64,000 nucleotides of DNA. It comes from Betaproteobacteria bacterium (GTDB lineage Bacteria > Pseudomonadota > Gammaproteobacteria > Burkholderiales > SG8-39). The notes below the pieces were generated by a model that was not told the origin of the DNA, did not search any database, and saw only the letters and a list, made by a program, of their open reading frames with translations. Made by a program: the position numbers and the translations under genes. Below are positions 1-64,000 of the stretch, piece by piece. The stretch covers positions 1 through 64,000 of the forward strand of contig JACRAS010000250.1 in the NCBI GenBank assembly GCA_016234705.1, written 5' to 3'. Within the stretch, counting starts at the first letter, position 1; each line of letters opens with the position of its first letter.

Positions 1-87
1 CCTTGTGCCCCCCTCGAATACAAAGGGCAGGATCATGTCCTATCGCCGCCGCGAATACTTTCGGTGGCTATACCGCTACGCGTTTAG

Positions 88-132
88 GTGGGGGAATTTG
101 AAGTGGCCACAAGTGGGGGAGTTTGAGTGGCC
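88..132. mobile_element. IS21-like element end (remnant)
   Basis: Two imperfect direct copies of a 20-21 bp unit lie at 88-108 and 113-132, both of the form GTGGGGGA(A/G)TTTGA(A)GTGGCC. Repeated motifs of this kind near a terminus are typical of IS21-family ends, where the transposase binds several internal repeats. No istA or istB gene is present to the left within the window, so this is either the edge of an element lying outside it or a relic. The identification rests on remembered similarity of the repeat to IS21-type ends and has not been searched. Confidence 0.45.
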
Positions 133-375
133 GCCGGGGTTGGCGCCGACCAGTTCGAATTCACGCGCGCCGCCTACCACCTGGGAAATCGCCACGTGCC
201 GGTACAGATCGGCGACGGCTTCCTGCGCATCGCGACCGATCACGTGCTTTGCGACATGCTGCTCGGGCTCGGTGCGCATGTGCAGGAAATGGAAGCTCCG
301 TTCGAGCCCGAATCCGGCGCCTATGGCGGTGGCCATGGACGTCATGATGACGCCGAGCACGGCGGTAAGATTCAC
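133..375 (-). pseudogene. truncated hypothetical protein abutting IS end
   Basis: An ATG at 375 opens a frame of about 80 residues with a hydrophobic N-terminus (Val/Met/Ala-rich, residues 1-22) followed by a polar segment containing [12 protein letters not shown]. The frame then reads through the IS-like repeats at 88-132 and stops at 76, so its natural C-terminus appears to have been replaced by insertion-sequence DNA. I recognise no function. It could also be a non-coding frame, since GC-rich DNA produces many. Confidence 0.3.
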
Positions 376-439
376 CAGTATGAGAAGAGGGAATAGGAAA
401 AGCTATCCGGGCACGAACCGACTCGTTACCTAAATAATC

Positions 440-1233
440 TTAGACCTTGCAAGTACCGGAGAAGATCGGGTCGTCGTCTTTGTCGGTGATGTAGAAAGAG
501 CCCGTTTCCAGGTCTAGACCAATACCGTCGTGTGAATTATCGGCATAAAAAACAATTCGTCCTTTCGGCTTAAGATTCGTGAATAGTTTTTAAGCTTGCC
601 TCCAATTGAGTAGACCTGTCCGTCGGTATAATGCGCCGCTATGTCCACGTCACCATCGCCATAGATTTTGAAGAAGACAGGAAGCTTCGTTCGCGAATCG
701 GCGCAGCTATAAATCACAGGGTCTTGGAAAATCGCATTGAATGGTTGATAGCCCTGCGAAACAACAAGCAACACAAGGCCTGTCACAAACATGATGGATT
801 GAGCCCGATACCGAAGTGTCTGTGCCTTTTTGATGTTCCCGACCGTCAATTCTGCGCTGGCAATGGTTTCGTCACGATCCTGCACGAGTTTGGCGGGGGC
901 GATAGTCCCACCACCTTCTAGCGGGACATCCTGCTCCCCCGTTTGCTGACGCCTCTCGAACTCGCGTCTCTCGCTTTCTAGCGTAGCAATATCGCCGTAG
1001 ACATCGTATATTCCATATACGGCTCGAATCCCTCTAAGACCGAAAATTCCTGCGAGCAACAGCGCCACCCATCCAAGAAGCTCTGCGGCGTCGCCTATCA
1101 CGAAGGAACCAAAGCGGGCTGTTTGAATCGAGAGTCCGAGGATAGCGAACGTCAGAGCGACCAGGTAGAACTCGTAGCGTTCCCGAATGCCGATGGCGAT
1201 TTGTCGATTGGGGTTCCAGTCCGTTTTTTCCAT
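440..1233 (-). pseudogene. frameshifted multi-pass membrane protein
   Basis: The intact frame from 1233 encodes 239 residues ending at 514. It has hydrophobic stretches near residues 24-45, 50-66 and 147-165 and a charged, probably helical stretch between. The last 31 residues look unnatural. If one base is added in the A5 run (minus strand; T5 at 587-591 on plus), the reading continues for about 45 plausible residues, including GRIVFYADNSHDG and ITDKDDDPIFSG, to a stop at 440-442. The likely full product is therefore about 264 residues with a soluble C-terminal domain after the last membrane segment. A real single-base deletion and a sequencing error cannot be told apart here. No family is recognised. 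Confidence 0.5.
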
Positions 1234-1546
1234 TCTTAGCCTCCTTCGGCAAAGATGCTACGCCGATTTGGCAACCCTCGTCCCAACCCCTACGACGAAA
1301 CTCAGCCACCACCGACAATAACCGCTTTCGAGTGAAGCGCCGAATAATTTTGGTTATGTAAACGCCCGGTCACCCTAGCACCCTTGCGACGATAACCGAC
1401 CGGCACCACAACCAAGAGTTCTCACTCTTGCCCGGATTGGGGAACCGGTCAGGGCACAATCAACACCTCAACCCAGTGCCCTTATTCATTTTGGCAGTGC
1501 GCGCCCGATGGAATGAATCTAATGAAATGGCGCGAAACCGCTTCAA
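1234..1546. other. intergenic stretch, no gene seen
   Basis: 313 bases between the membrane protein (reading left) and the 3' end of the DUF5615 gene. I found no convincing coding frame, tRNA or strong terminator in it. Confidence 0.4.
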
Positions 1547-1903
1547 TTACGGCCGCCGAATGCGCAACTTTCGATCCGTAAGCACGACGAAACAGCGCGC
1601 GAAGGAATCGAGGCCTTCGTCCCGAACGATGTCACCGACGCGGCTCACGAGCGCGTTGGCGCCGGGTTCACGCAGACGCACAAGCAAAAGCCCAGCGTGC
1701 GTTCCGGGCCTGAACTGGTGCACGTCCGAGAAATCCAAATCCTGGGTGATCAGGAATCGGTCGTTGCGCCGGGAGGCGCTCCAGACATCGCCATCCGACT
1801 TTCCCTTCAGCCCCTCGGATGCGACCGTGTCCACGTCGTGCCCCAAAGCCGCCAGTACCCCGGCAAGTCGGACGGGGATGTTCTCGTCGAGCTTAACCTT
1901 CAT
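1547..1903 (-). CDS. DUF5615 PIN-like toxin
   Basis: This 118-residue protein starts MKVKLDENIP and carries DRFLITQDLDFSDV, the conserved pattern of the DUF5615 PIN-like family: acidic residues at the N-terminal strand and in the TxDxDF motif, forming a presumed metal-dependent nuclease site. Such proteins are the toxin half of two-gene modules with DUF433 antitoxins. It overlaps the upstream DUF433 gene by ATGA (1900-1903), so the two are translationally coupled. Toxicity is inferred from the family and has not been shown for this copy. Confidence 0.85.
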   Translation of the reverse strand: MKVKLDENIPVRLAGVLAALGHDVDTVASEGLKGKSDGDVWSASRRNDRFLITQDLDFSDVHQFRPGTHAGLLLVRLREPGANALVSRVGDIVRDEGLDSFARCFVVLTDRKLRIRRP

Positions 1904-2145
1904 GCAAGCGAGGGCGCAGGCGGGATCGGCAAGTCCTCTTCCGCGGAAACTGCCGCGAAGGCAATGACTGCGCGTACCGCAGATTCATCGAGCGTCGGGA
2001 AGTCCTCGACGATCTGCGCAACGCTCATACCCTCGGCCAGACTCGCCAAGATGGTCCTCACGGTGACGCGAGTGCCTTTAACAACTGGCTCGCCGGCACA
2101 GATAGCAGGGTCTCGAACGATATACGGTCTGTAATTGATGATCAT
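1900..2145 (-). CDS. DUF433 antitoxin
   Basis: This 81-residue protein contains the diagnostic DUF433 core: the PAICAGEPVVKGTRVTV motif, then SLAEGMSVAQIVEDFP and a C-terminal helix, a winged-helix-like DNA-binding fold. It is expected to neutralise the DUF5615 partner encoded immediately downstream and probably to repress the operon. The ATG at 2145 is preceded by AAGGAGA at good spacing. The pair lies among gene fragments and mobile remnants, consistent with accessory DNA. Confidence 0.87.
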   Translation of the reverse strand: MIINYRPYIVRDPAICAGEPVVKGTRVTVRTILASLAEGMSVAQIVEDFPTLDESAVRAVIAFAAVSAEEDLPIPPAPSLA

Positions 2146-2391
2146 GAAACGTCTCCTTGAGTATAGGAGCCTCGGAATGCAGCGAGGTCCATGTCTTGTG
2201 GTTCAGAGCGTAGTGCACTGGCAGAATTTACCACCAGCGCCGCCGACCAAGCATCGGGGTTACGGACTGTAATCAATCGGCTCTTGCCTTGGCCTTCCAC
2301 TGTTCAAACATGGATTATCTACCGCTTGAGGTCCTAGCGCATACAGCAGTCCGGAAGGTTGCTCTGGTGCAATGCTTTCGGGCCAGCGATG

Positions 2392-2889
2392 CTAGTCGGA
2401 CTTCATCGCCAATTTCGACAGCTTCGGTATGGCATCGAGCGCGAGATCGAAGTACTTGCGGTCTCGCTCCACACCCACGCTTTCGTAGCCGATGGCCTCG
2501 CAGGCTGCGAGGGTCGATCCGGAGCCTGCGAAGGGGTCCAGCACGACGCCTTTGCCGAGCGGCAAGACCCCCCGGACCAATTGCCGCAGAAATGCTTGCG
2601 GTTTGAGGCTCGGGTGCTGAGCCAGCGCCCGCTCGGCGGCGCGGGTGGGCGCAGAGGCAATTACATCGCCGAAAGGGCGCTCTGCCGAAATCCGTCTGAA
2701 CCCGCCGGTACCCCATTTACGCAGGTTGTCCTGCACACGACCGTCGAGAGGCTTGCGGAATACCAGCCAGGGCTCCCACATGGACCTCGGCATGACGCTC
2801 ACGCCCGAGAACTCGACATGGGCATCCTTCGGACGATCGCCGCCGCGCATAGTCATCGTTAACCTGACGATTTCGCTGCTGGAGCCGCC
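2392..2889 (-). pseudogene. C-terminal fragment of site-specific DNA methyltransferase
   Basis: The last roughly 155 residues of this frame (from MTMRGGDRPKD at 2856) read as the C-terminal half of an N4-cytosine/N6-adenine DNA methyltransferase: WEPWLVFRKP, a WGTGGFRR stretch, HPSLKPQAFLRQLV and the AdoMet motif DPFAGSGST. The N-terminal DPPY-type catalytic motif is missing because the upstream DNA is occupied by the regulator gene ending at 2904. The frame does continue leftward through the regulator (to 3336), but that part is only an out-of-frame reading. It is probably an inactive relic of a phage or restriction-modification cassette. Confidence 0.65.
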
Positions 2890-2903
2890 GCGCGAATGCG
2901 GCG

Positions 2904-3317
2904 TTACTGCTTGCCTTCCAGCCGCAGCAGCGCGCGCACCATTTCGAGCACCATCTTCTTGTGCGGCTCGTCGAGCAGTTCGAGCTTTTTCATCACCCAG
3001 GCGGGATCCAGCGCATAAGAGGCAAGGTCCTGCTTCGCCGCCGCCCCGCCCCGCTCTTCCTTGCGCTCGGCTTCGCCGAATCTTAGCCATTGCGGCGTGA
3101 CTTCCAGCCACAAGGCCAGGGCACGGATCTTGTCCTGCGACGGCAGCGCCTTGCCGGCAAGCCACTTTCGGATCGCCTGCGCCGTCACCGGGTCGCCGTG
3201 GTAGCGCAGGTTGAATTCGCGCGCGACCTGCGTGGGACTGTCCGCGTCGACGCGGACCTTGCGCATCGCCTCCTTGAAGCGCCTGCTGAAACCCTGTTTT
3301 TCGTCGACGAGAACCAT
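2904..3317 (-). CDS. XRE-type transcriptional regulator
   Basis: This 137-residue protein has an N-terminal helix-turn-helix domain (residues about 12-70: FKEAMRKVRVD, TQVAREFNLRY, VTAQAIRKWLAGKALPSQDKI, then LEVTPQWLRFG), resembling phage-type Cro/CI regulators. A charged linker follows, then a C-terminal helix that may mediate dimerisation. The ATG at 3317 overlaps a perfect inverted repeat (3316-3340), which suggests autoregulation. It diverges from the GGDEF gene to the right, and the methyltransferase fragment follows it, as in phage-derived control regions. Confidence 0.7.
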   Translation of the reverse strand: MVLVDEKQGFSRRFKEAMRKVRVDADSPTQVAREFNLRYHGDPVTAQAIRKWLAGKALPSQDKIRALALWLEVTPQWLRFGEAERKEERGGAAAKQDLASYALDPAWVMKKLELLDEPHKKMVLEMVRALLRLEGKQ

Positions 3318-3340
3318 GCTTGGAAAGTATCACCAAGCAT
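3316..3340. promoter_or_regulatory. inverted repeat, candidate operator
   Basis: ATGCTTGG (3316-3323) and CCAAGCAT (3333-3340) form a perfect 8-bp inverted repeat with a 9-base spacer. It spans the start codon of the XRE-type gene and lies upstream of the divergent GGDEF gene. A TATAAT hexamer follows at 3371-3376 for the rightward gene, without a clear -35. Confidence 0.35.
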
Positions 3341-3442
3341 GACCGCTAGCGGATACTAAAGGTTGCTTTTTATAATAACTGACAGTAACATATCCCGTTG
3401 ATTTGCGCAGGTGCCCGGCTCGACAACCCGCAGGGAGTTTCC

Positions 3443-4348
3443 GTGACTTGGTTCGGACACGATCTTTCGAAAGTGATCGAGCAGATGCCGATCGGCGTGG
3501 CGGTGACGCTGCCGCACGGTGCGATCGAATACGCCAACCCGCACCTGCGTCGATGGCTAGGCCTGAGCGTTGAACGGGTATTGGGAGCGAATCTTGCGCA
3601 ATTCAGGTCTGGAAGCGACGCGTTCCCGGAGCGGATCGTCAGGAAAACGCTGCTGACCGGCGAATCCTGGCAAGGGGAGACTGAGTTCAAGGCCGGAACG
3701 GATGAAATCCGCCATGCACTCGAACTGGCGTGTCCGCTGCACGACAACAGCGGACACATTACCCACTTCATCCATTTTTTGCAGGACATCGGCGCGCTCA
3801 AGCTGACGCAGGTGCTGAACAAGCTGGCGTTCTACGACAACTTGACCGGCCTGCCCAACCGCAACCTGTTCGTCGAGCGCCTGTCCAGAGCCATGGACGC
3901 GGCGCAGCGCAATCGCGTTGGCCTGGCCCTGCTCTACATCGATATCGACCACTTCAAGCGCATCAACGACGCCTTCGGACACGACGCCGGCGACGAACTG
4001 CTGCGCCAGCTCGCCGTCCGCCTGCAACAATGTTTGCGCAAAACCGACACCGTCGCGCGCCTGGGCGGGGACGAGTTTGTGATCATTCTCGAGCAGATCT
4101 CCGACACATCGCTTGCGATCGGAATGGTTGAGAACCTTATCGAGACCTGCTGCGGCGATTACGAGCTGCGGGGCCGCAGTCAACGCGTGACGCTGAGCAT
4201 CGGCGTCAGCCTGTATCCACACGACGCGAAAGACATGGATGCCTTGCTCAAATGCGCCGATACCGCCATGTACGGCGCCAAGGCCTCGGGCAGAAACGGC
4301 TTTCATCTTTCCGAGCCGGCGCCGAAAAAGCAATACGGCGTCGCGTAG
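3443..4348 (+). CDS. PAS-GGDEF diguanylate cyclase
   Basis: This protein makes cyclic di-GMP from two GTP. An N-terminal PAS-like sensor (about residues 10-110) is followed by a GGDEF domain with DNLTGLPNR, the GGDEF signature (about residues 208-212) and an RKTD inhibitory site exactly five residues before it. Catalysis and product feedback are therefore both likely intact. There is no membrane segment, so the signal is probably cytoplasmic. The GTG at 3443 is preferred because AGGGAG lies just upstream; a TTG at 3398 would add 15 unconvincing residues. A pilus locus lies in the same window, but no direct link to this gene is visible. Confidence 0.88.
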   Translation: MTWFGHDLSKVIEQMPIGVAVTLPHGAIEYANPHLRRWLGLSVERVLGANLAQFRSGSDAFPERIVRKTLLTGESWQGETEFKAGTDEIRHALELACPLHDNSGHITHFIHFLQDIGALKLTQVLNKLAFYDNLTGLPNRNLFVERLSRAMDAAQRNRVGLALLYIDIDHFKRINDAFGHDAGDELLRQLAVRLQQCLRKTDTVARLGGDEFVIILEQISDTSLAIGMVENLIETCCGDYELRGRSQRVTLSIGVSLYPHDAKDMDALLKCADTAMYGAKASGRNGFHLSEPAPKKQYGVA

Positions 4349-4405
4349 CGCGCGGCGGCCGGTCCGCCCGATCAAGAGTGTGACATTACTCTAACTCGCT
4401 TCGGC

Positions 4406-4456
4406 CGGCTCGGCGTGGTCACCAACGACATCTATACCAAGGAAGACGCGCAGTTC
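4406..4456 (+). pseudogene. scrap of urease accessory gene ureG
   Basis: Seventeen codons read RLGVVTNDIYTKEDAQF, matching the highly conserved VVTNDIYTKEDA strand of the UreG/HypB-type GTPases, specifically UreG. No flanking UreG sequence survives: the P-loop should lie upstream and is absent. It is a relic left by deletion and overlaps a ppc-like scrap on the other strand. Confidence 0.55.
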
Positions 4457-4563
4457 CCGGTGCGCTCCTGCAGCACCCGCCCGAGCACCCGCCCCAGAAG
4501 GCGCACGTCTTCGCGCAGTTCGGCTTCGAGATCGGCTGGGTGGTGTACGTTCGGATCGCTCAC
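4432..4563 (-). pseudogene. N-terminal scrap of phosphoenolpyruvate carboxylase
   Basis: A 43-residue frame from GTG at 4563 contains ELREDVRLLGRVLGRVLQE, very like the LREDIRLLGxLLG motif that opens PEP carboxylases. The frame then enters unrelated sequence and stops at 4432. The rest of the roughly 900-residue enzyme is missing. Together with the ureG scrap this marks a rearrangement breakpoint. Confidence 0.5.
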
Positions 4564-4566
4564 GCC

Positions 4567-4603
4567 GGGTTCGCTCAGGTCAGGGTTCGCTCAGGTCAGG
4601 GTT
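4567..4603. repeat. 16-bp tandem duplication
   Basis: GGGTTCGCTCAGGTCA occurs at 4567-4582 and again at 4583-4598, followed by a partial third copy GGGTT (4599-4603). It overlaps the stop codon of the downstream MBL-hydrolase gene and sits at the edge of the ppc scrap. Confidence 0.8.
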
Positions 4604-5252
4604 GAGCACGTTCGAGCATGCTGTCCGCAACGAACGGGTTCGATTCGCGCTCCTCGCCAAAGGTCGAGGTCGGCCCGTGGCCGGGGATAAAGGTCACGTC
4701 CCGCCCCAGCGGCCAGAGCTGCTCGCGGATGGAGCGGATCAGGGTGGCATGATCGCCGCGCGGCAGATCGGTGCGCCCGATCGAACCGGCGAACAGCACG
4801 TCGCCCACCAGCGCCAGGCGGTACTCGGGGCTAAAAAAAATCACGTGGCCGGGCGTGTGGCCCGGGCAATGGCGCACCTGCAGCTCCACCTTGCCAAAGC
4901 GCACGCTGTCACCGCCGGCGAACCAGCGCGCCGGCGTGAACCCCTGCAATTGCGGAAAACCGAAGCGCAGGCCCTGCTGCGGCAAATCGTCGATCAGGAA
5001 GCGGTCGTCGAGATGCGGAACTTCGACCGGCAGGCCGAGTTGTTGGGATAACTGCGCCGTCCCGCCACAGTGGTCGATGTGGCCGTGGGTGAGCAGGATT
5101 TTCTCCAACGCCACGCCCTGCCGCTTCACCGCATCGAGTATCAACTCCACATCGCCGCCCGGATCGACTACCGCGGCTTTTTTGGTTTGTTCGCACACCA
5201 AGAGCGAACAGTTCTGCTGGAACGGGGTGACCGGAATGATGGTGACTTTCAT
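4596..5252 (-). CDS. MBL-fold metallo-hydrolase (glyoxalase II-like)
   Basis: This 218-residue cytoplasmic enzyme has the dinuclear zinc motif THGHIDHCGG (HxHxDH), a second metal histidine in HCPGHTPGH, an Asp in LALVGDVLF and the final His in FIPGHGPTS. Its length matches the YcbL/GloB-like hydrolases, which cleave hydroxyacylglutathione or related thioesters. It lacks the extra C-terminal domain of classical GloB (about 255 residues), so the substrate is uncertain. The ATG at 5252 is the natural start. It lies downstream of korB on the same strand, separated by 34 bases. Confidence 0.85.
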   Translation of the reverse strand: MKVTIIPVTPFQQNCSLLVCEQTKKAAVVDPGGDVELILDAVKRQGVALEKILLTHGHIDHCGGTAQLSQQLGLPVEVPHLDDRFLIDDLPQQGLRFGFPQLQGFTPARWFAGGDSVRFGKVELQVRHCPGHTPGHVIFFSPEYRLALVGDVLFAGSIGRTDLPRGDHATLIRSIREQLWPLGRDVTFIPGHGPTSTFGEERESNPFVADSMLERAQP

Positions 5253-5286
5253 GTGACCTCGAAGAGAGGGCCCGACGGGCGGGGCG

Positions 5287-6342
5287 CTAGCGCAATGCGG
5301 CGTTCAACTTCTCCAGCACCCCGGCCCCCGGACAAAGCTCCTTTACCCCGAGCTGGTTGAACGGCGTGTCCACGGTGTTGAGGTGGGCGTGAAGATCTTC
5401 CGCGTCGGGACGGATATAGAGCAGCCCGGTGACGAGTTCGCCCTTGGCCTGATGCTCGGCGATGTAGTTCTGCGCCTTGACGCGGTCCAGCGGGTCGTAC
5501 TCGGGATGGGTCTTGCGCAGGCGCAGGATGGAGCCGTCGTGCTGCGCCACGTCGATCACGGCGCCGTCCGGGTAATCGACCTCGATCGCGTCGCGCGCCG
5601 GCCAGAAGTCGAGCCGGTTGACGCTCTCATTGTGCTCGCGCACGTAATCGTAGCTCTTGGTGCTGCCCTCGTGGTTGTTGAACGCGACGCAAGGGCTGAC
5701 GATGTCGATGAACGCCGCGCCCTCATGCGCGATCGCCCCCTTGACCAGCGGCACGAGCTGTTGCTTGTCGCCGGAAAAGCCGCGCGCGACGTAGGTCGCG
5801 CCAAGCTGCAGCGCGAGCGACACCGTATCCACCGGCGCATCGCGATTGACCACGCCGCGCTTGGACTTCGATCCCGCGTCGGCGGTGGCGGAGAACTGGC
5901 CCTTGGTCAGGCCGTAGACGCCGTTGTTCTCGAGGATGTAGGTCAGGTTCACGCCGCGGCGCATGATGTGCGCGAACTGGCCGATGCCGATCGAGGCCGA
6001 GTCGCCGTCGCCGGAGACGCCGAGGTAGATCAGCTCGCGGTTGGCGAGGTTGGCGCCGGTCAGCACCGAGGGCATCCTTCCGTGCACGCTGTTGAAGCCG
6101 TGCGAGCTGCCGAGGAAATAATCTGGTGTCTTCGAGCTGCAGCCGATGCCGGAGAGCTTGGCCACGCGGTGCGGCTGGATGTCGAGCTCCCAGCAAGCCT
6201 GGATAATGGCAGCCGAGATCGAGTCGTGGCCGCAGCCGGCGCAGAGCGTGGAAATCTTGCCTTCGTAGTCGCGGCGGGTGTAGCCGACCTTGTTCTTTTG
6301 CAGCGTCGGGTGATGCAGCGTGGGTTTGGTCAGGTAGGTCAT
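5287..6342 (-). CDS. korB: 2-oxoacid:ferredoxin oxidoreductase, beta subunit
   Basis: This 351-residue thiamine-diphosphate subunit contains CAGCGHDSISAAI, the ThDP/Mg motif GDGDSASIGIGQF with the ENNGVYGLTKGQ segment, and IDIVSPCVAFNNHEGSTKSY, all typical of KorB/PorB. With KorA it oxidatively decarboxylates a 2-oxoacid, most probably 2-oxoglutarate, to the acyl-CoA and reduces ferredoxin. Only two bases separate it from the korA stop-side boundary (6345), so it is co-transcribed as the last gene of a korC-like/korA/korB operon. The substrate is inferred from the overall form and is not proven. Confidence 0.9.
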   Translation of the reverse strand: MTYLTKPTLHHPTLQKNKVGYTRRDYEGKISTLCAGCGHDSISAAIIQACWELDIQPHRVAKLSGIGCSSKTPDYFLGSSHGFNSVHGRMPSVLTGANLANRELIYLGVSGDGDSASIGIGQFAHIMRRGVNLTYILENNGVYGLTKGQFSATADAGSKSKRGVVNRDAPVDTVSLALQLGATYVARGFSGDKQQLVPLVKGAIAHEGAAFIDIVSPCVAFNNHEGSTKSYDYVREHNESVNRLDFWPARDAIEVDYPDGAVIDVAQHDGSILRLRKTHPEYDPLDRVKAQNYIAEHQAKGELVTGLLYIRPDAEDLHAHLNTVDTPFNQLGVKELCPGAGVLEKLNAALR

Positions 6343-6344
6343 CG

Positions 6345-8192
6345 CTAGGCCGCCTTGTGTTTTTTCAGCGGACGCACGTTCAGCGCCGCGGCCATCTCGG
6401 CGATCTCGCGGACGATGAAGCGCGCGGTGATCGGGGTGCCGTCGTAATGCAGCACGGGAATCAGGCTGGCGGGGTTGATGTGGGCCTCGTTCACCAGCAG
6501 GTTTTTCAGTTGCGCGTCCCGGTTCTGCTCGACCACGAACACCTTCGAGTGCGCGGCGGCAAAGTCGGCGATCTCGTCCTGGAACGGAAACGCGCGCACG
6601 CGCAGGGCGTTGACGTAGATGCCCATCGCCGCGAGCGCGTCCAGCGCTTCGGCCATCGCCGGGCTGGTGGAACCGAAATAGAACGCGCCGAAGCGCGCGG
6701 GATACTGCGCGGCGGTGAGCAAGGCCTTGGGCACCAGCGTCTTCGCGGTCTCGAATTTTTTCAGCAGCCGCTGCATGTTGTCGACATAATCCGGGCCCGC
6801 CTCGCTGTAGCCCGCGTAGCGGTCCTTGGTCGTGCCGCGGGTGAAATAGGCGCCGCGCGTGGGGTGAGTGCCGGGGTAGGTGCGGTAGGCAATGCCGTCG
6901 CCGTCCACGTCCAGATAGCGGCCGAAGTCCTTGCCCGCCTGCAACTCCTCGGCGCTCATGACCTTGCCGCGGTCGTAGACCTTGGCGTCATCCCACTCGA
7001 GCGGATCGCACAGGCGCGTATTCATGCCGATATCCAGATCGGTCATCACGAACACTGGCGTCTGCAAGCGGTCGGCGAGGTCCAGCGCCAGCGCGGTGAA
7101 CTCGAAGCATTCTTTCGGGTCTTCGGGGAACAGCAGCACATGCTTGGTGTCGCCGTGGGAGGCGTAGGCGGTGGACAGAATGTCCGACTGCTGCGTGCGC
7201 GTGGGCATGCCGGTGGAGGGCCCGCCGCGCTGCACGTCGATGATGGTCACCGGAATCTCGGCAAAGTAGGCGAGGCCGATGAACTCGGTCATGAGCGAGA
7301 TGCCCGGGCCGGAGGTGGCGGTGAAGGCGCGCGCGCCGTTCCAGCCGGCGCCGGTGACGATACCTATCGAGGCGAGTTCGTCTTCGGCCTGCACGATGGC
7401 GAACTTGTTCTTGCCGCTCGCCTCATCCACGCGCAGCCGCTTGCAGTAGCGCTCGAACGCTTCGGCCACCGAAGAGGACGGTGTGATCGGGTACCAGGCG
7501 CACACGGTGGCGCCGCCGTAGACCGCGCCCAGCGCCGTGGCGCTGTTGCCTTCGATGAAGATCTTGTTGCCAACGGCGTCGGCGCGCTTGACCCGCAGGC
7601 CGATCGGGCAGTTGAGGTGGGCGAGCGCGTAGTCGCGCCCCATCTGCATCGCGTTCAGGTTGGGCTTCAACAGCTTTTCCTTGCCCTTGTACTGCTCGCC
7701 GATCAGCTCGGCGATCGCGCCGGCGTCCAGGTCGAGCAGCGCGGCGAGCGCGCCGACGTAAATGATGTTCTTGAACAGCTGCCGCTGGCGCGAGTCGTTG
7801 TAAGTGGCGTTGCAGATGTCGGTGAGCGGCATGCCGATGACGTTGATGTCGTCGCGCAGCCTCGACGCCGGCAGCGGCCGGGTGTTGTCGTAGAAAAGGT
7901 AGCCGCCGGGCTCGATCTCGGCCAGGTCCTGGTTCCAGGTCTGCGGGTTCATCGCCACCATCAGGTCCACCCCGCCGCGGCGGCCAAGCCAGCCCTTCTC
8001 CGTCACCCGCACCTCGTACCAGGTGGGCAGGCCCTGGATATTGGAGGGAAAAATATTGCGCGGGCTCACCGGCACGCCCATCCTGAGGATGGAGCGGGCG
8101 AACAACTCGTTGGCCGAGGCCGAGCCCGAGCCATTGACGTTGGCAAACTTGATGACGAAGTCGTTAACCGATTCGATGCGTTTTGTACTCAT
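6345..8192 (-). CDS. korA: 2-oxoacid:ferredoxin oxidoreductase, alpha subunit (gamma-alpha fusion)
   Basis: This protein has 615 residues. The first roughly 180 form the gamma domain (GSGSASANELFARSIL and a GYLFYDN segment). The rest is the alpha domain with YPITPSSSVAEAF, QAEDELASIGIVTGAGWNG and TSGPGISLMTEF. The fusion is the usual form of KorA in aerobic and facultative bacteria. The ATG at 8192 overlaps the stop of the upstream flavoprotein gene (ATGA), showing translational coupling. A longer frame to 8684 exists but runs antiparallel to nothing useful and is just an alternative reading of the upstream gene. Confidence 0.9.
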   Translation of the reverse strand: MSTKRIESVNDFVIKFANVNGSGSASANELFARSILRMGVPVSPRNIFPSNIQGLPTWYEVRVTEKGWLGRRGGVDLMVAMNPQTWNQDLAEIEPGGYLFYDNTRPLPASRLRDDINVIGMPLTDICNATYNDSRQRQLFKNIIYVGALAALLDLDAGAIAELIGEQYKGKEKLLKPNLNAMQMGRDYALAHLNCPIGLRVKRADAVGNKIFIEGNSATALGAVYGGATVCAWYPITPSSSVAEAFERYCKRLRVDEASGKNKFAIVQAEDELASIGIVTGAGWNGARAFTATSGPGISLMTEFIGLAYFAEIPVTIIDVQRGGPSTGMPTRTQQSDILSTAYASHGDTKHVLLFPEDPKECFEFTALALDLADRLQTPVFVMTDLDIGMNTRLCDPLEWDDAKVYDRGKVMSAEELQAGKDFGRYLDVDGDGIAYRTYPGTHPTRGAYFTRGTTKDRYAGYSEAGPDYVDNMQRLLKKFETAKTLVPKALLTAAQYPARFGAFYFGSTSPAMAEALDALAAMGIYVNALRVRAFPFQDEIADFAAAHSKVFVVEQNRDAQLKNLLVNEAHINPASLIPVLHYDGTPITARFIVREIAEMAAALNVRPLKKHKAA

Positions 8193-10054
8193 GCCGGCAC
8201 CGGTTCCTTTTTCGGCGCGCGGCTGCGGCAGGCGGGACCGGCGCTCGTCATTTCGAGCAGGAATTTCTGCATATCCCAGGCCCCGGTGGGACAGCGCTCG
8301 GCGCACAGACCGCAGTGCAGGCACACGTCCTCGTCCTTGGCCATGATGCGGCCGGTCTTGAGCGTGCCGGAGATGTACAGATCCTGCGCCAGGTTCTTCG
8401 CCGGCGCGTTGAGCCGCGTGCGCAGGTTCGCCTCCTCGCCGTTGACGGTGAAGGTGATGCAATCCATCGGGCAGATGTCGACACAGGCGTCGCACTCGAT
8501 GCACAGCGTGTTGCTGAACACGGTCTGCACGTCGCAGTTGAGGCAGCGCTCCGCCTCCTTCCACGCAGTGGCCCGGTCGAAACCCATCTCGACCTCGATC
8601 TTGATATTCTTCAGCGTCTGGCCGGTGTCGCGCCAGGGCACCTTGTAGCGGCGGTCGAGCGCGATCTCGTTGTCGTAGCTCCACTCATGGATGCCCATTT
8701 TCTGCGACATCAGATGCACCATAGGCGGCGGGCGTTTGGACACGTCCTCGCCCTGGCACAGCTTGTCGATGGAGACCGCGGCCTCGTGGCCGTGGGCGAC
8801 GGCCCAGATGATGTTCTTCGGCCCGAAGGCGGCGTCGCCGCCGAAAAACACCCGCGGCAAAGAGGATTGCAGCGTGATTTTGTCGACCACCGGCATGCCC
8901 GATTGGTCGAACGCGATGCCGCAATCCTTCTCGATCCATGGAAAGGCGTTTTCCTGGCCGACCGCAACGAGCACCTCGTCACACTCGAAATGCCGGCCGG
9001 GCTCGCCCGTGGGCACGAGCCGCCGCCGGCCCGGTCCGTCTGCGTCGAACTTCGCCGCGACTTTCTCGAAAGTGACGCCGGTGAGCTTGCCCTTGTGGTG
9101 GGTGAATTCCTTGGGCACGAGGTAGTTGAGGATGGGAACGCCCTCATGCGTGGCGTCCTCTTTCTCCCAGGGCGAAGCCTTCATCTCGTCGAAGCCGGAA
9201 CGCACGATCACCTTCACGTCCTCGCCGCCCAGGCGCTTGCTGGTGCGGCAGCAGTCCATGGCGGTGTTGCCGCCGCCGAGCACAATGACGCGCTTGGCGA
9301 TCTTGTCGATATGCCCGAAGGAAACGCTCGCGAGCCAGTCGATGCCGATGTGGATGTGCTTGGCCGCTTCCTTGCGCCCCGGAATATCGAGGTCGCGGCC
9401 GCGCGGCGCGCCCGACCCGACGAATATCGCGTCATAGCCCTCCGCCAGCAGGGCCTTCATGCTATCCACGCGCTTGCCGGCGCGAAACTCGATGCCGAGG
9501 CCGAGGATGTAGCCGACTTCCTCGTCGATCACTTGCTCGGGCAGGCGAAATCTCGGAATCTGGCTGCGGATCATGCCGCCCGCCTTGGCGTCCCCGTCGT
9601 ACACGATGACATGATAGCCATGCGGCGCCAGGTCGCGCGCCACGGTGAGCGACGCCGGGCCGGCGCCGATACAGACGATGCGCTTGCCGTTTTTCTTCTT
9701 CGGCGCCGCCGGCAGGCGCGCGCGAATGTCGTTCTTATTGTCTGCGGCGACCCGCTTCAGGCGGCAGATCGCGACCGGTTCCCTGGCCGCGCCGGCGGAT
9801 GAGTCGTTGCCCTGCTCTGACGGCGCATCCTCGACGCGGCCGCGGCGACAAGCCGGCTCGCACGGGCGGTCGCAGGTGCGTCCCAGAATGCCGGGGAAGA
9901 CGTTGGACTCCCAGTTGACCATGTAGGCGTCATCGTAGCGGCCTGCGGCGATCAAGCGGATGTATTCGGGAACGGGGGTATGGGCGGGGCAGGCCCATTG
10001 ACAGTCTACGACTTTGTGAAAGTAATCTGGCGCGCCAATAGCGGTCGGCTTCAA
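8189..10054 (-). CDS. GltD-like FAD/NAD(P) oxidoreductase with 2x[4Fe-4S] ferredoxin domain
   Basis: This 621-residue protein has three parts. The N-terminal cysteine-rich iron-sulfur domain contains CQWACPAHTPVPEYI and RTCDRPCEPACRRGR, as in the glutamate synthase small subunit. The FAD/NAD(P) part has GAGPASLTVARDLA and a second GGGNTAMDCCR Rossmann motif. The C-terminal ferredoxin part has CIECDACVDICPMDC and CLHCGLCAERCP. It starts the kor operon and overlaps korA by 4 bp. The likely role is to pass electrons between NAD(P)H and the ferredoxin used or made by KorAB, or to be a third subunit of the complex. That role is inferred from gene order and domains. Confidence 0.85.
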   Translation of the reverse strand: MKPTAIGAPDYFHKVVDCQWACPAHTPVPEYIRLIAAGRYDDAYMVNWESNVFPGILGRTCDRPCEPACRRGRVEDAPSEQGNDSSAGAAREPVAICRLKRVAADNKNDIRARLPAAPKKKNGKRIVCIGAGPASLTVARDLAPHGYHVIVYDGDAKAGGMIRSQIPRFRLPEQVIDEEVGYILGLGIEFRAGKRVDSMKALLAEGYDAIFVGSGAPRGRDLDIPGRKEAAKHIHIGIDWLASVSFGHIDKIAKRVIVLGGGNTAMDCCRTSKRLGGEDVKVIVRSGFDEMKASPWEKEDATHEGVPILNYLVPKEFTHHKGKLTGVTFEKVAAKFDADGPGRRRLVPTGEPGRHFECDEVLVAVGQENAFPWIEKDCGIAFDQSGMPVVDKITLQSSLPRVFFGGDAAFGPKNIIWAVAHGHEAAVSIDKLCQGEDVSKRPPPMVHLMSQKMGIHEWSYDNEIALDRRYKVPWRDTGQTLKNIKIEVEMGFDRATAWKEAERCLNCDVQTVFSNTLCIECDACVDICPMDCITFTVNGEEANLRTRLNAPAKNLAQDLYISGTLKTGRIMAKDEDVCLHCGLCAERCPTGAWDMQKFLLEMTSAGPACRSRAPKKEPVPA

Positions 10055-10399
10055 TCCGTCTGCTCCTTCCGGGCGCCTGCCAAGGCTGCCGACATTGGAT
10101 CGGCCATGGGGTCGCCTAGTAGGGGCGTGATTCTACCCTTGGCGGAGCAGAGTGAAAAGCGACTTTTTAATTGCCAAGACGGGAACTTTCGCTGGCTGGC
10201 GCGAGGCAAACTACAACCTAGTCGTGTCCGAGGCTGCCTGTATATTCACCACAGGCGCAGCAGTCGGAGGCAATCCGAATGACCGGGTCACATCTCCACG
10301 TGCGGAACAGGGGTATGCGCCGGCGGCGGCTCTTCGCGCAGTTCCACCGCCATGCAATTTGGCTGTAATACGCGTGCCTCCTTGGTGTCGGCGCCGCGG
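10055..10399. other. intergenic stretch between kor operon and hpf
   Basis: 345 bases. It should contain the promoter of the leftward kor operon, but I see no clear -35/-10 pair. No convincing gene, repeat or RNA was found. The last part includes the region just beyond the 3' end of the hibernation-factor gene, which also reads leftward. Confidence 0.35.
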
Positions 10400-10753
10400 C
10401 TAGCGGCCCGGACTTGGCTTTCCGTTACGGGAGCGACGCTCGACCTGGCTCTGGCGGCGCATATGATCCTCGAGCTGAAGGCTGGCTGCCTCGAACGCGT
10501 GGTGCAAGGCAGTGTAGACGTCCTCGCCGTGTTCGCGGTTCACCACGACTTCCGTCCCCGGCAGCGTGATGTTGAGCCGCACCGCGAACTGCGCGCCTTG
10601 TCGCTTCGGCCGGTGCAGCGCCTCTGCGACCACATGGCAAGCCTGGATGCGCTCGCATTGCCGATCCAGCGCTCGCGCCTGTTCGCCTACGTATCGTTCC
10701 AGCGCGCTGGAACGAGGAATTCCACGCAAGGTGATCTCTACGGGATCGCGCAT
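10400..10753 (-). CDS. ribosome hibernation-promoting factor (HPF/RaiA family)
   Basis: The 117-residue protein begins VEITLRGIPRSSALERYV and continues with AQFAVRLNITLPGTEVVVNREHGEDVYTALHHAFEAASLQLED split over several secondary elements, the beta-alpha-beta-beta-beta-alpha fold of the S30EA/YfiA family. It binds the decoding centre of idle ribosomes. It is the short form, lacking the C-terminal dimerisation domain of long HPF, and ends in a basic tail. Its position beside a small protein, an FNR-like box and a universal stress protein suggests induction by energy or oxygen limitation. The ATG at 10753 has GGGAG upstream. Confidence 0.82.
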   Translation of the reverse strand: MRDPVEITLRGIPRSSALERYVGEQARALDRQCERIQACHVVAEALHRPKRQGAQFAVRLNITLPGTEVVVNREHGEDVYTALHHAFEAASLQLEDHMRRQSQVERRSRNGKPSPGR

Positions 10754-10782
10754 GACTCCCGCCCCTTACAGCCGTTCACGGC

Positions 10783-11001
10783 TCAGTTGTAGTCGTCGTA
10801 ATACACAGGCAGGCTTCTGCCGCCGTCGCCTTGGACGATGCGCTGGCAATCGATCTCGTCATGGCGCTCGTCGGGCACTTGCGCGGTCTGCTCCCAGGCG
10901 TCGGGCCCCCGGGCCGTTCCGCGCCCCCGCCTGCCTGGCGGTTTGGCGGCGGGTTTGCGCGCCGCGCCGCGGACTTTGCCTGACTTGGACTTGGCACCCA
11001 T
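10783..11001 (-). CDS. small basic hypothetical protein
   Basis: This 72-residue protein has a Lys/Arg/Ala/Pro-rich N-terminal half (MGAKSKSGKVRGAARKPAAK) and a polar, acidic C-terminal half ending PVYYDDYN. GGGAGG lies five bases before the ATG at 11001, strongly supporting translation. An FNR-like box sits 56 bases upstream (11057-11070), and hpf follows 29 bases downstream on the same strand, so the two probably form a stress operon. The function is unknown; nucleic-acid binding by the basic half is only a guess. Confidence 0.55.
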   Translation of the reverse strand: MGAKSKSGKVRGAARKPAAKPPGRRGRGTARGPDAWEQTAQVPDERHDEIDCQRIVQGDGGRSLPVYYDDYN

Positions 11002-11343
11002 AGCATCCTCCCGTTACGGCTTGGAGTTCAGCGTAACGACAATTGCCGCAGCCCTGTTGATATTGGTCAAAAAAACGTTACCTGCCCCTCGACGCCGGCC
11101 GAAACGCCGCGAATCGCGGTTGCGCTTTTCGCATGCTTTTCGTCCGCTCAAGCGATAGCGCAAGTGTGGGTCGCGCGCGCGCCCGTGCCTTTAATTTTGA
11201 TCATAGTGGGTCGATAGATCGGGCGTGACACAGGAACGACAGGCGCGGCCCCACCAGCCGCCTGAAACCGGTGGTTTTCATATAATCCGAGTCGTCACCA
11301 GGCAATCTCTTTTATACTGGCGCGGCAACGACGAGGATTCGAT
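11002..11343. other. divergent intergenic region
   Basis: 342 bases between the leftward small-protein/hpf pair and the rightward sensor kinase. It holds the FNR-like box described separately. TATAAT (11281-11286) and TATACT (11313-11318) hexamers lie just before the kinase, neither with a good -35. Confidence 0.4.
11057..11070. promoter_or_regulatory. FNR-like binding site
   Basis: TTGATATTGGTCAA matches the FNR/Anr consensus TTGAT-N4-ATCAA at 9 of 10 defined positions (one G for A). It is centred about 62 bases upstream of the 72-residue gene. A Crp/Fnr-family regulator with an FNR-type recognition helix is encoded 3.7 kb away (14737). Whether this site regulates the left gene, the right gene or both is unknown. 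Confidence 0.5.
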
Positions 11344-13431
11344 TTGCAGCCCTATTCCGCCCAACCGGACCAGCAAGCAGTTGCTGTGCCGCCGCCGAAG
11401 CGCGCGCAGCGCCTGCGCCATCTGGTGCTCGGCCTTGGCGCTCTGGCTGTGGTGGCAGTCCTCGGTGGCACAGCTCTCAGCCTGTGGCGCACGCATGAAG
11501 AGGTGACGCAGCGGACCGAAGAACGTCTGGTCGGCCTGGCCCGGATCCTGGCCGAGCAAACCTTGAGATCGACGCACGCCGTCGACACCATTCTTCGTGC
11601 TGCCGCGGAGGACGTGCTAAGAGCGGGAAAGCGGGGTCGGCTGGCGCCGTCCAGAGAGCTGGTTCGGCAATTGCGCGAGATCATTGCCTACACGCCATAC
11701 GTGAATGCGCTCATGCTGTCCGGCGCGAGCGGCAAGCTGGTAGCCCATACGGCTCGGATTCCGCCACCGCCGATCCACTACGGCGACAGCCAATTCTTCC
11801 GCCCACGTCGCGACAACGGGACGATACAGCCACGGCTATCGGCGCCGGTTGTCGGCAGGATGGCCGGCGCGCGGGACATAAGCGTAAGCCGCGGGCTCCA
11901 TGACCCCGACGGGCGCCTTCTCGGCGTCATCACCGCGGTAGTCGATCCGGCCTATTTCCTCGGGCCGCAAGGCCTGCAGGGACTCGGGCCGGACGGCGTG
12001 GTGCGGCTGCTGCGCCGCGACGGCCTGCTGCTGACCGGCTATCCGATAGCGATCGCGGCCGCGACCCGCAACTACCGCGACTCCGCGCTATTTACCCAGG
12101 GCGTCGTGGCCGGACGCGAGTTAGTCCGCCATGCCGGCGGCGCCGGCGCCGGCGAGCGGATGAGCGCTATTCGCCCGATCGAGGACTACCCTCTGGTCGT
12201 AACAGTGACTTCGTCCATGGATTTCGTCCTGCGAACCTGGTACCGGAGCATAGCGTTGTTCGGAGCCATCGCCACAGTCACCACCGCCCTTCTCGGTCTT
12301 ATCACTTTGTCGCTCGCGCACCAGTTGCGCGTCGACGAGGAACTGAAATCCATTGTCGCGGATTCGGAGGAACGCCTGCAGGCAATCATTCAATCCGCGA
12401 TGGATGCGATCATCACCATGGACGAGCACCGGCGCGTGGTGCTGTTCAACGCCGCGGCGCAGCAGATCTTCGGATGCCCGAGCGCGGAGGCGATCGGCGC
12501 CGATATCGGCCATTTCATTCGCGGGCAGTTGCTGGAGGCGCAGCCGGAGTACAGCGCGGAGTTCGACGCCACCGGCGCGCCCATGCGCAAGCTGGGGCAG
12601 CACCTCGCGCTCACCGGGGTGCGCGCCGATGGCGCCGAATTCCCGCTCGACGCCTCGGTGTCGCGGGTGCGGCTGCACGGCGCGGGCCTGTATATCGTGA
12701 TCTTGCGCGACGTCACCGAGCGCAGGCGCGCCGAGCAGGAGCTCAAGCGCTCGCAGCAGGATTTGCGCGGACTGTCCAAGGCGGCAAACGAAGCCCTCGA
12801 GGCCGAGCGCCGCCGCACCGCGCGCGAACTGCATGACGAACTCGGTCAATCGCTCACCGCGCTCAAGATGGACTTGGAGTCGCTGCGCTCCGGCCTGCCG
12901 CCGGGCCAGCCGGACCTGGGGGAACGCGCCCGGGCGATGCACGCGCTGCTCGACGGCACCATCGCGGCCACGCGCCGCATCGCCTCCGATCTGCGCCCCC
13001 TGATGCTGGACGATCTGGGCCTTGCCGCGGCGCTTGACTGGCTGGCGCATAATTTTTCGAAACACAGCGGCATTGCCACCGACCTGATCATCGACAACAC
13101 GGTGGCTCAGGTGCCGGAACCGATCGCCTCGGCGCTGTACCGCATCACCCAGGAATCGCTTACCAACGTGGCCAAATATGCGCAAGCCACCACGGCCGAG
13201 ATTCGCCTGGAGCGCGACGGCGCCTGGGTCCAGCTCCTGGTGCGGGACAACGGCCGCGGCATCGAGGCGGCGGACCAGAACAAGCGCGGCACGTTCGGAC
13301 TGCTGGGCATCCGCGAACGCGTGATGCTGCTCGGCGGCGAAGTCGCGATCAAGGGCGAACCGGGGCAAGGCAGCGAGCTGCGCGCGCGCATCCCGCTCGC
13401 CGCGGCCGATGCGCCTGAGGCCGTCGCATGA
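11344..13431 (+). CDS. membrane sensor histidine kinase (NarL-partner type) with PAS domain
   Basis: The 695-residue protein has a membrane segment at about residues 26-46, a periplasmic sensor region of about 250 residues (Cache-like by layout), a second membrane segment near 302-325, and a PAS domain from about 339 (ERLQAIIQSAMDAIITMD). A HisKA_3 dimerisation/phosphoacceptor region follows (RRTARELHDELGQSL, His about 497), then a HATPase domain ending with GTFGLLGIRERVMLLGG. It starts at TTG 11344 behind GACGAGGA. The next gene, a NarL/FixJ regulator, overlaps it by ATGA and is its obvious partner. The ligand is unknown. Confidence 0.88.
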   Translation: MQPYSAQPDQQAVAVPPPKRAQRLRHLVLGLGALAVVAVLGGTALSLWRTHEEVTQRTEERLVGLARILAEQTLRSTHAVDTILRAAAEDVLRAGKRGRLAPSRELVRQLREIIAYTPYVNALMLSGASGKLVAHTARIPPPPIHYGDSQFFRPRRDNGTIQPRLSAPVVGRMAGARDISVSRGLHDPDGRLLGVITAVVDPAYFLGPQGLQGLGPDGVVRLLRRDGLLLTGYPIAIAAATRNYRDSALFTQGVVAGRELVRHAGGAGAGERMSAIRPIEDYPLVVTVTSSMDFVLRTWYRSIALFGAIATVTTALLGLITLSLAHQLRVDEELKSIVADSEERLQAIIQSAMDAIITMDEHRRVVLFNAAAQQIFGCPSAEAIGADIGHFIRGQLLEAQPEYSAEFDATGAPMRKLGQHLALTGVRADGAEFPLDASVSRVRLHGAGLYIVILRDVTERRRAEQELKRSQQDLRGLSKAANEALEAERRRTARELHDELGQSLTALKMDLESLRSGLPPGQPDLGERARAMHALLDGTIAATRRIASDLRPLMLDDLGLAAALDWLAHNFSKHSGIATDLIIDNTVAQVPEPIASALYRITQESLTNVAKYAQATTAEIRLERDGAWVQLLVRDNGRGIEAADQNKRGTFGLLGIRERVMLLGGEVAIKGEPGQGSELRARIPLAAADAPEAVA

Positions 13432-14072
13432 CGCGCATCCTCATCGCCGACGATCACGCCATCGTGCGCGAGGGCTTGCGCCGCATTCTTCAAAGCGCCC
13501 CGGGAATCGAGGTAGCCGGCGAAGCGGTGAGCGGCGACGAGGTCATGGCGCGGGTGCGCGAGGGCGGCTTCGACCTGTTATTGCTTGACCTGTCGATGCC
13601 CGGAAAAAGCGGCATCGAGCTGATCAAGTGGGCGAAGTCGGCACGGCCGGAACTTGCGCTGCTGGTGCTGTCGATGCACCAGGAAGAGCAATACGCGGTG
13701 CGCGCGATCCGCGCCGGCGCCTCGGGCTACGTCACCAAGGAAAGCGCCTCGGCGCTGCTCGTCGCGGCGATCCGCAAGGTCGCCGATGGCGGGCTGTACA
13801 TCAGCCCCGGCGTGGCCGAGCAGCTCGCGCTCACGCTCAGGCCGCAGGCGGCCGGCTTGCCGCATCAAACGCTGTCTGACCGGGAATACGAGGTATTCAG
13901 CCAACTGGTTTCGGGCGGCAGCGTCTCCGATATTGCCGCGCGCCTGCATTTGAGCGGCAAGACCGTGAGCACGCACAAGGCGCGCATCCTGGAAAAAATG
14001 GGCATGGACAGCGTGGCCGACTTGGTGCGCTACGCCGTGGCGCACCAGCTCGTCGACGCGCGCGACACCTAG
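13428..14072 (+). CDS. NarL/FixJ-family response regulator
   Basis: This 214-residue protein has a receiver domain with the acidic pocket IADDH, phospho-acceptor Asp54 (LLLLDLSMPG) and Lys in GYVTKES. After a linker comes a LuxR-type helix-turn-helix (LSDREYEVFSQL, VSDIAARLHLSGKTVSTHKARI). It is translated from an ATG overlapping the kinase stop, so the pair is co-produced. Target genes are not evident; nearby redox and stress genes are candidates by position only. Confidence 0.92.
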   Translation: MTRILIADDHAIVREGLRRILQSAPGIEVAGEAVSGDEVMARVREGGFDLLLLDLSMPGKSGIELIKWAKSARPELALLVLSMHQEEQYAVRAIRAGASGYVTKESASALLVAAIRKVADGGLYISPGVAEQLALTLRPQAAGLPHQTLSDREYEVFSQLVSGGSVSDIAARLHLSGKTVSTHKARILEKMGMDSVADLVRYAVAHQLVDARDT

Positions 14073-14287
14073 CCGCCACCGCCCCCTGGGTGTAGGCGCC
14101 GCCCTATACCGATACCGGCAATTCCGATGCCTGGTTTCAGCCTGCGCCTATGGCGCCGGGCAACAGTCGTGTTCCATACTTGCTTCAATAAAAACAACTA
14201 ACCCTGTTACACGATTGCCGCGCGGCGGGGGCCAGTGGTGGCCGCGCGGCGACAGACAAACAACATCTTCCTTAGCCATCGACACGC

Positions 14288-14701
14288 ATGGGTTCGACAC
14301 AGCAAGCGGCACCACTGCTGGTCTTCCTCGTCGAAGACTCGGCGGCGATCCGCGCGCGCCTGGCGGCCACGATCCGGGCGATCAGCGGCGCCGAACTCGT
14401 GGGCGAAGCGAGCACGGTCGGCGCGGCGATCGACGGCATTCGCTCCACCCGTCCCAGCGCCGTGATTCTGGACCTGCAGTTGGAGGACGGGAGCGGTCTG
14501 GACGTGCTCAAGGCCGTGCATCCATTCTCGCCCACGCTGCACGTCGCGGTGCTCACCAATTACGCGACCGATCAACACCGCCGCGCCTGCATGGACGCGG
14601 GCGCGGAATATTTTCTCGACAAGTCTTCGGATTTCCCGCGCATCCGGGAAATTGTCCAGGGGTGGACTCACCGCCCCGGTGGCGCCGCCCTGGGCCAATA
14701 G
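14288..14701 (+). CDS. stand-alone receiver-domain response regulator
   Basis: This 137-residue CheY-like protein has FLVEDSAA (acidic pocket), Asp62 in VILDLQLEDGSG, Thr in VLTNYA and Lys in FLDKSSDF, so all phosphorylation residues are present. It has no output domain. It lies 36 bases upstream of the Crp/Fnr gene and 215 bases after the NarL-type regulator. It may be an alternative phosphoryl acceptor for the kinase at 11344, but this is inference. Confidence 0.82.
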   Translation: MGSTQQAAPLLVFLVEDSAAIRARLAATIRAISGAELVGEASTVGAAIDGIRSTRPSAVILDLQLEDGSGLDVLKAVHPFSPTLHVAVLTNYATDQHRRACMDAGAEYFLDKSSDFPRIREIVQGWTHRPGGAALGQ

Positions 14702-14736
14702 ATGCAAACTCGCCAATCAAGATAACGGAGCAGAAC

Positions 14737-15636
14737 ATGAGCAGCGCAATGTCGCATTATGATGCACTCGAACCAGGCGCCTTGGACAAGGAAACGACGC
14801 CGGCGCAGAACCACGAAGGAGCCAATCTGTCGGTGCGCGACCTTACCCGCTTGCTGCATATCGACTGTCCGGACGAAACCTGGCTTGCGCGGACGGCATT
14901 CGCCCTGCGTAGGGTGCGCGAAGGCGAGTCGCTGATGCGCGCGGGCGACAAATTCCATTCCCTTTACGTCGTCCGCTCCGGCTGCTTCAAGACCGTCTAC
15001 ACCGATTTTTCCGGCAGCGAACAGGTGCTCGGATTTCCGATGAGCGGAGATCTGATGGGAGCCGATGGCATCGACAGCGGCCACTACAGTTCCACCGCCG
15101 TGTCGCTCGATACCAGCGAAGTGGCGATCATGCCGTTCGCGAGCCTCGCGCGGCTGATGTTCGAATGCCCCCGGCTGGAACCATTGCTGTATCGCGTCCT
15201 GAGCCGCGAACTCGTGCGCGTGCAGAACATGGCCTGGACTCTGGGCACGCTAGGCGCGGAAGGCAGGGTTGCCGTATTTCTGCTCGCCCTGTCGGCCCGG
15301 CTAGGCGCATTGGGATATTCGCGTTGCTCCTTTAATCTGCGCATGACGCGCCAGGAGATCGGCAGCTACCTCGGCCTGAAGCTCGAAACGGTAAGCCGGG
15401 CGCTGTCGACACTGAACGCCGCGGGCATCATCCAGGTGCATCAAAGAAGCGTCGATATCGTGGACGCCGGCGCTTTGCGCGGCGTGATCGACCCGGCTGC
15501 GGGCATCGCGGCAAGCATCGCGCCGCCCCCCGCGCCAGCCGCGGCCCGGCACGGCGCCAACGGCGGCAAGCGTGCACGCAAGCAACGCCCGCAGTTCCGG
15601 CACGGGCTTGCCTGGCGGCAACTCGCCGCCGCCTGA
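14737..15636 (+). CDS. Crp/Fnr-family regulator with FNR-type DNA-recognition helix
   Basis: The protein has 299 residues from ATG 14737 (ACGGAG upstream). A cyclic-nucleotide-binding-type beta-roll (FHSLYVVRSGCFKTV, GFPMSGDLMGADGI) and long dimer helix precede a helix-turn-helix, MTRQEIGSYLGLKLETVSRAL. Its ExxSR pattern is the one FNR uses to read TTGAT. The N-terminal cysteine cluster that holds FNR's oxygen-sensing [4Fe-4S] centre is absent; only scattered cysteines such as Cys44 are seen. A basic, Ala/Pro-rich C-terminal tail of about 45 residues is unusual. It probably regulates this stress block through sites such as 11057-11070. The signal is unknown. Confidence 0.87.
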   Translation: MSSAMSHYDALEPGALDKETTPAQNHEGANLSVRDLTRLLHIDCPDETWLARTAFALRRVREGESLMRAGDKFHSLYVVRSGCFKTVYTDFSGSEQVLGFPMSGDLMGADGIDSGHYSSTAVSLDTSEVAIMPFASLARLMFECPRLEPLLYRVLSRELVRVQNMAWTLGTLGAEGRVAVFLLALSARLGALGYSRCSFNLRMTRQEIGSYLGLKLETVSRALSTLNAAGIIQVHQRSVDIVDAGALRGVIDPAAGIAASIAPPPAPAAARHGANGGKRARKQRPQFRHGLAWRQLAAA

Positions 15637-15712
15637 GACGCTATCGGCGCGCAGCGCAAATACGCGACAACGGCTATCATCGCAGCGTCTTTCCAAGAGA
15701 AGAGGTCACTAC

Positions 15713-16156
15713 ATGTTCAAGCACATCCTGGTCCCGACCGACGGGTCCACTTTGTCCTTGCGCGCGGCAAAGAATGCCGTGCGCTTCGCCAAGGCCCACG
15801 GCGCCCGCATTACGGCTTTCTACGCGGCGCCGGAATATCACCCCAACATTGCCGGTGACTATATACCGGCGAATTTCGTGCCGCCCTCCGTATTCGAAAA
15901 GCAGATCCAGAAAACCGCGGACAAGTACCTGGACCCGATCAAGAAATTGGCGGCGCTGGGGGATGTCCCGTGCTCCGGATTGTACGCCAGCAGCGATTCG
16001 CCCTATCAAGCGATCATCAAGGCCGCAAACGCGAACAAGTGCGACCTGATTTTCATGGCGTCCCACGGCCGCAGCGGCATCGCCGGGCTGTTGATCGGCA
16101 GCGAAACCAACAAGGTGCTCACCCACTGCAAGCTTCCGGTGCTGGTCTATCGCTAG
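15713..16156 (+). CDS. universal stress protein (UspA family)
   Basis: The 147-residue Rossmann-like protein begins FKHILVPTDGS and ends with the nucleotide-binding pattern ASHGRSGIAGLLIGS and LPVLVYR. The ATP motif of the MJ0577 class is nearly complete, with Ala replacing the first Gly, so ATP binding is plausible. An AGAAGAGG ribosome-binding site precedes ATG 15713. Proteins of this family often belong to FNR/Anr regulons, consistent with the Crp/Fnr gene just upstream. Confidence 0.92.
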   Translation: MFKHILVPTDGSTLSLRAAKNAVRFAKAHGARITAFYAAPEYHPNIAGDYIPANFVPPSVFEKQIQKTADKYLDPIKKLAALGDVPCSGLYASSDSPYQAIIKAANANKCDLIFMASHGRSGIAGLLIGSETNKVLTHCKLPVLVYR

Positions 16157-16558
16157 ATGACCGGCCCCTGCGGGAGGATGGTGCGGGTAAAGGATTCGCC
16201 AGAGCTTGGCCAGATTCGTACGGTATTCATCGGGATTGCCGAAATCGTGTCAGGTTACGACCCGTGCGGCACCCGGCCTCTCAGGGTCGTCAAGCAACAC
16301 TTCGCATAACGGCCAACCGCGGAGACTCAGTCGCTACGATTGAGTCGCTCGATGCACGGTGACGGCAGCGTCGCGATCATCGCGACGACGCGAGGACCCG
16401 CGCGCTCGGTGGCGCCGGACGCGGTGACGACGATCGCGATCGCCGCGGCGATCTTGGCCGCGAGCAGGGACCAGTCAGGCTCGCGTCCATGAATCCCTGG
16501 CGTTGCACGTTCGCATGGCGCGACATGGTAGCATTGCGGCCTCGCTACAATCGCCCGC
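16157..16558. other. gap with a possible 50-codon frame and island edge
   Basis: An ATG at 16157, immediately after the uspA stop, opens a 50-codon plus-strand frame to 16309 (MTGPCGRMVRVKDSPELG and onward) with no ribosome-binding site and no family I know. It is probably not a gene. Within it lies the tRNA-Thr-like sequence at 16179-16198, described separately. From 16310 to 16558 I see only a TACAAT hexamer near 16550, close to the MFS start. Confidence 0.3.
16179..16198. mobile_element. attachment-site relic (tRNA-Thr 3'-end copy)
   Basis: TGGTGCGGGTAAAGGATTCG repeats the 3' end of the tRNA-Thr gene at 20068-20088 (same orientation on the plus strand), differing by one missing C. Integrases of the P4 type, two relics of which lie between, recombine at tRNA 3' ends and leave such direct repeats. 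It most probably marks the far border (attL/attR) of the island between here and the tRNA. Confidence 0.55.
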
Positions 16559-17812
16559 GTGCCAGTGAACCCGCCAGCCGACGAGCGCAAGCACTTCCCC
16601 ATCTGGCCGTTGCTCGCCATGCTCGCGACGCAGTCGCTGGCGACGATGGCGGCATACTCCCTGCCGGCCGTGGCACCCGCCGTCGCGAAGGACCTCGGCG
16701 TGCCGGGAGCGCTCTCGGGCATGTTCGTCTCGACGGTGTACGGAGTGGGTATTTTTTCGGCGCTGCTTTCGCCCGGCTTCATCGTGCGCTATGGCGCCGT
16801 CCGGGTCAGTCAGTTCGTGCTTCTCGCCACGCTTGCCATGCTGCTGTCCGCCGCCGCAGGCAGCGTGGCCTCGATCGCGGTGGGCGCAGTTCTCCTCGGC
16901 CTCGCCTACGGCGCCACCGCGCCGGCGAGCGCGCACCTGCTGGTGCCGCGCACGCCGCCGGGCGTCATGAACCTCGTGCTGTCGCTGCGGCAGATCGGCG
17001 TGCCGCTCGGAGGAGTGCTGGCGGGGCTGGCGATGGTGCCCCTCACGCTAGCGCTCGGCTGGCGCGAGGCACTTCTGTGGCAGGCGGCGCCGGTGGCGGC
17101 GCTCGTGCTGCTCATCCAGATTCCGCGCGGGCGCTGGGACCGGGAGCGGGACCCCACGCGCGTGATCCTGCACCCGCGCCTGGCCGCGCCGCTCCTGCTC
17201 CTGCGCGAAAGCGGCGCCATTCGCCGGCTCGCGCTCGCGAGCGTCGTCTATTCGGGGCTGCAGCTGTGCTTCATCTCGTTCATGACAGTGCACCTCACCA
17301 GCCGCGCGGGTTTCGACCTGATTGCCGCCGGGCGCTCGCTCGCGGTGTACCAGGTGGCCGGCGTGGTAAGCCGACCGATCTGGGGATGGTCTGCCGACCG
17401 CTTTCGCTGCGCGCGCGTGCTCCTCGCCGCGCAGGGCGTGATCATGTGCGTGGCGGCGATCCTCGCCGGGCGTTTTGCGCCGGAATGGCCGCAGCCGCTG
17501 GTGCTGTCGGTGTGCGCGGTGGCTGGCGCTACGGCGAGCGGATTCACCGGCATCGCCTATGCGGAATGGGCGCGGCTGGGCGGCACGCGGCGCACGGAAG
17601 CCACCGGCCTTGGCGCCGGCATGATGTTCGCCGGCGTGATGCTGATGCCTTCGGCCTTCTCCGTGGCCATCACCGCGAGCGGCGCCTACGCGACTGCGTA
17701 TGCGGCTGCGGGCCTGCTTGCCGCGGTGTCGGGACTCCTGCTCCTCGGCGGCGACGCGCCGGTTCGTCTCAGCCCAGCGGCAGCGCCGCGAACGCCTCCG
17801 CCTCGACCATGA
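16559..17812 (+). CDS. MFS transporter
   Basis: This 417-residue protein has about 12 hydrophobic segments starting near residue 14 (IWPLLAMLATQSLATMAAYS) and the usual central cytoplasmic loop (IPRGRWDRERDPTRV). The first loop contains a variant of the MFS signature (FIVRYGAVRVSQ). The sequence resembles the CynX/NimT-like or general metabolite MFS carriers; the substrate is unknown. It starts at GTG 16559 with little leader. It is the only metabolic cargo gene in the tRNA-Thr island and reads away from the uspA side. Confidence 0.82.
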   Translation: MPVNPPADERKHFPIWPLLAMLATQSLATMAAYSLPAVAPAVAKDLGVPGALSGMFVSTVYGVGIFSALLSPGFIVRYGAVRVSQFVLLATLAMLLSAAAGSVASIAVGAVLLGLAYGATAPASAHLLVPRTPPGVMNLVLSLRQIGVPLGGVLAGLAMVPLTLALGWREALLWQAAPVAALVLLIQIPRGRWDRERDPTRVILHPRLAAPLLLLRESGAIRRLALASVVYSGLQLCFISFMTVHLTSRAGFDLIAAGRSLAVYQVAGVVSRPIWGWSADRFRCARVLLAAQGVIMCVAAILAGRFAPEWPQPLVLSVCAVAGATASGFTGIAYAEWARLGGTRRTEATGLGAGMMFAGVMLMPSAFSVAITASGAYATAYAAAGLLAAVSGLLLLGGDAPVRLSPAAAPRTPPPRP

Positions 17813-17939
17813 AATCGGGGTTCGACACATAGACGGCCCCATCCAACTTTATCAGGGCTTCATGCTCGGCATAGACGGCTTGGAAGTACATCGGCGGATG
17901 CTCGCGCCGGTTCATGTAGGGCATCGTGTCAGCGTTCAC
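17769..17939 (-). pseudogene. small frame or gene fragment convergent with MFS gene
   Basis: A frame of 51 codons from ATG 17924 (or GTG 17939) reads MPYMNRREHPPMYFQAVYAE and ends VEAEAFAALPLG. The composition looks protein-like, but no family is recognised. It overlaps the 3' end of the MFS gene by 44 bases and follows the antidote gene by a few bases. It is probably the tail of a lost gene. Confidence 0.25.
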
Positions 17940-17944
17940 CACGC

Positions 17945-18424
17945 TCAGGCGGCCTGCAATTCAGCCTTGATCGTCTTAGTGCCGGCAAGCTTGGTGGCGG
18001 TTGCCTTCTGCTGGCGCTTTTCCACCGGCTTGACCGAGAGCCGCAGGCCGGTTGCCGCAAGTACCGCGGTAAGGCTGCTCAGCGCGGGATTGCCGACTTT
18101 CGACAGCATCTTGTACGTCGCCTCGCGCGTGAGCTTGGCCCGGCGTGCTATTTCGGCAACACCGCCTTGGGCCTGAGCGACGTGGCGCAGCGCGAGCATG
18201 AGCACCGCTTGGTCGCCGTCTTCGATCGCGGCTTCCAGGTAGGCAGCCGCCTCATTCCGGTCTTTCAGGCTCTCGATCAGCGAGTCCTCGTAAGGCAGGC
18301 TAGGTGCGGCTGCGCGGCTTTTGCGTCGCACGGGCTTTGTAGTCTTCGAAATAGGCTTTGGCACGGTTGATGTCCTTCCGCCTTCGGCGCTCTGGTAGTG
18401 GCGAATTTCAATGATCGAGGTCAT
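17945..18424 (-). CDS. HigA-type addiction-module antidote
   Basis: The protein has 159 residues. The core (LIESLKDRNEAAAYLEAAIEDGD, split, then LRHVAQAQGGVAEIARRAKLTREATYKMLS) matches the putative addiction-module antidote family with an XRE-like helix-turn-helix. A basic N-terminal extension of about 40 residues and a C-terminal VKPVEKRQQKA tail are present. The usual RelE/ParE-type toxin gene should lie immediately upstream, but that place is taken by an integrase fragment, so this is an orphan. The true start may be further in, at the PYEDSL region. Confidence 0.75.
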   Translation of the reverse strand: MTSIIEIRHYQSAEGGRTSTVPKPISKTTKPVRRKSRAAAPSLPYEDSLIESLKDRNEAAAYLEAAIEDGDQAVLMLALRHVAQAQGGVAEIARRAKLTREATYKMLSKVGNPALSSLTAVLAATGLRLSVKPVEKRQQKATATKLAGTKTIKAELQAA

Positions 18425-18448
18425 TGTAATTTATAGATTACACGATAG

Positions 18449-18598
18449 TCAAGCGGCTTGGCCGTGCAACGGGATCACCTCCGCGCCGGTCTTGAGCTTG
18501 TCCAGATAGTCCGCCCATTGCCGCATCGTCTTGCGCCGCTCGGGCAGGTGCTCGGCGAAATTGTACGCAGCGGATACCTTGTTGCGCTCGCCTTGCCT
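18449..18598 (-). pseudogene. C-terminal scrap of a P4-type integrase
   Basis: The frame reads QGERNKVSAAYNFAEHLPE, then RRKTMRQWADYLDKLKTGAE, and stops at 18449. This is the extreme C-terminus of tyrosine recombinases of the DUF4102/P4 type, which end in HLPERRxMMQxWADYLD. A stop codon lies just upstream and nothing else of this copy remains. It is distinct in sequence from the related C-terminal piece at 19404, so two different elements once lay here. Confidence 0.65.
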
Positions 18599-18775
18599 CG
18601 ATTAGGGCGATGTTCGTCACCTGTCGGCGAGTAAGGCAACTGCCCGAAGGCAGTTCCATTAGACAGTCCGGGTTTTCACCCATCGGCCTAACGTTGTCAG
18701 TCCCGCGACGTGCTGGCGACCATCGCGAGCGTCTAGACAATCTTCCCGGTGGACCGCACCGGAGACGGTGAAACT
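18599..18775. other. gap between integrase scrap and hicB
   Basis: A 7-bp stem (AACTGCC 18638-18644, GGCAGTT 18649-18655, CGAA loop) is visible, but no U-tract follows it. No gene is supported. Confidence 0.3.
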
Positions 18776-19183
18776 CTATGCTGCCTCGGCCTCCCCTTTC
18801 AGCGCCAGGTGTGCAATGAATCCGGATCTAGACTCGCCTGCAGCTTTCGCCGCTGCATCTATACGCCGCAACACGCGGGCCGGCAAAGTGATGTTGATCC
18901 GCTCGGATTTGTCCGCCAGTTCAGCCAAGTCCACAGACACGACCGCCCATACCCATCCGGCATAGTCTGGATTAGCTTGATGCACGGTAATGCTTGCGGG
19001 CTCCGGCACCTTGCCGCCATCGTCGATGACCGTTTCAAGCCAGAGTTCTATCGCTTCCTTCGCATTGTCTATGGCTTCATCAAGCGTATCCCCTGCTGAA
19101 AAGCACCCGGGCAAGTCCGGCACGACCACGCCGAACGCATGGCGCTTATCCCCTGGTTCAATTGCAATCGGATACTTCATCAC
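18776..19183 (-). CDS. hicB: HicB antitoxin
   Basis: This 135-residue protein has the HicB partial RNase-H fold (YPIAIEPGDKRHAFGVVVPDLPGCFSAGDTLDEA, given here in parts: VVVPDLPGC, SAGDTLDEAIDNAKEAI) and a C-terminal ribbon-helix-helix DNA-binding part (RINITLPARVLRRIDAAAKAAG). It should neutralise the HicA mRNA interferase encoded just upstream and repress the operon. It is the second gene of the pair (hicA first), six bases after the hicA stop. It is complete, unlike the neighbouring integrases. Confidence 0.92.
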   Translation of the reverse strand: MMKYPIAIEPGDKRHAFGVVVPDLPGCFSAGDTLDEAIDNAKEAIELWLETVIDDGGKVPEPASITVHQANPDYAGWVWAVVSVDLAELADKSERINITLPARVLRRIDAAAKAAGESRSGFIAHLALKGEAEAA

Positions 19184-19189
19184 GTCTCC

Positions 19190-19372
19190 TTATTTCAGCC
19201 CGGCTTGTTTCATCAATTTGCGCAGCAGGCCAGTACCCAAGTCCTTTTTCGGATGCGGAATGCTGATGTGCCCGCCCCGGTCTGGGTGCGTGTAAATATG
19301 GTGCGAACCCTTTGCGCCACGAAGCACCCACCCCGCCCGCTTTAGCCGGTTGATAAGCTCCGCGCTATTCAT
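19190..19372 (-). CDS. hicA: HicA toxin (mRNA interferase)
   Basis: The 60-residue protein begins MNSAELINRLKRAGW and has the double-stranded-RNA-binding fold with the catalytic His in KGSHHIYTH, followed by HPKKDLGTGLLRKLMKQAGL. It cleaves translated mRNAs when not bound by HicB. The ATG at 19372 is the standard start for the family; an upstream ATG at 19390 falls inside the operator palindrome. The active-site histidine is present, so the toxin is probably functional. Confidence 0.92.
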   Translation of the reverse strand: MNSAELINRLKRAGWVLRGAKGSHHIYTHPDRGGHISIPHPKKDLGTGLLRKLMKQAGLK

Positions 19373-19373
19373 G

Positions 19374-19390
19374 GTGTGTATGATACACAC
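19374..19390. promoter_or_regulatory. hicAB operator candidate
   Basis: GTGTGTA (19374-19380) and TACACAC (19384-19390) form a perfect 7-bp inverted repeat around TGA, directly before the hicA start. The position fits autorepression by the HicB ribbon-helix-helix domain. Confidence 0.45.
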
Positions 19391-19403
19391 TGCTCAAAGA
19401 TAG

Positions 19404-19908
19404 TCAAGCCCTGCCCTTGTGCTCTGCACGGATAATCACGTCCGCGCCGGCCTTAAGATTGTCCAGACAGTCAGCCCATTGCTGCATCATCTTGCGCCGC
19501 TCGGGCATGGGTACACGTCCGCCTCGAGGCGCCGCAACAGCTTTTCCTTCGTGGTGTCCGCCAGCGTCGGCGCGGTCTTGGCGTACCACTCGCGCCCGAT
19601 CACCTCGAAAGTATTCGCGGCCAGCCCGGTCCGAGTCGCTTTCGCCGCCTTCCTGTGTTCGCCTGGATCCGTGCCACCGGCGAGCAGCTTGCGTGCCTGG
19701 TCGCGCTTTTCTCTGGCTGTGGCGAGCGGCACATCAGGGTAGGTGCCGAGGGCGAGCACCTTCTCCTTGCCACCAAAACGATATTTCAAGCGCCAGGTAC
19801 TTGCCGCCTTGAGGGATCACCAACAGATAGCGGCCACCCGCATCAGCGATGCTTGTATTGCTTCGCCTTGGCCTTGGTGTTGCGCGCAGTTCGATCGGTG
19901 AGAGCCAT
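19404..19908 (-). pseudogene. decayed P4-type (DUF4102) integrase
   Basis: From ATG 19908 the sequence reads MALTDRTARNTKAKAKQYKH, the classic start of P4-type integrases. It then changes frame (DAGGRYLLVIPQGGKY), changes again (KYRFGGKEKVLALGTYPDV) and runs to EADVYP near 19510. There it jumps to the protein's C-terminal end (MPERRKMMQQWADCLDNLKAG). At least two frameshifts and an internal deletion of most of the core and the catalytic RHRY domain make it dead. It sits beside the 3' end of tRNA-Thr, its expected target. Confidence 0.8.
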
Positions 19909-20067
19909 TGAGATACCCCCATTGATGGAGCAGATACCCCGAAATGCACCCCCAATACCCCTGGATGCAACAGGACAAGTCTGGACAGGTTTGGACGGCG
20001 CTTAAGCGATTCTCCCTATGTAAACTTGGAGAGATTGGACTATTCTGGACTTGCTAGGAATGGTATT

Positions 20068-20143
20068 TGGTGCCGGGTAAAGGATTCGAACCCTCGACCG
20101 TCGCATTACAAATGCGCTGCTCTACCAACTGAGCTAACCCGGC
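20068..20143 (-). tRNA. tRNA-Thr (UGU)
   Basis: 76 bases on the minus strand fold as a cloverleaf: acceptor GCCGGGT/ACCCGGC, D-arm GCTCAGTTGGTAGAGC, anticodon loop TTTGTAA (anticodon UGU), T-arm with GGGTTCGAATCC, discriminator A and an encoded CCA at 20068-20070. The first anticodon-stem pair is a G-A mismatch. The 3' end is the integration site of the island to its left. Confidence 0.95.
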
Positions 20144-20182
20144 ATGTGCCGCGCGTATTATACGCGCGAGATCCTGGAAATC

Positions 20183-20602
20183 TTACTTCACCCGCCGCAG
20201 CGAAGGCTTGCCGGAGGGCCGCGGCGGTTCGGGCGGGATTTCGTTGCCCTGGTCGGCCTCGGCGGGGCGGGCTAGAGCAGCCGCTTCCGGCGCGCTAAGC
20301 TCGAACGACAGGCCCTGGCCGTTCTCGCGCGCGTAAATCGCGGACACGGCGCCGATCGGAATCGAGATTTCGCGCCCCGCGCCGTTGAAGCGGGCGGAAA
20401 ACTCGATCAGCTCGTTGCCCATCTTGAAACGCTCCACGGCGATCGGGCCAATATTGAGCACGATCTGGCCGTCCTTGACGTACTCCATCGGCACGCGCGT
20501 GAGCGCATCCACCGTCACCGTAAGATAAGGCGTGTAACCGCTGTCGACGCACCAATCGTAGATGGCGCGCATCAGGTAAGGTTTGGTGGAGGGTTCGGAC
20601 AT
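20183..20602 (-). CDS. sspB: ClpXP specificity-enhancing factor SspB
   Basis: This 139-residue adaptor delivers ssrA-tagged proteins to ClpXP. The N-terminal Sm-like fold is recognisable (KPYLMRAIYDWCVDSGYTPY, VMEYVKDGQIVLNIGP-type strand, FSARFNGAGREISIPIGAV). A flexible Pro/Glu-rich linker leads to the short basic C-terminal peptide KPSLRRVK that docks on ClpX. The start at MSEPSTKPY (20602) follows family practice. It is downstream of sspA on the same strand, as in most proteobacteria. Confidence 0.95.
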   Translation of the reverse strand: MSEPSTKPYLMRAIYDWCVDSGYTPYLTVTVDALTRVPMEYVKDGQIVLNIGPIAVERFKMGNELIEFSARFNGAGREISIPIGAVSAIYARENGQGLSFELSAPEAAALARPAEADQGNEIPPEPPRPSGKPSLRRVK

Positions 20603-20711
20603 TGGCGCGAACGTATCCTTATGTCGGTCAGAACGCGGCGGGGAATCTCCTGCACGCAAGGGAAGAACGAATCCCCCGTCGCTGGACTGGTCGGGATGAC
20701 CCCCTATCGGG

Positions 20712-21311
20712 TCACTTGCGCATCACCTTTTCCGAGGGCGTCAGCGCCTCGATGAAGGCCGGGCGCGAGAACAGGCGCTCGGCGTATTTCATCAGCGGCG
20801 CGGCCGGCTTGCCCAGGGAGACGCCGTAGTGATCCAGGCGCCACAGCAATGGCGCGATCGCCACGTCGAGCATGGAGAATTCGTCGCCCAGCGTGTACTT
20901 CTGCTTGACGAAGATCGGCGCCAGCTCGGTCAGCCGGTCGGCCACGTGCGCGCGCGCCTTTTCCTGCTGCTTGGCGGTGCCGTTCTCGAGGATATCGATG
21001 CGGCTGAACAGTTCCACCTCGAAATTGAACAGCAGCAGGCGCGCGCGCGCGCGCATCACCGGATCGGGCGGCATCAACTGCGGGTGCGGAAAGCGCTCGT
21101 CAATGTATTCGTTGATGATGTTCGACTCATACAGCACCAGGTCGCGCTCCACCAGCACCGGCAGGCGGTTGTACGGATTCATCACCGCGATGTCTTCCGG
21201 CTTGTTGTACATGTCGACATCGATGATCTGAAAGTCCATGCCCTTCTCGTAGAGCACGATGCGGCAGCGCTGGGAAAAGGGGCAGGTAGTGCCGGAATAA
21301 AGGTTCATCAT
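20712..21311 (-). CDS. sspA: stringent starvation protein A
   Basis: The 199-residue glutathione-S-transferase-like protein begins MMNLYSGTTCPFSQRCRIVL and has the GST C-domain (DEFSMLDVAIAPLLWRLDHYG). SspA binds RNA polymerase rather than acting as a transferase and helps cells survive starvation and acid stress. It lies between the petABC operon and sspB, the usual order in betaproteobacteria, with about 85 bases to petC and 109 to sspB. Confidence 0.95.
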   Translation of the reverse strand: MMNLYSGTTCPFSQRCRIVLYEKGMDFQIIDVDMYNKPEDIAVMNPYNRLPVLVERDLVLYESNIINEYIDERFPHPQLMPPDPVMRARARLLLFNFEVELFSRIDILENGTAKQQEKARAHVADRLTELAPIFVKQKYTLGDEFSMLDVAIAPLLWRLDHYGVSLGKPAAPLMKYAERLFSRPAFIEALTPSEKVMRK

Positions 21312-21395
21312 GATCGTTAAAGAGCCTTAGAAAAATGAGGCGTGCCATACCCGCCTCCGGGTCTGGTTTCTAGTTTCTTGCAACTAGTTTCCAGC

Positions 21396-22253
21396 TCAGT
21401 GCACGTCCTTCCAGAATTCTCTTTTCAGGAGATAGGCCAACGGCCACAGGGCGAGCAGAAACAGCAGCACAATAATGCCGATCTGCTTGCGGCTGGTGGC
21501 CGCCGGCTCGCCCATATAGACGAGAAAGTTCACCAGATCGCGCACCGTCTCGTCGTACTGCACCGGCGTGAGGCTGCCCGGCTTCACCAATTCATACTTG
21601 ACCGACTTCGCCGCAGCGCCGTGGGCGTCTTTTTTATCCGTGCCATCGTCGCCCTTGGCGATTTGCTCGACACGCACGCGCTCGCCCTGCAACTGCCACA
21701 TCGGATTCGGCATGCCCACGTTCTCGAACACGGTATTGTTCCAGCCCGTGGGCCGGGCCGGATCCCGGTAGAAACCACGCAGGTAACCGTAGAGCCAATC
21801 GGCGCCGCGCGCACGCGCGATCACCGACAGGTCAGGCGCGGCGGCGCCAAACCATTGCTGAGCGTCCTTCCTGCTCATCGCCACGCTCATCAGTTCGCCC
21901 ACCTTGTCGCCGCTGAACATGAGGTTGTCCTTGATCTGCGATTCGCTCAGGCCCAGCTCCATCAGCCGGTTCCAGCGCATGAGCGAGGCGCTGTGGCAGT
22001 TGAGACAATAGTTGGCGAAGGTGCGCGCACCGCTCTGCAGGCTGACGACGTCGGTCTGGTTGATCGGCGCGGTGTCCAGTATCAGACCCGGCTCGGAGGC
22101 CGCGACCGGGGACGGTCCGGTGAAAACTGCGGTCGCGCACAGCAGCGACAAGGCCAACAGGGTGTTGCGGCAGGAATGCAACTGCTTGCCGATGCGGAAG
22201 ATATGAAAGGCGGCGCGTTCGCTTGTTCCCGCCGGGGTAATGAGCGTGTTCAT
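21396..22253 (-). CDS. petC: ubiquinol-cytochrome c reductase, cytochrome c1
   Basis: The protein has 285 residues. A cytoplasmic N-terminal stretch of about 28 residues leads to a hydrophobic segment and signal region (about 30-52, ending VAASEPG). The haem-binding CLNCH follows at Cys83/Cys86/His87, then the axial-methionine region MPNPMWQLQG, and a C-terminal membrane anchor (IGIIVLLFLLALWPLAYLL). It takes electrons from the Rieske protein and passes them to soluble cytochrome c. Its ATG overlaps the cytochrome b stop by one base. The N-terminal extension before the signal is longer than usual, so the start could be downstream. Confidence 0.93.
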   Translation of the reverse strand: MNTLITPAGTSERAAFHIFRIGKQLHSCRNTLLALSLLCATAVFTGPSPVAASEPGLILDTAPINQTDVVSLQSGARTFANYCLNCHSASLMRWNRLMELGLSESQIKDNLMFSGDKVGELMSVAMSRKDAQQWFGAAAPDLSVIARARGADWLYGYLRGFYRDPARPTGWNNTVFENVGMPNPMWQLQGERVRVEQIAKGDDGTDKKDAHGAAAKSVKYELVKPGSLTPVQYDETVRDLVNFLVYMGEPAATSRKQIGIIVLLFLLALWPLAYLLKREFWKDVH

Positions 22254-23560
22254 TAGTAGGTCACCCTTTCCGGTTCGGGTTTGGTCTTGTCCACCTTGGT
22301 GTACCAAGGCATCAGGATAAAGAACAGGAAGTAGATTAGCGTGCAGATGCGCGCTGCCACGGTGGCGCGGTCGGCATGGCCGAGCCAGGCGCCGAACTGG
22401 CCCCACACCGTGATCGGCTCGGTGCCGAGGTAGCCGAGCACCAGGAACACGATCACGAACGCGGCGAGGGCCACCTTGAAGTGCGTGCCGCGGTAGCGGA
22501 TCGACTTCACCGCGCCGCGGTCCAGCCACGGCAGCACGAACAGCACCATCACCGACACCCCCATCGCCACCACTCCGGGGAACTGCGAATTGAACAGCGG
22601 CGGCACCGCGCGCAGGATCGAGTAATACGGCGTGAAATACCACACCGGCGCGATATGCGCCGGGGTCTGCAGCGGATCGGCGGGAACGAAGTTGTTATAT
22701 TCGAGGAAGTAGCCGCCCATCTCCGGCGCGAAGAACACGATAATCACGAATACGATCATGAACACCACCACCCCGAGGATGTCCTTGACCGTGTAGTAGG
22801 GATGAAAAGGAATGCCGTCCAGCGGCACGCCGTTCGCGTCCTTGTGCTTCTTGATCTCGATGCCGTCCGGATTGTTCGAGCCGACCTCATGCAGGGCGAG
22901 CAGGTGCGCCATCACCAGGCCCAGCAACACCAGCGGGATGGCGATCACGTGCATGGCGAAGAAGCGGTTGAGGGTCGCATCCGCAATGACGTAGTCGCCA
23001 CGAATCCAGAGGGAAAGATCCGGCCCGATGAGAGGGATGGCGGAGAACAGGTTGATGATCACCTGCGCGCCCCAGTAGGACATCTGGCCCCAGGGCAAGA
23101 GGTAGCCGAAGAAGGCCTCGCCCATCAGGCACAGGTAAATCAGCACGCCGAAAATCCACATCAGCTCGCGCGGTTTGCGGTGCGAGCCGTACAGCAGCGC
23201 GCGGAACATGTGCAGGTAGACGCAGATGAAGAAAGCCGAAGCGCCGGTCGAATGCATGTAGCGGATGATCCAGCCGCCCGGCACTTCGCGCATGATGTAT
23301 TCCACCGAGGCGAACGCGAGATTCGCGTCCGGCTTGTAGTTCATGGTGAGGAAAATGCCGGTCACGATCTGGATCGCCAGCACCAGCATGGCGAGCGAGC
23401 CGAAGTAGTACCAGAAGTTGAAGTTCTTCGGCGCGTAATACTCGGCCAGGTGCGCCTTCCAGGTCGATATCAGCGGAAAGCGCTGGTCGACCCAGGTGAG
23501 CAGGCCGTCGAGCGCGACGGAGCCGGTACCGGTAACGGGGGGTTTTTCCGTGGCAGCCAT
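22253..23560 (-). CDS. petB: ubiquinol-cytochrome c reductase, cytochrome b
   Basis: The 435-residue polytopic protein carries the two b haems and both quinone sites of the bc1 complex. Visible landmarks are the haem-ligand helices (GWIIRYMHSTGASAFF, HVIAIPLVLLGL), GQMSYWGAQVI in the Qo region and the PEWY-like site PVWYFTPYYSI. It starts MAATEKPPVTG at 23560, three bases after the Rieske stop. It is the middle gene of petABC. Confidence 0.96.
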   Translation of the reverse strand: MAATEKPPVTGTGSVALDGLLTWVDQRFPLISTWKAHLAEYYAPKNFNFWYYFGSLAMLVLAIQIVTGIFLTMNYKPDANLAFASVEYIMREVPGGWIIRYMHSTGASAFFICVYLHMFRALLYGSHRKPRELMWIFGVLIYLCLMGEAFFGYLLPWGQMSYWGAQVIINLFSAIPLIGPDLSLWIRGDYVIADATLNRFFAMHVIAIPLVLLGLVMAHLLALHEVGSNNPDGIEIKKHKDANGVPLDGIPFHPYYTVKDILGVVVFMIVFVIIVFFAPEMGGYFLEYNNFVPADPLQTPAHIAPVWYFTPYYSILRAVPPLFNSQFPGVVAMGVSVMVLFVLPWLDRGAVKSIRYRGTHFKVALAAFVIVFLVLGYLGTEPITVWGQFGAWLGHADRATVAARICTLIYFLFFILMPWYTKVDKTKPEPERVTY

Positions 23561-23563
23561 GCG

Positions 23564-24157
23564 CTATGCCCCTTTCTTGTCGTCGCCGATGAGAATCCGC
23601 GTATCCGACAGATACGTGTATTTCGGCACCTCGAGATTCACCGGCGCCGGCGCGCCCTTATAGACGCGCCCGGCGAGGTCGAATTTGGAGCCGTGGCAGG
23701 GACAGAAAAAGCCGCCGGCCCAGTCGGCGCCCATCTCCGCCTTGGCCTCGGCCGGCTTGGACTGAGGCGAGCAGCCCAGGTGCGAGCAGATGCCGACCAG
23801 CACCAGCACCTCGGGCTTGATCGAGCGAAATTCATTCTTCGCGTACTCGGGCTGCATCGGCACGTCGGAGGCCGGGTCAGAAACCTTGCTATCGACGCTC
23901 GCCAGGCCGTCGAGCATTTCCTTGGTGCGGCGGACGATCCATACCGGCTTGGAGCGCCATTCCACTGTCATGATCTGACCCGGTTCGAGCCTGCTGATGT
24001 CGGCTTCGACCGGTGCCCCGCCGGCCTTGGCGCGCTCCGATGGCATCCAGCTTGCGGCAAAGGGCACGGCCGCGGCCACGCTGGCCGCGCCGCCCGCGGC
24101 ACAGGTGGCGATCACCAGATTGCGTCGCGTCTTGTTTAACTGCTTATCGTCGCTCAT
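23564..24157 (-). CDS. petA: ubiquinol-cytochrome c reductase, Rieske iron-sulfur subunit
   Basis: The protein has 197 residues. A twin-arginine-like N-terminus (TRRNLVIATC and a hydrophobic stretch) acts as an uncleaved Tat signal-anchor. The [2Fe-2S] ligands lie in CSHLGC (Cys124, His126) and CPCHGS (Cys152, His155), with Cys129 and Cys154 forming the stabilising disulfide. The start at 24157 is chosen because GAGGAACT lies just upstream; an ATG at 24178 would add seven residues. The tatABC genes needed for its export lie about 1.5-3 kb away. Confidence 0.95.
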   Translation of the reverse strand: MSDDKQLNKTRRNLVIATCAAGGAASVAAAVPFAASWMPSERAKAGGAPVEADISRLEPGQIMTVEWRSKPVWIVRRTKEMLDGLASVDSKVSDPASDVPMQPEYAKNEFRSIKPEVLVLVGICSHLGCSPQSKPAEAKAEMGADWAGGFFCPCHGSKFDLAGRVYKGAPAPVNLEVPKYTYLSDTRILIGDDKKGA

Positions 24158-24204
24158 GGGAAGTTCCTCGATACACAAGAATATTCTGAATACAAAAGTC
24201 GGTG

Positions 24205-24210
24205 ATTATA
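24205..24210 (-). promoter_or_regulatory. petABC promoter -10 candidate
   Basis: On the minus strand a perfect TATAAT occurs 48-53 bases upstream of the petA start. The -35 at 17-base spacing (TTAATC) is weak. The rest of the 314-base divergent gap (24158-24471) is AT-rich around 24235-24275 and otherwise holds nothing I can name; the promoter of the rightward protease gene should lie in it. Confidence 0.4.
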
Positions 24211-24471
24211 CCTGAAAGCCTACGCCGGATTAAAGTTTTTTGAGATAACATAATGAAATATATGCATAAAATAGCCGCCGTTGAATGCGGGTCCCGATCC
24301 GACGCGGCGTGCCCCGCCCTTCCACCGGCCGCCTATTTGGGCAATAATCCCGAAATCGGGAGACTTCCAACAAGCCGTCCACCTAACGGTTCAGTTTCCA
24401 GTTTCGCGCGCCGCATGGCGGCACGCATCGCATAAGCCTCATCTTCGAACGAGCTCAAGGACACGCACGCG

Positions 24472-25629
24472 ATGTACCGACTCTGGCTGACCTTCGCGCA
24501 AACTGCCACCATCTGCCTCGCCATCCTGTTCGTCGTCGCCACGCTCAAGCCGGAATGGCTGACGGGAAACCCCGCCACCCAAGTCGACGTGAACCAGGCA
24601 CAACCTTCCTCCGCCGCCGGCGCCGGCGTCAAAACTGCCTCCTACAGCGATGCCGTGCGCAAGGCAGTGCCTGCGGTGGTCAGCATTTTCACCAGCAAGG
24701 AAGTGAAGCGGCCGCGCAATCCCTTCCTGAACGATCCCTTGTTTCGCCATTTCTTCGGCGAACGCTTCGAGGACGAGGCGCAACGCGCCTTCGGTCTGGG
24801 CTCGGGCGTTATCATCGGCCGCAGGGGTTACATTCTGACCAACCAACACGTGGTCGAGGCCGCGGACGAAATCGAAGTGGCGCTTGCCGACGGCAAGAAG
24901 TTTGCCGCCAAGGTCGTGGGCAGCGATCCGGAAACCGACCTCGCCGTATTGAAGGTCGACGCGCAGAACCTGCCGGCCATTACGCTCGGTCAGGCGGAAA
25001 ACCTCAGAGTCGGCGACGTGGTGCTCGCCATCGGCAACCCGCTCGGCGTCGGCCAAACGGTAACCATGGGTATCGTTTCGGCCCTGCACCGGACCGGACT
25101 TTCCATCAATACGTTCGAGAATTTCATCCAGACCGACGCCGCGATCAATCAGGGAAATTCCGGCGGCGCGCTGATCGACTCATCCGGAAATCTGGTCGGC
25201 ATCAACACCGCGATACTGTCGCAAACCGGCGGCTCCATCGGCATCGGCTTCGCCATACCGGTTTCCACCGCCAAGCAGGTGATGGAGCAGTTGATCGCGA
25301 CCGGTGCGGTGACGCGCGGCTGGGTCGGCGTGGAGTTGCGGGAGATCACGGCGGACCTGGCCGAGTCGTTCAAACTGGGCGCCACCGCCGGCGTGCTCGT
25401 CGCCGGGGTGCAGCGCGGCAGCCCTGCCGACCGCGCCGGCATCAAACCCGGCGACATCGTGGTGAAGGTGGACGGCAAGCAAGTGGGGGACCCGGACTCG
25501 ATGCGCAATCTGATCGTGGCGCTAGCCCCGGGCCAGCAGACCACGCTCAAACTGAAGCGCGGCCAGAACGAACTGGAGCTGCAGGTGCAGGTAGGCAAGC
25601 GGCCCGGCGTGAAACGGTTGCGCGAGTAA
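24472..25629 (+). CDS. DegS/DegQ-like periplasmic serine protease
   Basis: This 385-residue trypsin-like protease is anchored by one N-terminal membrane segment (about 5-24). The catalytic triad is His126 (NQHVVEA), Asp156 (ETDLAVL) and Ser230 (GNSGGAL). A single PDZ domain follows at about 285-375 (GWVGVELREI, GVLVAGVQRGSPADRAGIKPGD in parts). One PDZ domain and an uncleaved anchor are the DegS/AlgW pattern of stress-sensing proteases that start sigma-E release, but annotation as DegQ or HtrA is equally common for this locus. It diverges from petABC and converges on tatC. Confidence 0.88.
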   Translation: MYRLWLTFAQTATICLAILFVVATLKPEWLTGNPATQVDVNQAQPSSAAGAGVKTASYSDAVRKAVPAVVSIFTSKEVKRPRNPFLNDPLFRHFFGERFEDEAQRAFGLGSGVIIGRRGYILTNQHVVEAADEIEVALADGKKFAAKVVGSDPETDLAVLKVDAQNLPAITLGQAENLRVGDVVLAIGNPLGVGQTVTMGIVSALHRTGLSINTFENFIQTDAAINQGNSGGALIDSSGNLVGINTAILSQTGGSIGIGFAIPVSTAKQVMEQLIATGAVTRGWVGVELREITADLAESFKLGATAGVLVAGVQRGSPADRAGIKPGDIVVKVDGKQVGDPDSMRNLIVALAPGQQTTLKLKRGQNELELQVQVGKRPGVKRLRE

Positions 25630-25660
25630 AAACCCGAATCCGCTGTGCCGAGCTGCGCAA

Positions 25661-26491
25661 CTACTTGAGTTGCTTCTGCTCGGCTTCGGCCTGGTCTGCG
25701 CGACCCTCCATATCCGCCGCGCCGGGCACCACCTGGCCCGAGATGCCTTCTCTCTGCGTCACGCGCCTGCCGAAAAACCGCTCGATCAGTTGCGCCAGAA
25801 GAATCCCTAACTCGTACAGCAGGCACATTGGGATCGCCAACAGAAGCTGCGACACCACGTCCGGCGGCGTGACCACTGCCGCCACCACGAAAGCGCCGAC
25901 GATCACATACGAGCGGATGTCCTTGAGCTTGGCCACCGTGACCACGCCGGTGCGCACCAGCACTACCTCGATCAGCGGAATCTCGAAGGTCACGCCGAAA
26001 GCCACAAACATAGTGAGCACGAAACTGAGGTAAGCCTCGATGTCCGGCGCCGGCGTGATGCTCTTCGGGGCAAACTGAATGATGAAGCGGAAAACCCAGT
26101 TGAATACCACGAAATAGCAGTAGGCGACCCCGGACAGGAACAGCACGGTGCTGCCGAACACCAGCGGCAGGGCGAAGCGCTTTTCATGTGTATAGAGACC
26201 CGGCGCGATGAAGGCCCAGGCCTGATACAGCACATAAGGCAGCGCCAGCAGAAACGCCGCCATCAGACCGACTTTGAGCGGCACCAGGAAAGGCGTGATC
26301 ACGCCGGTGGCGATCATGTGCGTGCCTTCGGGCAAGGTGCGCATCATCGGCAGCGCCAAGAAATCATAGATCTCGGCCAGCCCGGGCCAGAACCAGAGCA
26401 GCGCGAACACCCCCAATACGGCGTAAATCGACCGCAGCAGCCGGTCGCGCAACTCGACCAGATGGGAAATGAACGTTTCCTGCACGCTCAC
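25661..26491 (-). CDS. tatC: Sec-independent translocase TatC
   Basis: The 276-residue, six-helix membrane protein recognises twin-arginine signals. It begins with SVQETFISHLVELRDRLLRS, the conserved N-terminal signature, and contains PFLVPLKVGLMAAFLLALPY, LYTHEKRFALPLV and the F-x-FEIPLIEVVL segment. The C-terminal cytoplasmic tail is longer and more acidic than in E. coli. It is last of tatABC, six bases after tatB. Confidence 0.96.
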   Translation of the reverse strand: MSVQETFISHLVELRDRLLRSIYAVLGVFALLWFWPGLAEIYDFLALPMMRTLPEGTHMIATGVITPFLVPLKVGLMAAFLLALPYVLYQAWAFIAPGLYTHEKRFALPLVFGSTVLFLSGVAYCYFVVFNWVFRFIIQFAPKSITPAPDIEAYLSFVLTMFVAFGVTFEIPLIEVVLVRTGVVTVAKLKDIRSYVIVGAFVVAAVVTPPDVVSQLLLAIPMCLLYELGILLAQLIERFFGRRVTQREGISGQVVPGAADMEGRADQAEAEQKQLK

Positions 26492-26497
26492 TTGGGT

Positions 26498-26941
26498 TCA
26501 AGCCCTGGGCACGGCCGCCGAATCGGCCGCGGGCTTCGATTCCAGCCCCAGATCCATTTGCGCCGACGCGCTTGGGGTTTCAACGGCGACATCGGCCGGC
26601 GCAGCCGCCGTTCGTGTTTCCGCTTCCGTTCCGGCCTTGGCCTCCCCCGTGGCGGAAATACTTTGGTTCAGGGACTCCCCGGCGGCCTGGAGTTCCTCGC
26701 CGGCCTGGTTCACCGACTGCTCCACCGATTTTGCCGCGTCCTGGAATGTGGACCGGATGTTCTTCAGTTCGTCCAGATCCACTTCGCGCTGGATGTCGGC
26801 CTTCACGTCGTTGACATAGCGCTGCGCGCGGCCGAGCAGCGCCCCCAGCGTGCGCGCGACCCTGGGCAGACGCTCCGGACCGATCACGATCAGCGCCACC
26901 AGGGCAATGACTATCAGCTCGGAAAATCCGACGTCGAACAT
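26498..26941 (-). CDS. tatB: Sec-independent translocase TatB
   Basis: The 147-residue protein has a short N-terminal membrane helix (FDVGFSELIVIALVALIVIGPERLP), an amphipathic helix and an extended Ala/Glu/Thr-rich cytoplasmic tail. The Glu in helix 1 and the GPERLP hinge are the TatB signature. It forms the receptor complex with TatC for folded substrates such as the Rieske protein encoded nearby. Confidence 0.94.
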   Translation of the reverse strand: MFDVGFSELIVIALVALIVIGPERLPRVARTLGALLGRAQRYVNDVKADIQREVDLDELKNIRSTFQDAAKSVEQSVNQAGEELQAAGESLNQSISATGEAKAGTEAETRTAAAPADVAVETPSASAQMDLGLESKPAADSAAVPRA

Positions 26942-27014
26942 TTCAGTGGGCAGGGGGCCGGAAGAAAGACGGAGGGAGCGGGGCAGGCCGCCCCCGCCCT
27001 AGTTAAAACGCAAT

Positions 27015-27248
27015 TTACGCGCTCTTGGACTTCTCTTTGATTTCGCCCTCGATGATGTTGCCGTCCATCTTTTGCGAATTGCCGGCGGCGTCTGCGGGCT
27101 TGTCAGAGCCACCTTCTTTCATTCCGTCCTTGAACCCCCGCACCGCACCGCCTAAGTCGGCGCCGATGTTACGCAGCTTCTTCGTGCCGAATACGAGCAT
27201 GACTATGACCAGAACGATCAGCCAGTGCCAAATACTGAATGAACCCAT
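27015..27248 (-). CDS. tatA: Sec-independent translocase TatA
   Basis: The 77-residue protein begins [21 protein letters not shown] with the [10 protein letters not shown] hinge and an amphipathic helix ([14 protein letters not shown]), then a charged tail. TatA oligomerises to form the translocation pore. It is first of tatABC, 73 bases before tatB, and 104 bases after the hinT gene. Confidence 0.95.
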
Positions 27249-27352
27249 GGCTTTACTCCTCTAAGGAATGACCCGACGAGAGGCCCCGTCCCCTCGTATC
27301 TCCTCCAACCCGAGGAAGCGCCGCCAAGATGGACCACCTTGGCCGAGCTTGC

Positions 27353-27700
27353 CTAACGTTTTATCATCGCCGGCAGACGTTCCTTGCCGCCGATGATGTG
27401 GATATGCAAATGATACACCTCTTGGCGGCCGACGCGCCCGGTGTTGATGACGGTGCGCCAACCGTCGCCGCAGCCTTGCGCTATGGCCAGTTTCGACGCC
27501 AGCGCCAGCATCTTGCCGAGCAGCAGTTGATGGCCGAGGTCCACTTCCGCGAGCGAGGCGATGTGCGGCTTGGGGATAACCATGAAGTGCACCGGCGCCA
27601 CCGGGCGGATGTCGTGAAAAGCAAGGATATCCTCGTCTTCGTAAACCTTGTTGCACGGGATCTTGCCGGCGATGATGTTGCAGAAAATGCAGTCTTCCAA
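27353..27700 (-). CDS. hinT: HIT-family nucleotide phosphoramidase (HinT-like)
   Basis: The 115-residue protein has the N-terminal DCIFCNIIAGKIP zinc/nucleotide region and the catalytic histidine triad HLHIHIIGG. It hydrolyses purine nucleoside phosphoramidates such as AMP-lysine. It is located between hisE and tatA, ten bases after hisE, a very common betaproteobacterial arrangement. Confidence 0.95.
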   Translation of the reverse strand: MEDCIFCNIIAGKIPCNKVYEDEDILAFHDIRPVAPVHFMVIPKPHIASLAEVDLGHQLLLGKMLALASKLAIAQGCGDGWRTVINTGRVGRQEVYHLHIHIIGGKERLPAMIKR

Positions 27701-27710
27701 GGCACGCCCC

Positions 27711-28055
27711 TTACTTGCGCTCGGCCTCGACCCGGGGACTCGCGCCCCTGGCCGCCTTTTCGTCTATCCCCGAAATGCCCTCGCGGCGTTTTAGCTCATA
27801 CAGCACGTCGCCGGGGCGCAGGCCGTAATGCGCCAGCATGATGAGGCAGTGAAACCACAGGTCGGCGGTCTCGCCGACGATGCGCAGCTTGTCCCCGTCC
27901 TTGGCGGCCATCACCGTTTCGGTCGCCTCCTCGCCGATCTTTTTCAGGATGGCGTCTTCGCCGCGCGAGAGCAGCCTTGAGACGTAGGAGGCATCTGCAT
28001 CTCCGCCCTTGCGCGCCTCGACCGTGTCGGCCAGGCGTTCGAGTATGTCGCTCAT
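27711..28055 (-). CDS. hisE: phosphoribosyl-ATP pyrophosphatase
   Basis: The 114-residue all-helical protein performs step 2 of histidine biosynthesis, removing PPi from PR-ATP. Conserved features are [24 protein letters not shown] in parts and [16 protein letters not shown], which bear the Mg-binding Glu/Asp residues. The start at MSDILERL (28055) is the family norm; an upstream frame to 28106 adds only hairpin-derived codons. It follows hisI after a gap holding two inverted repeats. Confidence 0.95.
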
Positions 28056-28073
28056 TTTTGCTTGTCCTTGAAC

Positions 28074-28092
28074 AGGGGGGCTATGCCCCCCT
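28074..28092. other. G/C hairpin before hisE
   Basis: AGGGGGGC (28074-28081), loop TAT and GCCCCCCT (28085-28092) form a perfect 8-bp stem. It sits about 20 bases upstream of hisE within the transcript of the his operon. No U-tract follows in the direction of transcription, so intrinsic termination is unlikely. It could affect hisE translation or mRNA processing. Confidence 0.4.
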
Positions 28093-28112
28093 TGTATATC
28101 CCCCACATCAGG

Positions 28113-28151
28113 GGAAGCTCTGACTAAACGATGCGCTTAGTCGGAGCTTCC
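28113..28151. repeat. inverted repeat containing the end of hisI
   Basis: Positions 28113-28127 and 28137-28151 are 15-base arms matching at 14 of 15 positions around a 9-base loop. The right arm is the last five codons of hisI (GSSD-stop); the left arm is its reverse complement copy in the gap to hisE. The structure would form a long hairpin in the his mRNA right at the hisI stop codon. Confidence 0.6.
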
Positions 28152-28532
28152 TTTGCGGTATATGTCCTTGGGATCTTTGATCACCGGGTCCGTGACGACC
28201 CAGCTTCCGTCCGCGTATTTCCGGAAAAAGCAGTTGTGCCGGCCGGTGTGGCAGGCGATGCCGCCGACCTGCTCGACGCTAAGCAATATTACGTCCTCAT
28301 CGCAATCCAGGCGCAGCTCGCGCACCTTCTGCACGTGGCCCGACTCCTCGCCCTTGTGCCACAATTTCCGGCGCGAGCGCGACCAGTATACGGCTTCTCC
28401 GCCGGCAACCGTCTGCTCCAGCGCCGCTCGATTCATCCAGGCGAACATCAGCACCTTGCCGGTCGCCGCCTCCTGGGCGATCACCGGCACGAGGCCGTTC
28501 GCGTCCCACTTCACTTTGTCGAGCCAGTCCAT
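28137..28532 (-). CDS. hisI: phosphoribosyl-AMP cyclohydrolase
   Basis: The 131-residue enzyme opens the PR-AMP ring, step 3 of the pathway. It has [19 protein letters not shown] (here [14 protein letters not shown]), the DCDEDVILL Mg site and the zinc ligands in [13 protein letters not shown]. The start at [10 protein letters not shown] (28532) is preferred; a frame from 28562 adds ten residues without support. It is monofunctional, with hisE separate, as in other betaproteobacteria. Confidence 0.94.
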
Positions 28533-28635
28533 ATCGGCTATCCAGTGTGAACCATGCAGCACATACGCTAAGCCGCGAAAAACCGGGCCGGCTCAGCCTC
28601 AACGGCTTTGCGCTTTTCGGTGCGCGCTCGACCCA

Positions 28636-29508
<873 letters not shown>

Positions 29509-29562
29509 GGTGTGAGAGATGGGGCGGGAGAAGCGAGGAGGGAGAAAAAACCGCCCCCCGGC

Positions 29563-30327
29563 TCAGCCTTCTCCCTTCTCCTTCTTCCCCTGTCCCAGCT
29601 TATCGGCCATCGCCTGCGCCTTCTTGAAGTCGACCGTGCCCTGGTAAATCGCGCGGCCGGTGATGACGCCGGTAATGCCTTCGGATTCGATTTTGCACAG
29701 GGCCTTGACGTCGTTGAGGTTGGTGAGCCCCCCGCTCGCGATCACCGGCACGATCAACTCGCGCGCCAACCTGATCGTGGCCTCGATGTTGACCCCGCTC
29801 AACATGCCGTCACGGCCGATGTCGGTATAAATTACGGCTTCGACGCCATAGTCCTGAAATTTCCGCGCCAGGTCGATCACGTCGTGCCCGGTCATTTTCG
29901 ACCAGCCCTCGACCGCAACCCTGCCGTCTTTGGCATCCAGGCCGACGATGATATGTCCGGGGAACGCGGTGCAGGCGTCCTGCAGGAAACCGGGATTTTT
30001 CACCGCTGCCGTGCCGATGATGATGTAGCTGATGCCGTCGTCGAGATAGCGCTCGACGGTGTCCAGATCGCGGATGCCGCCGCCCAGTTGTATCGGGATT
30101 TTTCCGCCGACCGCGCTTACGATGCCTTTGATCACGCCTTCGTTGCGCGGTTTGCCCGCAACCGCGCCGTTCAGATCAACCAGATGCAGCCTGCGCGCGC
30201 CCTGGCTCAGCCAATGCCCGGCCACCGCCGCCGGATCGTCGGAGAACACGGTCTCCTTTTCCATATTGCCCTGTTCGAGGCGCACGGCACGCCCCTCCTT
30301 GATATCGATCGCGGGGATGATAAGCAT
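29563..30327 (-). CDS. hisA: phosphoribosylformimino-5-aminoimidazole carboxamide ribotide isomerase
   Basis: The 254-residue (beta/alpha)8 isomerase performs step 4. It begins [20 protein letters not shown] with the catalytic Asp in PAID, and has [11 protein letters not shown] and [12 protein letters not shown] with the second Asp and phosphate sites. The order hisH-hisA-hisF is kept, with 52 bases to hisH and 54 to hisF. Confidence 0.96.
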
Positions 30328-30379
30328 GTGTCGTTCTGGCTATGAAGGAGAAGGAGAGCGGGCGCCTAGGCGTTCCAGG

Positions 30380-31021
30380 TCACGGTTTCCAGGTCACGAA
30401 ATTGGCGAGCAGCGCAAGGCCGGCGGTCTGGCTTTTCTCGGGATGGAATTGCACGGCGAAAATATTATCCTGCGCCACCGCGCAGGTAAAGGGGAAAGCG
30501 TAGATGCTGTACCCGGCCACCAGTTCCGGTTTGCCCGCCTCGACGTAATAGCTGTGCACGAAATAATAGCGATTGGCGTCGGCGATGCCCCGCCACAGCG
30601 CGTGCGGTTCGGCTTGCATCACCTCGTTCCAACCCATGTGCGGCACCTTGAGCTTGCCGCCCTCGGCATCTCTCATCGCCGCCGGCGGAAAACGCTTGAC
30701 CTGCCCCGGAAAAACGCCCAGCCCGGGTGTATCGCCTTCTTCGCTGTGCTCGAACAGCATCTGCAAGCCGATGCAGATGCCGAGAAAGGGCTTGGAGCGC
30801 GCCGCCTCGAGCAGCACCGGACGCAAGCCCCTGCCATCCATCTCGCGCATGCAGTCGGGCATCGCGCCCTGGCCCGGGAACACCACGCGCTCGGCCCGTC
30901 TCACGACCTCGGGATCGGAGGTGACCCGCACATCCGCATCCGCTGCGACGTGCTCCAGCGCCTTGGATACCGAACGCAGGTTGCCCATGCCGTAGTCAAT
31001 GACTGCGATTGTATTGCTCAT
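30380..31021 (-). CDS. hisH: imidazole glycerol phosphate synthase, glutaminase subunit
   Basis: The 213-residue class-I glutamine amidotransferase begins NTIAVIDYGMGNLRSVSKAL. It has the nucleophile Cys in PFLGICIGLQMLFE and the His-Glu pair in FAVQFHPEKSQ. It supplies ammonia to HisF. All catalytic residues are seen. Confidence 0.96.
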   Translation of the reverse strand: MSNTIAVIDYGMGNLRSVSKALEHVAADADVRVTSDPEVVRRAERVVFPGQGAMPDCMREMDGRGLRPVLLEAARSKPFLGICIGLQMLFEHSEEGDTPGLGVFPGQVKRFPPAAMRDAEGGKLKVPHMGWNEVMQAEPHALWRGIADANRYYFVHSYYVEAGKPELVAGYSIYAFPFTCAVAQDNIFAVQFHPEKSQTAGLALLANFVTWKP

Positions 31022-31088
31022 TGGTACGACAGTTCAAAAAAGCGTGAACCGCGATAAAAATACACCGGTGACCTTGCTCCAAAAGCTT

Positions 31089-31676
31089 CTAGAGAGAACC
31101 CTTGGTCGAAGGCACGACGCCCGCGGCGCGAGGATCGGGCTCGATCGCCATGCGCAGCGCCCGGCCGAAAGCCTTGAACACGGTCTCGCACTGATGGTGC
31201 GCGTTATCACCGCGCAGATTGTCGATATGCAGCGTCACCTGGGCGTGGTTGACGAAGCCCTGGAAGAATTCGCGCACCAGGTCGACGTCGAACTCGCCGA
31301 TCCAGGCGCGGCTGAACTTGAGCTGATAGACCAGGCCGGGGCGTCCGGAAAAATCGATCACCACCCTGGAGAGCGCCTCGTCCAGCGGCACATAGGCGTG
31401 GCCATAGCGGCGTATGCCGCGCTTGTCACCGACCGCTTCGGCCACGGCTCGCCCCAAGCTGATGCCGACGTCCTCCACCGTGTGGTGGGCGTCGATGTGC
31501 AAGTCACCCTTGGCCGCGATCTCCAGGTCGATCATGCCGTGGCGCGCAACCTGGTCCAGCATGTGGTCGAGGAAGGGCAGGCCGGTGGCCAGTTTGGCCG
31601 AGCCGGCGCCATCCAGATCGAGGGACACGCTCACCTGGGTTTCCAGGGTATCGCGCTTAATCTTGGAGCAGCGCAT
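31089..31676 (-). CDS. hisB: imidazoleglycerol-phosphate dehydratase
   Basis: The 195-residue monofunctional dehydratase performs step 6. Its Mn-binding repeats are [21 protein letters not shown], and later [18 protein letters not shown]. It begins with the [13 protein letters not shown] strand. It should directly follow hisC, but 1.2 kb of toxin-antitoxin DNA lies between. A candidate own promoter is described at 31713-31740. Confidence 0.96.
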
Positions 31677-31712
31677 AAATTATTAGCCGAAGGTGTAGCC
31701 GAGATACTCCGC

Positions 31713-31740
31713 ATTCTAACCCAGCACGACGGGAGAGCAA
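31713..31740 (-). promoter_or_regulatory. candidate promoter for hisB and downstream his genes
   Basis: On the minus strand TTGCTC (31735-31740) and TAGAAT (31713-31718) are 16 bases apart and lie about 37 bases before the hisB start. It lies downstream of the terminator at 31853-31875, so it could restore expression of hisB-hisH-hisA-hisF-hisI-hisE. This is a prediction from consensus match only. Confidence 0.4.
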
Positions 31741-31823
31741 AACGGCGCAGGGCAACGGTAGTGTCTCAGTTTGATTTGTATTTGTAACAGCGGCGGGATT
31801 CGAAATCAATTTCAAATCGGCGC

Positions 31824-31843
31824 GGATTATCCGGCCATAATCC
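31824..31843. promoter_or_regulatory. inverted repeat upstream of hisB
   Basis: GGATTAT (31824-31830) and ATAATCC (31837-31843) form perfect 7-bp arms around CCGGCC. It lies between the TA-module terminator and hisB. It could be an operator or the scar of the insertion. The function is unknown. Confidence 0.3.
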
Positions 31844-31852
31844 ACGCACGAA

Positions 31853-31875
31853 ACAAAAACCCGCCGAAGCGGGTT
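31853..31875 (-). terminator. intrinsic terminator after the TA module
   Basis: Read on the minus strand, AACCCGC-TTCG-GCGGGTT followed by a run of T (31853-31857) is a compact GC hairpin with U-tract, 17 bases beyond the stop of the HTH gene at 31892. It should stop transcripts coming from hisG-hisD-hisC and the TA genes before hisB. Confidence 0.7.
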
Positions 31876-31891
31876 AATAAGTTAGTTTAAG

Positions 31892-32383
31892 TTATGCGGC
31901 CTTCCTAGGTTTCCAACCTTGAATTGTTTTCTCGTAGAAGTTTTTCTCGCTCATAGGCGCATCAGTTTCTTCAAGGGATTTAGAAAGCTCCTGAAGGTCA
32001 AGTTTCCCACCAGCAGTTTGAATGAATAACGCACGCACTAGCAAATCAGCGGGGCCAGAGATTTCGCTCTCACCCTTCTCCCACCGCGCAACTTGCTGTG
32101 AACTAAGACCAAGAAATTTCCCCAGGTCGGATTGAGTTAGGTTCATTTGCTTACGCAAAAATCGCAACTCCCTTCCGGAAAGAACCTTCTTTTGGCTAGA
32201 CAAATCACAACCAATCGCCATGTGCAATTGGTCAAGGTTCTTGATTGATAAACCCTCTCCGTACGGAGTTTTTTCAATCTCATATCCGCTAAGCAGATAT
32301 ACGTTGTCCAACCCGCAATCTGTATAGTGCAGCGGCGTTTTGTCCTTCTCTCCGTGGTGTCTCCACGCGGCCGGCTGTTTCAT
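31892..32383 (-). CDS. HTH-type antitoxin/regulator (MqsA-like C-terminus)
   Basis: The protein has 163 residues. The N-terminal part (TPLHYTDCGLDNVYLLSGYEI) is typical of regulators paired with DUF4258 toxins. The C-terminal helix-turn-helix (LRFLRKQMNLTQSDLGKFLGLSSQQVARWEKGESEISG) resembles the MqsA/XRE DNA-binding domain. It presumably binds the palindrome at 32648-32662. The codons are AT-richer than the surrounding his genes, consistent with acquisition. GGAGGGAG lies before its ATG. Confidence 0.8.
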   Translation of the reverse strand: MKQPAAWRHHGEKDKTPLHYTDCGLDNVYLLSGYEIEKTPYGEGLSIKNLDQLHMAIGCDLSSQKKVLSGRELRFLRKQMNLTQSDLGKFLGLSSQQVARWEKGESEISGPADLLVRALFIQTAGGKLDLQELSKSLEETDAPMSEKNFYEKTIQGWKPRKAA

Positions 32384-32654
32384 TACAAGTTCTCCCTCCT
32401 TTAATTTTCAGAGCGATCTTGCACTTCCATTCATTGCGCTCTGTAAGTTCCGGCGCATCATCAACATAACCCTCTCGCAATACTCGAAAAACATCAATGT
32501 CTAATATCTCTCTCTCACTCATCCGCTCACGAGCATGAGTTCCCAAAATCACGTTTTCGGTTTTTTGTGCAATCTCCCGAATACGCTTTTGGGCGATAGC
32601 GGCTGTCAATCTCATCGCCGCGACCTTTTTCTCATCGTTGGACCTACCTATCAT
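32289..32654 (-). CDS. DUF4258 toxin-like protein (C-terminus uncertain)
   Basis: This frame has 121 residues. The DUF4258 core is clear: ILGTHARERMSEREILDIDVF, then VLREGYVDDAPELTERNEWKCKIALKIKGGR. After KGGR the frame runs for about 30 residues inside the start of the antitoxin gene (95-bp overlap), giving an improbable basic tail. The natural C-terminal strand may have been lost by a small deletion or frameshift near 32385-32400, so toxin activity is doubtful. It is first of the pair, with its start inside the operator palindrome. Confidence 0.65.
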   Translation of the reverse strand: MIGRSNDEKKVAAMRLTAAIAQKRIREIAQKTENVILGTHARERMSEREILDIDVFRVLREGYVDDAPELTERNEWKCKIALKIKGGRTCNETAGRVETPRREGQNAAALYRLRVGQRISA

Positions 32655-32662
32655 AATGATAG
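32648..32662. promoter_or_regulatory. palindromic operator of the TA module
   Basis: CTATCATAATGATAG is a perfect palindrome with a single central base, overlapping the toxin start codon (32652-32654). Its position fits autoregulation by the HTH antitoxin. Confidence 0.5.
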
Positions 32663-32745
32663 TTCAATTACGACATGTCAAGAGATTTTCTTGAAAGGTA
32701 GCGTTTAACCGTATGTTTAGTAGGCATTTACCTACCAAAATCGGG

Positions 32746-32808
32746 CTAATCCGCTAGTTTGGCGATCTCTTTGTTGGGGTCGCGTGGGCGTTTTGGTTTC
32801 GTTGCCAT
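32746..32808 (-). pseudogene. truncated small conserved protein (20 codons)
   Basis: A frame from ATG 32808 reads MATKPKRPRDPNKEIAKLAD and stops. The start resembles small basic proteins that open with KRPRDPNQLAKxIVD and are common near mobile DNA. Here only the first 20 codons remain. It belongs to the foreign segment between hisC and hisB. Confidence 0.35.
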
Positions 32809-32897
32809 GCCTAATTCTAACTCTAACGCGACCGGCTAACCGCTGTCAGAACCCTTACATTCAAACTGTGACACTGCCAGGACAATATGTGTCTATT

Positions 32898-33959
32898 CTA
32901 GGTCAGAATGGCCCTCAGGACTCCGATCAGAGCCTCGCACTGCGCATCGGTCCCGACCGTGATGCGCAGGAACGGCGCGATTCGAGGCGGGTTTTTGAAA
33001 TGCCGCACGATAATGCTGCGCTGGCGCAACTTGGCGGCAAGCTCAGCGCCGCCGAGCGCGCCATGCCGCGCAAAGACGAAATTGGCGGCTGAAGGCAGCA
33101 CGTCGAAACCTAGCGATTCAAGATCGGCCACCAGCCGGGTTCGGGTGGCGACCACCTTGGCACAGGTTTCCTCGAAATAAGCGCGGTCCGCCATCGCGGC
33201 GGCTGCCCCGGCCACGGCGAAACGATCCAGTGGGTAGGAGTTGAAGCTGTCCTTTACACGAAGCAGCGCCTCGATCAGTTCCGCATGGCCGAGCGCATAC
33301 CCCACGCGCAGCCCCGCCAGTGAGCGGGATTTCGACAGGCTATGCACGACGAGGAGTTGCGGGTAACGCTCAACCAGCCCGACAGCCGACTCGGCGCCGA
33401 AATCCACGTAGGCCTCGTCGACCACCACCACCGACCCCGCATTCGCGCGCAACAGGCGTTCGATCTCGGCGAGCGCAAGCGGCCGGCCGGTGGGCGCATT
33501 CGGATTGGGGAAAATGATGCCGCCATTCGGCGTCAAATAATCGTCAACGCGAATCTCGAACGACTCGGTCAGCGGCACCTGCTTGTATTCGATACCGTAC
33601 AGGCCGCAATACACCGGATAGAAGCTATAGGTAATATCCGGAAACAACACCGGTTGTTCATGCTTTAGCAGCGCGAGGAAAGTGTGCGCCAGCACCTCGT
33701 CGGAACCGTTGCTGACGAACACCTGGGCAGGTTTCAGCTTATGCAAGGCCGCGATGGATTCCTTGAGGCTATCGCAGTTAGGGTCGGGATAGAGCCGCAA
33801 CGTAACACCCCCCTCGGCGCGCAACGCCGCCAGCGCCCGCGGGCTCGGGCCGTAGGGGTTCTCGTTGGTGTTGAGCTTGACCAGCTTGGGCAGCTTGGGT
33901 TGTTCCCCCGGCACGTAGGGCGTCAATCCATCTACAACTTTGCTCCAATAGCGGCTCAC
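32898..33959 (-). CDS. hisC: histidinol-phosphate aminotransferase
   Basis: The 353-residue fold-type I PLP enzyme performs step 7. Landmarks are [47 protein letters not shown] and the PLP-lysine in [16 protein letters not shown]. It starts at 33959, nine bases after hisD. The stop is followed by the foreign segment. Confidence 0.95.
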
Positions 33960-33968
33960 CAGCGCACC

Positions 33969-35273
33969 TTAGGATCGACGCAAGCGGTATTGAGCGGAAC
34001 GGGCATGCGCCTGCAAGCCTTCGCCTTCGGCCAACGCCATCGAAATCTTGCCGAGCACCTGGGCACCCTCCGGCGAAACCATGATCAGGCTGCTGCGCTT
34101 CTGAAAATCGTACACGCCCAATGGCGATGAAAAGCGCGCGCTGCGCGAGGTGGGAAGCACGTGATTGGGTCCGGCGCAATAATCGCCGATGGCTTCGGAA
34201 GTGTAACGACCCAGGAAAATCGCGCCGGCGTGCCGGATTTTTTCCGCCCATTTTTCCGGATTTTCCAGCGAAAGTTCCAGGTGTTCCGGCGCAATGCGGT
34301 TGGCGATGGCGCAGGCTTCATCCAGGTCGCGCACCTGAATCAACGCGCCGCGACCTTTGAGCGAGGCGCGTATCACGGCCTTGCGCGGCATCGCTTCCAG
34401 TTGTCGGGCGATGCTTGCCGCCACCGCGTCGATGAAAGCGGCGTCGGGAGCCAGCAGGATAGCCTGCGCCAGTTCATCATGCTCGGCCTGCGAGAACAGG
34501 TCCATCGCGATCCAGTCCGGGTCCGTCTTGCCGTCGCAAATAATGAGTATCTCCGACGGCCCTGCCACCATATCGATGCCGACCACGCCGAATACGCGCC
34601 GTTTAGCCGCGGCGACGTAGGCGTTGCCCGGGCCGACGATCTTGTCCACTTGCGCGATGGTCTGGGTGCCATAGGCGAGCGCGCCCACCGCCTGCGCCCC
34701 GCCGATGGTGAACACCCGGTCCACGCCGGCGATGGCGGCGGCCGCCATCACCAGCTCGTTTTTTGCGCCGCGCGGCGTCGGCACCACCATGACGAGTTCG
34801 GCCACGCCGGCCACCTTGGCCGGAAGCGCATTCATCAGCACCGAGGACGGATAGGCCGCTTTGCCGCCCGGCACATATAGGCCGACGCGGTCGATCGGCG
34901 TCAGCTTCTGTCCGAGCACCGTGCCATCGGCCTCGGTGTACTGCCAGGACTGCGCCAGTTGCTTTTCGTGGTAGCGGCGCACGCGCGCAGCCGCCTGCTC
35001 CAGCGCCTCGCGCTGCGCGCTCGGCAGCGCGTCGCGGGCGCGCGCAAGCAGCTCCCGCGACAGCTCGAGCTCGGCCAGCGTCGCCGCCGTCACGCCGTCG
35101 AAGCGCGCGGTGTATTCGAGCACCGCCGCATCACCGCGGCTTTTCACCGCGGCGAGGATTTCGGCCACGGTCGCATCCACCGTCTGGTCCTGGGCGGCGT
35201 CGAACGCGGTGAGCCGCGCGAGGCGCGCGTCGAAATCCGCGTCGCGGGTGGACAGGCGGGCGATCTCAGCCAT
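33969..35273 (-). CDS. hisD: histidinol dehydrogenase
   Basis: The 434-residue zinc enzyme performs the last two steps. It contains [20 protein letters not shown], the [16 protein letters not shown] segment, [17 protein letters not shown] with a zinc ligand, and [20 protein letters not shown]. It overlaps hisG by eight bases (35266-35273). Length and motifs are normal. Confidence 0.96.
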
Positions 35274-35922
35274 TACTTTTTTTCTTCGCAGCTACCGCAA
35301 ACGCATCGACCAGCGGCTGGATCGCCGTGCGCTTCAGCTTCAGCGCAGCCACATTGATGATCAGCCGCGCCGAGATCGGCACGATCTCTTCCACCGCGCG
35401 CAGATTGTTGGCCTTCAGCGTATTGCCGCTCGACACCAGGTCGACGATGGCGTCGGCCAGTCCCACCAGCGGGGCGAGTTCCATCGAGCCGTAGAGCTTG
35501 ATCAGGTCGACGTGCACGCCCTTGGCGGCGAAATGCTCGCGCGCCGTCTGCACGTACTTGGTGGCGACGCGCAGCCGCGCGCCCTGCTTCACCGCCTGCG
35601 CATAGTCGAAACCCAGCGGCGCCGCCACCATCATGCGGCAGGCCGCGATCCCGAGGTCAAGCGGCTGGTACAGCCCGTCCCCGCCATGCTCAAGCAGCAC
35701 GTCCCTGCCGGCGATGCCCAGGTCGGCGGCGCCGTACTGCACATACGTCGGGGTATCGGAAGCGCGCACGATAATCAGGCGCACCTGCGGCCGGCTGGTG
35801 GCGATGATCAGCTTGCGCGAAGTTTCCGGATCGTCGCGCGGCGCCACGCCTGCCGCCTTCAGCAGCGGCAAGGTTTCCTCGAAGATGCGGCCCTTGGACA
35901 GGGCTATGATGATTTTGGGCAC
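35266..35922 (-). CDS. hisG: ATP phosphoribosyltransferase, short form
   Basis: The 218-residue short HisG performs step 1 of the pathway. It begins [19 protein letters not shown] and has [14 protein letters not shown] and the PRPP motif [16 protein letters not shown]. Lacking the C-terminal regulatory domain, it needs the HisRS-like partner HisZ, which is not in this window. It is the first his gene, 39 bases after murA. Confidence 0.96.
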
Positions 35923-35961
35923 GAGCGATGCTTGACTGAAAAAGGGATTTTAAGGCTTTTC

Positions 35962-37227
<1,266 letters not shown>

Positions 37228-37240
37228 TCAGGCCGCTTGT

Positions 37241-37492
37241 TCACGCCGTGTCTCCAGACTGTTCATGCCACTCCTCCGGCGTGAGGGTCTGCATCGACAG
37301 CGCGTGAACCTCCTCGCGCATGCGTTCGCCCAGGGCCTGGTAGACACGCTGGTGCCGCTGCACACGGGTCTTGCCGCGGAACTCGGCAGAGACGATCAGC
37401 GCCTGGAAATGCTGGCCGTCGCCGGCGAGCTCGAGATGCTCGCAGGGCAGGCCGCGCTCGATGTAGGTCTTGACGTCTTCCGCTGTAACCAT
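37241..37492 (-). CDS. ibaG: BolA/IbaG-family protein
   Basis: This 83-residue BolA-fold protein contains VKTYIERGLPCEHLELAGDG and the conserved loop RQHRVYQALGERM-like segment (VQRHQRVYQALG) and ends with the HALSMQTLTPEEW motif. Such proteins work with monothiol glutaredoxins in [2Fe-2S] handling. Its place between a transporter operon and murA is the same as in E. coli. Confidence 0.92.
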   Translation of the reverse strand: MVTAEDVKTYIERGLPCEHLELAGDGQHFQALIVSAEFRGKTRVQRHQRVYQALGERMREEVHALSMQTLTPEEWHEQSGDTA

Positions 37493-37502
37493 GGTGGTCC
37501 TT

Positions 37503-38258
37503 TCAGTGACGTAGTTTATAACCGCGCTTGAGCAGCGCGAGGGTAAGGGCGGTGAGCACGAGCAGGCTGGCGCCGGCGATAACTAGGCTCAACACCGGAT
37601 TGATATCGGACACGCCGAAAAAACCGTAGCGAAAACCGTCGATCATGTAGAAAAAGGGGTTGAAGTGCGACAGCGTCTGCCAGAAGGCCGGCAGCGAGTG
37701 GATCGAGTAGAACACTCCCGACAGGAAGGTCAGCGGCATGATCAGGAAGCTCTGGAACGCCGCCACCTGGTCGAATTTCTCGGCCCAGATGCCGGCGATC
37801 AGGCCTAAGGTGCCCAGAATGGCACTGCCGGCGACGGCGAATGCGATTATCCACAGCGGGTGCTCGAACGAGAGGCCGACGAAACCGAGCGATACCAGCA
37901 GCACCCCCACGCCGACGACCATGCCGCGCGCCACCGAAGCGAGCACGTAAGCGGCGAAGAAATCCCAGTACGACAGCGGCGGCAGCAGCACGAAAATAAT
38001 GTTGCCGGTGATCTTGGACTGAATCAGGCTGGAAGAACTGTTGGCAAACGCGTTTTGCAGCACCGCCATCATCACCAGGCCCGGCACCAGGAAGGCGGAG
38101 TAAGGCACCGCACCGTACACCGGCGCTTGCCCCCGCATCACGTGGGAGAAGATGAGCAGGTACAGAAGCGTGGTCAGCACCGGCGCGGCGATGGTCTGGA
38201 ACGCCACTTTCCAGAAGCGCAGGAGTTCCTTGTACAGCAGCGTGCCAAAACCGCTCAT
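37503..38258 (-). CDS. ABC-2 type transporter permease (YadH-like)
   Basis: This 251-residue integral membrane protein has about six hydrophobic segments and the ABC-2 signature region (GIWAEKFDQVAAFQSFLIMPLTFLSGVFYSI, in parts). It ends with a short cytoplasmic tail. Together with the ATPase gene that overlaps it by 4 bp it forms an exporter of the YadGH/NodIJ type. The substrate is unknown, but its place between mla genes and ibaG suggests an envelope role. Confidence 0.88.
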   Translation of the reverse strand: MSGFGTLLYKELLRFWKVAFQTIAAPVLTTLLYLLIFSHVMRGQAPVYGAVPYSAFLVPGLVMMAVLQNAFANSSSSLIQSKITGNIIFVLLPPLSYWDFFAAYVLASVARGMVVGVGVLLVSLGFVGLSFEHPLWIIAFAVAGSAILGTLGLIAGIWAEKFDQVAAFQSFLIMPLTFLSGVFYSIHSLPAFWQTLSHFNPFFYMIDGFRYGFFGVSDINPVLSLVIAGASLLVLTALTLALLKRGYKLRH

Positions 38259-39223
38259 CGATTCGGCGAGGCTGGCGCCGGGAGTACGCAGGAGGCGCTG
38301 CGTCCCCCGCGCCGCTCTCCTCCGTCCTCCATATTCATGATCTGCACGAACACGTCTTCCAGATCGGGCTGCAGCAACTCCAGCTCCTCGATCCGCGCGC
38401 CCGCCTCGCGCACCTGCGCGAGCACGCCTTCGACTTCGGCGAAACTGCGCAAGCGCAGCGTATGCACCGCGTCCCGGCTGTCGCGCACCCGCGCCGCCAG
38501 CGCCGCGGGCAGCGCCGCGCCGGCGATGCGCAGTTTCAGATACAGGCTGTTCCAGCGGTTGACCAAATTACTGGTGGTATCGAGCGCGACGATGCGCCCC
38601 TGCTTGAGCATGGCGATGCGCGCGCACAAGGCCTCGGCCTCCTCCAGATAATGCGTGGTCAGCACGATGGTGTGGCCGTCGCGGTTCAAGCCGCGCACGA
38701 ACTCCCAAAGCCCCTGGCGCAGCTCCACGTCCACACCGGCGGTCGGCTCGTCCAGCACGATCACCGGCGGCTTGTGCACCAGCGCCTGCGCCACCAGCAC
38801 GCGCCGCTTCATGCCGCCGGAAAGCGAGCGCATATTGGCGCCGGCCTTGCCGGCGAGGTCCAGGTGGTGCATGACCTCGTCGATCCAGGCGTCGTTATGC
38901 TTCAGGCCGAAATAGCCCGACTGGATACGCAAGGTTTCGCGCACGCTGAAAAAAGGATCGAACACCAGTTCCTGCGGCACCACGCCCAGCGCCCGGCGCG
39001 ACGCGCGATAGTCGGCGATGACGTCGTGCCCCATGACGCGCACGCTGCCGCTGTCGGCGCGCGCCAGCCCGGCAAGAATGTTGATGAGCGTGGTCTTGCC
39101 GGCGCCGTTGGGGCCAAGCAGGCCGAAGAACTCGCCCTGCGCCACCTTCAGGTCGATGCCGGAGAGCGCCTGAACTGCGCCGAAGCGCTTGTGCACCTGC
39201 TGGATCTGGATCGCGGGGATCAT
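38255..39223 (-). CDS. ABC transporter ATP-binding protein (YadG-like)
   Basis: The 322-residue ATPase has Walker A GPNGAGKTT, signature LSGGMKRRV and Walker B VIVLDEPTAGVDVE, followed by the H-loop THYLEEAE. A C-terminal domain of about 90 residues is typical of drug/lipid-type ABC-2 ATPases. The last roughly 20 residues (GGERRGGRSASC and onward) look like read-through and are unlike the family. Confidence 0.9.
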   Translation of the reverse strand: MIPAIQIQQVHKRFGAVQALSGIDLKVAQGEFFGLLGPNGAGKTTLINILAGLARADSGSVRVMGHDVIADYRASRRALGVVPQELVFDPFFSVRETLRIQSGYFGLKHNDAWIDEVMHHLDLAGKAGANMRSLSGGMKRRVLVAQALVHKPPVIVLDEPTAGVDVELRQGLWEFVRGLNRDGHTIVLTTHYLEEAEALCARIAMLKQGRIVALDTTSNLVNRWNSLYLKLRIAGAALPAALAARVRDSRDAVHTLRLRSFAEVEGVLAQVREAGARIEELELLQPDLEDVFVQIMNMEDGGERRGGRSASCVLPAPASPNR

Positions 39224-39253
39224 GTGCGGCGCCGCGTCACGGCGGGGTGAAAA

Positions 39254-39541
39254 TCAGGCCGGATCGGCCTGCAGCAGATCGGATACGGCGTAGAGTTCGG
39301 CGAGGTGCCGCATGGCTTCAGGAAGGTTGGCAAGGGACAGCGCGAGCTTGCGCCGGCGCGCCTCGCGCATGCACTCCAAAGCCAGCGCCACTGCCGCCGA
39401 GTCCACTTCGGTGACGCCCTTGAAATCGAGCACCGACGCGCCCGGCACGAGCAGCGCGCGCACTTGCGCCAACAGCGCGGAGACGGTAGCTATCGTGACC
39501 GGGCCGTCGAACAGCAGCCGGTCGCCTTCTTGGGTGATCAC
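39254..39541 (-). CDS. mlaB: STAS-domain protein MlaB
   Basis: This 95-residue protein starts at GTG 39541, overlapping the mlaC stop (GTGA). The STAS fold is visible in FDGPVTIATVSALLAQ, VLDFKGVTEVDSAAVALALE with the Asp-Ser switch, and LPEAMRHLAELYAV. MlaB binds the MlaF ATPase and supports activity of the MlaFEDB complex. A longer frame to 39700 exists but is out of keeping with the family. Confidence 0.86.
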   Translation of the reverse strand: MITQEGDRLLFDGPVTIATVSALLAQVRALLVPGASVLDFKGVTEVDSAAVALALECMREARRRKLALSLANLPEAMRHLAELYAVSDLLQADPA

Positions 39542-40158
39542 TTGGGCTTGGCGCTGGCCTGGGTTTCCAGGGAGCGGTTCTTGCCGGCGAGAGACTTGAT
39601 CAGACCGTCTACGCCGCCGTCGCGAATCTCGGCATTGAAGGTCTCGCGGTAATTGGTCACGAGGCTTACGCCTCCGACCACGACGTCGTAGGCCTTCCAA
39701 CCGGCTGGTGTCTTCTCCATGCCGTAATCGATGCTGATCGGCTCGGTGCCCGGCCGCTTGACCTGGGTCCTGACCGTGACATCGGTGTCTCCTGCGGCGG
39801 CGCGCAGCGGCTTGAACTCGATCACCTCGTTCTTGTAGGTCGACAACGCGCCCGAGTAGGTGTGCACCAGCAGGGTGCGAAATTCGCCGACCAGCACCTT
39901 CTGCTGCTCCGCGTTCGCCTTGGGCCAGTTGCGCCCCATGGCGAGCGCGGTCATACGGCTGAAGTTGAAATGCGGCAGCACCTTGGCATCGACCAGTTCA
40001 TTGATTTTCTTTCGGTTGCCGGCCTGGATGTCCTTATCCTGCTTGATGATATCGATAACTTCATTGCTGATTTTTTTGATTTGCGCGTCGGGCGCGAGCT
40101 CCTGCGCCGAGACTGTAGTCGCGAAAAAGAAAAAACACAGCGCGAAAAACAATTTCAT
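39538..40158 (-). CDS. mlaC: periplasmic phospholipid carrier MlaC
   Basis: The protein has 206 residues. A signal peptide (KLFFALCFFFFATTVSA, cleaved before QELA) is followed by the Ttg2D/MlaC lipid-binding domain (VLPHFNFSRMTALAMG, FRTLLVHTYSGALSTYKNE, VVVGGVSLVTNYRETFNAEI). It shuttles phospholipid between MlaA in the outer membrane and MlaFEDB in the inner membrane. Its ATG overlaps the mlaA stop by 4 bp. Confidence 0.94.
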   Translation of the reverse strand: MKLFFALCFFFFATTVSAQELAPDAQIKKISNEVIDIIKQDKDIQAGNRKKINELVDAKVLPHFNFSRMTALAMGRNWPKANAEQQKVLVGEFRTLLVHTYSGALSTYKNEVIEFKPLRAAAGDTDVTVRTQVKRPGTEPISIDYGMEKTPAGWKAYDVVVGGVSLVTNYRETFNAEIRDGGVDGLIKSLAGKNRSLETQASAKPK

Positions 40159-41171
40159 CGTGCCCTTAGGCTGGTTCGCGCCGGCCCGTCGCGCACCTCG
40201 CCCGAAACGGCGAGGAGTACCTCATAATTCAAGGGGATCCTGGGTTCATAGACGATCCCGCTCACGCCGGCTGCCTCAGGCCTCGCGGCGACCGGCTGCG
40301 CCGGGGCCTCGGAAAACTCCTGCGCCGGGGTGAGTTCCTCGTCGGCAGCCGTGATGACCCGTTCGCCCCACTGGGTGGTGATCCGCGCCGGCGCCAATTC
40401 GGTTTCGGCACGCGCTGATGTGTACCTGTCCTTGCTTTCGCCGGATTCCGAAGTCTTGGCCGGATCGGGTTCGGGTGGCGCATCGCCGTCGTAAATCAGA
40501 CTGCGGCGGCGCTGCAGGTACGCGTCGCGCACGTAGGCATAGTGGTCCAGCGCCGCCTCCTCGGCCAGGCGGCTGAGATCGAGCAGGTTGGCGCGGTTAT
40601 CGACGGCACGCACCCCTACAAGCTCGTTGCGAGTGGGAATGTTGCCCACGTACCACAGCGGATCGCCGCGCCAGTCCAAGGCGAGCAGGCTGATACCGTC
40701 GCGCACGCTGCTCGGCCCGAGTATGGGCAACACCACGAAGGCGCCGCTGCCCACGCCCCAGCGTCCCAGAGTCTGGCCGAAGTCCTCGTTGTGCTTCTCC
40801 AGCCCGGCGTTGCTGGCGACGTCGAACAAGCCCAGGATGCCGACGGTGGTGTTCATCGCAAAGCGGCCGAAATCGCTCACGCCGGCGCCAACCTTGCCTT
40901 GGAGGATATTGTTGATGCCGATCCAGAGATCGCCCAGGTTGGCGAAGAAATTGGTCACGCCGGTACGGGCAAATTCCGGCATCACTGTCTTGTAGCCGCC
41001 GGCCAACGGTTTGATGACGGCCTTGTCTACGCCTTCGTTGAAGCCGAACATGGCGCGGTTGTAGCCTTCGAGCGGGTCGCCGGGAGTACCGCCGGTCGTG
41101 GCGCAGCCGCCCAGGCCGACCAGCGCGGCGAGCAAGGACAATCCGAGGAAACGCCGCAAAATGACGATCAT
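40155..41171 (-). CDS. mlaA: outer-membrane lipoprotein MlaA (VacJ)
   Basis: The protein has 338 residues. A signal with lipobox LGGC leads to the VacJ core: DPLEGYNRAMFGFNEGVDKAV, PEFARTGVTNFFANLGD, DFGQTLGRWGVGSGAFVVLPILGPSSVRD in parts. It removes misplaced phospholipid from the outer leaflet. The C-terminal extension of about 100 residues, polar and Glu/Pro-rich, is longer than in E. coli. Its place inside the mla operon is characteristic of betaproteobacteria. Confidence 0.94.
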   Translation of the reverse strand: MIVILRRFLGLSLLAALVGLGGCATTGGTPGDPLEGYNRAMFGFNEGVDKAVIKPLAGGYKTVMPEFARTGVTNFFANLGDLWIGINNILQGKVGAGVSDFGRFAMNTTVGILGLFDVASNAGLEKHNEDFGQTLGRWGVGSGAFVVLPILGPSSVRDGISLLALDWRGDPLWYVGNIPTRNELVGVRAVDNRANLLDLSRLAEEAALDHYAYVRDAYLQRRRSLIYDGDAPPEPDPAKTSESGESKDRYTSARAETELAPARITTQWGERVITAADEELTPAQEFSEAPAQPVAARPEAAGVSGIVYEPRIPLNYEVLLAVSGEVRDGPARTSLRAR

Positions 41172-41183
41172 TCTTCTTCCTTC

Positions 41184-41660
41184 TTACTTATTGTCTTTGT
41201 TGCCGTCCGCCGCCTTGTTGAACAGGAACTGGCTGATCAGGTTCTCCAGTACCACCGCGGACTGGGTGATCTTCAGCTTGTCGCCGCTTTTCAACTTCGC
41301 CGTGTCGCCGCCGGCCGTAAGGCCGATATACTGCTCGCCGAGCAGGCCAGAGGTCAGGATTTTAGCCGAAGTATCCTTCGGAAACTCGTAGCGCTTGTCG
41401 ATCGAGAAAGCGACCGTCGCTTCGTACGCTTCAGTGTCGAAGACGATGTCCTCGACCCGCCCGACGACCACCCCCGCGCTTTTCACCGGCGCCCGCTTCT
41501 TCAGGCCGCCAATGTTATCAAAATTCGCCTTGACTAGATAGGTTTCGGCGGCGGAGAAGGACGCAAGATTGCCCACCTTCAGCGCCAGGAACAAGAGCGC
41601 GCCCAAGCCGATGGCGACGAACACGCCCACCCATAGGTCCAGTGTCTTACGCTTCATCAT
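41184..41660 (-). CDS. mlaD: MlaD substrate-binding (MCE) protein
   Basis: The 158-residue protein has one N-terminal membrane helix (LWVGVFVAIGLGALLFLALKVG) and an MCE domain (FDNIGGLKKRAPVKSAGVVVGRV in parts, SGLLGEQYIGLTAGG), then a C-terminal helix that forms the hydrophobic channel. It forms hexameric rings at the periplasmic face of MlaFE. Its start (41660) lies just after the mlaE stop. Confidence 0.93.
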   Translation of the reverse strand: MMKRKTLDLWVGVFVAIGLGALLFLALKVGNLASFSAAETYLVKANFDNIGGLKKRAPVKSAGVVVGRVEDIVFDTEAYEATVAFSIDKRYEFPKDTSAKILTSGLLGEQYIGLTAGGDTAKLKSGDKLKITQSAVVLENLISQFLFNKAADGNKDNK

Positions 41661-41662
41661 CT

Positions 41663-42454
41663 TTACGCCCCTCGAAACATGAATGCAGTCAGCATGAAAT
41701 CCAGCGCGAGTATCGCCAGCGACGAGGTCACCACGGTGCGCGTGGTCGCGCCCGATACGCCCTCGGCGGTAGGCGGCGCGTCGTAGCCCTCGAACACCGC
41801 GATCCAGGTGACCGCGACGCCGAACACCACGCTCTTGATCACGCCGTTGAGAATGTCCTCCTCGAAGTCGACCGAATCCTGCATTTGCGACCAGAACGAA
41901 CCTGCATCGACGCCGATCAACTGCACGCCGACCAGGTAGCCGCCGAATACGCCCATCGCGGAAAACATCGCCGCCAACAGCGGCATCGAGATCACGCCGG
42001 CCCAGAAGCGCGGCGCGATCACGCGCGCGATCGGATCCACCGCCATCATCTCCATCGCCGCCAACTGCTCGGTGGCCTTCATCAGGCCGATTTCCGCGGT
42101 GATGGCCGAGCCGGCGCGGCTGGCGAACAAAAGACCCGCCACCACCGGCCCGAGTTCGCGCACCAGCGACAGCGCCACCAGCACGCCCAGCGCCGAGGAA
42201 GAGCCATAGCGCACCAGGGTGTCGTAGCCCTGCAGGCCCAGCACCATGCCGACGAACAGGCCCGACACCAGGATGATGATCAGCGACAGCACGCCGGCGA
42301 AATAGATCTCGCGCACGACGAGCGAGAAGCGGCGAAAGCACATGCCGGAGTTCTGCAGCGTCAGCAGGAGAAAACGGCTGGCGAAACCGAGACGGTGGAT
42401 GGAGCTGGTTGCGCGGCCGCCCAGGTGTTCGAGAAAGCCGATCGCTGCGCTCAT
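41663..42454 (-). CDS. mlaE: MlaE lipid-transport permease
   Basis: This 263-residue multi-pass permease has FVGMVLGLQGYDTLVRYG, the conserved LVRELGPVVAGLLFASRAGSAI region and EIGLMKATEQLAAMEMMAVDP, diagnostic for the MlaE/YrbE family. It overlaps mlaF by 4 bp. Confidence 0.95.
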   Translation of the reverse strand: MSAAIGFLEHLGGRATSSIHRLGFASRFLLLTLQNSGMCFRRFSLVVREIYFAGVLSLIIILVSGLFVGMVLGLQGYDTLVRYGSSSALGVLVALSLVRELGPVVAGLLFASRAGSAITAEIGLMKATEQLAAMEMMAVDPIARVIAPRFWAGVISMPLLAAMFSAMGVFGGYLVGVQLIGVDAGSFWSQMQDSVDFEEDILNGVIKSVVFGVAVTWIAVFEGYDAPPTAEGVSGATTRTVVTSSLAILALDFMLTAFMFRGA

Positions 42455-43272
42455 CCTGCGTTCCTGGCGTACAGGTCGCGCCCGTAGTCGTCTGCCGGGA
42501 AATGGAACGGCATCGGTCCGTCCATTTCTCCATGAACGAACTGATGCACAAACGGCTTATCCGAGGCGCGCAGTTCAGCCGGAGTCCCCTGCGTGATGAT
42601 CACGCCGTCGGACATGAAATAGACGTAGTCCACGAGCTGCAACGCCTCGGCCACGTCGTGGGTCACGATGACGGAAGTGGCGCCAAGGGAGTCGTTCAGG
42701 CGCCGGATCAGCTGGCCGATGACGCCCATGGAGACGGGGTCCAGACCGGCGAACGGCTCGTCGTACATGATCAGCATCGGGTCGAGCGCCGTGGTGCGCG
42801 CCAGCGCCACGCGCCGGGCCATCCCGCCCGACAGCTCCGAGGGCATGAGCCGGTGTGCACCGCGCAGGCCCACCGCCTGCAGCTTCATCAGCACCAGATC
42901 GTCGATCAACTCCTCCGGCAGATCGGTGTGCTCGCGCATCTGGAACGCGACGTTATCGTAGCACGACATGTCGGTAAACAGCGCCCCGAACTGGAACAGC
43001 ATCCCCATCCTGCGGCGCAGCGCGAACAGTTCGTCGTGACTGAGTCTGGCCACCGCCCTGCCGCCGACGCGCACCTCCCCCCGAGTGGGACGCAGCGCGC
43101 CGCCGATCAGGCGCAGCAGCGTGGTTTTGCCGCAGCCGGACAGCCCCATGATGGCCACCACCTGGCCGCGCCGGATGCTGAGGTTGATGCCCTTGAGGAT
43201 CTGGCGGCTGTCGTAGGCGAAGTTTACGTTTTCGACCTCGACCAGATTGTCTGTTGCAGGTTTCGTCGGCAC
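42451..43272 (-). CDS. mlaF: MlaF lipid-transport ATPase
   Basis: The 273-residue ATPase energises the Mla pathway. It has Walker A GLSGCGKTT, signature LSGGMARRVALART, Walker B LIMYDEPFAGLDP and H-loop VTHDVAEA. It is the first gene of the mlaFEDACB operon and diverges from the ABC gene at 43416. Confidence 0.96.
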   Translation of the reverse strand: MPTKPATDNLVEVENVNFAYDSRQILKGINLSIRRGQVVAIMGLSGCGKTTLLRLIGGALRPTRGEVRVGGRAVARLSHDELFALRRRMGMLFQFGALFTDMSCYDNVAFQMREHTDLPEELIDDLVLMKLQAVGLRGAHRLMPSELSGGMARRVALARTTALDPMLIMYDEPFAGLDPVSMGVIGQLIRRLNDSLGATSVIVTHDVAEALQLVDYVYFMSDGVIITQGTPAELRASDKPFVHQFVHGEMDGPMPFHFPADDYGRDLYARNAG

Positions 43273-43304
43273 GGAAGGGCGTCAGCCTGAAGCGCGAAGC
43301 GCGC

Positions 43305-43310
43305 ATTCTA
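43305..43310 (-). promoter_or_regulatory. mla operon -10 candidate (extended)
   Basis: On the minus strand TGGTAGAAT provides an extended -10 (TG-N-TAGAAT), 33-38 bases before the mlaF start. No good -35 is seen. It would drive mlaF and possibly everything through murA and hisGDC. Confidence 0.3.
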
Positions 43311-43415
43311 CCAGACTGATACCGCTGCGCGTTTCGGTGAACGGCGCCGGCGGCGCAGCCACATGGCTTCATGTTGCCTGTTATAGTATTTACTTCGCAT
43401 AGCTTAGCTCGTCCA

Positions 43416-44210
43416 ATGACGCAATCGGCTGTCCGCTTCGACCAGGTCAGAAAAAGCTATGGCCGCCGGGCGGTGCTGCAGGGGATCGACCTCGACATCG
43501 CCGCTGGCATGAGCTTCGGCCTGGTCGGGATCAATGGCGCCGGCAAGACCACGTTGATCAAGTGCCTGCTCGACTTCTGTCATCTTGACGCCGGCGGGAT
43601 CGAGATATTCGGCACCCGGCATACCGATAGCCGCGCCCGCGCGCGGCTGGCTTTCCTGCCGGAGCGGTTCATGCCGCCTTATTTCCTCACCGGCCGCGAC
43701 TTCCTCGGCTATATGCTCGCGCTGGATGAGCGCGTCGCCGACGAAGACAAGGTGCGCGCCATGTTTGCCGCGCTCGAGCTGGACGCCACGGCGCTGGAGC
43801 GGCCGGTGCGCTCGTATTCGAAGGGCATGACGCAAAAGCTGGGACTGGGGGCTTGCCTGCTGGCCGAGCCCGACCTGCTGATTCTGGATGAACCAATGAG
43901 CGGACTCGATCCCCTGGCGCGCGCCCGCGTCAAGCAATTGCTGCGGCAATTGCTTGACCGGGGCCGCACCTTGTTCTTCACTTCCCATGCCCTGCCCGAT
44001 GTAGAGGAAATTTGCGAATATATGGTGGTACTGCACCAGGGCGGGCTGCGTTTTTGCGGCAGCCCGCGCGCCCTGATGCAGAGCTACGCCCCGAAGGAAG
44101 TACCCACCTCTTCGGGTGGTCCCGACCTTCGGTCTCCCACCTTGGGGTACGCCCAGGACTCGATGGAGCAAGCCTTTCTCAAATGCATCGAAAGCGGCGC
44201 CCATGGCTGA
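43416..44210 (+). CDS. ABC transporter ATP-binding protein
   Basis: The 264-residue ATPase is of the CcmA/NosF-like ABC-2 type: Walker A GINGAGKTT, a Q-loop replaced by FLPERFMPPYF, signature YSKGMTQKLGLG, Walker B LLILDEPMSGLDP and H-loop TSHALPDVE. The C-terminal part contains an odd Pro/Ser/Gly-rich segment encoded by the palindromic sequence at 44100-44150. ATG 43416 is chosen because the domain begins shortly after. Its stop overlaps the response-regulator start. No permease gene is adjacent; the nearest is the truncated one at 63763. Confidence 0.88.
   Translation: MTQSAVRFDQVRKSYGRRAVLQGIDLDIAAGMSFGLVGINGAGKTTLIKCLLDFCHLDAGGIEIFGTRHTDSRARARLAFLPERFMPPYFLTGRDFLGYMLALDERVADEDKVRAMFAALELDATALERPVRSYSKGMTQKLGLGACLLAEPDLLILDEPMSGLDPLARARVKQLLRQLLDRGRTLFFTSHALPDVEEICEYMVVLHQGGLRFCGSPRALMQSYAPKEVPTSSGGPDLRSPTLGYAQDSMEQAFLKCIESGAHG
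44100..44150. repeat. REP-like palindromic element inside a coding region
   Basis: Outer arms GTACCC (44100-44105) and GGGTAC (44145-44150) enclose three smaller stems: CACC/GGTG, GACC-TTCG-GGTC-like and CCCACC/GGGG. The whole 51 bases could fold as a branched hairpin on either strand. Being 51 bases long it inserts 17 codons without a frameshift. It resembles small mobile palindromes (REP/NEMIS-type) inserted near a gene end. Confidence 0.5.
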
Positions 44211-45624
44211 CAAGCCCAGCCTGCTGATCGTCGACGACGACCCGCTCATCACCGACTCCCTGGCCTACGCCCTGGGCAAGGACTTCAAGGTGATGGTGAG
44301 CGACTCGCGCAGCCACGCGGTGAACATGGTGCGCCGGCTGGATATCCCGCCGCAACTTGCGCTGGTGGATTTGGGGCTGCCGCCGCTGCCGCACCGGCCG
44401 GACGAGGGCTTCCAGCTTGTCGCCGACCTGGTTGCGCACTCGCCGGAAATGAAAATCCTGGTGCTTTCTGGCCAGAACGACGCCGCCCATGCGCGTCACG
44501 CGCGCACGCTCGGCGCGACCGATTTCGTGGCCAAACCCTGCAATGCCGAAAGCCTGACGAAGCTCCTGCTGCACGCGCTGCAGTTCCGCGCCGCGGAGAT
44601 CTCCGGCGGCACGGAGGCGGAAGGCGAACTGCTGATCGGCGCGAGCCCGGTCCTGCAAACACTGAAAAGCCAGATCAGCCAATATGCCGATTCCCCCTTC
44701 CCGGCGCTGATCGAGGGCGAATCGGGCAGCGGCAAGGAAGTGGTCGCGCGCTGCCTGCACCGCCTGTCCTGGCGCCGCGACAAGCCCTGGTTCGCGCTCA
44801 ACTGCGCGGCCATTGCCCCCACCCTGGTCGAGCCCACCTTATTCGGCTACGCCAAGGGCGCGTTCACCGGCGCCGGTGCCAACAAATCGGGCTATTTCGA
44901 GGACGCGCAGGAAGGCACGCTTTTCCTCGACGAGATCGGCGAGCTGCCGCTGGAACTGCAGGCGAAGCTGCTGCGCGTACTGGAGAACGGAGAATTCCAG
45001 CGCGTCGGCGAGACGCAGCAGCGCGTTTCCCACGCGCGCGTGATCGCCGCCACCAACCGCGACCTGCGCCAGGAAATCAAAAACGGGCGCTTCCGCGCCG
45101 ACCTATATCACCGCCTGTCGGTATTTTCGATCGGCGTCCCGCCCTTGCGCGAGATGGGCGAGGACAAGACGCTGCTGCTCGATCACTTCAGCCGCTTCTA
45201 CGCCGAGCGCGCCGAAATCGCGCCGTTCACGCTGGACGAGGGCGCGATGCAACTGTGGCGCGACTACCGCTTCCCCGGCAATGTGCGCGAGCTGAAGAAC
45301 ATCGTCATCCGCCTCACCACCAAGCACCCCGGGCAGAAGCTCTCGCCGCTGGAACTCGAGCCCGAACTCGACCGGGAAGCGCAGCCCGAGGCTGGCGCCG
45401 AACCCGGTCCGTCCGACGATCCGCAGGCGCTGATCGAACAGGCGCAGCACCACTTGCAGCGCGAGCGCCAATTCAACCTCGACGACATGCTCAAGGCCTG
45501 GGAACACCGTTATATCGAGGCCGCGATGCGGCTCACCCACGGTAACGTCAGTCAGGCGGCCAGAATGCTCGGCATCAACCGCACCACCCTTTACTCGCGC
45601 ATGGAACACCAGGACAAGAAATAG
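44203..45624 (+). CDS. sigma-54-dependent response regulator (PrsR-like)
   Basis: The protein has 473 residues. The receiver domain has IVDDDP, Asp56 ([12 protein letters not shown]) and Lys in FVAKPCN. The AAA+ domain has Walker A GESGSGKE, the sigma-54-contact loop GAFTGA, Walker [13 protein letters not shown] and the arginine region [11 protein letters not shown]-terminal Fis-type helix-turn-helix follows ([24 protein letters not shown]). The GLPPLPxRPDEGF segment after Asp56 recalls PrsR-type regulators. It overlaps the ABC ATPase gene by 8 bp and lies 8 bases before the MshM-like gene, so it probably controls the pilus locus. Confidence 0.92.
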
Positions 45625-45632
45625 GCGACGCC

Positions 45633-47258
45633 ATGTACCTCAATCACTTCGGCCTCGACGAACCGCCCTTTCGCATCACCCCGCACACCGACTTTTTCTT
45701 CGCCGGCGCGAACCGCGGCGCGACGCTGGAGGCGCTGCTCTACGCCATCACTCACGATGAGGGCATCGTCAAAGTGTCGGGCGAGGTGGGCAGCGGCAAG
45801 ACCATGCTGTGCCGGGTGCTGATGGAGCGTCTGCCCGAACAAGTGCAAACCATTCTGCTGTCGAATCCAGCGCTTTCGCGCGACGAGATGATCTACGCCA
45901 TCGCCGAAGAACTCGACATCAGGCAACAGGGCGAGCGACTGTCGGTGCTGCTGCTGAAGCTGCAGGAGCACCTGATCACGCTGTACGGCGAGAACCAGCG
46001 CGTGGTGCTATTGATCGACGAAGCCCACGCCATGCCGCAGGAAACGCTGGAACAGGTCCGGCTGCTCTCGAACCTCGAGTCCAGCCACTCGAAGCTGCTG
46101 CAGATCGTGCTGTTCGGCCAGCCCGAACTGGACGAGCATCTTTCCATGCCGCACATGCGCCCGCTGAAGGAGCGCATCACCCACAGCTTTCGCCTGGCGC
46201 CGCTCGCGCGCTCCGACGTCGAAGCCTATCTGGACTTCCGCATGCGCGCGGCCGGTTACCGCGGGCCGAACGTGTTCGCGCCTGACGCGGTGCGCAGGAT
46301 CGTCAAGGCGTCGGAGGGCCTGACCAGGCGCGTCAACATACTCGCCGACAAATCGCTGCTTGCCGCATTCGCCGACAACGAGCACGGCATCAGCGCAAGG
46401 CATGTCAACCGCGCCATCCGCGACTCGGAGTTCTACCACGCCTCCATCGGCAAAGCCAAGATCGGCCTCGCGGCGGGCGGCGTGGCGGCGGGGCTGGCAT
46501 TGGGGCTGGGCCTGCATTACCTGCTGTCGCCGTCGGCGCAACCGGCGACGGCCAGCGCGGCTCCCGCGCAGCCTGCAACAATTGGGCCGGCAGTGCCGGC
46601 AACCGAACCCTCAGGCGCTGCGGTGGCGCTAGCGCAGCAACAGATTGCACAACCCGCCGGCACCCCACCGATGACGCCTGCCCCGTCTGCCCTAGCCACA
46701 CCCGCGCCAATCGCCGCAACAAAACAGGTCGCGGCACCCGCTGCGGCCAAATCGACTGCGGCACCTGTTGCAGCGGCCCAGACGGCGCCCGCCGCGCAAG
46801 CTGCTGCTGCGCCCGCGCCCGCCGCGGCAGTGCCCGCGGCCACAGCGGCCATCGAACTGCCGGCCGCGCCCACCGGCGCCAAACCAGGCTCGATGAATTA
46901 CCTGCCACCGATGCCGGCCGCAGGCAGGCTTACGCGCGAGCGCTTTGCCGCCACCCAGGAATGGCTGAAGAGCGCGCCCGGCGATCGTTACTCGATTCAA
47001 TTGCTCACCGCCGGCACGCGCGACCTGCGGCACGTCGAAGAACTGCTCGCGCGCGCCACGGGAAGGAACCTCGACCTGTCGGACTTCTACGTCTATGGCG
47101 TCAAGATCAACGACCAGCAGCACTATCGCCTTGCCTATGGACTCTACCCCACGTTCGCCGACGCCAATCAGGGAATCAAGGCTCTGCCTCCGGTGTACCG
47201 GCAGTTCGCTCCGTATCAGCGCAGCGTAGAGCGCATGCGCAGCCAGAACCGCCAATAG
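45633..47258 (+). CDS. ExeA/MshM-like ATPase with SPOR domain
   Basis: The 541-residue protein begins YLNHFGLDEPPFRITPHTDF, the standard opening of ExeA/MshM-type AAA ATPases. It has Walker A GEVGSGKT (50-57), Walker B VVLLIDEAHAMP and a membrane segment at about 281-300. A long Ala/Pro-rich periplasmic linker (about 305-420) leads to a C-terminal SPOR-like peptidoglycan-binding region (YSIQLLTAGTRDLRHVEELL). ATP-driven domains joined to a wall-binding domain help place secretins through the peptidoglycan. It starts the pilus gene run. Confidence 0.88.
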   Translation: MYLNHFGLDEPPFRITPHTDFFFAGANRGATLEALLYAITHDEGIVKVSGEVGSGKTMLCRVLMERLPEQVQTILLSNPALSRDEMIYAIAEELDIRQQGERLSVLLLKLQEHLITLYGENQRVVLLIDEAHAMPQETLEQVRLLSNLESSHSKLLQIVLFGQPELDEHLSMPHMRPLKERITHSFRLAPLARSDVEAYLDFRMRAAGYRGPNVFAPDAVRRIVKASEGLTRRVNILADKSLLAAFADNEHGISARHVNRAIRDSEFYHASIGKAKIGLAAGGVAAGLALGLGLHYLLSPSAQPATASAAPAQPATIGPAVPATEPSGAAVALAQQQIAQPAGTPPMTPAPSALATPAPIAATKQVAAPAAAKSTAAPVAAAQTAPAAQAAAAPAPAAAVPAATAAIELPAAPTGAKPGSMNYLPPMPAAGRLTRERFAATQEWLKSAPGDRYSIQLLTAGTRDLRHVEELLARATGRNLDLSDFYVYGVKINDQQHYRLAYGLYPTFADANQGIKALPPVYRQFAPYQRSVERMRSQNRQ

Positions 47259-47291
47259 ATTCTCGCGGGTTCAATTGCGCAAACCGCGCCA

Positions 47292-47320
47292 ATTGTTGTA
47301 CCGTTGCGCAAGCATTACAA
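47292..47320 (+). promoter_or_regulatory. sigma-70 promoter candidate for the Ig-repeat lipoprotein gene
   Basis: TTGTTG (47292-47297) and TACAAT (47315-47320) are separated by exactly 17 bases, ending 34 bases before the GTG start. This is the best consensus promoter in the locus and suggests that the following genes have their own start of transcription. Confidence 0.55.
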
Positions 47321-47354
47321 TATCGATTACGCCGATTGCGTAAAGGGAGCTTGC

Positions 47355-50198
47355 GTGCGGAAATTTTTCAGTCAGAATTACCTCGGCCAGGAGATTTCAC
47401 GGCGTTCGGCATCGCTCTTCCTGGCTGCGACACTAGCCCTTATCGCGGGATGCGGCTCCGGCTCGGCGGTTTCCACCGGCTCAGGAACCGGCAGCGGATC
47501 TACCGGAGGCACCACCACCGGAGGGACCACCTCCGTAGCTCAAACGATAACGGGAACTGCCGCGACCGGAACCCCGCTCGCCGGCGCAGCGGTCACCGTC
47601 CAGGATAGCGCCGGCAAGACCGCTAAAGCCACGACCGCCGCCGACGGCACCTTCAGCATTGCCGTCACCGGCATGACGCCGCCGTTCATGCTGGTCGCGA
47701 TCCCCGTTTCAGGATCCAACCTGTATTCGGTTTTGCCCGCGATGGACATGGCAGTCACAAACAGCCAGAACGTCAACGTCACGCCCATAACCACGCTGGT
47801 CATGTACGAACTCAATGCCGGCGCAGACCCGGCGACGATGTATACCGGCCGGACATTTGTCACCCTGACTGCCGGGGCTGTGCAGGCGAAAGAGACGGTT
47901 GTGCGTGGCAAGCTCCCGGCGAACGCCGTGAACCCGGTCTTCAGCATGATGTATGGCAAATTCATTGCGCAGGCAGGCGGAAACGACCCCTACGACACCG
48001 CGCTGGATAAGCTTGGAAAGATAACCACGATCTCCGTTGCGGGTGTGACCCTCACTCCGGCCACGGGCGCTGCCACGACTTACACCAGCAGCGGCGGCAG
48101 CAGTTCGGCTGCCGGCCCTGCGCTCAGCCTGAAACTCACCGATCCGGCGACGGGCGCGGCCGTAACCTCCATCTCTGGCACCAGTCCCGCGACCTTGACG
48201 GCAACGCTCACCAATGGCAGCGGGGCCGGCGTGCCCAACGCCATTGTGAACTTCTCGACCGATCCGCTATTTGGCGCCTTCTCCGGCGGAGCGAATACCG
48301 CACTGACCAACGCCAGCGGTGTCGCCACCGTGACGCTTTCTACACCCAGTACATCGGGGGGCGCAGCCACGGTAACGGCGAGTTCCACTGTTGCTGGCAC
48401 CACGGTGACCGCATCGCTCAGCTATTCGATCGGGACGTCCAACATTACCCTGAGTTCGGTGACGGTGCCCGCCGGAGTGCTCTCGGCTTACGGCACCGCG
48501 AGCGTCAGCGTGAACGTGCTGAACAACGGCGTGCTCTATGCCACGCCGATAACAGTCAAATTTACCTCCTCCTGTGCCGCCAGCGGTAAAGCCACGCTGA
48601 CTCCTTCAGTGACCACCCTGAACGGAACGGCGTCGGCCTCATATCTTGATAACGGCTGCAACAATCCAAACCCGGGAGACACCATAACCGCGACGCTGTT
48701 GAGTGGAGTAACTGCGACCGGCAACCTGAAGGTAAACACACCGAACGCCGGGTCAATTCAGTTTGTCTCCGTGGTCACGAATCCGGCAAATACTCCGCCC
48801 ATGATCACGCTGAAAGGCACAGGTGGAACCGACAGAACTGAGACGGCTCGCGTGACGTTCCGCGTCGTGGACGGCGCCGGAAATCCATTGGGCGGCACTA
48901 AGGTTACCTTTGACCTTAACACTAGAGTGGGTTGCTTAGCCCTATCGTCTGACGTTGTTACTTTACCTGCTGCCCAACCTTGCCCCGGGTTTACCCTGGG
49001 TTCTGCTTCGTCCGACCCCACCACTGGCAATGTCGTCGTCGACGTATATTCCGGCAATGTAAGCACTGCAGTACGCGTGACCGCGAGTACTGGCAGTATC
49101 TCCACGCAGTCCGACAAGCTTCTGGTCTCAACCGGCATTCCCGCCCAAGACTCCTTCTCCCTTGGTGCTTCTGCTCATAACATCGAGGGTTGGAGCAATA
49201 ACGGGGAGAAAACTACGCTGACCATACGTGCAGCTGATCATTTCCACAACCCTGTGCCCGATGGCACGGCGGTATCTTTCACCAGCGAAGGCGGCGTGGT
49301 GTTACCGGGTTGCAACACCGTGGGCGGCGTATGCACTACAGAACTGACCAGCCAGGCACTGCGCCCGACCAACGGTCGCGTCACCGTGCTGGCCCGCGCA
49401 ATCGGCGAGGAAACGTTCACTGATCTCAACGGTAACGGGACGGTGGACAACATAGGCGAGATGATCGATGCCAACGGCGCCTCCACAGACATGGGGGAAG
49501 CTTTTGTCGATTACAACGAGAACGGCATTCGAGACGCCAACGAGCCGTTTTTCGATTTCAACGGCAACGGAATATACGATGGTCCGAATGGCAAGTATGA
49601 GGGTCTGCTTTGCACGGGAGGTGCAGCAATCTGCAATACGCAATTGTTGCCGTCGGGCTTGCCGCAGCGGTCCATGGACGTGCGCGCCGGCCAGGTGATC
49701 GTGTTCTCGACTTCAAACGCCAATATCACAATCAACGGGGGCAATCCGATTGCGTTGCCCTCATGCACGACCGGGAAGAACGGGGGAGCGGGAGGAGCCG
49801 TGCAGTTCACCGTGACGGTAGTTGATCAGAACGGCAACGCGATGCCCGCCGGGACGCTAGTAACCTTCTCCTCAACTAACGGGACTGTTACGTCTCCCGC
49901 TTATACCGTACCGGATACGAGCGGCTGTCGAATCGGCAATGACCCGAGCGGCACTGCATATGCCTGCCCCGACAATACGAAATTGACGCCCCCCCAAGGA
50001 CCTGGCTCCGCATCGTTCGGGAATATCTCCGTTAGCATGAGGAGCGACGCCGTTTTTGCCCTTGTTGTTGACGCGGCAACTGCTCTTCCCGTCGACGGAA
50101 CATGCACGGACGCCACGGGGAAGAGCGGAAATCTTACGGTTACCGTGACTACACCCAAAGGCATTGCCAGCACCAATTCGGTGACGGTCACCGACTAG
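47355..50198 (+). CDS. large Ig-like (Big-type) repeat lipoprotein
   Basis: The protein has 947 residues from GTG 47355 (GGGAG upstream). A signal with lipobox LIAGC and a Ser/Gly/Thr linker lead to a carboxypeptidase-like regulatory domain (GTPLAGAAVTVQDSAGKT and onward). About five bacterial Ig-like units follow, with patterns such as GVATVTLSTPS and DGAGNPLGGTKVTFDL. Near residues 690-750 is a Ca-binding-like run of DxNxNG motifs (DLNGNGTVDN, DYNENGIRD, DFNGNGIYD). Between an MshM-like ATPase and mshL, it is probably a surface protein or pilus-associated adhesin comparable in place to MshQ. An upstream TTG (47304) is rejected because it lies inside the promoter. Confidence 0.85.
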   Translation: MRKFFSQNYLGQEISRRSASLFLAATLALIAGCGSGSAVSTGSGTGSGSTGGTTTGGTTSVAQTITGTAATGTPLAGAAVTVQDSAGKTAKATTAADGTFSIAVTGMTPPFMLVAIPVSGSNLYSVLPAMDMAVTNSQNVNVTPITTLVMYELNAGADPATMYTGRTFVTLTAGAVQAKETVVRGKLPANAVNPVFSMMYGKFIAQAGGNDPYDTALDKLGKITTISVAGVTLTPATGAATTYTSSGGSSSAAGPALSLKLTDPATGAAVTSISGTSPATLTATLTNGSGAGVPNAIVNFSTDPLFGAFSGGANTALTNASGVATVTLSTPSTSGGAATVTASSTVAGTTVTASLSYSIGTSNITLSSVTVPAGVLSAYGTASVSVNVLNNGVLYATPITVKFTSSCAASGKATLTPSVTTLNGTASASYLDNGCNNPNPGDTITATLLSGVTATGNLKVNTPNAGSIQFVSVVTNPANTPPMITLKGTGGTDRTETARVTFRVVDGAGNPLGGTKVTFDLNTRVGCLALSSDVVTLPAAQPCPGFTLGSASSDPTTGNVVVDVYSGNVSTAVRVTASTGSISTQSDKLLVSTGIPAQDSFSLGASAHNIEGWSNNGEKTTLTIRAADHFHNPVPDGTAVSFTSEGGVVLPGCNTVGGVCTTELTSQALRPTNGRVTVLARAIGEETFTDLNGNGTVDNIGEMIDANGASTDMGEAFVDYNENGIRDANEPFFDFNGNGIYDGPNGKYEGLLCTGGAAICNTQLLPSGLPQRSMDVRAGQVIVFSTSNANITINGGNPIALPSCTTGKNGGAGGAVQFTVTVVDQNGNAMPAGTLVTFSSTNGTVTSPAYTVPDTSGCRIGNDPSGTAYACPDNTKLTPPQGPGSASFGNISVSMRSDAVFALVVDAATALPVDGTCTDATGKSGNLTVTVTTPKGIASTNSVTVTD

Positions 50199-50581
50199 CG
50201 GCAACATCGGGCAGACGGCGATTTCTCGCGCGCCTGTGGGATGACACCCCGTATCCGATAGGGGTCCGCGGTATGCATCAACCCAAGCCCTATGGGCAAG
50301 TCGGTGGTAAAGGTCTCGACATCAGGGACGGTTACCGCCATCCACTTTCGCGCAATAAGCTGAAACACCGTTTGGCGTGTTAGAAAAAACGGGAATCTGA
50401 GCAATGCCCGTTTTTCCTGAAAAATCCCTGCCAACCGCTTGCGACATTTGTTCTGAATTTTTCGCTGATTCGAACGTGCATAGCAAACCGCCAAAAGGTG
50501 GCACGGAAGACGGTTTACGTCGCCGGTTGCGCTAACTCGGTTGTGCTATATAATCCGAACGGGGAATCTATATAGATATCA
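50199..50581. other. gap before mshL with terminator
   Basis: 383 bases. AAAAACGGG (50385-50393) and CCCGTTTTT (50407-50415) form a 9-bp stem with a 13-base loop and flanking U/A runs, a likely bidirectional intrinsic terminator for the lipoprotein gene. From 50225 to 50370 there is structured, non-coding-looking sequence with several short repeats (GGGGTCCGCGG, GGTAAAGGTCTCGAC) that I cannot assign. The AT-rich tract 50545-50580 should hold the promoter of mshL. Confidence 0.5.
50385..50415 (+). terminator. intrinsic terminator
   Basis: Stem AAAAACGGG / CCCGTTTTT with a 13-base loop; the T-run of the right arm doubles as the U-tract. It lies 187 bases after the stop of the Ig-repeat lipoprotein gene. 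Confidence 0.6.
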
Positions 50582-52384
50582 ATGACGAACGTGATGAAGC
50601 TTAAAGTCGGGTTGACGTTCGCAGCTTGCCTGCTTATCGGCGGCTGCGGCACGCAACCGATGAAGCCATCTCCCGGCCATGTGCAGGCCGCCGCGCCGGC
50701 GCCTGCCGGCGACATCCCCGAACCGGTGCGGGTCTCCCCCATATTGCCCAAGCCCAAGCCCGCCGCGAGGCCCGAAACCTATAGCGTGGTCGTCAACAGC
50801 GTCAAGGCGCAGGAACTGCTGTTTGCGCTCGCGCGCGACGCCAAGCTCAATATCGACGTTCATTCCGGCATCATCGGCAGCGTCACGCTGAACGCCATCG
50901 ACCAGACGCTGCAGCAACTGCTTGCGCGCATCGCCAAGCAGATAGACATGCGCTACGAACTCGACGGCCCCAACCTGACGGTGATGCCCGATACGCCCTA
51001 TCTGCGCATCTACAAGATCGATTACGTCAACATGCAGCGCGACACCGAGAGCAAAGTCGGCACCTCGACCCAGGTGGCGACGCCGGGCGCACCTGGGGGT
51101 GGGGGCGGCGCGGCCGGCGGCAATCAGTCGACCACCTCGATAACCAGCAAGGCAGCCAACCATTTCTGGGACACCCTGGTCAAGAACGTGAAGGACATCC
51201 TGCAGGAGACGGACAAGATCCTCCCCGCGCCAGGACCGGCGGGCGCCCAGGCCGCGGCGCCGACCGCGGCGCCGGCCGCGCCTGCGGGTGGCGCGGCTGC
51301 GCCCGTTGCGTCCGCAGCGCCGGCGCAACAGGGGGCGAGCTTCCGCGAAGCCGCTTCCGTCATCTCCAACCCCGAGTCGGGCGTGCTCAGCATCCGCGCC
51401 ACCTCGCGCCAGCACGAGAAAATCCAGGAATTTCTCGACCAGGTGCTCTCCAACGCAAAGCGCCAGGTCCTGATCGAAGCCACCATCGCCGAAGTGCAAC
51501 TGAACAATCAATATCAGCAGGGCATAGATTGGTCCTTGATCCGCCTTGCCAATCCCAACAATCCCTCGGCAGCGAGCTTCAACATCAGTCAGGCCATCGG
51601 TGGCACCACGACGGCGTCGCCGACCGGCAGTATTTTCACGCTCGGCGTCACCTCGCCCCTGTTCAACAACAACCTGGCGGCGACGGTGCGCCTGCTCGAC
51701 TCCTTCGGCACCGTGCGCGTGCTCTCCAGCCCGCGGCTGACGGTGCTGAACAACCAGACCGCCATTCTGAAGGTGGTGGACAACCAGGTCTACTTCACCA
51801 TTCAGGCTACGACCACGGCGGGTTCGGCGGGCGTCGCGCCGGTCACCACATTCACCACCACGCCCAACATCGTGGCGGTCGGGTTCATCATGAACGTTAC
51901 GCCGCAGATCAGCGACCTCGAAAGCGTGTTGCTCAACGTGCGCCCCAGCATATCGCGCATCGTCGGCAACGTTGCCGATCCAAACCCGACACTGGCGGCG
52001 CCGTGCGGCGCGGCCGGCGCCGGCCTGCCCGGTTGCGGTTCGATCACCAGCAACATTCCGGTAATCCAGACGCGCGAGATGGAATCGCTGATCAAGGTAA
52101 ACAGCGGACAGATCGCGGTAATGGGCGGGTTGATCCAGGACCGGGTCAACGATCTTGAGGACAGCGTGCCCGGCGCGAACCGTCTGCCCGGAGTGGGAAG
52201 GCTGTTCGAAAACCGCAATCTGACCAACACCAAAACCGAACTAGTGGTGTTCATGCGCCCGATTATCGTTCGGGATGCCAGCATCGACGGTGACTTCCGC
52301 AACTATCACACGATGTTGCCGGACAACAATTATTTGGCCGTACCCAACCCCGGCAAGCCGGCGCCGCAGGGATCGCCGCGGTGA
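50582..52384 (+). CDS. mshL: pilus secretin MshL
   Basis: The protein has 600 residues. A lipoprotein signal (LLIGGC) leads to a short proline-rich stretch, then an STN/N0-type domain (LLFALARDAKLNIDVHSGI). After Gly/Ala-rich linkers (about 165-185 and 220-250) comes the secretin domain (RVLSSPRLTVLNNQTAILKV, GGLIQDRVNDLEDSVPG, LVVFMRPIIV). It forms the outer-membrane gate through which the pilus emerges. The following gene overlaps its stop. The Ala-rich linkers are longer than in Vibrio MshL. Confidence 0.92.
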   Translation: MTNVMKLKVGLTFAACLLIGGCGTQPMKPSPGHVQAAAPAPAGDIPEPVRVSPILPKPKPAARPETYSVVVNSVKAQELLFALARDAKLNIDVHSGIIGSVTLNAIDQTLQQLLARIAKQIDMRYELDGPNLTVMPDTPYLRIYKIDYVNMQRDTESKVGTSTQVATPGAPGGGGGAAGGNQSTTSITSKAANHFWDTLVKNVKDILQETDKILPAPGPAGAQAAAPTAAPAAPAGGAAAPVASAAPAQQGASFREAASVISNPESGVLSIRATSRQHEKIQEFLDQVLSNAKRQVLIEATIAEVQLNNQYQQGIDWSLIRLANPNNPSAASFNISQAIGGTTTASPTGSIFTLGVTSPLFNNNLAATVRLLDSFGTVRVLSSPRLTVLNNQTAILKVVDNQVYFTIQATTTAGSAGVAPVTTFTTTPNIVAVGFIMNVTPQISDLESVLLNVRPSISRIVGNVADPNPTLAAPCGAAGAGLPGCGSITSNIPVIQTREMESLIKVNSGQIAVMGGLIQDRVNDLEDSVPGANRLPGVGRLFENRNLTNTKTELVVFMRPIIVRDASIDGDFRNYHTMLPDNNYLAVPNPGKPAPQGSPR

Positions 52385-53751
52385 GCCTGCTGCTCGAAGC
52401 CCTGAAAAAAGCGGAACTTGCCAAGCAGGCGGCGAAGGAACCGCCGCCTGACGCGGACAAACCGCCGTTCACGCGCGACAAATTGCCCGACATCAGGCAA
52501 CCGATGGAGATTACCAGCGAGGGCCTGAGCCTCGCCGAGACCGAACCCGAACCGGCACCCATGCGCACCGAGAAACCGGTCCTCGAACTCGCGCCTGAGG
52601 AACCGCCGCGGCGCGCAGCGCCCGCCCCGGAGCCACCGCCCGCACCGCAGCCGGCGCCCGCCATGCGGCCCGCGCCTGTTGAAACCGACTATTCACCTCC
52701 CAGCGAAACGCAGGAACGCAAGCAAGCGCAGCAGTTGTTCGAGGCCAAGGAACTGGACGTCAATCCGCGCAAGCCGTTCTATTACACCGTAGGCGCGCTG
52801 GGCCTGTTCGCCCTGGGCACGGTCGGCTACTTCTGGTATGAGATGCAACCGAAAAACAATTACAAAATACCCCCGCCATCGGCACAACCCGCCCCGCAGC
52901 CGGTGGCCACGGCACCGGCTGCTCCTGCAGTCTCGCCGGACGCGCCCGCGGCGGCCACTGTGACACCGCCGGTCGGCAGCCAGCCCGCCGTGCCGGCAAC
53001 AGGCGCTTCCCCAACCGGCGCAGTGTCGGCCGCGGCACCCGCTCCGGTTCCGGCCGCAGCTCCGGCCGCTCCGCGCGGCCCGGTATTTGCGCGCCAGAGC
53101 GCGCCGGCAAGCGGCGCAGCAGCCGCGCCGCAGCCCGGCCCGGCCCCGCGCGGGCGCGACATCACGATCACGCCTGCCCGCGTGCAGGCCGACCCTGTGC
53201 TGGAAGGCGCATATCAGGCATACAACGCGGGCGACCTGGCCAGGGCGCGCGACGACTACCAGCAGGTGCTGCGCTCCAATCCGGACAACCGCGATGCGCT
53301 GCTGGGACTGGCGGCGGTGGAAACGCAGGCCAGACGCTATGACGCAGCCGATCGCTATTACACGCGCCTGCTCGAACTCGATCCGCGCGATGCGCACGCG
53401 CAGGCCGGGCTGATCGGCCTGCGCGGGCAAGCCGACCCGCTGGCCGCGGAATCGCGCCTGAAAAACATGATCGCCGCCCAGCCCGAAGCGAGCTTCCTGC
53501 ATTTCACCCTGGGCAATCAATTCGCGGCACAGGAGCGCTGGGCCGAGGCGCAGCAAGCCTATTTCAACGCCTACGCCAGCGATACCGAAAACGCCGACTT
53601 TGCCCACAATCTCGCCATCAGCCTGGACCGGATGCACCAGGCCAAGCCCGCGCTCGAATATTACCGGCGCGCGCTGGCGCTGGCGCAAAGCCGCCCGGCG
53701 TCCTTCGACAAGACCCGGGTAAGCAAAAGGGTATTGCAGCTCGAGCGCTGA
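52381..53751 (+). CDS. MshN-like membrane protein with TPR repeats
   Basis: The protein has 456 residues from GTG 52381, overlapping the mshL stop (GTGA). MSLLLEALKKAELAKQ is the typical opening of such assembly proteins. A proline-rich cytoplasmic stretch leads to one membrane segment (YYTVGALGLFALGTVGYFWY, about 137-157), a long Ala/Pro linker and about four TPR units (AYNAGDLARARDDYQQVLRSNP, ALLGLAAVETQARRYDAADRYY and onward). By place it matches MshN of Vibrio and Shewanella, an accessory assembly factor. Confidence 0.8.
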   Translation: MSLLLEALKKAELAKQAAKEPPPDADKPPFTRDKLPDIRQPMEITSEGLSLAETEPEPAPMRTEKPVLELAPEEPPRRAAPAPEPPPAPQPAPAMRPAPVETDYSPPSETQERKQAQQLFEAKELDVNPRKPFYYTVGALGLFALGTVGYFWYEMQPKNNYKIPPPSAQPAPQPVATAPAAPAVSPDAPAAATVTPPVGSQPAVPATGASPTGAVSAAAPAPVPAAAPAAPRGPVFARQSAPASGAAAAPQPGPAPRGRDITITPARVQADPVLEGAYQAYNAGDLARARDDYQQVLRSNPDNRDALLGLAAVETQARRYDAADRYYTRLLELDPRDAHAQAGLIGLRGQADPLAAESRLKNMIAAQPEASFLHFTLGNQFAAQERWAEAQQAYFNAYASDTENADFAHNLAISLDRMHQAKPALEYYRRALALAQSRPASFDKTRVSKRVLQLER

Positions 53752-53753
53752 CC

Positions 53754-55484
53754 ATGAATTCCCCGGCATCTATCACCACCGCGACCACCGCCACCGCGGC
53801 CAAGCGCCACATCGGCCAGATCCTGATCTCGCAGGGAATTCTGACCGAGGACCAGTTGCGCATCGCGCTGCTGGAGCAGATGAAATCCAAGCTTCCGGTG
53901 GGGAAGCTCCTGGTCAACCTGGGCTTCGTGTCTGAAGCCACGCTGCGCGACGCTCTATCCGAGAAACTGGGGCTGCAAAGCGTCGACCTGTCCCAGATCA
54001 TCATCGACTCGCAGGCGATGAAACTGGTGCCGCGCGATTTCGCGCTGCGCCATCACATATTCCCGATCGCGCTGGATCGCGACCGCGGCACGCTCATCGT
54101 GGCGCTGTCGGACACCAACAACCTCGTCGCCCTGGACCAGTTGCGCGCGCGCCTGCGCGGCGAACTGGAGCTGGAGCCGCGTTTGGCGGGTGACACCGAG
54201 ATCTCACGCGCCATCGAGCAGTATTACGGCCACGAGCTCTCCATCGATGGCATCCTGCACGAGATCGAAACCGGCGAGGTCGACTACCAGAGTCTGGCCG
54301 GCGCCGGCGAGCAGTACAGCCAGCCGGTGGTGCGGCTGATTGCGGCCTTGCTTGCCGATGCGGTCGGAAAGAATGCGTCCGACATCCACTTCGAGCCGGA
54401 GCAGAATTTCCTGCGCATCCGCTACCGCATCGACGGCGTGCTGCGGCAGATCCGCTCGCTGCACAAGACCTACTGGCCGGCGATGGCGGTGCGCATCAAG
54501 GTGCTGGCGAAAATGAACATCGCCGAGACGCGCGCCCCTCAGGATGGACGCATCTCCCTGTCGCTCACCGGCAGACAGGTGGATTTCCGCGTCGCCTCGC
54601 AGGCCACCAGCCACGGCGAAAACGTGGTGCTGCGGATTCTCGACCGGCAAAAGGGCATCGTGCCCCTGGACGGACTGGGGCTCGAATCGAGCCAGCTCGA
54701 CTTGCTCAAGCGGCTGATCTCGCGCCCGGAAGGCATCATCCTGGTGACCGGCCCGACCGGCAGCGGCAAGACCACCACCCTGTACTCGGTGCTGAACCAC
54801 ATCAATTCGGACACGGTCAACATCATGACCATGGAGGACCCGGTCGAGTATCCGATGACCATGATCCGCCAGACCTCGGTGAACGAGGCCGCGAAAATGG
54901 ACTTTGCCAGCGGCATCCGTTCGCTCATGCGCCAGGACCCGGACGTGATCCTCGTGGGCGAAATCCGCGACGAGGAAACCGCCGAAATGGCATTCCGCGC
55001 CGCCATGACGGGCCACCAGGTCTATTCCACGCTGCACACCAACTCCGCGGTTGGCGCGTTTCCACGCCTGCTCGATACCGGCGTCACGCCCGAAGTGATG
55101 GCCGGCAACATGATCGGCATCGTCGCCCAGCGCCTGATCCGGCGCCTGTGCAAACACTGCCGCCAGCCCTATACCGCGACGTCGGCCGAGTGCCGCCTGC
55201 TCGGAGTCAAGGCAGACCGGCCGCCCACCGTGTACCGCGCAGTGGGTTGCGACCACTGCGATTACCAGGGCTATCGCGGGCGGCTGGCAATCATGGAGAT
55301 ACTGAAGCTGGACGTCGATCTGGATGAACTGATTTCGCGGCGCGCCACCGCGCGCGAGATTCAACGCGCCGCAGTAGCCAAGGGTTTTCGCACCCTCGCC
55401 GACGACGGCGCGCGGCGCGTCCTCGAGGGCACGACCTCGCTCGACGAACTGATGCGAGTGGTGGATCTCACCGACCGCATGTAG
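53754..55484 (+). CDS. mshE: pilus extension ATPase MshE
   Basis: The protein has 576 residues. The N-terminal MshEN domain starts with KRHIGQILISQGILTEDQL and a second half near 85-150. The motor domain has Walker A GPTGSGKTTT (about 331-340), Asp box DPDVILVGEIRDEETAE and His box TLHTNSA, with a zinc site made of CKHC and CDHC (about 466 and 500). MshEN domains of this kind bind cyclic di-GMP in MshE, so the pilus may respond to this messenger. It starts two bases after the TPR gene. Confidence 0.93.
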   Translation: MNSPASITTATTATAAKRHIGQILISQGILTEDQLRIALLEQMKSKLPVGKLLVNLGFVSEATLRDALSEKLGLQSVDLSQIIIDSQAMKLVPRDFALRHHIFPIALDRDRGTLIVALSDTNNLVALDQLRARLRGELELEPRLAGDTEISRAIEQYYGHELSIDGILHEIETGEVDYQSLAGAGEQYSQPVVRLIAALLADAVGKNASDIHFEPEQNFLRIRYRIDGVLRQIRSLHKTYWPAMAVRIKVLAKMNIAETRAPQDGRISLSLTGRQVDFRVASQATSHGENVVLRILDRQKGIVPLDGLGLESSQLDLLKRLISRPEGIILVTGPTGSGKTTTLYSVLNHINSDTVNIMTMEDPVEYPMTMIRQTSVNEAAKMDFASGIRSLMRQDPDVILVGEIRDEETAEMAFRAAMTGHQVYSTLHTNSAVGAFPRLLDTGVTPEVMAGNMIGIVAQRLIRRLCKHCRQPYTATSAECRLLGVKADRPPTVYRAVGCDHCDYQGYRGRLAIMEILKLDVDLDELISRRATAREIQRAAVAKGFRTLADDGARRVLEGTTSLDELMRVVDLTDRM

Positions 55485-55511
55485 CGCGCCCGCCGCCGCC
55501 CCTCTACACGC

Positions 55512-56714
55512 ATGGCGCTGTACTCCTACAAGGCAATCGACGGCCGCGGCAAGTCGCTCATGGGGCAGATCGAAGCCATCAACCTGATCGATCTGGAGCT
55601 GCGGCTGCAGCGCATGGGGCTCGACCTGATCGTCGGCGGACCGGCGAGCAGGCGCTCGAGCATGTTCAAGGGCGCGATCGGGCGGCCCGAGCTGATCAAC
55701 TTCTGCTTCCACCTGGACCAACTGACCTCTGCCGGCGTGGCCATCCTGGAGGCGCTGACCGACCTGCGCGACAGTGTCGAAAACCCGCGCTTTCGCGAAG
55801 TCATCAGCGGGCTGATCGAAAGCATCCAGGGCGGGCAGAACCTTTCGTCCGCGATGGCCGACTATACAGACGTGTTCCCCAAGGTATTCGCCAACCTGAT
55901 TCGTGCGGGTGAAGAAACCGGGCGTATGTCGCAGGTTCTGAAAAGCCTCGGGGAAAACCTGAAGTGGGAGGACGAACTCATCGCGCAGACGAAAAAGCTG
56001 ATGATGTATCCGGCCTTCGTCGGCAGCATCGTGCTTGCGGTGACCATGTTCTTGATGATCTACCTCGTCCCGCAGATGATCGGCTTCATCAAGAGCAGCG
56101 GTCAGGCGATCCCGCTGCAGACCCGCATCCTGATCCAGGTGTCGAGCTTTTTCATCAATTACTGGTGGGCGGTCCTGATCGCCCCGGTGATCGCCGTCGC
56201 CGGCATCAAGCTCGCCCTGACGCGCAGCCCGGCGTTTCGCTACAAGTTCGACGAATTTAAGCTGCGCGTGCCGCTCCTCGGGCCGATCCAGCGCAAAATT
56301 ATCCTGTCGCGTTTCGCCAGCATCTTCGCCATGATGTATTCCTCCGGCATCACCATCCTCGACTGCATCAAGAGTTCCGAGGATATCGCCGGCAACCTGG
56401 TGATCAGCGAAGGGCTCGCGCGCGCCGGACAACAGATCGCCGAAGGCAAGAACGTATCCACCGCGTTCCAGGATGTGGGCCTGTTCCCGCCGCTGGTGAT
56501 ACGCATGCTGCGCGTTGGGGAATCCTCCGGCAAACTCGACAACGCGCTGCTCAACGTGTCCTATTTCTACAATCGCGACGTGAAGGATGCCATCGGCAAG
56601 GTGGAGGTGATGATCGAGCCGGCCATGACGGTCATCCTCGGCGCGCTCCTCGGTTGGGTAATGCTGTCGGTGCTTGGCCCCATCTACGACTCCGTCAGCA
56701 AGATCAAGTTCTAA
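55512..56714 (+). CDS. mshG: pilus inner-membrane platform protein MshG
   Basis: The protein has 400 residues and belongs to the GspF/PilC family, with two cytoplasmic T2SF domains (NFCFHLDQLTSAGVAILEAL and ILSRFASIFAMMYSSGITIL). Three hydrophobic segments lie near 172-195, 215-235 and 372-392. It transmits force from MshE to the growing pilus. The gene lies 27 bases after mshE. Confidence 0.93.
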   Translation: MALYSYKAIDGRGKSLMGQIEAINLIDLELRLQRMGLDLIVGGPASRRSSMFKGAIGRPELINFCFHLDQLTSAGVAILEALTDLRDSVENPRFREVISGLIESIQGGQNLSSAMADYTDVFPKVFANLIRAGEETGRMSQVLKSLGENLKWEDELIAQTKKLMMYPAFVGSIVLAVTMFLMIYLVPQMIGFIKSSGQAIPLQTRILIQVSSFFINYWWAVLIAPVIAVAGIKLALTRSPAFRYKFDEFKLRVPLLGPIQRKIILSRFASIFAMMYSSGITILDCIKSSEDIAGNLVISEGLARAGQQIAEGKNVSTAFQDVGLFPPLVIRMLRVGESSGKLDNALLNVSYFYNRDVKDAIGKVEVMIEPAMTVILGALLGWVMLSVLGPIYDSVSKIKF

Positions 56715-56718
56715 CCCG

Positions 56719-58311
56719 ATGCTGCGAAAAAAGCGCCTGCTTTATCTCACCGCCAGCCGGCTGACGGCGCATAGCCTGTCGCGCGGCAAGCTGGTCGTCG
56801 ATGCGACCTTCGAGCGCAACGACCCCGGGCTGGCCGCGTTCGCCACTTATCTCGCCGGCTCGCGCAACCTGTACTACCTGGTGGTCGATGTGGTCGAGGA
56901 GGATTACCACCAGGACACGATCCCCGACCTCGGCCGCAAGGACCGGCGGCTGGTGCTGGCGCGCAAGCTCGCGCAGCGCTACCGCGATACCAGCCTCACA
57001 CTGAGCCTGTCGCTCGGTTTCGACAAGGGCGAGCGAAAGAACGAGAAAGTCCTGTATGCGTCGTTCTCCAACACGCAGCAGTTCCAGCCCTGGCTTGCTG
57101 CGCTGGAGCAGAAGGAAGTCCGCCTGGTGGGTGTGTATTCCACCGCGTTGCTCGCGCCACCCGTGATCAAAGGCGCCGGGCTCAAGTCGCCGCGCTGCCT
57201 GCTGGTGAGCGTGCAGCAGACCGGACTGAGGCAAAGCTACGTCGAGGACGGCAACATCCGCTTCTCCCGCATCGGCCGCGTGAACCTGGAGGACGCCGCC
57301 GGCGTGGCCGCGGCCTGTGCCGGCGAATCGGCGCGCCTGCAGCAATACCTGGTTACCCTGCGCTTGTTGCCGACGGCGAACACGCCGATCGACGTGATGG
57401 TGCTGGCGGCGGGTCGGTATCACGCCGCGCTCACCGAGGTCTGCCGCAGCACCGAGGTGCTGAACTTCCATGTCGTCAACGCAGACACCCAGTGCCGGAC
57501 GGTCGGCCTGCCGCATTTTCCGGCCGGCGCGCCTTGCGATGCCTTGTTCCTTTACGCCGCGGCCAGCGCCACCCCCAAGCAGCAGTTTGCGCAAGATCAG
57601 CACCGGCATCATTATCAGCTGTGGCAGATCGGCAAGGTCCTGTATGCTGCCGGCGCGGCAGTACTTGGATCGGGCCTGCTGTTCACCGGCGTGGAACTGT
57701 TCGACGTCTACAATCTGCGCCAGCGCATCCGCTCCGATCAAACCCAGTTCGACGCGATCAGCGCCGAGTACGCGCGCGTCACCGCCACGTTCCCGCCGAC
57801 GCCGACTTCGACCGAGAACCTCAAGACCACCATCAAGCAATTCCGCGCGCTGCAGTCGCAGACAGCCTCCCCGGCCTACCTGTTCGCGGAAATCAGCAAG
57901 ACCCTGGCCGGCTTTTCCCAGGTTGAACTGGAGCGCATCGAATGGCGCGTCGGCAAGCCGCAGCAGGAGAGCGCCGCCAAGGGCGCGGCGCCCAAGCCCG
58001 CTACGCCCGCGCCTGCGCCGGTCGCGGCGGGCGCGCCTGCGGCTGCACCCGCGGCCGACCTAGGCTATCAATTAGCCACCATTTCGGCGCGAGTGGTGGG
58101 CGCGCGCCGCTCCGACGTGCGCTCGATCACCGACATCGCGAGTCAGTTCATGGCCGCACTGAGGAAGGTCCCCCACCTGGAGGTCATGAACGTACGCTTG
58201 CCATTCGACGTCACCGCGGATGATACGCTCGCGGGCAATATCGGATCGGAACGCGCGATAGCCGAAGACGCGAGCTTCAGCTTCACCATCGGCAGAAAGC
58301 TCGGCGGATGA
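56719..58311 (+). CDS. pilus assembly protein, PilM/PilN-like fusion
   Basis: The protein has 530 residues from ATG 56719. The first roughly 290 residues have no obvious membrane segment and, by place, correspond to the cytoplasmic MshI/PilM-like part. A membrane segment lies at about 305-325 (GAAVLGSGLLFTGVELF), followed by a coiled coil (YNLRQRIRSDQTQFDAISAE) and a periplasmic domain interrupted by an Ala/Pro linker (about 420-450). The layout is that of GspL or a PilM-PilN fusion. Family membership is inferred from order and topology; I do not recognise the N-terminal sequence. The next gene overlaps it by 4 bp. Confidence 0.6.
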   Translation: MLRKKRLLYLTASRLTAHSLSRGKLVVDATFERNDPGLAAFATYLAGSRNLYYLVVDVVEEDYHQDTIPDLGRKDRRLVLARKLAQRYRDTSLTLSLSLGFDKGERKNEKVLYASFSNTQQFQPWLAALEQKEVRLVGVYSTALLAPPVIKGAGLKSPRCLLVSVQQTGLRQSYVEDGNIRFSRIGRVNLEDAAGVAAACAGESARLQQYLVTLRLLPTANTPIDVMVLAAGRYHAALTEVCRSTEVLNFHVVNADTQCRTVGLPHFPAGAPCDALFLYAAASATPKQQFAQDQHRHHYQLWQIGKVLYAAGAAVLGSGLLFTGVELFDVYNLRQRIRSDQTQFDAISAEYARVTATFPPTPTSTENLKTTIKQFRALQSQTASPAYLFAEISKTLAGFSQVELERIEWRVGKPQQESAAKGAAPKPATPAPAPVAAGAPAAAPAADLGYQLATISARVVGARRSDVRSITDIASQFMAALRKVPHLEVMNVRLPFDVTADDTLAGNIGSERAIAEDASFSFTIGRKLGG

Positions 58312-58913
58312 AGCTCGGCGCAAGCGACATGAAACGGCTGCGCCTGCCCATGGCGGCCTGCGTCGCCCTGGCCGTGGCCGGAGTGGGTTGTTATTTCGCC
58401 GCCGACAATTATCTGCAGGAAACGAAAAAGCTGGGCGCGGCAGCGTCCGGGCAGCGTGCCGAAATTCAGACGAGGCTTGCCAGCGCCAACGAGGAGGAGC
58501 GCGAAATCAAGGCCAACCTGCAGCAGTACAAGGCGCTGGCGGCGCGCGGCGTCATCGGCGAGGAAAGGCGCCTGGACTGGATCGACGCCCTCACGGCGAT
58601 CAAGAACGAGCGGCGGCTGTTCAATATCGGCTACAGCATCGAGCCGCAGAAGGAACTCGACTATCCCGGCTTTGCCCCCACAGCCGGCGTCTATTTCGTG
58701 TCCAGCCGCGTAAAGATCGATATTCAGTTGTTGCACGAGGAAGACCTGCTCAATTTCATCGACGATCTGAGCAAGCGCAGCAAATTGTACCTGTCGCCGA
58801 GAAGCTGCGAGGTCAAACGCACGGACCGCGGCAGCGGAACAACACTCGCGCCACGGCTGCAAGCAAATTGCGTCTTCGACCTGATCACCATCCGCCACAA
58901 CAAGCCGGCCTAG
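58308..58913 (+). CDS. PilO/MshJ-like inner-membrane protein
   Basis: This 201-residue protein has one N-terminal membrane segment (about 14-31), a coiled coil (GQRAEIQTRLASANEEEREIKANLQQY in parts) and a periplasmic alpha/beta domain. This is the PilO/MshJ/GspM layout. It overlaps the previous gene (ATGA, 58308-58311), so the two products are probably partners. There is no strong motif; the assignment is by topology and neighbourhood. Confidence 0.6.
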   Translation: MKLGASDMKRLRLPMAACVALAVAGVGCYFAADNYLQETKKLGAAASGQRAEIQTRLASANEEEREIKANLQQYKALAARGVIGEERRLDWIDALTAIKNERRLFNIGYSIEPQKELDYPGFAPTAGVYFVSSRVKIDIQLLHEEDLLNFIDDLSKRSKLYLSPRSCEVKRTDRGSGTTLAPRLQANCVFDLITIRHNKPA

Positions 58914-58965
58914 CTCCTTGGCGGCCGACGCGTGGCGCCCGCCAATCCCGAGGCTATAATGAACC

Positions 58966-59511
58966 ATGGGGATTACCAGTAACAGTCACTCCGAGAATTG
59001 TCAATCCAAGGCCCAAGGCCGAGGAATCTGCTTTTTGCATCTTCCGAAAGCCAGAGACTTCGCTTCACTCGCGCTGATGCTGACCTGCCTTGCCGCGCCT
59101 GCGGCCGTTGCGGCGGAAGAACTCGGACGTCTTTTTTTGACGCCGCAGCAGCGCCAGGACCTGGACCGCAGGCGCGCAACCAACCGCGCCGAGGAAGAAG
59201 CGCCGCAGATCAGAGAAGGTCCACTCACGCTCGAGGGCCACCTGCAACGCTCTAGCGGCAGGACCGCCACCTGGATCAACGGCGTGCCCCAATACGACAG
59301 CCACGCCAGCCGCGACCCGGCCCGGATCATGGTGGTCCCGAACCAGGGCGAGCCCGGCGTCAGCCTCAAGATCGGCCAGATCTATGAGCGCATGAGCGGC
59401 GAGGTGCGCGATAAGCTGCAGGGGGGCGCGATTACCGTCGGGAAGACCGCGCGCAAAGCCCAGCCGGTGACCCGTGGAACCGCCGCCGGATCGTCCAAAA
59501 CGGCGCGTTAG
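58966..59511 (+). CDS. MshK/PilP-like exported protein
   Basis: The protein has 181 residues. A hydrophobic signal-like region lies at about 33-50 (LALMLTCLAAPAAVAAEE), with an unusually long polar N-terminus before it, so the real start may be further in. The body contains RLFLTPQQRQDLDRRRATNR and GHLQRSSGRTATWINGV, a pattern seen in small exported pilus or type II secretion partners (MshK-like) that link inner-membrane proteins and the secretin. It is basic toward the C-terminus. Confidence 0.6.
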   Translation: MGITSNSHSENCQSKAQGRGICFLHLPKARDFASLALMLTCLAAPAAVAAEELGRLFLTPQQRQDLDRRRATNRAEEEAPQIREGPLTLEGHLQRSSGRTATWINGVPQYDSHASRDPARIMVVPNQGEPGVSLKIGQIYERMSGEVRDKLQGGAITVGKTARKAQPVTRGTAAGSSKTAR

Positions 59512-59533
59512 CGGCGTGCGCAATTTCGCAACC

Positions 59534-61093
59534 ATGGATATGCCCGGCCGCCAGCGCGGCGCGGCCCTGCTGATCCTGCTCGCCTTGGTTAGCGTCGCGG
59601 TCATCTACACGGTCGTGGCCGGCATGAACCGCAGCGCGGGTGACATGGCAAGGGCGCGGGAGCAGAAAACCTATGCCGCGCTGGCGCAGGCGAAGGCCGC
59701 CCTGATCGCCTACGCAGTCACCTACAAGGATACGCACGCCAATACCGTTCCCGGCTATCTGCCCTGCCCCGACCGCGGAGCGTCGACTAGCGAAGGCGTG
59801 GCTGAGGGGACCTGCGGCTCTTCGCTGGTGAGCGTCATCGGCAGGCTGCCGTGGCAAACGCTGGGAACGGAAGCCCTGAAAGACAGTTCGGGTGAATGCC
59901 TCTGGTACGCGGTCTCGGGAACCTACAAGAACAGTCCCAACGCAGTCACGACCAGCACCGCAACCTCGAACATGATGAACTGGGACACCAATGGCCAGTT
60001 TGGTGTCATGGATACGGACGGGACCTCCTTCCTCGCCGGATCAACGGCAGACACCAGGGCCGTCGCGGTGATCTTCGCTCCCGGCGCCGCGCTCTCGGGA
60101 CAAGTCCGCACGCATGCTGCGGGCACCGCCAACTGTGGCGGAAACTACACCGCGTCCGCCTACCTCGAGACCGCGAACGCCATCAACAACAGCGTGGTCT
60201 CCGCAACTGCGAGCGCGATAACGAGTTTCATCGCCGGTACCACCAGTGACACTTTCAACGACAAGCTCGTGTACATCACCCGCGCGGATATCTGGACTGC
60301 GGTCAAGAAACGCTCGGATTTCGCCAACAGCTTGCGCGCGCTCACCCGGCGGGCCGCGGAGTGTACCGCCATGTACGGTACCCAGAACAGCTCAGGCCTG
60401 ACCGATATGCGGCTGCCGTGGGCCTCGGCCACCGTTCTCACCAACTACGCCATCAACTCGCGCTACAACGATGCCACCAGCGACCTGTCCGGCCGCCTGT
60501 CCTATCGCGTCGAGACGTCCCGAACCAACAACGGCACCAACGCAATACCTTTCAACAGCGGCGGTTACTATATGTTTACCAATGGTTCCTACTGCAGCTA
60601 TCAGACCGACGAACAGGCCTGGTATGACAACTGGAAGGATCATTTGTTCTACGCTATTGCCTGGAATTACCGGCCGGCGGCGGCAAAACCGACGGTGGCG
60701 TGCGGAACCTGCCTCAGCATCAACGGCGCCGGAAGTTACGCGGCGGTGGTGATATTCGCCGGCGAAAAACTGTCCGGCAAGAGTCGGAATACCTTGGCCG
60801 AAAAGGGCGTACTCAGCAACTATCTGGAGGGGCGTAATTTTACCAATGACCCCAACGCCGGCGGCAACAGCAACTATGAGGCGGCCGCTGCCAGCACCAC
60901 CTTCAATGACATCGTCTACGCGATAGACGCTAACCTGAGAGTGCATTGTCACCCCTCGACCAACGGCGCGATGGTAATTCAGAACTCCACGCCCCAGACG
61001 GGCATCGCTGCCTCGGCCCCGGCGCCGCTCGCTCCCCCAGGCGCCCCGCAACTCCCCCCTGGCCCGGTGGCGCCTTACGCCGCCTGCCCTTGA
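59534..61093 (+). CDS. large pilin-like protein with duplicated module
   Basis: The protein has 519 residues. The N-terminus RQRGAALLILLALVSVAVIYTV resembles PilX-type minor pilins, which lack Glu+5. The long body contains YLPCPD (75-80) and two copies of a module. Copy 1 has RLPWQTLG (104-111), CLWYAVS (122-128), VIFAPGAALSG (179-189), AYLE and FNDKLVYIT (241-249). Copy 2 has RLPWAS (293-298), LFYAIAWNY (371-379), VVIFAGEKLSG (405-415), NYLEGRN and FNDIVYAI (457-464). A proline tail ends it. The next gene product shares the same signature once. No known family is recognised; a pilus-tip or adhesive role is a guess. Confidence 0.7.
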   Translation: MDMPGRQRGAALLILLALVSVAVIYTVVAGMNRSAGDMARAREQKTYAALAQAKAALIAYAVTYKDTHANTVPGYLPCPDRGASTSEGVAEGTCGSSLVSVIGRLPWQTLGTEALKDSSGECLWYAVSGTYKNSPNAVTTSTATSNMMNWDTNGQFGVMDTDGTSFLAGSTADTRAVAVIFAPGAALSGQVRTHAAGTANCGGNYTASAYLETANAINNSVVSATASAITSFIAGTTSDTFNDKLVYITRADIWTAVKKRSDFANSLRALTRRAAECTAMYGTQNSSGLTDMRLPWASATVLTNYAINSRYNDATSDLSGRLSYRVETSRTNNGTNAIPFNSGGYYMFTNGSYCSYQTDEQAWYDNWKDHLFYAIAWNYRPAAAKPTVACGTCLSINGAGSYAAVVIFAGEKLSGKSRNTLAEKGVLSNYLEGRNFTNDPNAGGNSNYEAAAASTTFNDIVYAIDANLRVHCHPSTNGAMVIQNSTPQTGIAASAPAPLAPPGAPQLPPGPVAPYAACP

Positions 61094-61923
61094 CGCGATT
61101 GTTCCCGCACGCCATCTTTCTGCCCCGGCTGCAGCGGGGCTTCACGCTGGCCGAGCTCGCCATCGTGCTGGTCATCATTTCTTTCCTGCTGGGTGGCACG
61201 ATGGCGATGATTTCGGCGCAAACGGAGCAACGTTACTGGAACGATACCCAGAGCCGGCTCGAAGCCGCGCGCGACGCGATTCTCGGCTACGCGATCGCAA
61301 ATGGACGTCTTCCGTGCCCGGCCAACAGCACCTCCTCGGGCGCCGAAGTACACGTAAGCGGCGTGTGTGGCGCAGCGGGCAATACCTACGACTATTACGG
61401 CGGCGTCGTCGCCGGCGTCACCTACGGCCTGATGCCGGCCGTCACCCTCGGCTACCAGCCGGTCGACTCGCAGGGATTCGCCCTGGATGCATGGGGCAAT
61501 CGCATTCGCTATACGGTTTCCCGGGTCACTACGCCGGTAACGACCTCAGCCAACTTCACCAACGCGGCCAACATGAAAGCGAGCGGCGTCACGGTGCTGC
61601 CCAACGATCTGGTCGTGTGCGCGTCTGCGACCGGAATCTTGCCTGGCAACGTGCCGCCGACCTGCAACACGGCGCCATCGGTCACCGGTCAACAGACCGT
61701 GGTTGCGATCCTGTACTCACCGGGCAAGAACGGGCGAGAGCCCGTCACGCTAGGAGCGGACGAGGCTGCCAATGAAGACCGCGCCGCCACCAACGACGCG
61801 GTTTTCGTCAGCCATACGCCCGCGCCCACCGGCGCCACCGGCGGCGAGTTCGACGATCAGGTCCTGTGGATATCGGTCGGCACGCTGTACTCGAAGCTCA
61901 TTGCAGCCGGCGTACTACCCTAG
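61090..61923 (+). CDS. type IV prepilin-like protein
   Basis: The protein has 277 residues from TTG 61090, overlapping the previous stop (TTGA). A basic 17-residue leader ends at G17, followed by FTLAELAIVLVIISFLLGG, a perfect prepilin-peptidase site with Glu at +5. The body shows YAIANGRLPCPA (67-78), GLMPAVTLG (113-121), YTVSRV (141-146), VVAILYSPGKNG (204-215) and FDDQVLWIS (254-262), the same ordered signature as in the preceding 519-residue protein. Being Cys-containing and large, it is likely a minor pilin rather than the main subunit. Confidence 0.82.
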   Translation: MTRLFPHAIFLPRLQRGFTLAELAIVLVIISFLLGGTMAMISAQTEQRYWNDTQSRLEAARDAILGYAIANGRLPCPANSTSSGAEVHVSGVCGAAGNTYDYYGGVVAGVTYGLMPAVTLGYQPVDSQGFALDAWGNRIRYTVSRVTTPVTTSANFTNAANMKASGVTVLPNDLVVCASATGILPGNVPPTCNTAPSVTGQQTVVAILYSPGKNGREPVTLGADEAANEDRAATNDAVFVSHTPAPTGATGGEFDDQVLWISVGTLYSKLIAAGVLP

Positions 61924-63647
61924 GCGGCAGCCGGCGCCGCCGCAGGCTTGTGCGCGCCAGAAAGAACGAACGACACCTTGCCATCGGCGTTGTGTGCCAG
62001 CGCCAGGGAGAAGCCCGAGACCTCGGCATGACGCGCCACCTGGTACAGGCCGATGCCCAGGCCGCTGTCCGAGGGCACCGGCCCGCGCAGCAGCTCGGTT
62101 GCGGTTTCCACCGCAATAGCGCGTCCGCCATCGCACACCTCCAGCCGGGCAGTGTCGCCGCAGGCGAAGCTGACGCTGATGGCGAAATCCCCCTGCTGCT
62201 TGCGTTTGCCGATCGCATTTTGTATCAGGTTGTCGGCGGCGCTTTCGAATAAATCCCGCGGCAGCAACGCCTGATCGCCGATCTCGCCCTCGCGGAACTC
62301 GATATCCTGGCCGGCATAGTTGCGCTGCAGGCCGCGCCACCAGCTTCGCGCCTGCACCGCGCTGCTGCTGGCGTCTGCCGGCCGGCTCAGCTTGTCCATG
62401 GTCTGCTGCAGGCGCTGGGTGATCACCGGCAACTGGCGCCGCATCAGCACATGCAGCTCGTCGGCGCCGCCGGCTTCCTGCTCGGCCGCGGCGCACAACA
62501 CATTGAGCGACTGCAGCAGGTTCTTGATGTCGTGGGTCATACGGGCGCCGGTTTCGTACACGGCCTGCACATAGGATTGCTGCTGCAGCTTTTGCTCGCG
62601 CAGTTTGGCCAAATAGAACTCGCCCAGCATCTGGCCCAGCAGATGAAAATGCCAGGTCAGCGCCGGGCTCAGGCTGTATTGGGTGTAGACGCGCAACTGG
62701 AGCTCCCCGTCGGCGTATTCCACTGTGTTTTTGCTCGGCTGGCCGAATTCGCCGCTATAGACGGAACTGCGCCAGGTGCCGCCGCTGACCCAGGGGAGTT
62801 TGCCCAGGCCGGCGCAGGCCTGCTGCAGAAACTTTTCCGGCTGCCTTTCCCATTGTGACAGCTCGGCCAGAAAGTACAGCCATTTCTCGAACGGCAGGCC
62901 GACCGACAGCAGGTATCTCGAGAACAGCATGGAGAGGCCGCCGAAACCCGCGCGCGGATTCCAGGCGAGTCCGAACAGCAGCAGCACCCCGGCGATCAGG
63001 AGCAGGCTGTAGGTGAGGGCGACAGGATAATTCACCCGGCCCAGGGTCATGAAAGCGAAACTGCCCAGCACCAGCAGCACGATGATCATGAACAGGAACG
63101 CGCTGTAGAAAAAATCCACCACCTGCGGTGTTTCGCCGGTATTGGTTTCCGTCGGCAGCGCCAGCATGACCAGGAACAGCAGCGGCAGCCCATACTGGGC
63201 GAACTGCTTCAGTTCCTGCGTCTGCGAGAACGCGGGCAGCAGTCGCGGAAACACCCAGATGAGCAACAGCGACACCAGGTACAGCAGCACGGTCAAATGG
63301 AAGTACCGTTGCCAGCGCGCCTGAAACAGGAACACCTTGCCCCCGACGATGCCGGCGAGGATGCACAGCCACAACAACATCAGCCACCAGTTCCAGAAAA
63401 ACAGGGCAAGCACGCACGCCAGGGCAATGACGGAAAGCTGCAGCGATGTCAGGCTCTGCTCGCCGCGCATGAACGGCTGCCACAGGATGAACAGGCCGAA
63501 GTGGGCGAGCATCAGCGCGCGCGCCCAGGTGTCTTCCACGCCGCGCATCGCGGTGAGGTGAAGCAACGCGAGCATGGCGACGAACAGCAGCTGCCAATAG
63601 CGGCTGATGAGCATCGGGGTAGCGCGGGTCAGGGTATCGGTAGCCAT
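61920..63647 (-). CDS. membrane histidine kinase (PrsK-like output domain)
   Basis: The protein has 575 residues. The N-terminal 230 residues hold about eight membrane segments (for example RYWQLLFVAMLALLHLTA, FLFMIIVLLVLGSFAFMTL, YSLLLIAGVLLLFGLAW). A cytoplasmic linker leads to an H-box TGARMTHDIKNLLQSLN and a GHKL ATPase with NLIQNAIGKRKQQG and SGLGIGLYQVA. The HDIKN form is shared with PrsK-type kinases, and the PrsR-like regulator at 44203 is its most likely partner. It is convergent with the prepilin gene, overlapping it by 4 bp. Confidence 0.85.
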   Translation of the reverse strand: MATDTLTRATPMLISRYWQLLFVAMLALLHLTAMRGVEDTWARALMLAHFGLFILWQPFMRGEQSLTSLQLSVIALACVLALFFWNWWLMLLWLCILAGIVGGKVFLFQARWQRYFHLTVLLYLVSLLLIWVFPRLLPAFSQTQELKQFAQYGLPLLFLVMLALPTETNTGETPQVVDFFYSAFLFMIIVLLVLGSFAFMTLGRVNYPVALTYSLLLIAGVLLLFGLAWNPRAGFGGLSMLFSRYLLSVGLPFEKWLYFLAELSQWERQPEKFLQQACAGLGKLPWVSGGTWRSSVYSGEFGQPSKNTVEYADGELQLRVYTQYSLSPALTWHFHLLGQMLGEFYLAKLREQKLQQQSYVQAVYETGARMTHDIKNLLQSLNVLCAAAEQEAGGADELHVLMRRQLPVITQRLQQTMDKLSRPADASSSAVQARSWWRGLQRNYAGQDIEFREGEIGDQALLPRDLFESAADNLIQNAIGKRKQQGDFAISVSFACGDTARLEVCDGGRAIAVETATELLRGPVPSDSGLGIGLYQVARHAEVSGFSLALAHNADGKVSFVLSGAHKPAAAPAAA

Positions 63648-63762
63648 GAGGCTTGCACTTGTTATGCTTGCAGTTTAACCTGAGAAAGGCACGATCGGTG
63701 GACACTCGATGGACACCTGGTGCCGGCCATTTACCGCGTCCAAAGCGACAGTCGAAAGAATC

Positions 63763-64000
63763 ATGTTTCACCCGATCCTGCCTATCGCCCGCTACACGCT
63801 GCTCGAGGCACTGCGCAACCGCTTGCTCTGGCTGGCGCTGATTCTGGTGCTTGCCGGACTCGCGTTCACCCAGTTCCTGCAGCAGGTGGCGATCACCGAA
63901 TCGAATCAGATCCAGGCGGCGCTGCTCGCCGCCTTGGTGCGGGTCGGCTCCGTATTCATGCTGGCGAGCTTCGTCGTCACCAGCATGGTCAGGGAGTTCA
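63763..64000 (+). CDS. ABC-2 type permease, truncated by window end
   Basis: The first 79 residues are present: FHPILPIARYTLLEALRNRL followed by two hydrophobic segments (about 21-38 and 52-73). The TLLEALRNRLLW opening is typical of NosY/GldF-like ABC-2 permeases. The CcmA-like ATPase gene at 43416 lacks a permease, so this could be its partner separated by the pilus genes. The gene runs off the right edge. Confidence 0.7.
   Translation, partial: MFHPILPIARYTLLEALRNRLLWLALILVLAGLAFTQFLQQVAITESNQIQAALLAALVRVGSVFMLASFVVTSMVREF

Follow-up and report, generated by a model that had tools for sequence, protein, structure and literature searches.

Minor pilins decide the start of a type IV filament and what the filament binds. 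A superfamily-wide study set them aside as they align poorly, and gave mshE, mshG, mshL and mshM as the mandatory genes of the MSH system (PMC6668835), while the MSHA pilus has been called too poorly characterised for tabulation (PMC10191384). Members of the GspK family, the tip subunit of type II secretion, are larger than other pilins, are encoded with other minor pilins, and have a hydrophobic residue in place of Glu5 (PMC5207764); being both large and hydrophobic at residue 5 has been put forward as the hallmark of the subunit that starts a new filament (PMC5207764). In modular pilins, such as PilB and PilC of Streptococcus sanguinis and CofB/TcpB, a second module stands C-terminal to the pilin module on one stalk (PMC8179133). 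These modules are of the vWA, lectin and beta-repeat or sandwich kinds, and the survey of such proteins asked for IPR012902 together with a domain that is not pilus-specific (PMC8179133). The major pseudopilins GspG/EpsG combine a long helix, an RxP turn and a DxWGxxxxY strand.

The window analysed here is the whole stretch of 64,000 nucleotides from contig JACRAS010000250.1 of a Betaproteobacteria bacterium, and near its end lie two adjacent pilin genes, here called P1 and P2. P1 is a real, widely conserved two-headed variant built from an ordinary fold. No description of a two-headed or tandem pilin was found in a literature search outside subscription papers.

The MSHA-type cluster and its neighbours

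P1 and P2 close a gene cluster in the order M-L-N-E-G-I-J-K-P1-P2, whose other members are as follows.

45633 to 47258, + strand: MshM-like AAA protein (profile matches, gene order)
50582 to 52384, + strand: MshL-type secretin (TIGR02519, 5e-67, 225.9 bits, just under the cut-off of 250.2)
52381 to 53751, + strand: MshN-like TPR protein (profile match, gene order)
53754 to 55484, + strand: MshE-type assembly ATPase with MshEN and a c-di-GMP motif (profile matches)
55512 to 56714, + strand: MshG/GspF-type platform protein (profile matches)
56674 to 58311, + strand: MshI-position protein (named by position only; start of the open reading frame as listed)
58308 to 58913, + strand: MshJ-position protein (named by position only)
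58966 to 59511, + strand: MshK-position protein (named by position only)

The cluster shares with the MSHA system the MshM, L, N, E, G and I-J-K positions, while it differs in ending with P1-P2 and in its MshL, which scores just below the curated cut-off. Proteins with MshEN/T2SSE, T2SSF, secretin and AAA matches lie together in one cluster, as judged by profiles other than those of the superfamily study itself (PMC6668835) and with MshL at 225.9 of 250.2 bits. The order MshM-L-N-E-G-I-J-K-P1-P2 recurs in dozens of genomes, from Burkholderiales and from much of Gammaproteobacteria, and it often continues with a kinase gene on the opposite strand and a further pilin gene.

Several neighbours deserve mention. 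A gene at 61920-63647 on the - strand, convergent with P2 so that the two stops overlap by 4 bases, encodes a membrane protein of 575 aa whose HATPase domain is C-terminal; since many genomes have a homologue at this position and in this orientation, it may regulate the pilus. Directly upstream of the cluster, a Sigma-54 activator with a receiver domain (44116-45624, + strand) is a possible partner of this kinase. A candidate surface or adhesive partner is encoded between the genes for the MshM-like protein and MshL: a secreted Big_1 Ig-like protein of 964 aa (47304-50198, + strand) that resembles a lipoprotein. A third pilin (GFTLVEIAIVLVIIGLLLGG, 230 aa) is encoded 4.3 kb downstream of P2, at G000:C218:66193-66885 (L083:8194-8886); its gene recurs near the P1/P2 pair elsewhere, and it is a candidate major pilin. 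Other pilin gene groups are also present in the genome. Elsewhere in the class, several genomes have two MshL-type secretin genes (e.g., G139:C1:82104 and 95091; G214:C17), and these sometimes flank the P1 locus on both sides.

Leaders and predicted folds

The two pilin genes and their parts, where the assignment of heads and helices is a prediction from the evidence in brackets, are arranged as follows.

59534 to 61093, + strand: P1, two-headed pilin, 519 aa (ATG start; possible in-frame GTG at 59474)
59549 to 59620, + strand: class III-like leader end RQRG and hydrophobic tract of P1, AALLILLALVSVAVIYTVVAG (sequence)
59663 to 59728, + strand: alpha1-C helix of P1 head 1, QKTYAALAQAKAALIAYAVTYK (P1 model, profile comparison)
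59756 to 60280, + strand: P1 head 1, residues 75-249 (profile comparisons)
60281 to 60385, + strand: P1 inter-head helix, residues 250-284, alpha1-C equivalent (AF2 helix and alignment with P2 alpha1-C)
60410 to 60928, + strand: P1 head 2, residues 293-465 (profile comparisons, global alignment)
61001 to 61090, + strand: P1 C-terminal tail, Pro/Ala-rich and unconserved (sequence, alignment of relatives)
61090 to 61923, + strand: P2, single-headed prepilin with N_methyl and Glu5, 277 aa (TTG start overlapping the P1 stop)
61306 to 61875, + strand: P2 head, residues 73-262 (profile comparisons, predicted model)

The leader of P2 is of the standard prepilin type, RLQRG/FTLAE (the slash marks the cut), with Glu5 kept, and it matches N_methyl (PF07963) at 28.7 bits, above the cut-off of 21.2. 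That of P1, RQRG/AALLILLAL, is of the same kind but has a hydrophobic residue 5; cleavage is expected before A10, without Glu at +5. Pfam N_methyl (PF07963) gives no match to the P1 leader, and the Gly end followed by about 20 hydrophobic residues, as in type IV pilins, is kept in 83 distinct relatives. Glu5 is missing at all 83 distinct P1 sites, where residue 5 is hydrophobic or Gly, versus its presence in 107 of 109 P2-type proteins. As type IV pilins, both proteins would be cut by prepilin peptidase and built into a filament.

The predicted model of P2 (pLDDT 63, pTM 0.65) has one helix, alpha1, at residues 3-54, followed by a sheet, and this arrangement of alpha1 on an antiparallel sheet is that of type IV pilins, a moderate test at an overall pLDDT of 63. 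When it is compared with the PDB, all the chains listed at Z >= 2 are type IV pilins or pseudopilins, one row among them being an environmental pilus-like structure. The best match is EpsG of V. cholerae (Z 6.1, 3.6 A, 94 residues), followed by PilA4, XcpG and an ETEC pilin. A Z near 6 is modest, yet unrelated families do not compete; Foldseek alone gave nothing significant for this model. Moreover, the profiles of P2 and GspG align in register at 80.8% (E 1.3e-5), and the P2 head alone still finds the GspG profile at E 0.0017 over DAWGNRIRY, corresponding to DPWGxxY. P2 thus has, on its predicted model, the pilin fold, and the novel head fold proposed in the original prediction is rejected for P2 by the structure matches and the GspG profile. 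P2 shares with GspG/EpsG the long helix, the RxP turn and the DxWGxxxxY strand, and differs from them in being twice as long, with a long loop of low confidence; no P2 scores above the cut-off of the T2SSG profile, which weakly matches 2 of 13 P2 members (best E 0.017).

The model of P1 (pLDDT 53, pTM 0.58) shows alpha1, the sheet of head 1, another long helix (mature-chain residues 241-275, AF2) and a head 2 predicted with low confidence, for the most part at pLDDT below 60. In comparison with the PDB (Foldseek and VIA), FimU alone appears at Z >= 2 (Z 3.0), over residues 27-244, which is head 1; the structure search returned nothing useful for head 2. Because this part of the model has low confidence, the assignment of head 2 as a pilin-type head rests on profiles, which suggest it as described below. 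Neither P1 head gives any signal with the GspG profile, and a direct GspG origin of these heads was rejected.

One head in P2, two in P1

How similar are the three heads? Copy 1 of P1 carries YLPCPD at 75-80, GRLPWQTLG at 103-111, GECLWYAVS at 120-128, AVAVIFAPG at 176-184 and FNDKLVYIT at 241-249. Copy 2 of P1 carries RLPWA at 293-297, DNWKDHLFYAIA at 365-376, AAVVIFAGE at 403-411 and FNDIVYAID at 457-465, and the P2 copy has RLPCPA at 73-78, GLMPAVTLG at 113-121, DAWGNRIRYTVS at 133-144, VVAILYSPG at 204-212 and FDDQVLWIS at 254-262. An ordered signature present twice in P1 and once in P2, together with a (Y/R)LPCP element early in both proteins, had been predicted from the sequence, and the copies, their order and the early element (YLPCPD and RLPCPA) are all borne out. 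The first motif of that signature has to be redrawn, because in profile and global alignments RLPWA of copy 2 lines up with LPCP of copy 1 and P2, and GRLSY (320-325) with GRLPW/GLMP of these two, so that two distinct alignment positions had been merged. LxGQxR and YLExxN are common to heads 1 and 2, while P2 has neither, and DxWGxxxxY is common to P2 and head 2; all three go beyond the original prediction. The global alignment of head 2 with P2 sets DNWKDHLFYAI on DAWGNRIRYTV, VVIFAGE on VAILYSPG and FNDIVYAI on FDDQVLWI.

By BLASTP, P1 already matches almost the full length of P2 (E 5e-6). For comparison as profiles, relatives from 60 related genomes and from a species-wide collection were gathered and aligned. 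An HMM of P1 finds P2 proteins, down to 6e-23, and an HMM of P2 finds head 1 of P1, down to 2e-19; in other genomes, the head 1 HMM finds head 2 and vice versa. Profile-profile comparisons, with the preceding helix included, gave 99.5% and E 8e-23 for head 1 and P2, 98.1% and E 7e-14 over 85 columns for head 1 and head 2, and 92.1% and E 6e-7 for head 2 and P2. As controls, 60 column permutations per comparison reached at best a score of 20 and a probability of about 3%, and reversed profiles gave nothing. By these comparisons, the homology of head 1, head 2 and P2 is far beyond chance, head 1 qualifies as a pilin head through its match to P2, and the double head of P1 is well supported, in agreement with the original prediction of a duplicated pilin-type head in one subunit. 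The heads of P1 match no model of Pfam, NCBIfam or PHROG, so the module was rightly called unrecognised, and no sequence match covering them was found in the PDB either; plasmid and phage-family searches also gave no match.

Head 2 alone matches P2 moderately. The alignment of head 2 with P2 takes in the helix at residues 250-284, and thus this helix is the equivalent of alpha1-C, a feature likewise absent from the original prediction. Since the inter-head helix, ahead of head 2, repeats alpha1-C, the duplicated unit is a pilin complete but for its membrane half.

P1 in related genomes

Relatives of P1 occur in 39 of the 60 related genomes, in 73 of 369 genomes sampled across the class, and also in genomes of the phylum outside the class. 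MshL accompanies them in 65 of 72 genomes with P1 versus 96 of 296 others (Fisher p 5e-20, with genomes counted as independent despite their kinship). Most relatives have two heads, 13 have one (about 240-300 residues after trimming), and some are giant two-headed forms (L159-L164, 984-1135 aa) with 500-700 extra residues inside head 2, made up in part of 3-5 copies of a module of about 78 residues. This module has the pattern ...DxxxDFxxxGVxxGDxVxNxTDGSxGxV...LxGGxxNxFxxGDxYxI and no Pfam match. In P1 relatives, head 2 and its loops are far more variable in length than head 1. Single-headed relatives exist, and these occupy the same gene order, so the system can in some genomes do without the second head. 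A quick tree separates P1 and P2 into two fully supported groups and has head number changing at least 5 times, whichever of one or two heads is older, a direction that it does not fix. At L171:5185-6439 (G060:C34), P1 lies in two overlapping frames, one for head 1 (290 aa) and one for head 2 (155 aa), reflecting either a frameshift or heads that are naturally encoded apart. A CxxC in head 2, considered as a conserved feature, was dropped since it occurs in only 9 of 47.

Roles and origin of the second head

P1 resembles the GspK family in its size (519 aa, versus 277 aa of P2), in being encoded with another minor pilin and in its hydrophobic residue 5. GspK has an alpha-helical domain inserted in the sheet, while in P1 the first head is followed by another of the pilin type. 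With modular pilins, P1 shares one stalk and a second module C-terminal to the first, but here the added module is a further pilin-type head. P1 would therefore have escaped the survey of modular pilins, which required an extra domain not specific to pili (PMC8179133). The idea that P1-type proteins are modular pilins carrying some known domain was also rejected, as no Pfam match rises above cut-off even in the forms of about 1000 residues. With no GspK (T2SSK) family match in Pfam or NCBIfam at E up to 1, and with a pilin head as its extra module, P1 belongs by these tests to neither group, although it would work much as both do.

How, then, could a filament use a subunit with two heads? P1 and P2 are probably paralogues that serve as minor pilins in a type IV filament of the MSHA type. 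P1 would be a double-headed, GspK-like first or tip subunit with P2 underneath, and head 2 would act as cap or display. The alpha1-C-plus-sheet head of P1 would have been duplicated in tandem, to give one membrane stalk with two pilin heads. P1 would then be the first subunit, at the tip of the filament, and P2 would be added beneath it, while head 2, beyond head 1, would cap the tip or present a binding surface, which some relatives may enlarge by repeat arrays inserted into head 2. By analogy with GspK-family subunits, the tip role is most likely for P1 since it is large and has a hydrophobic residue 5, and the insertions in relatives favour display for head 2.

It is also quite possible, if somewhat less than probable, that head 2 is an adhesive or display module only, so that P1 would be a modular pilin of the ordinary kind, with an additional module that happens to be derived from the head of a pilin. 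The 3-5 copies of the module of about 78 residues inside head 2 of several relatives and the much greater variation in length of head 2 and its loops are what such a function would lead one to expect, but no recognised binding domain was found in any P1 tested. Could the two heads instead stand for two tip subunits? P1 would then be a tip dimer fused in advance, and P1 and P2 together would take the place of the multi-subunit GspI-J-K/PilV-W-X priming complex. Past mshK, the end of the cluster has only P1 and P2, with one more pilin gene a few kb off, and head 2 comes with its own alpha1-C-like helix; however, the other pilin gene groups of the genome could supply minor pilins, and single-headed relatives stand in the same gene order, so we consider this unlikely.

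That the second half of P1 is no pilin head at all, its motifs being short convergent beta-strand patterns, would fit the lack of a confident model and of a PDB match by sequence for this half, but it is very improbable in view of the 98.1% match of heads 1 and 2 (E 7e-14, 85 columns; controls at most about 3%), the six elements in the same order plus the helix, and LxGQxR and YLExxN in both heads. Least credible of all is an origin of head 2 by fusion with a copy of P2, adjacent and homologous as that gene is, since head 2 has a score of 93.7 with head 1 and of 50.4 with P2, LxGQxR and YLExxN link it with head 1 only, and head 1 of P1 and P2 fall in separate clades; the shared motifs and the higher score favour duplication of head 1.

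Concluding remarks

To return to P1 as a double-headed tip subunit above P2, a bolder and rather doubtful extension would make this two-headed pilin, conserved across a large part of Gammaproteobacteria (sensu GTDB) and present in at least one other class, a fused tip that is assembled in advance. In MSHA-type pili it would stand in for part of the canonical multi-subunit priming complex, and head 2 would be a socket that receives large repeat modules in different lineages. The P1/P2 pair offers a conserved handle on the tip of the MSHA-type pilus, and the natural single-, double- and giant-headed versions of P1 share one gene position. P1 and P2 make two questions testable: whether a filament may be primed by one fused subunit, and in what way a pilus carries extra modules.
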